Below, piece by piece: positions 1 through 26,208 of a DNA stretch of 26,208 nt (within the stretch, counting starts at the first letter, position 1; each line of letters starts with the position of its first letter). Below the pieces are notes generated by a model, which saw only the letters and a list, made by a program, of their open reading frames with translations, searched no databases and was not told where the DNA came from. The translations under genes and the position numbers were made by a program. Source of the stretch: a virus; the IMG/VR virus record IMGVR_UViG_3300018428_000153, positions 1 to 26,208 of that record; one strand, 5' to 3'.

Positions 1-5
1 GGCAT

Positions 6-52
6 ATGATAGATACATATGATAGCTATCTATGATAGCTAGCCGATGATAG
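6..52. repeat. four ATGATAG iterons
   Basis: ATGATAG occurs at 6-12, 19-25, 32-38 and 46-52, with starts 13, 13 and 14 bases apart. The near-constant spacing looks like an iteron array or a regulator binding array. It starts at the window edge and may extend further left. The same core in the opposite orientation (CTATCA) occurs in pairs upstream of two later promoters. Confidence 0.7.
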
Positions 53-53
53 A

Positions 54-75
54 TTTTGTTCTCCTTTTGTTCTCC
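54..75. repeat. tandem 11-bp repeat
   Basis: TTTTGTTCTCC is repeated exactly at 54-64 and 65-75, immediately before the first copy of the 15-bp palindrome. One copy per helical turn would place both on the same DNA face. Function unknown; it is part of the leftmost control region. Confidence 0.75.
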
Positions 76-76
76 T

Positions 77-91
77 TGTCTCATTGAGACA
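77..91. repeat. 15-bp palindrome, copy 1
   Basis: TGTCTCATTGAGACA, seven-base arms around one central base. It lies between the 11-bp tandem repeats and the DnaA-box duplication, upstream of the first promoter. It is the only copy upstream of a promoter rather than downstream of one. Confidence 0.95.
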
Positions 92-99
92 TTCAAAAG

Positions 100-141
100 T
101 TATCCACAACTTTTTGTATTTTATCCACAACTTTTTGTATT
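100..141. promoter_or_regulatory. tandem 21-bp repeat with two DnaA boxes
   Basis: Positions 100-120 and 121-141 are identical 21-base units, each beginning with TTATCCACA, the consensus high-affinity DnaA box of E. coli (100-108 and 121-129). A 21-bp period is two helical turns, so both boxes face the same side. The -35 element of the first promoter begins 6 bases further on. The array could be a host DnaA-dependent origin or a DnaA-responsive control of early transcription. The sequence match is certain; binding is inferred. Confidence 0.8.
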
Positions 142-147
142 ATGGGT

Positions 148-175
148 TTGACATTCTAAGCAGAATATATATAAT
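148..175 (+). promoter_or_regulatory. sigma70-type promoter P1
   Basis: TTGACA (148-153), 16-base spacer, TATAAT (170-175): perfect -35 and -10 hexamers. It precedes the first gene (start 238), with a palindrome copy at 204-218 in the transcribed leader. As in T7, host RNA polymerase would make early transcripts from here. Confidence 0.85.
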
Positions 176-203
176 TATAATTGTAGAAGTAAATAATATA
201 AAC

Positions 204-218
204 TGTCTCATTGAGACA
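204..218. repeat. 15-bp palindrome, copy 2
   Basis: TGTCTCATTGAGACA in the leader downstream of P1, ending 19 bases before the ATG at 238 and just before the ribosome binding site AAAGGA. Confidence 0.95.
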
Positions 219-237
219 ATAACTGAAAGGAAAAATT

Positions 238-774
238 ATGACTACATTAAATAAAACAACTACTTTAATTCTTGAGATTGCAAAATATAAAGCAATTGGA
301 AGCCAATCAAAAGATAATGCTTCAACTAAATCTAATGAATTATTTGAAGCTTTAAAAGTAGAATCTCAAAATAATAAGCTTCACAATTTATCTGGAGCAG
401 AAATCGTTAATCAAGCTTTTGAATTAGCTTTTGAAAATGACTCAGAAAACGGATTTTTCGAAGATGGAAAAACGCCAGTTTGGTTGCGTACTATGAGAAG
501 TGCCATAGCTTACTGGGAATCTGAAAACAAAGAACCATTAAGAGAAATGAAATGCTCATTTACTGAGTTGAGAAAAGCTTACGATAATAAAAACAAAGAT
601 GATAACATTGAGCAACTTAAAAAAGTTTTTTCAATGTATATCAAAGACATCAAAAAGCTTTCTGATAAAGACAGAAAAACGGCAGTAAAAAATACAACTG
701 CTCAAATGGTGGCAATGCAAAAACAAATTGCAACATTGTTGCCAACTGAAGAAAAGCAGAAAAAAACTGCTTAA
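238..774 (+). CDS. hypothetical early protein, 178 aa
   Basis: I do not recognise this protein. It is the first gene after the strong promoter P1, with AAAGGA seven bases before its ATG, so it is probably among the earliest and most abundant products. The sequence is hydrophilic and helix-prone, with no signal peptide, membrane segment or cysteine cluster. The second half (residues 100-178) is rich in Lys, Asp and Gln, possibly a coiled coil, and the C-terminus is basic. It is flanked by palindrome copies on both sides (204-218 and 777-791) and followed by a terminator, so it forms a one-gene transcription unit. A host-takeover or DNA-binding role is possible, but nothing in the sequence proves it. 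Confidence 0.85.
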   Translation: MTTLNKTTTLILEIAKYKAIGSQSKDNASTKSNELFEALKVESQNNKLHNLSGAEIVNQAFELAFENDSENGFFEDGKTPVWLRTMRSAIAYWESENKEPLREMKCSFTELRKAYDNKNKDDNIEQLKKVFSMYIKDIKKLSDKDRKTAVKNTTAQMVAMQKQIATLLPTEEKQKKTA

Positions 775-776
775 TC

Positions 777-791
777 TGTCTCATTGAGACA
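777..791. repeat. 15-bp palindrome, copy 3
   Basis: TGTCTCATTGAGACA, two bases after the stop codon of the first gene and directly before the terminator hairpin. Confidence 0.95.
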
Positions 792-796
792 CGAAG

Positions 797-832
797 AAAA
801 GGCTAGGGAAATTTTCTCTAGCCTTTTTTTTT
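797..832 (+). terminator. intrinsic terminator after gene 1
   Basis: GGCTAG (801-806) pairs with CTAGCC (818-823), extended by A797-800 with the T run at 824-832. A stem followed by nine T residues is a classic Rho-independent terminator. Confidence 0.88.
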
Positions 833-845
833 GTCTAAAAAAAAT

Positions 846-864
846 CTATCACTTCGTTCTATCA
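846..864. repeat. paired CTATCA elements upstream of P2
   Basis: CTATCA at 846-851 and 859-864, starts 13 bases apart, the reverse complement of the TGATAG core of the array at 6-52. They lie about 30 bases upstream of the -35 box of P2. The surrounding bases resemble those upstream of P3 (AATCTATCACTTC in both), so they are likely a shared regulator site. Confidence 0.55.
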
Positions 865-892
865 TAATTCCATTCCTTGTGTTTTTGGTGGG

Positions 893-920
893 TTGACTTT
901 CTCTCAGTCTTTGCTATACT
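893..920 (+). promoter_or_regulatory. sigma70-type promoter P2
   Basis: TTGACT (893-898), 16-base spacer, TATACT (915-920). An inverted repeat, CTATAC with GTATAG (914-930), overlaps the -10 and start region. It drives the genes from 992. Spacer length and the GGGTTGACT context match P3. Confidence 0.8.
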
Positions 921-956
921 ATATGTATAGTGGGTATAGTACCTAAAAATAATAAC

Positions 957-971
957 TGTCTCATTGAGACA
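957..971. repeat. 15-bp palindrome, copy 4
   Basis: TGTCTCATTGAGACA in the leader of P2, ending 20 bases before the ATG at 992. The following bases (CTAACTAAAGG) are the same as after copy 6. Confidence 0.95.
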
Positions 972-991
972 CTAACTAAAGGGAGTAAAAA

Positions 992-1309
992 ATGGGAACT
1001 GTAATAAAATCAACTGCTAGTAAAAACCTTGGACTGAAAAGAAGTTGGGGTGGTGAAACATTTGGTGGTCAAACCATAAGTATTGTTAATCGTAAAACCA
1101 AGTTCAATAAAAAATTGAAGTCTGGTAAATGGAAACATCCTTTTGAATTCATAACAATTGATGATTCTATAAGATTAAATAAGCACCAAACAAAACTGCT
1201 TATCAAAATACTTCGCACTAAACTTGTAAGAAAAAAGTTAGCGAATGATTTAGATAAATGGGTTAAAGGTAAAGAAGAAGCAGACCACTCAGTAGATTGG
1301 TTAGGATAA
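992..1309 (+). CDS. hypothetical basic early protein, 105 aa
   Basis: Not recognised. A strong ribosome binding site (AAAGGGAG) precedes the ATG. The protein is strongly basic in residues 1-85 (many Lys and Arg) with a short acidic tail ending near DWLG. There are no cysteines, no membrane segments and no obvious enzyme motif. The basic, Gly-containing N-terminal half could bind nucleic acid, but this is only a charge argument. It is the first gene of the P2 transcript, followed by palindrome copy 5 and a small membrane protein gene. Confidence 0.8.
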   Translation: MGTVIKSTASKNLGLKRSWGGETFGGQTISIVNRKTKFNKKLKSGKWKHPFEFITIDDSIRLNKHQTKLLIKILRTKLVRKKLANDLDKWVKGKEEADHSVDWLG

Positions 1310-1316
1310 TATTAAC

Positions 1317-1331
1317 TGTCTCAATGAGACA
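1317..1331. repeat. 15-bp palindrome, copy 5
   Basis: TGTCTCAATGAGACA (central A) between two genes of the P2 unit. It abuts the AGGAG ribosome binding site of the gene at 1343, so a bound protein, or a hairpin in the RNA, could affect translation initiation as well as elongation. Confidence 0.95.
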
Positions 1332-1342
1332 AGGAGAAAAAA

Positions 1343-1612
1343 ATGACTAAATACGAAAGACAAGATTTAATATTTTGGAGTTTTATATTTTCAGCAATTA
1401 GTGGCTTAATAATTATGCCGTTATGGACTGCATTATATACTAATACATTATTTCCATATGACGGAACACAAGCAACTGAAGAAAGATTTTTTGGTTCGTT
1501 TATACTCATATGTGTATTGACTGCAACATTTATTTGTAGTACTGTTGTAGCAGTAGTTCATATGATTATTGCAATGTACGAACAACACAAGAATTCTAGC
1601 TGTGATGAATAG
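1343..1612 (+). CDS. small two-helix membrane protein
   Basis: 89 residues with two predicted membrane segments, about residues 8-30 and 50-75, joined by a short loop containing acidic residues. The tail (EQHKNSSCDE) is hydrophilic. The AGGAGAAAAAA ribosome binding site supports this ATG. Expected location is the inner membrane. Family not recognised; roles such as superinfection exclusion are typical for small early phage membrane proteins, but that is only a guess. It is followed by a strong terminator, so it ends the P2 unit. Confidence 0.8.
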   Translation: MTKYERQDLIFWSFIFSAISGLIIMPLWTALYTNTLFPYDGTQATEERFFGSFILICVLTATFICSTVVAVVHMIIAMYEQHKNSSCDE

Positions 1613-1640
1613 CTAGGGTATTTCCTCCCTTAAACTAAAG

Positions 1641-1673
1641 CCCTCAAGCAGAAATGCTTGGGGGTTTTTTTTT
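1641..1673 (+). terminator. intrinsic terminator with GAAA loop
   Basis: Ten-base-pair stem (1641-1650 with 1655-1664, one G-T pair) capped by a GAAA tetraloop and followed by nine T residues (1665-1673). It ends the P2 transcription unit. Confidence 0.93.
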
Positions 1674-1687
1674 GCCTTGTGCAAAAT

Positions 1688-1711
1688 CTATCACTTCAAT
1701 CACATCTATCA
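1688..1711. repeat. paired CTATCA elements upstream of P3
   Basis: CTATCA at 1688-1693 and 1706-1711, preceded by the same AAAATCTATCACTTC string found upstream of P2. Spacing is 18 bases here rather than 13. Probably the same regulatory element as at 846-864. Confidence 0.5.
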
Positions 1712-1743
1712 TTCCTTAAATTCCTTACCTTGTTCTAGGGGGG

Positions 1744-1771
1744 TTGACTTATCCCTAAACTATGGTATCCT
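1744..1771 (+). promoter_or_regulatory. sigma70-type promoter P3
   Basis: TTGACT (1744-1749) in a GGGGGGTTGACTT context, 16-base spacer, TATCCT (1766-1771) as a weaker -10. A perfect 14-bp palindrome TATAGTATACTATA lies at 1773-1786, about where transcription would start. It serves the genes from 1883. Confidence 0.7.
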
Positions 1772-1800
1772 ATATAGTATACTATAGTATTACTTTAGAA

Positions 1801-1830
1801 CTATGTACTACTATGTACTACTATGTATAT
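1801..1830. repeat. 10-bp tandem repeat in P3 leader
   Basis: CTATGTACTA at 1801-1810 and 1811-1820, with a partial third copy CTATGTATAT at 1821-1830. The one-helical-turn period between P3 and palindrome copy 6 suggests either slippage in A+T-rich DNA or a binding array. Confidence 0.8.
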
Positions 1831-1847
1831 ATATTATATTAATACTA

Positions 1848-1862
1848 TGTCTCATTGAGACA
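1848..1862. repeat. 15-bp palindrome, copy 6
   Basis: TGTCTCATTGAGACA, ending 20 bases before the ATG at 1883 in the P3 leader, followed by the same CTAACTAAAGG as copy 4. Confidence 0.95.
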
Positions 1863-1882
1863 CTAACTAAAGGAGAAGAAGT

Positions 1883-2116
1883 ATGAGAATACCAGACAAA
1901 CTACCTAATACTAAAACTATGAAACAAAAAGAAGAAGAACTAACTAAGGACTGTGTTCTTTGTGGTCTTAAAATTCCACCTGAGTTTGACCCAAATACTG
2001 GAGAGCCTTTTTGGTTTGGTGGACATAATCCTAGACCACTAGCTAACAATGGCAGATGTTGTGATGTCTGTAATCATACCAAAGTACTACCTGCTAGAGT
2101 ATTGGAGATGATGTAA
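1883..2116 (+). CDS. small zinc-binding protein
   Basis: 77 residues. Likely metal ligands are C24 and C27 (CVLC), H48 in a GGHNP motif, and C59, C60 and C63 (RCCDVC). The arrangement C-x2-C, G-H-N-P, C-C-x2-C followed by N-H/N-x-K-V-x-P-A-R is common in small phage proteins of unknown role and resembles a degenerate HNH or zinc-ribbon fold. I do not see a clear HNH catalytic set, so nuclease activity is not claimed. AAGGAG lies seven bases before the ATG. The stop codon overlaps the next start (TAATG), indicating translational coupling with the Gp88-like gene. Confidence 0.85.
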   Translation: MRIPDKLPNTKTMKQKEEELTKDCVLCGLKIPPEFDPNTGEPFWFGGHNPRPLANNGRCCDVCNHTKVLPARVLEMM

Positions 2117-2820
2117 TGACTGTTAATTATACTAGAGTAATGGAATGCGAGAAGCTACTTACTAGCACTAGTAAAATGCCTTGCGATTCCATAAGTATTG
2201 ATGCCAAGTTATGTCGTACTGGCTCAAAACTAGCAAAGTCTGAATGGACTCCTTGTTATGATTGTTATGCACTAGCAGGTAATTATTTATTTCCTAGTGT
2301 CAAAAACAAACAACAACGAGTCCTAGACTTTATGAATTCCGATGACTTTGTTGAAGTTATGGTCTGTCTCATTGAGACACGAACCTATTTCCGATGGTTT
2401 GACTCTGGAGATATTCAGAGTCAGAAAATGGCAAATGACATTCTTGACATATGCGAGAGAACTCCACATTGTCAGCATTGGCTACCAAGTAAAGAATACA
2501 AGGACTGGAGACAAGTCCTCAAAAAACGAAAGCTACCAAACAACCTTTGTTTGAGATTGTCTAGCCCACTTGCTAATCTACCACCACAACAAGATTTTAC
2601 ACACACAAGCACTACCTACACAGATGAAAAGTTTGTTTATGGGTTTATGTGTCCTGCTCATCTTCACAAAGAGAAGTATGGAGTGTATAGTTGTCGTAAC
2701 TGTCGTGCTTGTTGGGATTCAAATATTCCTAACATCTCATATATTCATCGTAACAAGAAAAAGAAAAGGAGTGAACCAAATGCAAAAACTAAATGTAGCA
2801 TTGTTGCAATCAATAATTGA
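2116..2820 (+). CDS. Gp88-like cysteine-rich phage protein
   Basis: 234 residues with twelve cysteines, including CYDC near residue 54 and CRNCRAC near 194-199. The central RWFDSGDIQS, followed about 20 residues on by a TPHCQHWLPSKEY stretch, resembles the phage Gp88 family (mycobacteriophage D29 gp88), whose biochemical role is unknown. The cysteine clusters suggest metal binding, and an iron-sulfur cluster is conceivable. Palindrome copy 7 lies inside the gene and is read as C-L-I-E-T (residues 84-88). The C-terminus is Lys/Arg-rich and overlaps the next gene by 41 bases. Family assignment is from memory of the motif and moderately sure. Confidence 0.75.
   Translation: MTVNYTRVMECEKLLTSTSKMPCDSISIDAKLCRTGSKLAKSEWTPCYDCYALAGNYLFPSVKNKQQRVLDFMNSDDFVEVMVCLIETRTYFRWFDSGDIQSQKMANDILDICERTPHCQHWLPSKEYKDWRQVLKKRKLPNNLCLRLSSPLANLPPQQDFTHTSTTYTDEKFVYGFMCPAHLHKEKYGVYSCRNCRACWDSNIPNISYIHRNKKKKRSEPNAKTKCSIVAINN
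2365..2379. repeat. 15-bp palindrome, copy 7
   Basis: TGTCTCATTGAGACA inside the Gp88-like gene, read in frame as C-L-I-E-T. First of the eight copies inside coding sequence. Confidence 0.95.
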
Positions 2821-3067
2821 AGAAATCAATATTAACATTGAGTATCCATATTGGACTATGTCCGATGGAACTGAAGACCTTTGCCAAGGCAGACTTGAGT
2901 TTGCCGTTGGTCTATTTCATACATTTACTAGAGACTTGCCAAGTAATCCATATATTGATATAGTAAATGAGATTATACAAAAACTAGATGCTGAAGAACA
3001 ACCTGACGAAGATATTGACTTCGATGAATTTCTGAAGTGTCTCAATGAGACAAAGGAGGTAAATTAA
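2780..3067 (+). CDS. hypothetical acidic protein, 95 aa
   Basis: Not recognised. I chose the ATG at 2780 because AAAGGAG stands just upstream and the longer reading frame has no supported start; this gives a 41-base overlap with the previous gene. The protein is acidic, with a DEDIDFDEF stretch near residues 77-85 and the palindrome-encoded C-L-N-E-T near the C-terminus. There are no membrane segments. Its stop overlaps the start of the next gene (TAATG), and palindrome copy 8 plus AAGGAGG lie in its last codons. It may partner with a neighbour, but function is unknown. Confidence 0.8.
   Translation: MQKLNVALLQSIIEEININIEYPYWTMSDGTEDLCQGRLEFAVGLFHTFTRDLPSNPYIDIVNEIIQKLDAEEQPDEDIDFDEFLKCLNETKEVN
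3038..3052. repeat. 15-bp palindrome, copy 8
   Basis: TGTCTCAATGAGACA in the last codons of the 95-aa gene (read C-L-N-E-T), directly abutting the AAGGAGG ribosome binding site of the gene at 3067. It is both coding and placed like an intergenic copy. Confidence 0.95.
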
Positions 3068-3573
3068 TGAATCTGTTCTTTTTACACAAAGTAGCAGGTA
3101 AGTGTGCAGAAGACCTATGCGACAAGCACATACCCAAGATGGTGTTGGAGACAGCCCAAATGCTGTCCACAGCCCATCACTATCATAATTCCGTACATAA
3201 AAATTCCGTGTACAAACGAGCATACGAAAACCACCCTACAACTAGGTGGGTGAGAAAGAACTGCCGTACATATGAATTTGCATATCGTTTGTTTCTTGAT
3301 TTGTTGCACGAGTATTTTGAACGATTCCATAAAGTACACAAATGCGACACACTTAGAAAATTCCTTGCACTCAATCCTTGTCCAGACGGAGATTGGGTTG
3401 ACCCACCACAATGTATGCCAGACGAATACAAGTGCGATGATACAGTAACTGCATATCGTAACTATTACATAAATGAAAAGGCACATTTTGCAAAGTGGAC
3501 AAGGAGTAAAATCCACAAGGGCAAACCACCCAAGTGGTTCATAACTGAAGAGGAGTTAGTTTACTGGTGTTAG
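3067..3573 (+). CDS. conserved phage protein, glycosylase-like candidate
   Basis: 168 residues. The arrangement K-H-x-x-K-M-V-L-E-x-A-Q (residues 20-31), a HPTTRWVR motif (56-63), a Y-x-x-R-F-x-K-x-H-K stretch, a MPDEY motif and a final AYRNYYxxEK is a recurring pattern in proteins of many marine T4-like and T7-like phages. Such proteins are sometimes annotated as pyrimidine dimer DNA glycosylase-like. I recognise the pattern but not a proven activity, so no gene symbol is given. A strong AAGGAGG ribosome binding site and TAATG coupling support the start. It is the last gene before promoter P4. Confidence 0.75.
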   Translation: MNLFFLHKVAGKCAEDLCDKHIPKMVLETAQMLSTAHHYHNSVHKNSVYKRAYENHPTTRWVRKNCRTYEFAYRLFLDLLHEYFERFHKVHKCDTLRKFLALNPCPDGDWVDPPQCMPDEYKCDDTVTAYRNYYINEKAHFAKWTRSKIHKGKPPKWFITEEELVYWC

Positions 3574-3580
3574 GTGCTAG

Positions 3581-3608
3581 TTGACTCCCTCATTGGTTGT
3601 GGTATAAT
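3581..3608 (+). promoter_or_regulatory. sigma70-type promoter P4
   Basis: TTGACT (3581-3586), 16-base spacer, TATAAT (3603-3608), in the only clear intergenic gap between 1883 and 6572. It would drive the helix-turn-helix gene at 3650 and the small genes after it. Unlike P1-P3 it has no palindrome in the leader; the nearest copy is 3710-3724, inside the gene. Confidence 0.85.
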
Positions 3609-3649
3609 AACTATAATAGCAATTTTAACTAAATAAAAGGAGATATATT

Positions 3650-4006
3650 ATGTTGCTAGAACCTACTACAAACAATCCTAAACAGTTAGATATGTTTAAG
3701 GATTCCCCTCGTCTCAATGAGACACCAAAAAGGCTAACCATAGGTGCTGACAAGTTACCAAAGCCTCAACCTCCAAAGAGAACTGGTAAGTATATGCATT
3801 ACTCTAAGTACTCAAAGTCTGAGCAGAAGAGAATTGTAGAATACTTTCTAGTTAATCAAGACAATGGAGTTAAGGTTGTAGAGTTAGCTAAATACTACTT
3901 CATCTCACTACCTACATTTTACAATTGGTTAAAAGATTGGAGAGATGGTAGATACATTGAGGATTCTATATATAACACAACTATTGCATTTAGGAGGTCA
4001 AGATGA
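3650..4006 (+). CDS. helix-turn-helix protein, putative DNA-binding
   Basis: 118 residues. Residues about 50-105 (KSEQKRIVEYFLV, then VVELAKYYFISLPTFYNWLKDW) look like a homeodomain-like or transposase orfA-like helix-turn-helix, with the second and third helices around ELAKYYF and SLPTFYNWL. The N-terminal 45 residues are Pro/Lys-rich and probably disordered. It has its own strong promoter (P4) and an AAGGAG ribosome binding site. A one-mismatch palindrome lies in codons 21-25 (R-L-N-E-T), which would allow autoregulation if this protein binds the palindrome. That link is inferred from context. It overlaps the next gene by four bases (ATGA). Confidence 0.8.
   Translation: MLLEPTTNNPKQLDMFKDSPRLNETPKRLTIGADKLPKPQPPKRTGKYMHYSKYSKSEQKRIVEYFLVNQDNGVKVVELAKYYFISLPTFYNWLKDWRDGRYIEDSIYNTTIAFRRSR
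3710..3724. repeat. 15-bp palindrome, copy 9 (one mismatch)
   Basis: CGTCTCAATGAGACA: the first base is C instead of T, so the encoded peptide is R-L-N-E-T. It lies in the 5' part of the helix-turn-helix gene, about 100 bases downstream of the -10 of P4. It is the only imperfect copy. Confidence 0.9.
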
Positions 4007-4323
4007 ATAATGCTCAACAAAGTATGAACTTGGCAAATGCTCATAGTCTTGAATTAAGTGGAGGGTTTGTGAAGACAAATGAAATAAAAAAAGGTCATAG
4101 AGTATTACTATCCAATGGGTGGTATGCGACTATGATGGACAATAAAAAAGGACAAACTAGACTTGCAATGGTAGAGGGTATCTACAAAGAAGCAGGTAGT
4201 GTTTATTCTCACGACATCGTTGCAGTAAGAGACAAGGACAATGAAGACTTATGGCATCTTGTTCAGCATACTGCATCACAAAAGAAACTTAGAGGTTGGA
4301 TTGAAGAACAATTTAACTCATAA
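4003..4323 (+). CDS. conserved small phage protein, 106 aa
   Basis: The segment from about residue 28 (GHRVLLSNGWYATMMDNKKG, then TRLAMVEGIYKEAGSVYSHDIVAV) looks like a small beta-barrel and resembles uncharacterised proteins in marine podoviruses and T4-like cyanophages. I can name no activity. AGGAGG precedes the ATG, which overlaps the stop of the helix-turn-helix gene (ATGA), so the two are translationally coupled. The C-terminus is basic and Gln-rich and overlaps the following gene by 23 bases if that gene starts at its TTG codon. Confidence 0.75.
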   Translation: MNNAQQSMNLANAHSLELSGGFVKTNEIKKGHRVLLSNGWYATMMDNKKGQTRLAMVEGIYKEAGSVYSHDIVAVRDKDNEDLWHLVQHTASQKKLRGWIEEQFNS

Positions 4324-4516
4324 GACTGAGATTACGATTCTCAGAAATATAGTACAAGGTTTGGCAGAGGACAATGCATATTTTGTTGGTCTTCTGTCTG
4401 ACCTTGCTACTGCTGTTGAAGATGAAGTTTTATCATCTGATATGAGTGTCTCAATGAGACAGTTGCTTGACGAAGTAAAAGAAGCAACACTAGATTATAA
4501 TAAACTAATTAACTAA
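4301..4516 (+). CDS. hypothetical helical protein, 71 aa (TTG start)
   Basis: Not recognised. No ATG fits near the 5' end of this reading frame except one deep inside the previous gene (4241). The TTG at 4301 has AGAGG five bases upstream and gives a minimal overlap, so I prefer it. The protein is mostly helical and acidic with heptad-like leucines. Palindrome copy 10 lies inside and, uniquely among coding copies, is read in the other open frame (S-V-S-M-R-Q). The start is uncertain. Confidence 0.6.
   Translation: MKNNLTHKTEITILRNIVQGLAEDNAYFVGLLSDLATAVEDEVLSSDMSVSMRQLLDEVKEATLDYNKLIN
4447..4461. repeat. 15-bp palindrome, copy 10
   Basis: TGTCTCAATGAGACA inside the 71-aa gene. It is the only coding copy not read as (C/R)-L-(I/N)-E-T, which shows the DNA word, not the peptide, is what is conserved. 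Confidence 0.95.
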
Positions 4517-4530
4517 AAGGATAAGAAAAA

Positions 4531-4698
4531 ATGGATATTATTGTACCAAATAAAGAAAATAACATAGACATCAATGAATATGTTGAGTATGATGAGGGTA
4601 ATAATATGAGAGTTTACTTCAAGAGAGACCAGTTTCTTGAAGATGCTCGAGAATACCTTAAAAATGAACATCAAGACTATGAAATAGTGGAGGTGTAA
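4531..4698 (+). CDS. hypothetical acidic protein, 55 aa
   Basis: Starts with MDIIVPNKEN and ends with EIVEV. AAAGGATAAGAAAAA supplies a ribosome binding site upstream of the ATG, and the gene fills the space between its neighbours exactly (14 bases before, one base after). The protein is acidic with no cysteines or membrane segments. The last codons contain the GTGGAGGTG that serves as ribosome binding site for the next gene. Function unknown. Confidence 0.7.
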   Translation: MDIIVPNKENNIDINEYVEYDEGNNMRVYFKRDQFLEDAREYLKNEHQDYEIVEV

Positions 4699-4699
4699 T

Positions 4700-5209
4700 A
4701 TGAATACATTTGACAAAGAACTACAACTTTCAAAATTAGAAAAAGAACAACTGATACAATATTACAAAGAAAAAACATTGCCAAGTTTTAAAGTAGATAA
4801 TGAAACACCTCAATATGAAAGCGATAACTTTTGGGATGGCATTCAATTTGACAAACGAATGTTTGACCTTTGTGTTTACTGGTCAGATTATAAGATTGTT
4901 TGTGTTGTGTATGAGTGCGACCCAACTGAAGATGATAATTGGACAACTAATATGACTGCTTGTTGGTATCTTAGTGATGAGGTCAAGATGACTAAAGTAA
5001 CTAAAGAAGATATCATATGGGCAAGTGGTCATTACTTAGGTGAACATTTGCCATCAGACTATGATGAGTGGGAAGAGGAAAAGATTGACGAATTCCTTGA
5101 AGCCAATGCTTGGGAGTATTTTGAATATGCAGACCCTAAATTTATATGGGAGCAAATTGAATCCCTAGCTTGGAGTATGAGACATTATGTAGGAGGTAAA
5201 GATGACTGA
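4700..5209 (+). CDS. hypothetical acidic, Trp-rich protein, 169 aa
   Basis: Not recognised. The protein is strongly acidic, with many Asp and Glu throughout (for example DYDEWEEEKIDEF near residues 119-131), and rich in Trp and Tyr. Such a composition is seen in DNA-mimic proteins that block host DNA-binding enzymes, such as T7 Ocr, but there is no sequence match I can claim and the idea rests on charge alone. GGAGG lies seven bases before the ATG. It overlaps the next small gene by eight bases. Confidence 0.75.
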   Translation: MNTFDKELQLSKLEKEQLIQYYKEKTLPSFKVDNETPQYESDNFWDGIQFDKRMFDLCVYWSDYKIVCVVYECDPTEDDNWTTNMTACWYLSDEVKMTKVTKEDIIWASGHYLGEHLPSDYDEWEEEKIDEFLEANAWEYFEYADPKFIWEQIESLAWSMRHYVGGKDD

Positions 5210-5342
5210 AAAACAATTTAATAAATGGCTAGACGATAATGCTAGTGTGCCTTGGGAAGAAGTACAAAACTTTAGTGATGAAGCAGGTACATCAGTATGG
5301 ATTAGATTTGATTTAAAAAAAGAGGAAGATGATGAAAGTTAA
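5202..5342 (+). CDS. hypothetical acidic protein, 46 aa
   Basis: Reads MTEKQFNKWLDDN at the N-terminus and ends EEDDES. AGGAGG is five bases before the ATG, inside the end of the previous gene, and the gene overlaps the next by 14 bases. The middle (VPWEEVQNFSDEAGTSVWIRFDL) looks like a short beta-rich domain. Function unknown; the tight overlap on both sides and the good ribosome binding site support it as a real gene. Confidence 0.65.
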   Translation: MTEKQFNKWLDDNASVPWEEVQNFSDEAGTSVWIRFDLKKEEDDES

Positions 5343-5727
5343 AGTTTACTATAATTTACATAAGAATTGTTACTCTATTGTTTCTCTTGAGAAAGAGAAC
5401 TATGGTAGAGTAATTAAGCACGAGAATTCTGTGCCGTTGTTTGATGCACAGTTCAAAGTGTCAGAGAAAGGCAGACAACGAGTGTTGCGTGAGCAGAAAA
5501 AAAATGTCCACGCATATGTTGTAGGCACTTGGGTGAGTGAGTTTGAAATTCATAAAGATGAATTTTTAACTAGGTTGCCTATAAAGTTAGCTACTTATAG
5601 TCCTTATAAGTACAGTAGCTTTGTTGATGTTCACTCTAAGAAACCATTAACTAAAGCTAGTCAAGTTCTACTTTCAAAAAGACATTTTGTAGGTAGACAA
5701 ACAAGTATGATATATTATGTGGCATAA
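5329..5727 (+). CDS. hypothetical basic protein, 132 aa
   Basis: Two adjacent ATG codons (5329 and 5332) are possible; 5332 has the better spacing from AGAGGA. The protein is basic (Lys-rich in the middle and C-terminal half) and begins MKVKVYYNLHKNCYSIVSLE. Similar beginnings occur in uncharacterised phage proteins with an N-terminal beta-strand pair, but I know no function. There is no signal peptide and no cysteine cluster. It follows an acidic small gene with a 14-base overlap. Confidence 0.7.
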   Translation: MMKVKVYYNLHKNCYSIVSLEKENYGRVIKHENSVPLFDAQFKVSEKGRQRVLREQKKNVHAYVVGTWVSEFEIHKDEFLTRLPIKLATYSPYKYSSFVDVHSKKPLTKASQVLLSKRHFVGRQTSMIYYVA

Positions 5728-5735
5728 GGAGAAAA

Positions 5736-5897
5736 ATGATGACAATGAATGATACTTTTAAAAAGTTTGAAGAAACATTACTTTTAAATTGCATAGCAGA
5801 CCCTAGTTATGCTACAAAAATGTTAATGAATAAATATGGGTATACTATGGCAGACTTACAAAAAGTTAGAGAAAAAGGTAAGGCTGATGATTCGTGA
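5736..5897 (+). CDS. hypothetical protein, 53 aa
   Basis: Begins MMTMNDTFKKFEET and ends EKGKADDS. AGGAGAAAA precedes the start, eight bases after the previous stop. A single helical domain with a basic C-terminal half is likely. Its last 11 bases overlap the start of the acetyltransferase gene, suggesting coupling. Function unknown. Confidence 0.65.
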   Translation: MMTMNDTFKKFEETLLLNCIADPSYATKMLMNKYGYTMADLQKVREKGKADDS

Positions 5898-6333
5898 TGC
5901 GACAAAATGTGATATTGAGTATCTTCTTCCCTTGGCTCGTAAGATGCATTCCACAAGTATTTATAAGAATAGCCATTATTCTGATGACAATATTCGTGTT
6001 TGGGCTAAAGGTTATATTGATTCTGACCACAGCTACTTTCGTGTTTATTGCAGAGAAGAAAAGGCAGTTGCTTTCTTACTTGGATACATAACCAATTATC
6101 TATGGGGCGATGACATTTTTGCTCAAGAAGAACTTTTGTTTACTGATGGTAAAAGTCAATTAGCAGGTTTTAAACTGTTAAAAGATTTTGAAAAGTGGGC
6201 AATAAAAAATAATTGTAGAGAAGTAAACTATTCTGTAACATATGGAGGAGCAACAACTTCTCAGTATGACGATGTTATGGAGAGACTAGGTTACACAAAG
6301 CAAGGAACAATTTACAAGAAAGGATTAAAATGA
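5887..6333 (+). CDS. GNAT-family N-acetyltransferase
   Basis: 148 residues from ATG 5887 (MIRDATKCDIEYLLPLARKMHS), the usual beta1-alpha1 opening of GNAT proteins; an upstream start at 5836 would add an unlikely extension. The pattern continues with a central strand (KAVAFLLGYI, about residues 61-70), a helix (GFKLLKDFEKWAIKNN), and the closing RLGYTKQGTIYKK typical of the C-terminal part of the fold. GNAT proteins transfer an acetyl group from acetyl-CoA to amines; the target, perhaps a host protein, cannot be read from sequence. Phage GNATs near the RNA polymerase gene are common in T7-like marine phages. It overlaps the next gene by ATGA. Confidence 0.85.
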   Translation: MIRDATKCDIEYLLPLARKMHSTSIYKNSHYSDDNIRVWAKGYIDSDHSYFRVYCREEKAVAFLLGYITNYLWGDDIFAQEELLFTDGKSQLAGFKLLKDFEKWAIKNNCREVNYSVTYGGATTSQYDDVMERLGYTKQGTIYKKGLK

Positions 6334-6572
6334 TAAAAACTGCAATGGTTCTTATAATAATATTACACGGATACAAAGATGCTCCGTACACAGAAAAATT
6401 TATTGGAAAAGTACCAGACTGTCTCAATGAGACACTTGAGCCACTCACAGAAAAATTAAAAGAAAAGTATCCAGAAAAAATGTGGGGATATATGTGTATA
6501 GATGAGCCTCTGTGGGAACATAAAAAATCTTTTTATGGTCTTTCAAAGGGAGATACAGAATTAACATATTAG
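6330..6572 (+). CDS. hypothetical small protein with hydrophobic N-terminus
   Basis: 80 residues. Residues 5-13 (AMVLIIILH) form a short hydrophobic stretch after MIKT, like a truncated signal or membrane anchor. The rest is charged, and two cysteines in the soluble part (the first in the palindrome-encoded C-L-N-E-T, the second in YMCIDEP) could form a disulfide if exported. The ATG overlaps the stop of the acetyltransferase gene. Function unknown. Confidence 0.65.
   Translation: MIKTAMVLIIILHGYKDAPYTEKFIGKVPDCLNETLEPLTEKLKEKYPEKMWGYMCIDEPLWEHKKSFYGLSKGDTELTY
6420..6434. repeat. 15-bp palindrome, copy 11
   Basis: TGTCTCAATGAGACA inside the 80-aa gene, read C-L-N-E-T. Confidence 0.95.
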
Positions 6573-6778
6573 TATTAGAAATAATTTGTGCAATATTAGC
6601 AGTAATTAGTGTTTGGTTGTATGGCAATGGAAGTCGTTATGCACCACTCTTTGGATTATTCTGTCAAATGTTTTGGATAACTTGGACAATACAAGGAAAT
6701 CACTACCCAATGTTGATATTGTGCATTTTTATGGTCGGCACACACATACGCAACTACTTTGTGATGCGAAACAAGTAG
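6560..6778 (+). CDS. small membrane protein with probable ATT start
   Basis: The frame reads on to TAG at 6776-6778 and encodes a hydrophobic protein, with membrane segments about residues 4-20, 27-43 and 48-65. It resembles small PnuC-like or other helical membrane proteins of phages (V-W-L-Y-G-N near residues 17-22). No ATG, GTG or TTG with a ribosome binding site lies at the 5' end. The only well-placed codon is ATT 6560, nine bases after AAAGGGAG, overlapping the previous gene. Either a rare ATT start is used or the gene is damaged at its 5' end. The coding character is clear; the start is not. Confidence 0.55.
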   Translation: MNILVLEIICAILAVISVWLYGNGSRYAPLFGLFCQMFWITWTIQGNHYPMLILCIFMVGTHIRNYFVMRNK

Positions 6779-6788
6779 TTGTTGCAAA

Positions 6789-6810
6789 GTGATAGGAAAT
6801 GTGATAGGAA
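6789..6810. repeat. GTGATAGGAA direct repeat
   Basis: GTGATAGGAA at 6789-6798 and 6801-6810, 12 bases apart, in the 38-base gap before the zinc-ribbon and RNA polymerase genes. It contains the TGATAG core seen near promoters P1-P3. The second copy also provides AGGAA as ribosome binding site for the ATG at 6817. Confidence 0.6.
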
Positions 6811-6816
6811 TTCCGT

Positions 6817-6975
6817 ATGAAATGTTGGCATTGTAACATAGAACTAATCTGGAATAATGATTATGATATAGAGAGTGAATGTGAAGAATATTGTATGGAG
6901 ACTCATTTGAGTTGTCCTAACTGTAATTCCTTTGTTGTAGTGAGATTACCTAAAAGAGATAATGATGAAATATAA
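6817..6975 (+). CDS. small zinc-ribbon protein, 52 aa
   Basis: MKCWHCNIELIW at the N-terminus gives C3-x2-C6, and LSCPNCNSF gives C33-x2-C36: two CxxC knuckles about 27 residues apart, a zinc ribbon. Further cysteines at 22 and 26. Similar small zinc ribbons are found in marine podoviruses. The gene overlaps the start of the RNA polymerase gene by 14 bases, so translation of the two is probably coupled. A role in modulating transcription is conceivable from position only. Confidence 0.8.
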   Translation: MKCWHCNIELIWNNDYDIESECEEYCMETHLSCPNCNSFVVVRLPKRDNDEI

Positions 6976-9424
6976 TAATAAACTATATAGCATACAAAGA
7001 GAACTTGAGTCAGATATGCAAACACGAGGTGTTGAGTATTATCGTTCTGAAGTTAGAAAGGCTATCGAAAAGGGAAACGAGTCTACAACTCTTTATGGAA
7101 TTCTAGCGATGAAAAAGAGTGTCGATTCTGTAGCCAATGGCATAGATGAATTCCTTGCAGAATCATTTAAAGGCAAGGCAGGTAGATTAAGTTCCTCTGC
7201 TCACCTACTCTCGTTAGTAGACCCAGAAGAGACTGCCTATATTGGGTTGAAACAAGTGGTCGATAGTCTTTCTAAAAATCAGACATTGACTAAGTGTGCG
7301 ATGAGTATTGCGAATGCCTTGGAAGACCAATGCAAGTTTGCTTTGTTTGAAAAGAATGAACCAAAATGGTTTAAGAAACTAGTTAAAGATGTAAATACAA
7401 GAACATCAAATAGGTATTATCGTAGGTATGCAATCATACACACTATGAATAAAAAAGCTTTGATTGACTATGAGGTGTGGTCTATACAAGAAAAACTTCA
7501 CTTGGGTTGCAAGGTGCTTGACCTCATTGTTTCAAAAACTGGTATTATAAAACAAGTAACACATACTTACGGAAAGAATAAAAAAGTGTTACACATTGCT
7601 CCAACTGAGACAACACTCAATTGGATAAATTCCGTCAATCTTCGTGGTGAAGTATTGTCTCCTAAATATATGCCTTGTGTTATTGAGCCTAGAGACTGGA
7701 CTAGTCCATACTCTGGAGGATATCATACAAGGCATATAAAACCTTTACCTATGATTAAGACATCTAACAGAAAGTATTTGACTGAGATGGACTACCATAA
7801 AATGGATGAGGAGTACAATGCTATAAATGCCTTACAAAAAACAAAATGGGCAGTAAACAAAGATGTATTAGAAGTTATGAAAACAGTATGGGAGTCTGGA
7901 GACAGTTGGTCTGGACTTCCATCCAAAGATGATGCACCACTTCCACCATCTCCTTTTCCTAACAAAAAGAAAGCTGATATGAATGAAGCTGAACTTTTAC
8001 AACTGAAAGAATGGAAACACGCAGCATCAAAAGTACATCAAGCAAATGCCAGAATGGCATCAAAAAGATTACAAGTAATCCGTACAATCTCTATGGCTAA
8101 TAAATTTAAAGAATTTGATTGTTTTTATTATGTGTATCAAAATGATTTTAGAGGTAGAAAGTATGTTGCTTCATCATTCCTAACACCACAAGGTCCAGAT
8201 TATTCAAAAGGATTACTATGTTTTGCTGAGACTGCTCCGTTGACCAGAGAGGGTTTGTATTGGTTAGCTGTTCACGGAGCAAATTGTTTTGGTGAAGACA
8301 AAGTTTCTTTTGATAATAGAAATGGGTGGGTCGAAGATAACACAGATAAAATTATTCAGACTGCGACAAATCCTTATGAATACAAATGGTGGCAAGATGC
8401 AGACAGCCCTTGGCAGTTTTTAGCTTTTTGTTTTGAATGGAAAGAAATACAAAGTAAGTTGTCAAAGAATCTAAAACTAGGAGATATAAATTCTAGAATT
8501 CCAGTTTCTCTTGATGGTTCAAACAACGGACTACAACATCTTTCAGCAATAGCTAGAGACAGAGTAGGAGCAATAAGTACAAATCTTGTGCCGTCAGAAA
8601 CACCCAACGATATTTATCAAGATGTTGCCAATGAAGTTATAAAAGTATTAGAAACTAGAAAGTCTCACGATGAGATGGCTAGGCAATGGTTAGAGTTTGG
8701 AATAAATAGAAAAACTACAAAAAGACCAGTTATGGTAGTTCCATATGGTGGTAAACTTTTTTCAACTAGACAATACATTGAAGATTATATAGTTGATAAA
8801 ATGGATGTAGGAATTACACATCCTTGGGGAAATGATTTATGGCAACCAACTTTTTATCTGGCAGAGATAGTGTGGGAGTGTATAGGAAAGGTTATTGTGT
8901 CTGCTAGAACAGTTATGGACTGGTTACAACAAGTATCTTCAAATATATCTAAATTAAATTTACCAGTTATGTGGATGACACCTACTGGATTTTTAGTACA
9001 ACAAATGTATCCAGAGACTAAGTCAAGAAGAATAACAACATACATAGATAACACATTGATAAAACCACAAGTAAGAGAACAAGACTTTTCAAAAGCTGAC
9101 AGAAGAAGAAGTATAAATGGAGCATCTCCAAATTTTATTCATTCTATGGATTCTGCAGCTATGACAATAACAATTAACAAGTGTGTAGAAGTAGGAATAA
9201 AAGATTTTGCAATGGTGCACGATTCTTATGGAGTACACGCAAGTTATGTACCAGTACTACATAAATTAACCAGACAAAGTTTTTCTGAAATGTATCAGAA
9301 TAATGATGTCTTAACTGATTTTGAAACTTTTGCGAAAGAGGTAACAGATGAGATACCTCCTCAACCAGAAAAAGGTGATTTAGATTTGGAAGTAGTAAAA
9401 CAATCTAATTACTTTTTTAGCTAG
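6962..9424 (+). CDS. rpoT7: T7-like single-subunit RNA polymerase
   Basis: 820 residues (T7 gp1 has 883). Catalytic elements: D518 in DGSNNGLQHLSA (T7 D537); K587 and Y595 in KRPVMVVPYGG, with the same eight-residue spacing as T7 K631-Y639; and H753-D754 in MVHDSYGVH (T7 H811-D812). The DFRGRKY motif near residue 397 is also conserved. It transcribes the middle and late genes from its own promoters, whose sequence is not known here. Two ATG codons (6962, 6965) are possible. A palindrome copy begins at the base after the stop codon. The symbol is descriptive only; the T7 name is gene 1. Confidence 0.98.
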   Translation: MMKYNNKLYSIQRELESDMQTRGVEYYRSEVRKAIEKGNESTTLYGILAMKKSVDSVANGIDEFLAESFKGKAGRLSSSAHLLSLVDPEETAYIGLKQVVDSLSKNQTLTKCAMSIANALEDQCKFALFEKNEPKWFKKLVKDVNTRTSNRYYRRYAIIHTMNKKALIDYEVWSIQEKLHLGCKVLDLIVSKTGIIKQVTHTYGKNKKVLHIAPTETTLNWINSVNLRGEVLSPKYMPCVIEPRDWTSPYSGGYHTRHIKPLPMIKTSNRKYLTEMDYHKMDEEYNAINALQKTKWAVNKDVLEVMKTVWESGDSWSGLPSKDDAPLPPSPFPNKKKADMNEAELLQLKEWKHAASKVHQANARMASKRLQVIRTISMANKFKEFDCFYYVYQNDFRGRKYVASSFLTPQGPDYSKGLLCFAETAPLTREGLYWLAVHGANCFGEDKVSFDNRNGWVEDNTDKIIQTATNPYEYKWWQDADSPWQFLAFCFEWKEIQSKLSKNLKLGDINSRIPVSLDGSNNGLQHLSAIARDRVGAISTNLVPSETPNDIYQDVANEVIKVLETRKSHDEMARQWLEFGINRKTTKRPVMVVPYGGKLFSTRQYIEDYIVDKMDVGITHPWGNDLWQPTFYLAEIVWECIGKVIVSARTVMDWLQQVSSNISKLNLPVMWMTPTGFLVQQMYPETKSRRITTYIDNTLIKPQVREQDFSKADRRRSINGASPNFIHSMDSAAMTITINKCVEVGIKDFAMVHDSYGVHASYVPVLHKLTRQSFSEMYQNNDVLTDFETFAKEVTDEIPPQPEKGDLDLEVVKQSNYFFS

Positions 9425-9439
9425 TGTCTCAATGAGACA
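9425..9439. repeat. 15-bp palindrome, copy 12
   Basis: TGTCTCAATGAGACA immediately after the RNA polymerase stop codon (no bases between), at the junction between RNA polymerase and the replication genes. Confidence 0.95.
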
Positions 9440-9454
9440 GTTGTTCTGAGGGGG

Positions 9455-9482
9455 TTGACTATGAGAATTGACTATGTTAGAT
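9455..9482 (+). promoter_or_regulatory. possible promoter with TTGACTATG repeat
   Basis: GGGGGTTGACT (9450-9460) matches the -35 context of P2 and P3, but 16 bases on only TTAGAT is found, a poor -10. TTGACTATG is repeated directly at 9455-9463 and 9468-9476, the second copy including the next ATG. It may be a weak host promoter, a phage polymerase promoter, or chance. Confidence 0.3.
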
Positions 9483-9635
9483 TTAGATAAAGTGAACAAA
9501 GACTTTTTAATTTTGTTATACGAGAATTGTAGAGAGAGATACATACCAGTACCTCTTGATATAATCGCTAAACTCTTAGAGTTTGGTGTAGATGTAAGCG
9601 AACTTGATAAAATTATTGATGAAAGGAGAAAATAA
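9474..9635 (+). CDS. hypothetical protein, 53 aa
   Basis: Begins MLDLDKVNKDFLILLYENC and ends IIDERRK. It fills the gap between RNA polymerase and the ssDNA-binding protein and ends one base before that gene's ATG. The sequence PLDIIAKLLEFGVDVSELDKII looks like a small helical domain. The ribosome binding site is weak (GAGGGGG about 20 bases upstream). Possibly a small regulator or partner of SSB; function unknown. Confidence 0.6.
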   Translation: MLDLDKVNKDFLILLYENCRERYIPVPLDIIAKLLEFGVDVSELDKIIDERRK

Positions 9636-9636
9636 T

Positions 9637-10260
9637 ATGGCATATCAAGTAACACCTATGGGTAAATCCCAATGGGCAAAAATAGCAGTAGCAGATACCA
9701 AATTTGTAGCTGATGGTGAATATTCTATTCGCTTGAGGCTCAAAGGTGAAAATGCTACAAAGCTACAAGCTAATATTGATAAAGCAGTCGAGCAAGCTGT
9801 AGCTAAAGCTGTTGCAGACAATCCCAACAAAAAAATTAAAAAAGGTACTGTACCTTATGTTGAGGTTGTCGAAGATGGCAAACAAACTGGAGAACTTGAT
9901 TTTAAGTTCAAACAGAAAAAAATTATTCAAACAAAAAATGGTCAAGTTGAAAAAAAGGTCGTTATGTTTGATGCTAATAATAAACCAATAGTCGAAAAAC
10001 TATTGATTGGTAATGGGTCTGATGTCAAAGTGGCATACAACCCAATGCCGTACTACACTCCTACAATGGGGGCTTCAGTATCACTCAAACTTGTTGGGGT
10101 TCAAATATTGAATCTTGTACCTTACGACAGCAACGAGGAGTCTGCTGAGTCTTTAGGTTTCAAGAAAGAAGATGGATATTCACATACTAACTCTACTGGA
10201 GGAAATGATGAAGAAGAAGACATCTCTTTTGAAGAACCAAAAGAAGAAGCAGACTTTTAG
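9637..10260 (+). CDS. single-stranded DNA-binding protein (T7 gp2.5-like)
   Basis: 207 residues from ATG 9637, with GAAAGGAG in good position. Position before endonuclease I, a beta-rich core (residues 1-165) and a highly acidic C-terminal tail (EEEDISFEEPKEEADF) ending in Phe match the T7 gp2.5 type, where the acidic, Phe-ending tail contacts DNA polymerase and helicase. It coats ssDNA during replication and recombination. The acidic tail region also encodes the start of the next gene in another frame. Confidence 0.9.
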   Translation: MAYQVTPMGKSQWAKIAVADTKFVADGEYSIRLRLKGENATKLQANIDKAVEQAVAKAVADNPNKKIKKGTVPYVEVVEDGKQTGELDFKFKQKKIIQTKNGQVEKKVVMFDANNKPIVEKLLIGNGSDVKVAYNPMPYYTPTMGASVSLKLVGVQILNLVPYDSNEESAESLGFKKEDGYSHTNSTGGNDEEEDISFEEPKEEADF

Positions 10261-10594
10261 GTCAAAGTTTGAGGAGAGTATAGCAAATGACTTGGACAAC
10301 CAAAAAGTTAAATATGAATATGAAAGCGAGAAGTTACAATATACTGTGGAGAGAAATTATCTTCCAGATTTTAAACTTCCCTCTGGAATATTCATTGAAG
10401 CTAAAGGGTGGTTCAAGTCTGCTGACCAACGCAAACATAGGACTATTAAAAAACAACATCCTAATATTGATATTAGGTTTGTTTTCCAAAATCCAAATGT
10501 TAGGGTGCAAGGAAGCCGTATGACTTGTTCTGAATGGTGTGAGAAATATGGCTTCAAATTCGCAAGTAAACTAATACCAAAGGAGTGGTTATGA
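10205..10594 (+). CDS. endonuclease I (T7 gp3-like Holliday junction resolvase)
   Basis: 129 residues. FRSKFEES (E23), PDF (D55) and FIEAKG (E65, K67) match the T7 gp3 active site (E20, D55, E65, K67); the C-terminal CEKYGFKFASKLIPKEW is also nearly the T7 sequence. It cuts branched DNA and helps degrade host DNA. Start is ATG 10205 or 10208 after GGAGGA, within the end of the SSB gene; its Lys-rich N-terminus is the shifted reading of the acidic SSB tail. It overlaps the lysozyme gene by ATGA. Confidence 0.95.
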   Translation: MMKKKTSLLKNQKKKQTFRSKFEESIANDLDNQKVKYEYESEKLQYTVERNYLPDFKLPSGIFIEAKGWFKSADQRKHRTIKKQHPNIDIRFVFQNPNVRVQGSRMTCSEWCEKYGFKFASKLIPKEWL

Positions 10595-11016
10595 GTAGAG
10601 AATCTACTGATTACATAATGATTCATTGTTCTGCAACTAGAGCCGATATGGATATAGGTGCTGCTGACATCGACAGATGGCATAGGCAACGAGGTTGGAG
10701 AAAAATTGGATATCATTATGTCATAAGGCGAAATGGTGAAGTTGAAACTGGCAGAGATATGGATGCAGTTGGTGCACATTGCAAGGGAATGAATGACAAG
10801 AGTGTCTCGATTTGTCTTGTAGGTGGACTCGATGAACATAACAAAGCTGAAAACAATTTTACCAAGGAGCAATGGGATACTCTTGAAAAGTTAGTTTGGC
10901 AATGTAAATTACCTTATGCAGATGCAGAAGTAGTTGGACATAACGAATTTTCTGATAAAGAGTGCCCTTGCTTCGATGTGAGGGAATGGTGGAGCACGAA
11001 GAAAGCAACTTCTTAA
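10591..11016 (+). CDS. N-acetylmuramoyl-L-alanine amidase (T7 lysozyme, gp3.5-like)
   Basis: 141 residues. Zinc ligands H12 (MIHCSAT), H117 (VGHNEF) and C125 (DKECP) and catalytic Y41 and K123 align with T7 H17, H122, C130, Y46 and K128. It cleaves the amide bond between muramic acid and L-alanine in peptidoglycan. In T7 the same protein also binds and inhibits the phage RNA polymerase, which may apply here. ATG 10591 has AGGAG five bases upstream. The 3' end overlaps the primase-helicase gene by 31 bases if that starts at ATG 10986. Confidence 0.96.
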   Translation: MSRESTDYIMIHCSATRADMDIGAADIDRWHRQRGWRKIGYHYVIRRNGEVETGRDMDAVGAHCKGMNDKSVSICLVGGLDEHNKAENNFTKEQWDTLEKLVWQCKLPYADAEVVGHNEFSDKECPCFDVREWWSTKKATS

Positions 11017-12623
11017 CCCACAATCCTTGTCCGAATTGTCCATCGTCTGATGCGTTTGCTATTTATGACGATGGGCACGGATATTGTTTCTCGTGTGGGT
11101 ATACAGAAAAAGATTGTCTCATTGAGACAGAAAGGAGAGAAAAAGTGAATGCAGGATTAATTACAGATGGTGAACAAAAACCATTAGCTAAGAGAAGTAT
11201 TAATCAAGCTACAATCAAGAAGTGGGATTATCAAGTAGGTAACTACAATGGTAAAGCAGTACAGATTGCTAACTATAAAGATAATCAAGGAACAGTCATT
11301 GCACAAAAATTAAGATTTCCTAATAAAGATTTTTTATTTATTGGCAAGACTGAAAAAGTATCTTTGTATGGTCAATGGCTATGGAGAGATGGTGGTAAAC
11401 AAGTAACTGTGGTCGAGGGAGAGATTGATGCTCTGTCAATGAGCCAAGCCTTAAATAATAAATGGGCTGTTGTCTCTGTACCTCACGGAGCAGCAGGGGC
11501 AAAAAAAGATGTCGCTAAAGCTTTGGAGTGGTTAAGTAAGTTTGACAAAGTTGTTTTTATGTTTGACAATGATGAGGCAGGTAGAAAAGCTGCTCAAGAT
11601 TGTGCATCCATATTACCACCCAACAAAGCAAAGATTGCTAGTTTACCAATGAAAGATGCCAATGAAATGTTGGTAGCAGGAAAGGTAAATGAACTTATTG
11701 ATTGTATGTGGGATGCCAAGGACTTTAGACCAGATGGTATTGTCAATGGAGCAGATTTATGGGAGTTAGTCTCATCGACAGATGATACTGAATCTTTTGA
11801 ATATCCATTTAGTGGTTTAAATGGTAAAACACTTGGATTACGAAAAGGAGAGATTGTAACCATAACTGCAGGCTCTGGTGTAGGTAAAAGTCAACTCTGT
11901 AGAGAGATTGCCCATTATTTATTACATCAAGGGCAAACAATTGGTTATATTGCTCTTGAGGAAAGTGTAAAGAGGTCAGCCCTTGGGCTTATGTCTATTG
12001 CACTAAATAAACCACTACACCTAGGTAATGTAGATGTAACTGACAAGGAACTAAAAAAATCCTTTGAAGAAACACTAGGAACTGGTAGAGTATATCTTTA
12101 TGACCATTGGGGTTCTACTGAGTCAGATAATTTGTTGGCTAAGATTAGATACCTTGCAAATGGTTGTGGATGTTCTTTTATTGTTCTTGACCATATTAGT
12201 ATTGTTGTGTCTGGTATATCAGAGGGAGACGAAAGACGAACTATTGATAATACTATGACAAAACTAAGAGGATTAGTAGAAGAACTAAAGGTTGGCTTGA
12301 TATTAGTCTCGCATCTTAAAAGACCAGATGGTAAAGACCATACTGATGGAGCAAGAGTAAGTCTTGGTCAGTTAAGAGGTTCTAGTGGTATTGCACAACT
12401 AACAGATATTTGTATTGGTTGTGAAAGAAACTTGTCTGATAATTCTCCTACAACAACTGTAAGAGTATTGAAGAATAGGTGGACTGGAGAAACTGGAGTA
12501 GCTTGTAAATTAGCTTATGACAAACATACTGCTCGTATGAGTGAGTTGACTGTTGATGATGAAGATGATATAGATGATATTACTTTTAATGAAAAGGATG
12601 AACTAAATGAAACTAGTATTTGA
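10986..12623 (+). CDS. primase-helicase (T7 gp4-like)
   Basis: 545 residues from ATG 10986; a GTG at 10962 would add eight. ATG 10986 puts the zinc-finger cysteines at 15, 18, 34 and 37 (T7: 17, 20, 36, 39). Then come a Toprim-type primase core (VVEGEIDALS, FMFDNDEAG) and a RecA-like helicase with Walker A GSGVGKS at about 296-302 and a FIVLDH Walker B region. It makes RNA primers and unwinds DNA as a hexamer at the fork. Palindrome copy 13 lies in the linker after the zinc finger, followed by a ribosome binding site and an in-frame GTG. It overlaps the polymerase gene by 17 bases. Confidence 0.97.
   Translation: MVEHEESNFLTHNPCPNCPSSDAFAIYDDGHGYCFSCGYTEKDCLIETERREKVNAGLITDGEQKPLAKRSINQATIKKWDYQVGNYNGKAVQIANYKDNQGTVIAQKLRFPNKDFLFIGKTEKVSLYGQWLWRDGGKQVTVVEGEIDALSMSQALNNKWAVVSVPHGAAGAKKDVAKALEWLSKFDKVVFMFDNDEAGRKAAQDCASILPPNKAKIASLPMKDANEMLVAGKVNELIDCMWDAKDFRPDGIVNGADLWELVSSTDDTESFEYPFSGLNGKTLGLRKGEIVTITAGSGVGKSQLCREIAHYLLHQGQTIGYIALEESVKRSALGLMSIALNKPLHLGNVDVTDKELKKSFEETLGTGRVYLYDHWGSTESDNLLAKIRYLANGCGCSFIVLDHISIVVSGISEGDERRTIDNTMTKLRGLVEELKVGLILVSHLKRPDGKDHTDGARVSLGQLRGSSGIAQLTDICIGCERNLSDNSPTTTVRVLKNRWTGETGVACKLAYDKHTARMSELTVDDEDDIDDITFNEKDELNETSI
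11115..11129. repeat. 15-bp palindrome, copy 13
   Basis: TGTCTCATTGAGACA in the primase-helicase gene, read C-L-I-E-T, between zinc finger and primase core, 15 bases before an internal GTG preceded by AAAGGAGAG. Confidence 0.95.
11131..11147 (+). promoter_or_regulatory. internal ribosome binding site and GTG in helicase gene
   Basis: AAAGGAGAG followed by GTG at 11145-11147, in frame as codon 54 of the protein counted from ATG 10986. Starting here would produce a zinc-finger-less helicase form, as T7 does with gp4B from Met64. The position relative to the domains is the same as in T7. Confidence 0.6.
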
Positions 12624-14379
12624 TATAGAAACTGACGGACTTTTAGAGAGTGTTACTAAGATACATTGTATTGTTGCCAGAGATGTCAGCGACAATGATA
12701 AAGAGTACATTTTTAAAGAGGACACTATTGGAGATGGTATAGAATTTCTACAGAAAGCAGAAGTTCTAATTGGACATAACATTATATGTTTTGATTTACC
12801 AGTCATAAAAAAATTATATGGTGTAGAACCAAAAGCAATAGTGGTTGATACCCTTGTACTGGGTAGATTATATTTTCCAGATAGAAAAAATAGAGATTTT
12901 AAACTATTTAGAAAAGGTAATTTACCACCACAACTTATAGGCTCACATAGTCTAAAAGCTTGGGGGTATAGAATAGGTATAAGCAAAGGGAAGTTTGCAG
13001 AAGAAAGTGACTTCTCTGTTTTTTCTGAAGATATGTTACAATATTGTCAACAAGATGTTTGGCTAAATACTTGTCTGTATAAAAAATTTGAGAACATAAA
13101 ATACTCTCAAGATGCAGTTAAGTTGGAACATAGAATTCAAGAAATTTTGTTTGCACAACAAGAACACGGCTTTCCATTTAATGAAGAGGCAGCACAAAAG
13201 CTTTTTTCTAAATTAAATGACGAGAGGTGTCTCATTGAGACAGACTTGAAGAAAGACATATCTGCTTGGGTACACGAAGAAGAGTTTGTACCAAAAGTTA
13301 ATAGTAAAAAATATGGATATGAAAAAGGTGTACCTACTATAAAGAGAACTGTTACTGAGTTTAATCCAAATAGTAGAGAACATATAGCCAGAATGCTACA
13401 AGAAAAGTATGACTGGAAGCCAAAAATTTTTACAGAGACTGGATTACCTAAAGTAGATGAACGAGTTCTTAGTTCTTTGGATTATCCAGAGGCAAAAGTA
13501 CTAACTAAATATTTAACAATACAAAAAAGGCTAGGACAACTTGCAGAGGGTAAACAAGCTTGGTTGAAACTAGTAAAGAAAGGAAAGATAAATGGATATG
13601 TTAACCCAATGGGAACATACACTTCGAGATGCACACACAAGAACCCAAATATGGCTCAAATACCTAGTGTCAAAGCTGAATATGGGGTGGATTGTCGTAG
13701 TTTGTTTTATGCTAATGATGACTACAGCCTTATGGGGTGCGATGCTAGTAGTTTGGAGTTGCGTTGCTTATCCCACTATATGGCTAACTGGGATGATGGT
13801 CGATATGGTAAGCAGGTTGTTAACGATGACATCCATACAATTAACCAAAATGCAGCAGGGTTACCAACTCGTGATAATGCCAAAACTTTTATCTATGCTC
13901 TCATTTATGGGGCAGGGAACGAAAAACTTGGTAAGATTATTGGCAAAGGTAGCCAAGAGGGTAGCAGGATAAAAGCAGATTTCTTTAAAAAGATACCTGC
14001 ATTAAAAAACCTAACAGAATCTGTTCAAAAAACTGCAGAGAATGGGTATATTTTTGGTATTGATAAAAGAAGAATACCAGTTATGCACCCACACGCAGCA
14101 CTAAATACTCTTCTCCAAAGTTGTGGAGCAATTTTAACAAAACGATGGATTGTTATATTTCACGATTTGTTAAAAGAAAGAGGCTATATAGATGGTTGTT
14201 GTTATAAACAAGTAGCCTATGTACACGATGAAGTGCAAGTATTAGTTAAAAAACATAAAGGAGAGGAAATTGGTAAAATCTGTGTCGAAGCAATCAAAAA
14301 AGCAGGAGAATATTACAACCTCAGAGTCCCCCTTGACGGAGAGTTCAAAATTGGAAAGAACTGGGCTGAGACCCACTAA
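12607..14379 (+). CDS. DNA polymerase (T7 gp5-like, family A)
   Basis: 590 residues (T7 gp5 has 704). N-terminal 3'-5' exonuclease with DIETDG (D6, E8). Polymerase motif A DASSLELRCLSHYM from D379, motif B RDNAKTFIYALIYGAG from R422, motif C VHDEVQV with D541. The shorter length suggests a reduced thumb or thioredoxin-binding region, so the processivity factor may differ from T7. Palindrome copy 14 encodes residues 208-212. The start overlaps the end of the helicase gene; the 3' end overlaps the next gene by 29 bases. Confidence 0.97.
   Translation: MKLVFDIETDGLLESVTKIHCIVARDVSDNDKEYIFKEDTIGDGIEFLQKAEVLIGHNIICFDLPVIKKLYGVEPKAIVVDTLVLGRLYFPDRKNRDFKLFRKGNLPPQLIGSHSLKAWGYRIGISKGKFAEESDFSVFSEDMLQYCQQDVWLNTCLYKKFENIKYSQDAVKLEHRIQEILFAQQEHGFPFNEEAAQKLFSKLNDERCLIETDLKKDISAWVHEEEFVPKVNSKKYGYEKGVPTIKRTVTEFNPNSREHIARMLQEKYDWKPKIFTETGLPKVDERVLSSLDYPEAKVLTKYLTIQKRLGQLAEGKQAWLKLVKKGKINGYVNPMGTYTSRCTHKNPNMAQIPSVKAEYGVDCRSLFYANDDYSLMGCDASSLELRCLSHYMANWDDGRYGKQVVNDDIHTINQNAAGLPTRDNAKTFIYALIYGAGNEKLGKIIGKGSQEGSRIKADFFKKIPALKNLTESVQKTAENGYIFGIDKRRIPVMHPHAALNTLLQSCGAILTKRWIVIFHDLLKERGYIDGCCYKQVAYVHDEVQVLVKKHKGEEIGKICVEAIKKAGEYYNLRVPLDGEFKIGKNWAETH
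13228..13242. repeat. 15-bp palindrome, copy 14
   Basis: TGTCTCATTGAGACA inside the DNA polymerase gene, read C-L-I-E-T (residues 208-212), in the region between exonuclease and polymerase domains. Confidence 0.95.
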
Positions 14380-14812
14380 GAAGACTCGCAAAGACTTTGA
14401 TATTGACCTTGCTTTTGGAAAGCTACACGAAGATAAGATTCTCGATATGCTTGAGAATAAAAAGATTGAAGTAAAAACAGAAAGAGATGTGTGGACTCGT
14501 TCTGGTAATATAGCAATCGAATTTGAAAGTTATGGTAAACCAAGTGGCATTGCAGCTACTAAAGCTGACTACTGGTTTCATAATCTTTCAGTAGGTAGTC
14601 AAGTTTTTTGTACACTTGTATTTGATGTAAAAGTATTGAAACAAGTTATAAAGAATTTAGATTACGAAAAAATAGTAAATGGTGGTGATAATTATGCATC
14701 AAAAATGTACTTAATTAATTTATCAAAACTATTTGCAAAAGACACACTAAAACTTTATAAAAACCTAGTACCAAAGATTGGAGAAAAAAATGGAAAAAGT
14801 ACTACTGATTGA
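14351..14812 (+). CDS. PD-(D/E)XK-like nuclease, conserved phage protein
   Basis: 153 residues if started at TTG 14351, which has GGAG nine bases upstream; no ATG or GTG is better placed. After a basic N-terminus come FDIDLAFGKLHED, then KKIEVKTERDVW and GNIAIEFESYGKPSG, and ADYW. The order D-x-x-F-G-x-x-x-E, then E-V-K and E-x-E-S, fits a PD-(D/E)XK nuclease core (E-V-K as the ExK motif). Homologous uncharacterised nuclease-like proteins sit near polymerase genes in marine podoviruses. Role may be in host DNA degradation or recombination. The start is uncertain. Confidence 0.75.
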   Translation: MERTGLRPTKKTRKDFDIDLAFGKLHEDKILDMLENKKIEVKTERDVWTRSGNIAIEFESYGKPSGIAATKADYWFHNLSVGSQVFCTLVFDVKVLKQVIKNLDYEKIVNGGDNYASKMYLINLSKLFAKDTLKLYKNLVPKIGEKNGKSTTD

Positions 14813-15611
14813 CGGAGACATTGTAGCTTATCAAGCTGCATCTGCCTCAGAACATCCTATACAATGGGATGATGACCTCTGGACTCTACATAGTTATGAG
14901 TCTGAGACTAATCAGAAAGCTGATGAGATTATAGATAGTCTTATGGAGCAATCTGGTTGTAAAAAGAAAATGATTTTTCTTTCTGGTAAAAAAGTATTTA
15001 GGAAAGAAATAGATACTGAATATAAAGCAAACAGAATTGATAAAAGAAAACCTATGGGTTTAGCTGCAGTTCGTGCTCATCTAAAAAAGAAGTATAGAGC
15101 AAAATCTATGGAACATCTTGAGGCTGATGATTTGCTTGGTATTTATGCCACAAAAGACCCAGACAAATATATTATATGGTCACCAGATAAAGACCTAAGA
15201 CAAATTGCAGGACAACATCTTATAGATGGAGAAGTAGTAACCATAGAAAAGAATGTTGCTATGAAAAACTTTTACAAACAAATATTGACTGGTGATGTAG
15301 CTGATAACTATAAAGGAGTTAGAGGTATTGGCGAAGTTACTGCTGAGAAACTTTTGACACCAAAAGATGGAACAGAGGCTGATGAAAACTGGTTTTGGGC
15401 ACAAGTTACTAATGCCTACAGAAAAGCCAAGATGTCAGAAGAAGATGCAATAAAGACTGCAAGATTAGCACATATTTTAACTGTAGACACAATGAATACT
15501 CTTTGGAGTCCTCCTATGGCTCAGTTAGATATTGTTGAGTTTTCTTCTCCTACTAATATGAAAATACATAAGAATGCTAATATGTTAGATGTATTTGACT
15601 TAGGCGATTAA
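14790..15611 (+). CDS. 5'-3' exonuclease (T7 gp6-like)
   Basis: 273 residues from ATG 14790 (MEKVLLIDGDIVAYQAA), preceded by GGAGAAAAAA. LIDGD near the N-terminus, EADDLLG (about residue 112), SPDKDLRQI, and GDVADNYKGVRGIGEVTA (metal-binding aspartates and a helix-hairpin-helix) are the marks of the FEN/5'-3' exonuclease family. In T7 gp6 removes RNA primers and degrades host DNA to nucleotides, which here would feed the ribonucleotide reductase and replication. Its stop overlaps the next start (TAATG). Confidence 0.95.
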   Translation: MEKVLLIDGDIVAYQAASASEHPIQWDDDLWTLHSYESETNQKADEIIDSLMEQSGCKKKMIFLSGKKVFRKEIDTEYKANRIDKRKPMGLAAVRAHLKKKYRAKSMEHLEADDLLGIYATKDPDKYIIWSPDKDLRQIAGQHLIDGEVVTIEKNVAMKNFYKQILTGDVADNYKGVRGIGEVTAEKLLTPKDGTEADENWFWAQVTNAYRKAKMSEEDAIKTARLAHILTVDTMNTLWSPPMAQLDIVEFSSPTNMKIHKNANMLDVFDLGD

Positions 15612-15862
15612 TGTATTATAATATTGTTAAAGCTATGAGAGAAGACAAAATAAATAATCCATCGCACTATACACATTCTAAGATGGAGTGTATAGATGTA
15701 ATCAAAGAAATGACTGGAGATGGTTTTGAACATTACCTTAGAGGTAACATCATAAAGTATTTGTGGAGATGTAACCACAAAAACGAAAGTCCAGTAGAAG
15801 ATTTGAAAAAAGCAAATTGGTATCTTAATCGTTTAATAACACTTAAAGAGGAGGGCAAATGA
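15611..15862 (+). CDS. DUF3310 family protein
   Basis: 83 residues. NNPSHYTHSKMECIDVIKEM, then GFEHYLRGNIIKYLWRCNHK and EDLKKANWYLNRLI, is the DUF3310 pattern (H-Y, E-C-I-D-V, R-G-N-x-x-K-Y-L-W-R, D-L-x-K-A). The family is widespread among phages, usually beside nucleotide or replication genes; its activity is not established. The first residues (MYYNIVKA) could be an extension, since ATG 15635 also fits the family, but TAATG coupling to the exonuclease favours 15611. It overlaps the reductase gene by four bases. Confidence 0.88.
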   Translation: MYYNIVKAMREDKINNPSHYTHSKMECIDVIKEMTGDGFEHYLRGNIIKYLWRCNHKNESPVEDLKKANWYLNRLITLKEEGK

Positions 15863-17739
15863 TGATGAATGTTTACCAGAAATTTATAGCAATATCTCGC
15901 TATGCTAGATTTATTGAAGAAGAACAAAGGCGAGAAACTTGGGAAGAAAGTGTTGACAGATATGTTGATTACTTTGCTAAGAAGCTACCCAAGGCAGAAA
16001 AACAACTAAGACAATATTCTGTCTTTATGAAAGACCTTGAAGTAGTACCATCAATGAGAGCCATTATGTCAGCAGGTCCTGCGTTAGATAGGGATAATAT
16101 TGCAGGTTACAACTGTTCTTATATGACTGTTGATGACCCAAAAGCATTTGACGAATGTCTGTATGTTCTTATGTGTGGTACTGGTGTTGGTTTTTCTGTT
16201 GAAAGAAAATGTGTGGAAAAGTTACCAGATATACCAGAGTGTCTCAATGAGACAGAAGAAGTCTTTGTAGTAGAAGACAGTAAATTAGGTTGGGCAAAAG
16301 GTTTGCGAAAACTAATTTCTAGATTGTATGCAGGAGAGATTCCAAAATGGGATTTGTCAAAAATAAGACCTGCAGGTGCAAGACTTAAAACATTTGGTGG
16401 TAGAGCAAGTGGTCCACAACCACTAGAAAATTTATTTAGGTTTACAGTCAACACATTTAAAAAAGCTGCAGGAAGAAAGCTAACAAGTATAGAAGCACAC
16501 GATGTTATGTGTGCAGTAGCTGCTGCAGTTGTAGTAGGTGGTGTCCGTAGGTCAGCTATGATTAGTTTGTCAGATATGGTAGATGATAGGATGCGTAACT
16601 GTAAGATGGGAGACTGGTGGACTGAGAATGTTAATAGGTCATATGCTAATAATAGTATTGCTTACAATAGAAAACCAGAAATGGGTGGATTTATAAAAGA
16701 GTGGGCTGCTCTATATAGTTCTAAATCTGGAGAACGAGGAGTGTTTAACAGACAAGCAGCTAAAGAACAATCAAAAAAAACTGGTAGGAGAAACCACGAT
16801 TACTATTTTGGAACTAACCCTTGTGGTGAAATAATTTTACGACCATCTCAATGTTGTAATCTTTCTGAAATAATTATTAAACCAAAAGATGATTTAGAAA
16901 CTCTTAAAGTAAAAGCAGAGGTTGCATCTTTTCTTGGTACAATACAATCTACTCTTACTGACATAAGATATCTTAGACCTATATGGAAAAAGAATATGGA
17001 AGAAGAAAGATTGTTAGGTGTTTCTATGACTGGTATTTTAGATAATGAGTTATTAGCTGATGTAGATAAAGTTACTAACACAGATGTATTAACTCAATTA
17101 AAACAAGTAGTTATAGACACAAATAAAAAGTGGGCAAAAATATTAGGAGTAAATCAGAGTACTGCTACAACTTGTGTTAAACCTAGTGGTACAGTATCTC
17201 AATTAGCTGATTGTGCATCTGGTATACATCCAAGATATTCTGATTATTATATTAGAAGAGTAAGAACAGATACTAAAGACCCTCTTGCAGAATGGATGAT
17301 AAAAGAGGGAGTGCCGTATGAAAAAGATTCTTACAACCCTCATAACTATGTATTTTCTTTTCCAATACAAAGTCCAACACATAGTAAAAAGAAAGAGGAA
17401 TTAAATGCTATTGACCAACTTAAACTTTGGAAAGCTTACAGAGAAAATTGGTGCGAGCATAATCCATCAATTACTGTATATGTAGGAGAAGAAGAATGGA
17501 TGGAAGTAGGTGCATATGTATATGAGCATTTTGATGACATATGTGGTGTTTCATTTTTACCAAAAGAAGATGATTCTCACTCGTATGTACAAGCACCATA
17601 TGAAAAAATAAATAACTTGCAATTTAAAAAGTTATCTGATAATATGCCTACAATTGATTTCTCAAAGTATAGAGAAGTCAAGGATATGACTACTAGTTCT
17701 CAAGAGTTAGCTTGTACTGGTAATTCGTGTGAATTATAG
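15859..17739 (+). CDS. nrdJ: class II (adenosylcobalamin-dependent) ribonucleotide reductase
   Basis: 626 residues, similar to monomeric Lactobacillus leichmannii-type reductase but shorter. C86 (GYNCSYM) and C333 (QCCNLSE) fit the redox pair, C322 and E324 in NPCGEI the radical cysteine and its partner, and C619/C624 (CTGNSC) the C-terminal shuttle cysteines. It reduces ribonucleotides to deoxyribonucleotides using B12, so the host must supply cobalamin. Common in marine podophages, absent from T7. Palindrome copy 15 encodes residues 128-132 in an apparent loop. A terminator follows, ending the replication block. Confidence 0.93.
   Translation: MMMNVYQKFIAISRYARFIEEEQRRETWEESVDRYVDYFAKKLPKAEKQLRQYSVFMKDLEVVPSMRAIMSAGPALDRDNIAGYNCSYMTVDDPKAFDECLYVLMCGTGVGFSVERKCVEKLPDIPECLNETEEVFVVEDSKLGWAKGLRKLISRLYAGEIPKWDLSKIRPAGARLKTFGGRASGPQPLENLFRFTVNTFKKAAGRKLTSIEAHDVMCAVAAAVVVGGVRRSAMISLSDMVDDRMRNCKMGDWWTENVNRSYANNSIAYNRKPEMGGFIKEWAALYSSKSGERGVFNRQAAKEQSKKTGRRNHDYYFGTNPCGEIILRPSQCCNLSEIIIKPKDDLETLKVKAEVASFLGTIQSTLTDIRYLRPIWKKNMEEERLLGVSMTGILDNELLADVDKVTNTDVLTQLKQVVIDTNKKWAKILGVNQSTATTCVKPSGTVSQLADCASGIHPRYSDYYIRRVRTDTKDPLAEWMIKEGVPYEKDSYNPHNYVFSFPIQSPTHSKKKEELNAIDQLKLWKAYRENWCEHNPSITVYVGEEEWMEVGAYVYEHFDDICGVSFLPKEDDSHSYVQAPYEKINNLQFKKLSDNMPTIDFSKYREVKDMTTSSQELACTGNSCEL
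16240..16254. repeat. 15-bp palindrome, copy 15
   Basis: TGTCTCAATGAGACA in the ribonucleotide reductase gene, read C-L-N-E-T (residues 128-132), between an ERKCVEKLPDIPE stretch and an acidic EEVFVVED stretch. Confidence 0.95.
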
Positions 17740-17768
17740 TTATATTTCTTTCTTGTCAAAATAGTGGG

Positions 17769-17806
17769 CAGAGGGGGTTATGTAATAGTAATCCTCTCTG
17801 TTTTTT
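17769..17806 (+). terminator. intrinsic terminator after nrdJ
   Basis: CAGAGGGG (17769-17776) pairs with CCTCTCTG (17793-17800), one mismatch, followed by six T residues (17801-17806). It separates the replication block from the head genes and argues that the next gene starts at 17827 and not further left. Confidence 0.75.
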
Positions 17807-17826
17807 GGACAGTATTGGAAATACCT

Positions 17827-18009
17827 ATGAAATTATTGACGGATAAACCTTTAATATCAAACGATGTGTTGAATTACTTAGAAAGGCAGTTTCCAGATAA
17901 GCTACCTAAAGACGAAAATATTTCTGTTGAAAAACTAAGATTTTTACAAGGTCAGCAGTCAGTAATTGAAAAGGTGAGACAACTAACTAACATAGATGAT
18001 GAGGAGTAA
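17827..18009 (+). CDS. hypothetical protein, 60 aa, first of the head block
   Basis: Begins MKLLTDKPLISNDVLNYLE. I chose ATG 17827 (GGAA upstream) because a longer reading from 17764 would run through the terminator. The middle and C-terminal parts (KLRFLQGQQSVIEKVRQL) look like a helical pair and the tail is acidic. Small proteins of this type are seen before the portal in related phages; they may be structural or chaperone-like. Function unknown. Confidence 0.7.
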   Translation: MKLLTDKPLISNDVLNYLERQFPDKLPKDENISVEKLRFLQGQQSVIEKVRQLTNIDDEE

Positions 18010-18015
18010 ACTACT

Positions 18016-18261
18016 ATGTGCTTTATGAAAAGTCCAAAGATGCCTGCTCCCCCACCACCCCCTGCACCTCCTGCAGCAGTACCACAAGTAACTGCAAAGG
18101 AAGTTGATTTTGAAGCTATTGATACTGATTCAGCAGCTATGAAAAAGAAAAGGGATGGTAAGAAACAGTTCCGAGTAGATAGAAAACAAAATACATTGGG
18201 AACTAATCTAGCAGAGGGAACTGGTTTATCTATACCAAAAAAACAAACTAATACTAATTAA
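18016..18261 (+). CDS. Pro-rich small head-region protein
   Basis: 81 residues. The N-terminus (MCFMKSPKMPAPPPPPAPP) carries five consecutive prolines, then APP and a Lys-rich middle (KKKRDGKKQFRVDRKQ), and it ends near GTGLSIPKK. A short Cys-Phe N-terminus followed by a Pro-rich stretch recurs in small virion-associated proteins of podophages near the portal gene. The basic middle suggests contact with DNA or capsid. It shares the (K/R)(Q/R)FRV and TG(L/I)xIP motifs with the next gene, so the two look like diverged paralogs. Activity unknown. Confidence 0.75.
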   Translation: MCFMKSPKMPAPPPPPAPPAAVPQVTAKEVDFEAIDTDSAAMKKKRDGKKQFRVDRKQNTLGTNLAEGTGLSIPKKQTNTN

Positions 18262-18275
18262 CAAGCGAGGAACAA

Positions 18276-18578
18276 ATGTTTGATTATGAAGACAAAATCC
18301 TCTCCAAAACTGTATGCTATTGTGGTGGAGGAGGAGGTGGAGGTGGTGGAGGTCCTGCCCCAAAGCCAAAAAGACAAGCTTCTACACCAGTAGCTGCTAT
18401 TGAGGGAAGAGGTTCTGCAAAAGCAGTAGATGCTGACGATGATGCAGTACCAAGTCCATCAGCACAAAGACGAAAAGACAGAATGGGAAAACGAAGATTC
18501 AGAGTTGGTCTTGATGTCAATGTAGCAAATGTTGGAGGGTCTGGAAAAACTGGTATCAACATACCAGAGTCTAGTTAA
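18276..18578 (+). CDS. Gly-rich small head-region protein
   Basis: 100 residues. After MFDYEDKILSKTVCYC come ten consecutive glycines (residues 17-26), a Pro/Lys-rich spacer, a KDRMGKRRFRVG segment and a final GKTGINIPESS. The C-terminal half parallels the previous protein, so this is probably a duplicated and diverged partner in which polyproline was replaced by polyglycine. GAGGAA precedes the ATG. The N-terminal CYC may bind metal or be lipid-like, but no lipobox is seen. Function unknown. Confidence 0.75.
   Translation: MFDYEDKILSKTVCYCGGGGGGGGGGPAPKPKRQASTPVAAIEGRGSAKAVDADDDAVPSPSAQRRKDRMGKRRFRVGLDVNVANVGGSGKTGINIPESS
18324..18353 (+). repeat. polyglycine codon tract
   Basis: Ten GGN codons, all GGA or GGT, forming a purine-rich G-tract. 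Such tracts are prone to replication slippage, so length may vary between relatives. Confidence 0.9.
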
Positions 18579-18583
18579 CCAAT

Positions 18584-18991
18584 ATGGCTAAAAAATACAG
18601 AAATATTGCAGAGGCAATAGGGATTGGAAATATGCACGGAATGGCTTATGCTTTAAGCCAAGGAGCAAAAGATATGCAATCTGCATCAGCAATACAAAAA
18701 AAATATGTAGAAGATATGGGTATACCCTATATGGCTTTTTCTGGTAATATAAAAAATAAGAATAACACTAGAGCCGTTAGTGCTGTTGTTCCTAATGAAT
18801 TTAAACAAACTAAGAAAAAGAAAACTGGGTTAAATATAACAACTGCTAATCCACAAAAAAAGAAAAAAACAGATAATCGTTTGATTAAACCTAGAAAAGT
18901 TGTAGGACTAGGTATAGAATCAAGTGGTGGTTCTACAAAGTCTAAAAATATTTCTTTGACTATGGGTGGGCTTAACATTCCGAGAGGTTAA
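18584..18991 (+). CDS. hypothetical Lys-rich protein, 135 aa
   Basis: Not recognised. The first 65 residues look folded and helical (NIAEAIGIGNMHGMAYALSQ), the rest is strongly basic and low-complexity (KKKKTGLNITTANPQKKKK) and ends TMGGLNIPRG. TGLNI and GGLNIP resemble TGLSIP and TGINIP in the two preceding proteins, so all three may share a short C-terminal binding motif. It starts six bases after the previous stop. Likely a structural or DNA-contacting head protein, by position and charge only. Confidence 0.7.
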   Translation: MAKKYRNIAEAIGIGNMHGMAYALSQGAKDMQSASAIQKKYVEDMGIPYMAFSGNIKNKNNTRAVSAVVPNEFKQTKKKKTGLNITTANPQKKKKTDNRLIKPRKVVGLGIESSGGSTKSKNISLTMGGLNIPRG

Positions 18992-18992
18992 T

Positions 18993-19106
18993 ATGATTGA
19001 AGAATATTGGAATAAAATAAAAAATAAGATGCAATGTATGAGTTGCCGTCAACCTATGTATTTAGGTATTATAGCTATTCTTTTACTTCTATTGTTGGTG
19101 TCTTAG
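18993..19106 (+). CDS. single-span membrane peptide, 37 aa
   Basis: Begins MIEEYWNKIKNKMQC, with CMSC near residue 15-18, and ends in a hydrophobic segment (YLGIIAILLLLLLVS, about residues 23-37). GAGAGG lies six bases before the ATG, and the gene fits exactly between its neighbours: one base after the preceding stop and one base before the portal start. A C-terminally anchored membrane peptide or small virion protein is likely; a lysis role is not shown. Confidence 0.65.
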   Translation: MIEEYWNKIKNKMQCMSCRQPMYLGIIAILLLLLLVS

Positions 19107-19107
19107 T

Positions 19108-20700
19108 ATGGAAAAAATTAAGTCTATAGCTAGTAGATATGCAAACCTTGCTGCTAACAGAGATTCTTTTCTGCAAAGAGCAAGAGATGCAGCAGAGTTG
19201 ACTGTACCAACTCTTATGCCACCAGAGGGTCATACTGGTTTTACTAACTATAAAACACCTTACCAAGCAGTTGGTGCAAGAGGTGTAAACAATCTTGCTA
19301 GTAAATTATTACTTACTCTTTTACCACCTAATTCACCTTTCTTTAGATTAATTATTGATGATTTTGATATAGAAAAAATAGCAGGTAAAGAAGCAAGAGG
19401 AGCAATTGAAGAGGCTCTGTCTAGAATAGAAAGAACATCAATGCAGGAAATAGAATCAACTGCAATTCGTGTTCCAGTATATGAAGCATTAAAACAATTA
19501 ATTGTAGCAGGTAATGCTTTATTGTTTTTCCCAAAAACTGAGGGAGCAATGAAAGTATTTAGGTTAGATAGATATGTTGTAAAAAGAGACACGATGGGTA
19601 ATGTAATGGAGGTTATAACTAAAGAGTCTGTATCTCCACTTATGTTACCAGAAAAAGCACGAATAATGCTTACTCAAGCAGATAATATTACTCAAGAAAG
19701 AGAAGCAGATTATAATAACAAAAACCTTGATTTATATACTTATGTCTGTCGTAAGGAAGATAAGTTTCATATACATCAAGAAGTAAAAGGTATGGTTGTA
19801 CCAGACTCAGAGGGTTTTTATCCCTTAAACAAAAGTCCATTTATTCCATTACGATTTACTAGAATTGATGGTGAAGATTATGGTCGTGGGTTTGTAGAAG
19901 AATACATAGGTGATTTAAGAAGTCTTGAAGCTTTAACTAGAGCCATTGTAGAGGGTAGTGCTGCTTCTTCTAAAGTATTATTCTTAGTTAGACCTAACGG
20001 AACAACAAAACAAAATACACTAGCAAAAGCACCAAATGGAGCAATTGTACAAGGTGATGCAAATGATGTAACAACTTTGCAGGTAAACAAATTTAATGAT
20101 TTTAGAGTAGCACAAGAAACTGGATTAAGAATTACTGAACGATTATCTTTTGCTTTCTTACTTAATTCTTCTGTACAAAGACAAGCTGAACGAGTAACTG
20201 CAGAAGAAATAAGATTTATGGCACAAGAATTAGAAAGTGCACTTGGTGGTACTTATTCTATTCTTAGTCAAGAGTTTCAGTATCCACTAGTTGAGTTACT
20301 ATTAGATAGGCTAGAGAAAAAGAAAAAGATGCCTAAAATGCCAAAAGATACAGTCAAACCACAGATTGTAACTGGGCTTGAGGCTTTAGGAAGAGGACAA
20401 GATTTAAATAAATTAGCACAATTTTTACAATATCTACAACCATTAGGACCAGAGACTATCGCTTCTAGTCTTAATGTTGATGATTATATAGATAGACTAG
20501 GAGCATCGTTAGGAATTGATACTGGAGGTTTAATAAAAACACCAGAGCAAAAACAAGCAGAACAAGAACAAATGATGCAACAACAATCTATGAATAAACT
20601 AGAAGACACTATTTCTGGTATGGCACAAAAAGGTGCATTACCAATAACCGAGAAAGCATTGGAACAAGTACAGCAACAAACTGACCAAGGAGTTGAATAA
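19108..20700 (+). CDS. portal protein (head-tail connector, T7 gp8-like)
   Basis: 530 residues, close to T7 gp8 (536). Features of podophage portals: an N-terminal AANRDSFLQRARDAAELTVP, YQAVGARGVNNLASKLLLTLLPPN, a central YGRGFVEEYIGDLRSLEAL and RVTAEEIRFMAQELESALGG, and a Gln-rich C-terminus. It forms the dodecameric ring at the head vertex through which DNA is packaged and to which the tail tubular protein binds. The next gene is the scaffold, as in T7. Confidence 0.95.
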   Translation: MEKIKSIASRYANLAANRDSFLQRARDAAELTVPTLMPPEGHTGFTNYKTPYQAVGARGVNNLASKLLLTLLPPNSPFFRLIIDDFDIEKIAGKEARGAIEEALSRIERTSMQEIESTAIRVPVYEALKQLIVAGNALLFFPKTEGAMKVFRLDRYVVKRDTMGNVMEVITKESVSPLMLPEKARIMLTQADNITQEREADYNNKNLDLYTYVCRKEDKFHIHQEVKGMVVPDSEGFYPLNKSPFIPLRFTRIDGEDYGRGFVEEYIGDLRSLEALTRAIVEGSAASSKVLFLVRPNGTTKQNTLAKAPNGAIVQGDANDVTTLQVNKFNDFRVAQETGLRITERLSFAFLLNSSVQRQAERVTAEEIRFMAQELESALGGTYSILSQEFQYPLVELLLDRLEKKKKMPKMPKDTVKPQIVTGLEALGRGQDLNKLAQFLQYLQPLGPETIASSLNVDDYIDRLGASLGIDTGGLIKTPEQKQAEQEQMMQQQSMNKLEDTISGMAQKGALPITEKALEQVQQQTDQGVE

Positions 20701-20705
20701 ACATT

Positions 20706-21470
20706 ATGGCTGAACAATTAAATACATATCAAGGGGAAACTCAAGAAGACCCTAATTATCAAAAAGAAATGGTAGAAAAAGCAGAAGCTGCAATACAGCC
20801 TCCTGCTACAGAAGAAGTCCAAGATAGACCAGACTGGCTACCAGAAAAATTTAACACTCCAGAAGATATGGCAAAAGCTTATTCTGAATTGGAGCAACAG
20901 TTTCACTCAAGTCGAGAAGCAGACAATGAGGCAGCTTTGGAAAACAAAGATGCAGCTATTGATGAACTAGAAGCACACGGAATTGACTATAGTGCTATGT
21001 CTCAAGACTTTTGGGAAAAAGGTGGTCTCTCAGATGAGCAGTATGACCAACTAGAAGATGCAGGTATACCATCAGATGTGGTAGACTCATTTATAGATGG
21101 ACAGATGGCTCTTGTAGACCAAACTAGGCAACAAGCCTATAACTTAGTAGGAGGAGAAGAAGCCTACAAAAATATGATGGATTGGGCTGCAAATAACTTA
21201 ACAGCAGATGAGCAAGAAGTATTTAACAGAACTGTTGATACTGGCAACCCTCAAGATGCTGTATTTGCAATTCAAGGTCTCCATTCTCGTTATCGTTCTG
21301 GTGTAGGTGTCGAACCAACCCTTGTAAAAGGTGAGGTAGGCGATGCAACAGTAGGGAACTTTCAAAGTCTGGCAGAAATTACTGCAGCGATGTCTGACCC
21401 AAGATACGAAAAAGACCCTGCGTATAGAAGTCAAGTAGCTGAAAAGTTACGAAAATCTTCTGTACTCTAA
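20706..21470 (+). CDS. capsid assembly scaffold protein (T7 gp9-like)
   Basis: 254 residues. Acidic, Gln/Glu-rich N-terminal half (EEVQDRPDWLPEKFNTPEDMAKAYSELEQQF) with the DWLPEKF motif typical of podophage scaffolds, a helical middle, and a C-terminal ITAAMSDPRYEKDPAYRSQVAEKL region thought to contact the coat protein. Placed between portal and capsid as in T7. It starts six bases after the portal stop. A palindrome copy follows one base after its stop codon. Confidence 0.93.
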   Translation: MAEQLNTYQGETQEDPNYQKEMVEKAEAAIQPPATEEVQDRPDWLPEKFNTPEDMAKAYSELEQQFHSSREADNEAALENKDAAIDELEAHGIDYSAMSQDFWEKGGLSDEQYDQLEDAGIPSDVVDSFIDGQMALVDQTRQQAYNLVGGEEAYKNMMDWAANNLTADEQEVFNRTVDTGNPQDAVFAIQGLHSRYRSGVGVEPTLVKGEVGDATVGNFQSLAEITAAMSDPRYEKDPAYRSQVAEKLRKSSVL

Positions 21471-21471
21471 C

Positions 21472-21486
21472 TGTCTCATTGAGACA
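21472..21486. repeat. 15-bp palindrome, copy 16
   Basis: TGTCTCATTGAGACA one base after the scaffold stop codon, the last copy in the window and the only one in the structural gene region, at the left edge of the capsid leader. Confidence 0.95.
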
Positions 21487-21616
21487 CAAGTTACAAATAC
21501 TAAAAGAGACTAGTATCTCTGACCCCTTGCGAGGGATAATCTTAGAGAACGAAACTTGCAGAACTTTGTAATAATAAATCAATATCAACTTGCTATAACT
21601 AATAAGGAGGATAACT
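21487..21616 (+). promoter_or_regulatory. capsid gene leader, probable late control region
   Basis: 130 bases without a gene. AGAGA (21507 region) with TCTCT forms a short inverted repeat, and CCCT-TGCG-AGGG (about 21522-21534) a second. The leader ends with AAGGAGG six bases before the capsid ATG. In T7 a strong phage promoter lies at this position; one is likely here, but its sequence cannot be told from this window. Confidence 0.45.
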
Positions 21617-22726
21617 ATGGCTATGCAAGGTGCATCAAATCCTGCCTATGATGTGAGTAGATTAGGACAGACTAACCTTACTGGTGATGTTCGTGATTTG
21701 TTTTTAAAGCTGTATGCAGGAGAAGTTCTTACTGCATTTGAAGCAAAAAACATTATGATGCCTCTTATGAGGACTCGAACTATTACTAAAGGTAAGTCAG
21801 CATCCTTTCCATTCTTAGGTAGAACAAGTGCTGAGTATCACACCCCTGGAAATGAAATTACTGGTGGTAAGATACGAGCATCAGAAAGAATCGTAACAAT
21901 TGACGATTTGTTAATCTCGGCTCAATTTGTGCCAAACATTGACGAGGCAATCAATCATTACGATGTAAGGTCGACATACAGTAAAGAGGCAGGAATTGCC
22001 TTGGCAACTGAAGCTGACAAAAACATAATTAGAACAGCACTAAAAGCTGCTCTAGCAACTAACGCAACAAGGGCTGCTGCTCTTGTTCAAGACTACAAAG
22101 CATTCTCTGAAGAAGATTTCACAGACAATGTGACTATCGGTGCAGCATCTGGAGATGTTACAGACCCTGCTAAATTAGCAAAGTCTATCTTTGATGCGAA
22201 GAAAGAATTCGATAAGAAAAATGTTCCAACTGATGGTGCGTTTGTAGTATTACCACCAGACCAATACTATGCGTTATTGGATGTAACTGATGGTAATAAA
22301 CTGGTCTATATGAATCGTGACTTTGGTGGTACTGGCTCAGTAGCATCTGCAGTTGTTCCACAAATTGCAGGTATGCCTATTTATATGTCTAACCACTTAG
22401 TAGTAGCTGATGTTATTGAAACATCTGGTACTGATAAAGGTCAGTCTAAAGGTAATAGACCACTTGCTAATACTGCAGGTTCTGGTAGAACTACTGCATA
22501 TGACATTACTAATACTACTACAGATGGTGTTAACTTAGTTGACCTAGCTGCTAAAGTAAAAGGACTAGTAATGACTAAAGATGCTGTAGCTACTGTTAAG
22601 CTTATGGACCTTGGAGTAGAAAGCGAGTACCAAATTAATCGTCAAGGTACATTGATGGTTGCTAAGTATGCAATGGGTCACAACATTCTTAGACCTGCTG
22701 CTGCTATCGCACTATCTAGTGTCTAA
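21617..22726 (+). CDS. major capsid protein (T7 gp10-like)
   Basis: 369 residues, near T7 gp10A (345). The opening GDVRDLFLKLYAGEVLTAFE, then FPFLGRTSAEYHTPGNEI and DDLLISAQFVPNIDEA, is characteristic of T7-type coat proteins, which adopt the HK97 fold and form the icosahedral shell. A strong AAGGAGG ribosome binding site precedes it. Unlike T7, no frameshifted long form is obvious. A hairpin terminator follows. Confidence 0.97.
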   Translation: MAMQGASNPAYDVSRLGQTNLTGDVRDLFLKLYAGEVLTAFEAKNIMMPLMRTRTITKGKSASFPFLGRTSAEYHTPGNEITGGKIRASERIVTIDDLLISAQFVPNIDEAINHYDVRSTYSKEAGIALATEADKNIIRTALKAALATNATRAAALVQDYKAFSEEDFTDNVTIGAASGDVTDPAKLAKSIFDAKKEFDKKNVPTDGAFVVLPPDQYYALLDVTDGNKLVYMNRDFGGTGSVASAVVPQIAGMPIYMSNHLVVADVIETSGTDKGQSKGNRPLANTAGSGRTTAYDITNTTTDGVNLVDLAAKVKGLVMTKDAVATVKLMDLGVESEYQINRQGTLMVAKYAMGHNILRPAAAIALSSV

Positions 22727-22740
22727 TAATACTAACTAGG

Positions 22741-22765
22741 GGAGTCCGAAAGGACTCCTCTTCTT
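22741..22765 (+). terminator. hairpin after the capsid gene
   Basis: GGAGTCC (22741-22747), GAAA loop, GGACTCC (22752-22758), then TCTTCTT. The stem is strong but the T run is interrupted. It matches the position of the T7 late terminator T-phi after gene 10; some read-through to the genes after it is expected. Confidence 0.8.
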
Positions 22766-22779
22766 ACTTGGAGAAAAAT

Positions 22780-22857
22780 ATGTCTTGGAATAAACCACAA
22801 GTAACAGAGGTAAGTGTTGGTCTTGAAATCAATGCTTATGTGTGTGCAGTACTATGA
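22780..22857 (+). CDS. pqqA: PqqA-like peptide, pyrroloquinoline quinone precursor
   Basis: 25 residues, MSWNKPQVTEVSVGLEINAY followed by VCAVL. GGAGAAAAAT lies before the ATG. The pattern W-x-K-P near the N-terminus, V-G-L-E, and the E16-x3-Y20 pair match PqqA, the ribosomal peptide whose Glu and Tyr are cross-linked by PqqE and processed to PQQ. Known methylotroph PqqA has the same VG(M)E-x3-Y core. A phage copy could raise PQQ precursor supply for host dehydrogenases, provided the host has pqqB-E; none of those are in the window. It lies just after the capsid gene and overlaps the next gene by ATGA. Assignment rests on a short motif. Confidence 0.75.
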   Translation: MSWNKPQVTEVSVGLEINAYVCAVL

Positions 22858-23222
22858 GTACTGCCACAAAGCGAGACCCCAAAAAATGGGCTGCAGCTAA
22901 AGCCAGAGCAAAAGCCAAAATGGGTGGTAAACACTCAGCAAGGGCTATGCAACTTGCAGTAAAATATTATAAAGATGCAGGTGGTTCATATTCTGGACCA
23001 AAAAAATCAAACAATAAATTACGAAAGTGGGGTAGACAAAAATGGCAATATGCAGGTAAAAAAGGTGAATCAAGATATTTACCTAAAAAAGCGATTGCTG
23101 CGTTATCGCCATCCGAAAGGGCAGCGACTAATCGGAAGAAAAAAGCAGACACAAGAGCAGGAAAGCAATTTAGTAAACAACCAAAATCAATCTCAAACAA
23201 AACTAGGAGGTACAGAGTATAA
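22854..23222 (+). CDS. DUF5872-like very basic protein
   Basis: 122 residues from ATG 22854, overlapping the PqqA-like stop. KRDPKKWAAAKARAKAKMGG, then SARAMQLAVKYYKDAGGSYSG, KLRKWGRQKWQYAGKKGESRYLPKKAIAALS and a final NRKKKADTRAGKQ resemble the DUF5872 family found in phages and giant viruses. Extremely Lys/Arg-rich, so it very likely binds nucleic acid. The last residues RRYRV recur in the next protein. Function unknown; a virion-packaged DNA-binding protein is possible. Confidence 0.75.
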   Translation: MSTATKRDPKKWAAAKARAKAKMGGKHSARAMQLAVKYYKDAGGSYSGPKKSNNKLRKWGRQKWQYAGKKGESRYLPKKAIAALSPSERAATNRKKKADTRAGKQFSKQPKSISNKTRRYRV

Positions 23223-23416
23223 TGCCAAAATTAGACGGAAAAGAATATCCTTACACTAAAGCAGGAAAAGAACAACATAAAAAAGATAAAGCAAAGAAAA
23301 GTGGTCTAACTGCTAAACAAAAAACTTTGCCAAAACAAATACAAACAAAAATTATGGCTGCTAAAAATAAGCCAAAACAAAGAACTAATTCTGGTATGAG
23401 GAAGTATAGAGTATGA
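23222..23416 (+). CDS. small basic protein, 64 aa
   Basis: Reads MPKLDGKEYPYTKAGKEQHK and ends GMRKYRV. AGGAGG lies before the start, which overlaps the previous stop (TAATG). Over a quarter of its residues are Lys or Arg. The KYRV end matches RYRV of the previous protein, suggesting a shared docking peptide or common origin. Similar short basic proteins (MPK-x-G-K-x-Y-x-Y-T-x-x-G) occur in marine phages. Function unknown. Confidence 0.75.
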   Translation: MPKLDGKEYPYTKAGKEQHKKDKAKKSGLTAKQKTLPKQIQTKIMAAKNKPKQRTNSGMRKYRV

Positions 23417-23460
23417 TTACTTACATTCTTGTATCAACATTATTATGGGTGGTGTTCTAA
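23413..23460 (+). CDS. possible 15-aa hydrophobic peptide
   Basis: MITYILVSTLLWVVF, starting in the ATGA overlap with the previous stop and ending at TAATG with the next start. Coupling on both sides and a fully hydrophobic sequence are suggestive, but there is no ribosome binding site of its own and 15 residues may be chance. It could instead be just the spacer in front of the next gene. Confidence 0.3.
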   Translation: MITYILVSTLLWVVF

Positions 23461-23795
23461 TGGCTAAGACACCTGCGTGGCAACGAAAAGAGGGGCAAAA
23501 CCCAAAGGGAGGACTTAACGCAAAAGGTCGTGCATCTTATAACAAAAAAACTGGTGGTAACTTAAAAGCACCAGTAGGAGGTGCAGCAGATAGCCCACAA
23601 AAAAAGAAACGCAAAGGCTCTTTCCTAGTGAGGATGGGGTCTTCTGCAGGACCACTAAACAAAGATGGGAAGAAGACGAGATTGAAGCTCTCACTAGAAG
23701 CTTGGGGGCACTCTGGTGATAAAGCATCAGCAGTAGCAAAAGGTCGAAGACTTCTTGAACAAGCAAAAAATGCAAAAGAAAGGAATAAAGCATAA
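23460..23795 (+). CDS. DUF6321-like basic protein
   Basis: 111 residues from ATG 23460; an ATG at 23445 would add five. MAKTPAWQRKEGQNPKGGLN, then AKGRASYNKKTGGNLKAPV and SFLVRMGSSAGPLNKDGKKT, match the pattern W-Q-R-K-E-G-x-N-P-x-G-G-L-N, S-F-x-x-R-M that I know as DUF6321 in phages and large viruses. Very basic; activity unknown. It overlaps the tail tubular protein A start (TAATG). With the two preceding basic proteins it forms a cassette between capsid and tail genes. Confidence 0.75.
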   Translation: MAKTPAWQRKEGQNPKGGLNAKGRASYNKKTGGNLKAPVGGAADSPQKKKRKGSFLVRMGSSAGPLNKDGKKTRLKLSLEAWGHSGDKASAVAKGRRLLEQAKNAKERNKA

Positions 23796-24397
23796 TGGCT
23801 CTGACAACAACAACTAAACTTGAAGCTATAAATACAATGCTCTCAGCTATTGGCGAGAGTCCAGTTAACTCACTTACTTCTGGTTTGGTTGATGCTGAAC
23901 AAGCTGAAACTATTCTTAACTCTGTAAATCGTGAAGTGCAGTCTATGGGTTGGTCTTTTAATACTGACTTAAAAAGACAGTTTGTGCCAGATACAAATAA
24001 ACAAATACAAATACCATCAAATATTTTAAGAATTGATATGGCTCAAGATAAAACTGATAAATTAGAACTTGTACAAAGAGGAACAAAATTATATAATAGA
24101 GCATCTAGTTCATTTTTTATGGATGATGATATTACACAAGTTTTGATGAATGCAGTAGTATTATTAGATTTTGAAGATTTACCAGAAGCTGCTCGTAGAT
24201 ATATAACAATAAGAGCAGCCAGAATTTTCCAAGACAGAGTTGTTTCTTCTAATGACTTACATATTTATCAAGAGAGAGATGAATTAATGGCATTAGTAGA
24301 ATTAAAAGACTCTGACAACCAAGTGCTAGACACCACCATATTTGATAACTATTCTGTAGTTTCTGTTCTTGATAGAACTGGTGGGGGTGTCTTGTAA
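23795..24397 (+). CDS. tail tubular protein A (T7 gp11-like)
   Basis: 200 residues (T7 gp11 has 196). MALTTTTKLEAINTMLSAIG followed by ESPVNSL is the T7 gp11-type opening, and RRYITIRAARIFQDRVVSS a conserved helix. It forms the ring between portal and nozzle in the virion. It overlaps the preceding and following genes by one base each (TAATG), as expected for a coupled tail operon. Confidence 0.96.
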   Translation: MALTTTTKLEAINTMLSAIGESPVNSLTSGLVDAEQAETILNSVNREVQSMGWSFNTDLKRQFVPDTNKQIQIPSNILRIDMAQDKTDKLELVQRGTKLYNRASSSFFMDDDITQVLMNAVVLLDFEDLPEAARRYITIRAARIFQDRVVSSNDLHIYQERDELMALVELKDSDNQVLDTTIFDNYSVVSVLDRTGGGVL

Positions 24398-26208
24398 TGG
24401 CTCTAGTATCTGCATCAATCCCAAACCTTATTAATGGTGTATCTCAACAGCCTCCATCTCTACGACTTAAAACTCAAGCAGAAATACAAGAAAATGGTTT
24501 TTCAACTGTTGTAGATGGCTTAAAAAAACGACCTAGTAGTGAACACATAAAAACTTTATCTAATGTTCCATCAAATATAGAAAATGCTTTTATTCATACA
24601 ATTCGTAGAGATGAGAATGAATTTTATATATTAGTAATAACAGATAATGTATTAAAAGTATATGATAAAACTGGAATAGAACAAACAGTTACAGAAAGTC
24701 CAACTGGAGCAATAAGTTATCTTAGTGGATTAACTGACCCATCAAAAGAACTAACTGCAACAACAATAGCTGATTATACTTTTATTGTTAATAAAAATAA
24801 AGTAGTAGCAAAAGATACAACAAATAAATCACCAGTAAGACCAGAAGAAGCTATGTTTTATGTAAGGCAAGGTGATTACAAAACTGATTTTACTATAAGA
24901 GTAAAATATCAAGGTACAACTTATTCAGCTAGTAAAACAACTTTAGATAGTTCAAGTGCATCTAACCAAGGCGATGTTAGGACTAACACTATTATGTCAG
25001 ATTTAGCTACAACTCTTGATGGAGTTTTACCTACTGGATTTACTACAGAATTACTTGATAATGTTTATTATGTAAAAAGAGATGATGGTAATGCATTTGA
25101 AGTAGAAGCTTCTGATTCTAGAGGTGATACTTTTATTTATGCATTTAAAGGACAGACAGCTAACTTTGATGATTTACCACCAAGAGGTAAAGAGGGATTT
25201 CTTATAGAAGTTGTAGGTGATAATGAAAAAGGACAAGATGATTATTATGTACAACTTAGTGACCCAGATGGTAATGGTCAATTAGTATGGAAAGAAAGAG
25301 TAGCACCAGACTTAGAAATTAATTTTGATAAAACAACAATGCCTCATCAGCTTATCAGACAAGCTAATGGAACTTTTTTATTTACACAAGCATCTTGGAA
25401 AGATAGAAAAGCAGGTGATGATGACACAAACCCCTTTCCATCTTTTACTGGTTTTAAAGTAAATGATTTATTCTTCCACAGAAATAGACTAGGAATGCTA
25501 TCTGATGAAAATGTTATTCTTTCAGAAGTTGGCGAATACTTTAATTTCTTTCAAAATACTGTAATTACATTTGTAGATTCTGCTCCTATTGATGTTGCAG
25601 TCTCAAATAACCAAGTGTCAATTCTTAGACACGCAGTACCATTTTCCGAACAATTATTATTATTTTCTGACTTGACTCAGTTTGTTCTAAGAGCAGAACA
25701 GTTCTTAGCCCCAGATACAGTCTCTATTGATGTAACAACACAGTTTGAGGCTAGTCTAAGAGCCAAGCCAGTAGGAGCAGGTAAATATGTTTTCTTTCCA
25801 ACTAATAGAGGTAAGTTCTCTGGTGTACGAGAATACTTTGTTGATAACTCATCAAACACAAACACAGTTAATGATGCTGCTGATATTACTGCTCACATTC
25901 CATCTTACATTCAAGGCGAAGTTATTTCACTTAAAGCATCATCCAATGAAGATGCATTATTACTTCTTACTGATGATTCTGCTGACACTCTTTATGTATA
26001 TAAATATTATTGGAGTGCCACAGATAAATTACAGTCAGCTTGGTCAAAATGGAAGTTTGATGGAAGTTTATTGAATGTAGATTTTAACTTGTCAGAAATT
26101 TTTATTCTAATTAAAAGAGGAACAGATGTTTGTTTAGAAAAAATAAATTTATCTAAAGATGAAGCAGTTGATATAACAGATGCTAATCATCCTATTCTAT
26201 TAGATAGA
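24397..26208 (+). CDS. tail tubular protein B (T7 gp12-like), 5' part
   Basis: 604 codons, open to the window edge (T7 gp12 has 794 residues), so truncated by the window. MALVSASIPNLINGVSQQPP, then SLRLKTQAEIQENGFSTVV and GLKKRPSSEHI, is the typical opening. Later FHRNRLGMLSDENVILSEVGEYFNFF is conserved. The protein forms the tail nozzle (hexamer) that contacts the cell and channels DNA. Confidence 0.96.
   Translation, partial: MALVSASIPNLINGVSQQPPSLRLKTQAEIQENGFSTVVDGLKKRPSSEHIKTLSNVPSNIENAFIHTIRRDENEFYILVITDNVLKVYDKTGIEQTVTESPTGAISYLSGLTDPSKELTATTIADYTFIVNKNKVVAKDTTNKSPVRPEEAMFYVRQGDYKTDFTIRVKYQGTTYSASKTTLDSSSASNQGDVRTNTIMSDLATTLDGVLPTGFTTELLDNVYYVKRDDGNAFEVEASDSRGDTFIYAFKGQTANFDDLPPRGKEGFLIEVVGDNEKGQDDYYVQLSDPDGNGQLVWKERVAPDLEINFDKTTMPHQLIRQANGTFLFTQASWKDRKAGDDDTNPFPSFTGFKVNDLFFHRNRLGMLSDENVILSEVGEYFNFFQNTVITFVDSAPIDVAVSNNQVSILRHAVPFSEQLLLFSDLTQFVLRAEQFLAPDTVSIDVTTQFEASLRAKPVGAGKYVFFPTNRGKFSGVREYFVDNSSNTNTVNDAADITAHIPSYIQGEVISLKASSNEDALLLLTDDSADTLYVYKYYWSATDKLQSAWSKWKFDGSLLNVDFNLSEIFILIKRGTDVCLEKINLSKDEAVDITDANHPILLDR

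Follow-up and report, generated by a model that had tools for sequence, protein, structure and literature searches.

Palindromes dispersed across a T7-like phage genome as putative operators of a first-gene regulator

Genes and control elements at the left end of the window

The DNA analysed here, called the window, is the whole stretch of 26,208 nucleotides of IMG/VR virus record IMGVR_UViG_3300018428_000153. It carries genes in the T7 order, namely those for a T7-type RNA polymerase (RNAP), SSB, endonuclease, amidase, primase-helicase, DNA polymerase, exonuclease, ribonucleotide reductase (RNR), portal, scaffold, capsid and tail protein; a single-subunit RNAP combined with T7-order replication and capsid genes places it among the Autographivirus (T7-like) phages. 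In the relative G002, the terminase gene is directly left of the region of the first early gene (gene 1), and the window therefore starts near the left end of a T7-like genome. An integrase and a MarR-like gene precede the RNAP gene in G003, G007-G012 and L021. Neither was found in the stretch before RNAP in the window, G001 or G002, where it is complete. Judging by position, we infer that G001 and G002 between them cover most of a genome. We read the lineage as T7-like and temperate in most relatives, a way of life that fits because most of them carry the integrase, with a window clade in which no integrase was found and the sites described below are retained. A protein of the Gene product 88 family (Pfam GP88), found in several relatives, is encoded at 2116-2820 with a palindrome within the gene; G002 has a different ORF at this position.

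Gene 1 (238..774, plus strand) encodes 178 aa. The repeats that a sequence-only reading had listed ahead of it were all recovered, on the plus strand: four ATGATAG repeats (6-12, 19-25, 32-38 and 46-52, spacing 13, 13 and 14), two tandem copies of TTTTGTTCTCC (54-64 and 65-75), a palindrome, TGTCTCATTGAGACA, at 77-91, and a 21-bp exact tandem duplication (100-120/121-141) with two DnaA-box-like TTATCCACA at 100-108 and 121-129. The same reading correctly described a control region ahead of an early promoter with perfect hexamers: TTGACA (148-153) and TATAAT (170-175) are separated by 16 bp on the plus strand, this promoter at 148-175 is the sole 12/12 sigma70 match in 1-7000, and gene 1 follows. 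A second copy of TGTCTCATTGAGACA, at 204-218 in the predicted 5' leader just before the gene 1 RBS, flanks the promoter on its downstream side. The palindrome had been mentioned in passing; it recurs across the whole window.

The resemblance to a replication origin that had been proposed for this region was then confronted with the relatives. The ATGATAG repeats had been called iterons, an interpretation that the data do not support: they are 7 bp long, no such array was found ahead of gene 1 in the relatives, and they are located where the left end of a T7-like genome would be. Across the whole window the motif occurs 8 times against 5.4 expected, which is no excess, and the four-copy cluster is real. 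T7 itself has 7-base repeat arrays beside its terminal repeats, and by analogy the array at 6..52 may represent the short repeats of such a T7-like end, a simpler reading than iterons.

A replication origin or a DnaA-responsive promoter, at which DnaA bound to the boxes at 100-129 would open the DNA or tune the early promoter, is improbable. The two exact boxes do stand 19-48 bp upstream of the -35 hexamer; however, they represent one box copied by a single duplication, and boxes at one mismatch are not in excess over the whole window (9 seen, 9.8 expected). The search for boxes among relatives, by which the origin idea was to stand or fall, gave a divided answer. Upstream of gene 1, the window and its closest relative, G002, have exact boxes, the single one of G002 overlapping the -10 hexamer in the opposite orientation (0.008 expected), and one-mismatch boxes are found twice in G008 (0.14 expected) and once in L054; none is present there in G011, L074, L076 or the 113 bp available for L021. 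A Rep_3 family search gave no match to this initiator in G000, G001, G002, G008 and G011, and the gene next to the ATGATAG array had no family match. Searches with AAA_31 and ParB_N also gave no match in five records, which are fragments. The DnaA boxes of the proposed origin are present, but no Rep_3, ParA or ParB was found in the records searched and the phage has its own replisome, with a T7-type polymerase, primase-helicase, SSB and exonuclease. The conserved theme of the region is the palindrome and not the DnaA box, and the boxes give an origin no support. From their sequence distribution the boxes are slightly above chance among relatives, and DnaA tuning of the early promoter is a possible, minor lead.

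Sixteen palindromes and one site word per clade

The palindrome TGTCTCAwTGAGACA (centre A or T) is present in 16 copies in the window, 15 perfect and one with an outer mismatch, where about none is expected. When up to 3 mismatches were allowed, 33 two-strand matches were obtained against 1.2 expected (0/100 shuffles). Among 2.9 million viral contigs, the exact pattern occurs in only 35 stretches, and multiple copies are confined to close relatives.

Following the two copies at the early promoter, copy 3 (777..791) starts two bases past the gene 1 stop codon, copy 4 (957..971) lies downstream of a promoter-like element (893-920), with the next start codon 21 nt away, copy 5 (1317..1331) separates a stop codon from the next RBS and copy 6 (1848..1862) precedes the ORF at 1883-2116. 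Copy 7 (2365..2379) is within the Gp88-like gene, copy 8 (3038..3052) is 15 nt before the phrog_624 gene (3067-3573), copy 9 (3710..3724; CGTCTCAATGAGACA, the one with the outer mismatch) is within a small HTH gene (3650-4006), and copies 10 (4447..4461) and 11 (6420..6434) are within the ORFs 4241-4516 and 6330-6572, respectively. Further to the right, copy 12 (9425..9439) directly follows the RNAP stop codon, copy 13 (11115..11129) is at the 5' end of the primase-helicase gene, copies 14 (13228..13242) and 15 (16240..16254) are within the DNA polymerase and RNR genes, and copy 16 (21472..21486) is between the scaffold and capsid genes. In general, the sites crowd into the early region, and late genes have few; often they stand 15-25 nt ahead of a start codon or just past a stop codon, and some are inside genes. 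Intrinsic terminators were rejected, as the palindromes carry no T-runs in the sense of transcription. A separate AT-rich element of about 45 bp (ACTATGTACTACTATGTACTA...; window 1770-1835, L012:3420-3470 and L012:4940-4990) precedes a palindrome in the window and in G002 (contig L012), and G002 also has it inverted close to the terminase end.

This distribution bears on two other readings. In one, the copies would act as RNA hairpins close to ribosome sites, as targets of an RNA-binding regulator or substrates of an RNase. This would account for the many copies some 15-25 nt ahead of start codons, and the sequence of the palindrome allows a 6-bp stem and a loop of 3-4 nt; such a role is very unlikely, however, as changes in the arms are mostly not G-U pairs, copies occur deep in genes, and the central bases vary freely but only within dyad symmetry, as for DNA sites. 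Centromere or condensation sites of a partition-like or plasmid-prophage system (ParB-parS, KorB-like) would likewise be many dyads spread over a genome, here in a clade in which no integrase was found, and scattered operators of the KorB type exist. Such sites in place of operators are hardly probable, given that the five records searched gave no ParA or ParB_N match and that copies concentrate at promoters, leaders and junctions of early genes.

To compare the relatives, each genome was scanned for repeated exact dyads, and a single dominant arm was obtained per genome. The arm is TGTCTCA in the window, G001 and L011; TGTCGCA in G002, the only genome with that word; GTTAACT in G003, G008 and G012; GTTAACC with a 2-base centre in G010, G011 and L085; CGTTACA in G004, G009 and L021-L023; TTTACC-NNN in L074 and L079; and TTTAACA in L076. 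In simple first-order shuffles, a 6-base arm never reached more than 2 copies. Across clades the sites occupy comparable locations: the gene 1 promoter, the Gp88-like gene, the phrog_624 gene, the RNAP/SSB junction, the 5' part of the DNA polymerase gene, RNR and scaffold/capsid. The dyad scan gave no comparable palindrome set in G007 or in the cultured HTVC168P, Eistla, LUZ100 and Limnohabitans phage YIMV22061; the palindrome-free G007 carries the integrase and the MarR-like gene.

G002 has centres of both 1 and 2 bases (TGTCGCA n1 or n2 TGCGACA), which is unusual for a rigid dimer. Four CGTGATCACG dyads with a spacing of 19-20 bp are present in the early region of a relative (L059:767-834), and a more distant T7-like contig has TCTGGGKATMCCCAGA three times (L083:549, 1787 and 2675), perhaps as another member with dispersed dyads. 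L085, with the GTTAACC word, is a contig of a MAG called Rhodobiaceae MED766, which hints at the host group of that clade.

A coordinated switch of sites and the search for their putative reader

The window and G002 are 99% identical in RNAP and 96% in DNA polymerase, and their site words differ (TGTCTCAATGAGACA in the window, TGTCGCAATGCGACA in G002). At orthologous sites the changes from window to G002 are symmetric and double, TCT to TCG in one arm and AGA to CGA in the other, whilst the flanks of coding sites are mostly 85-95% identical. Within the DNA polymerase, the site encodes CLIET in the window and CRIAT in G002 (L to R and E to A); the ORF at 6330-6572 correspondingly reads CLNET and CRNAT. 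In addition, L089 carries a window-type site at the place of the G002 site at 12028. As judged from these alignments, the site is kept over the protein sequence, with both halves changing in step, which indicates selection for the site. Taken together, the symmetric switch and the residue changes in DNA polymerase are strong evidence that a co-evolving, sequence-specific DNA-binding protein reads the palindromes as double-stranded DNA.

Such a reader should differ between the window and G002. This argues against several proteins: RNAP is nearly unchanged although the palindromes differ, and the phrog_624 protein and the small HTH protein (3650-4006) are too similar in the two phages to explain the switch. 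The HTH gene is moreover missing in four palindrome carriers, of which G008 and L021 are the firm cases, the G009 and G004 contigs starting inside the early region. MarR was not found in some palindrome carriers, the window clade among them, and is present in the palindrome-free G007; neither it nor the integrase, which is missing from the window clade and present in G007, tracks the palindromes in either direction. Among the other early genes, none was found only in palindrome carriers.

Gene 1 has a different profile. It lies behind a palindrome-flanked promoter wherever the region is available, and it is the most diverged protein shared by the window and G002 (29% identity over 173 aa, the others ranging from 55 to 99%); G011 and L054, with a common palindrome, have gene 1 proteins that are 96% identical. 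No gene 1 match was found in the five genomes that gave no palindrome set in the dyad scan. By position and elimination, gene 1 is the best candidate and probably encodes the reader.

The gene 1 product has no Pfam or PHROG match. Homology is firm only within the pair window-G002 and the group G008-G011-L054. Across groups the likeness is confined to a short, collinear motif (TL..YRS...E...SF..LR.AY), and hhalign gave probabilities under 8% with E values of 0.005-0.08, single profile comparisons not being significant. No relatives were retrieved by tblastn in phage and plasmid collections; against viral contigs the window protein had no match, and the only matches of the G011 protein were the protein itself and one close copy. 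In AlphaFold2 predictions from 8 sequences, the pLDDT was 50 for the window protein and 70 for that of G011, in which residues 11-140 are mostly at 75-91 with a single dip to 62. Neither Foldseek nor VIA-align returned a believable match to these models, and no DNA-binding fold was recognised. The weak similarity across groups and the absence of a recognised fold favour an alternative in which one or more other phage proteins read the sites and gene 1 is simply a fast-evolving early gene at a promoter; there are several further small unidentified early genes, and other fast-evolving genes in the AT-rich early regions could hold the reader. We regard this alternative as rather unlikely, as the HTH, MarR, phrog_624 and RNAP proteins fail on the distribution or the similarity described above.

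A putative silencing system and its relation to known systems

Our best explanation, to which we give as a whole a probability of about 0.6, is that bases 77-237 serve a T7-like phage as promoter and operators for its first early gene, and not as a replication origin. The 16 palindromes would be dyad sites of one phage regulator, most likely the gene 1 product, and this probably acts as a repressor or roadblock; by analogy the sites probably constitute a genome-wide off switch of the stoperator kind. In the proposed sequence of events, host RNA polymerase would make gene 1 first, from the strong promoter flanked by two sites. Once abundant, the gene 1 product would bind the sites at its own promoter, resulting in negative feedback, and at the leader and in-gene sites it would block initiation or roadblock elongation over the early, phage RNAP and replication genes. 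The phage would thereby stay quiet, and relatives sharing its word would be excluded. A role in lysogeny is uncertain in the window clade because no integrase was found there; this clade may use the system for exclusion or for a carrier state.

More tentatively, and with rather less than even confidence, we propose a new immunity or silencing system of marine T7-like phages, in which a hypervariable regulator with a new fold, encoded by the first gene, would be paired with 6-16 dyad sites in each genome whose words change together, and which would be kept even without integrase. If this is true, very closely related phages form distinct immunity groups. The metagenomic T7-like phages of this one lineage use at least seven site words; two of these occur in a group with shared core proteins that are mostly 90-99% identical, and selection on the sites is strong enough to change DNA polymerase residues. 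The lineage would offer a natural system to study how a repressor and its many sites change specificity together, and whether ocean T7-like phages use immunity groups. A search of the literature on pelagiphage palindromes and T7-like operator sites found nothing describing such a system.

Few phage groups are well known for scattered operator sets that co-evolve, among them the L5-type mycobacteriophages, SPbeta and P1. In phage P1, one repressor, C1, serves many scattered operators; scattered sites are common to P1 and the window, but those of P1 are asymmetric 17-bp operators and belong to a different biology.

In the temperate T7-like phage LUZ100, control is exerted by MarR and integrase (PMC10134795). 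The genome plan is related and most relatives in our set have a MarR-like gene and an integrase just before RNAP; in contrast, neither gene was found in the window clade, and no gene 1 match or comparable palindrome set is present in LUZ100. The two mapped host promoters of LUZ100, P1 and P2, have TATCCACCAGCGCATAAGATGCGCAG in common; it forms a dyad over the -10 region, and a variant follows RNAP (L086, 361-426, 562-627 and 6674-6739). This is perhaps LUZ100's own operator. In SPbeta, repeated elements (SPBRE) at several places in the genome are bound by MrpR, a master repressor of unusual fold (PMC10516654). Repeated regulatory elements and a single proposed phage regulator are shared features, but SPbeta is a Bacillus prophage and the tyrosine-recombinase fold of MrpR was not detected in gene 1.

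In Cluster A mycobacteriophages (L5/Bxb1), repressor-stoperator immunity uses clade-specific words, and the prophages are maintained either by integration or as extrachromosomal elements (PMC6550527, PMC9283540). As in Cluster A, the sites described here are genome-wide, at the early promoter and within transcription units (16 copies), and the word is private to each clade; in Cluster A the repressor diverges in step with its sites, a part for which gene 1 is a candidate here. The L5 sites are asymmetric, 13 bp long, mostly in one orientation and bound by a monomeric repressor, whereas those of the T7-like phages are dyads of 14-16 bp, in genomes with their own RNA polymerase and with a first early gene of no recognised fold as the candidate reader. 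The L5-type stoperator system is the nearest analogue, from which the sites differ in their dyad form.
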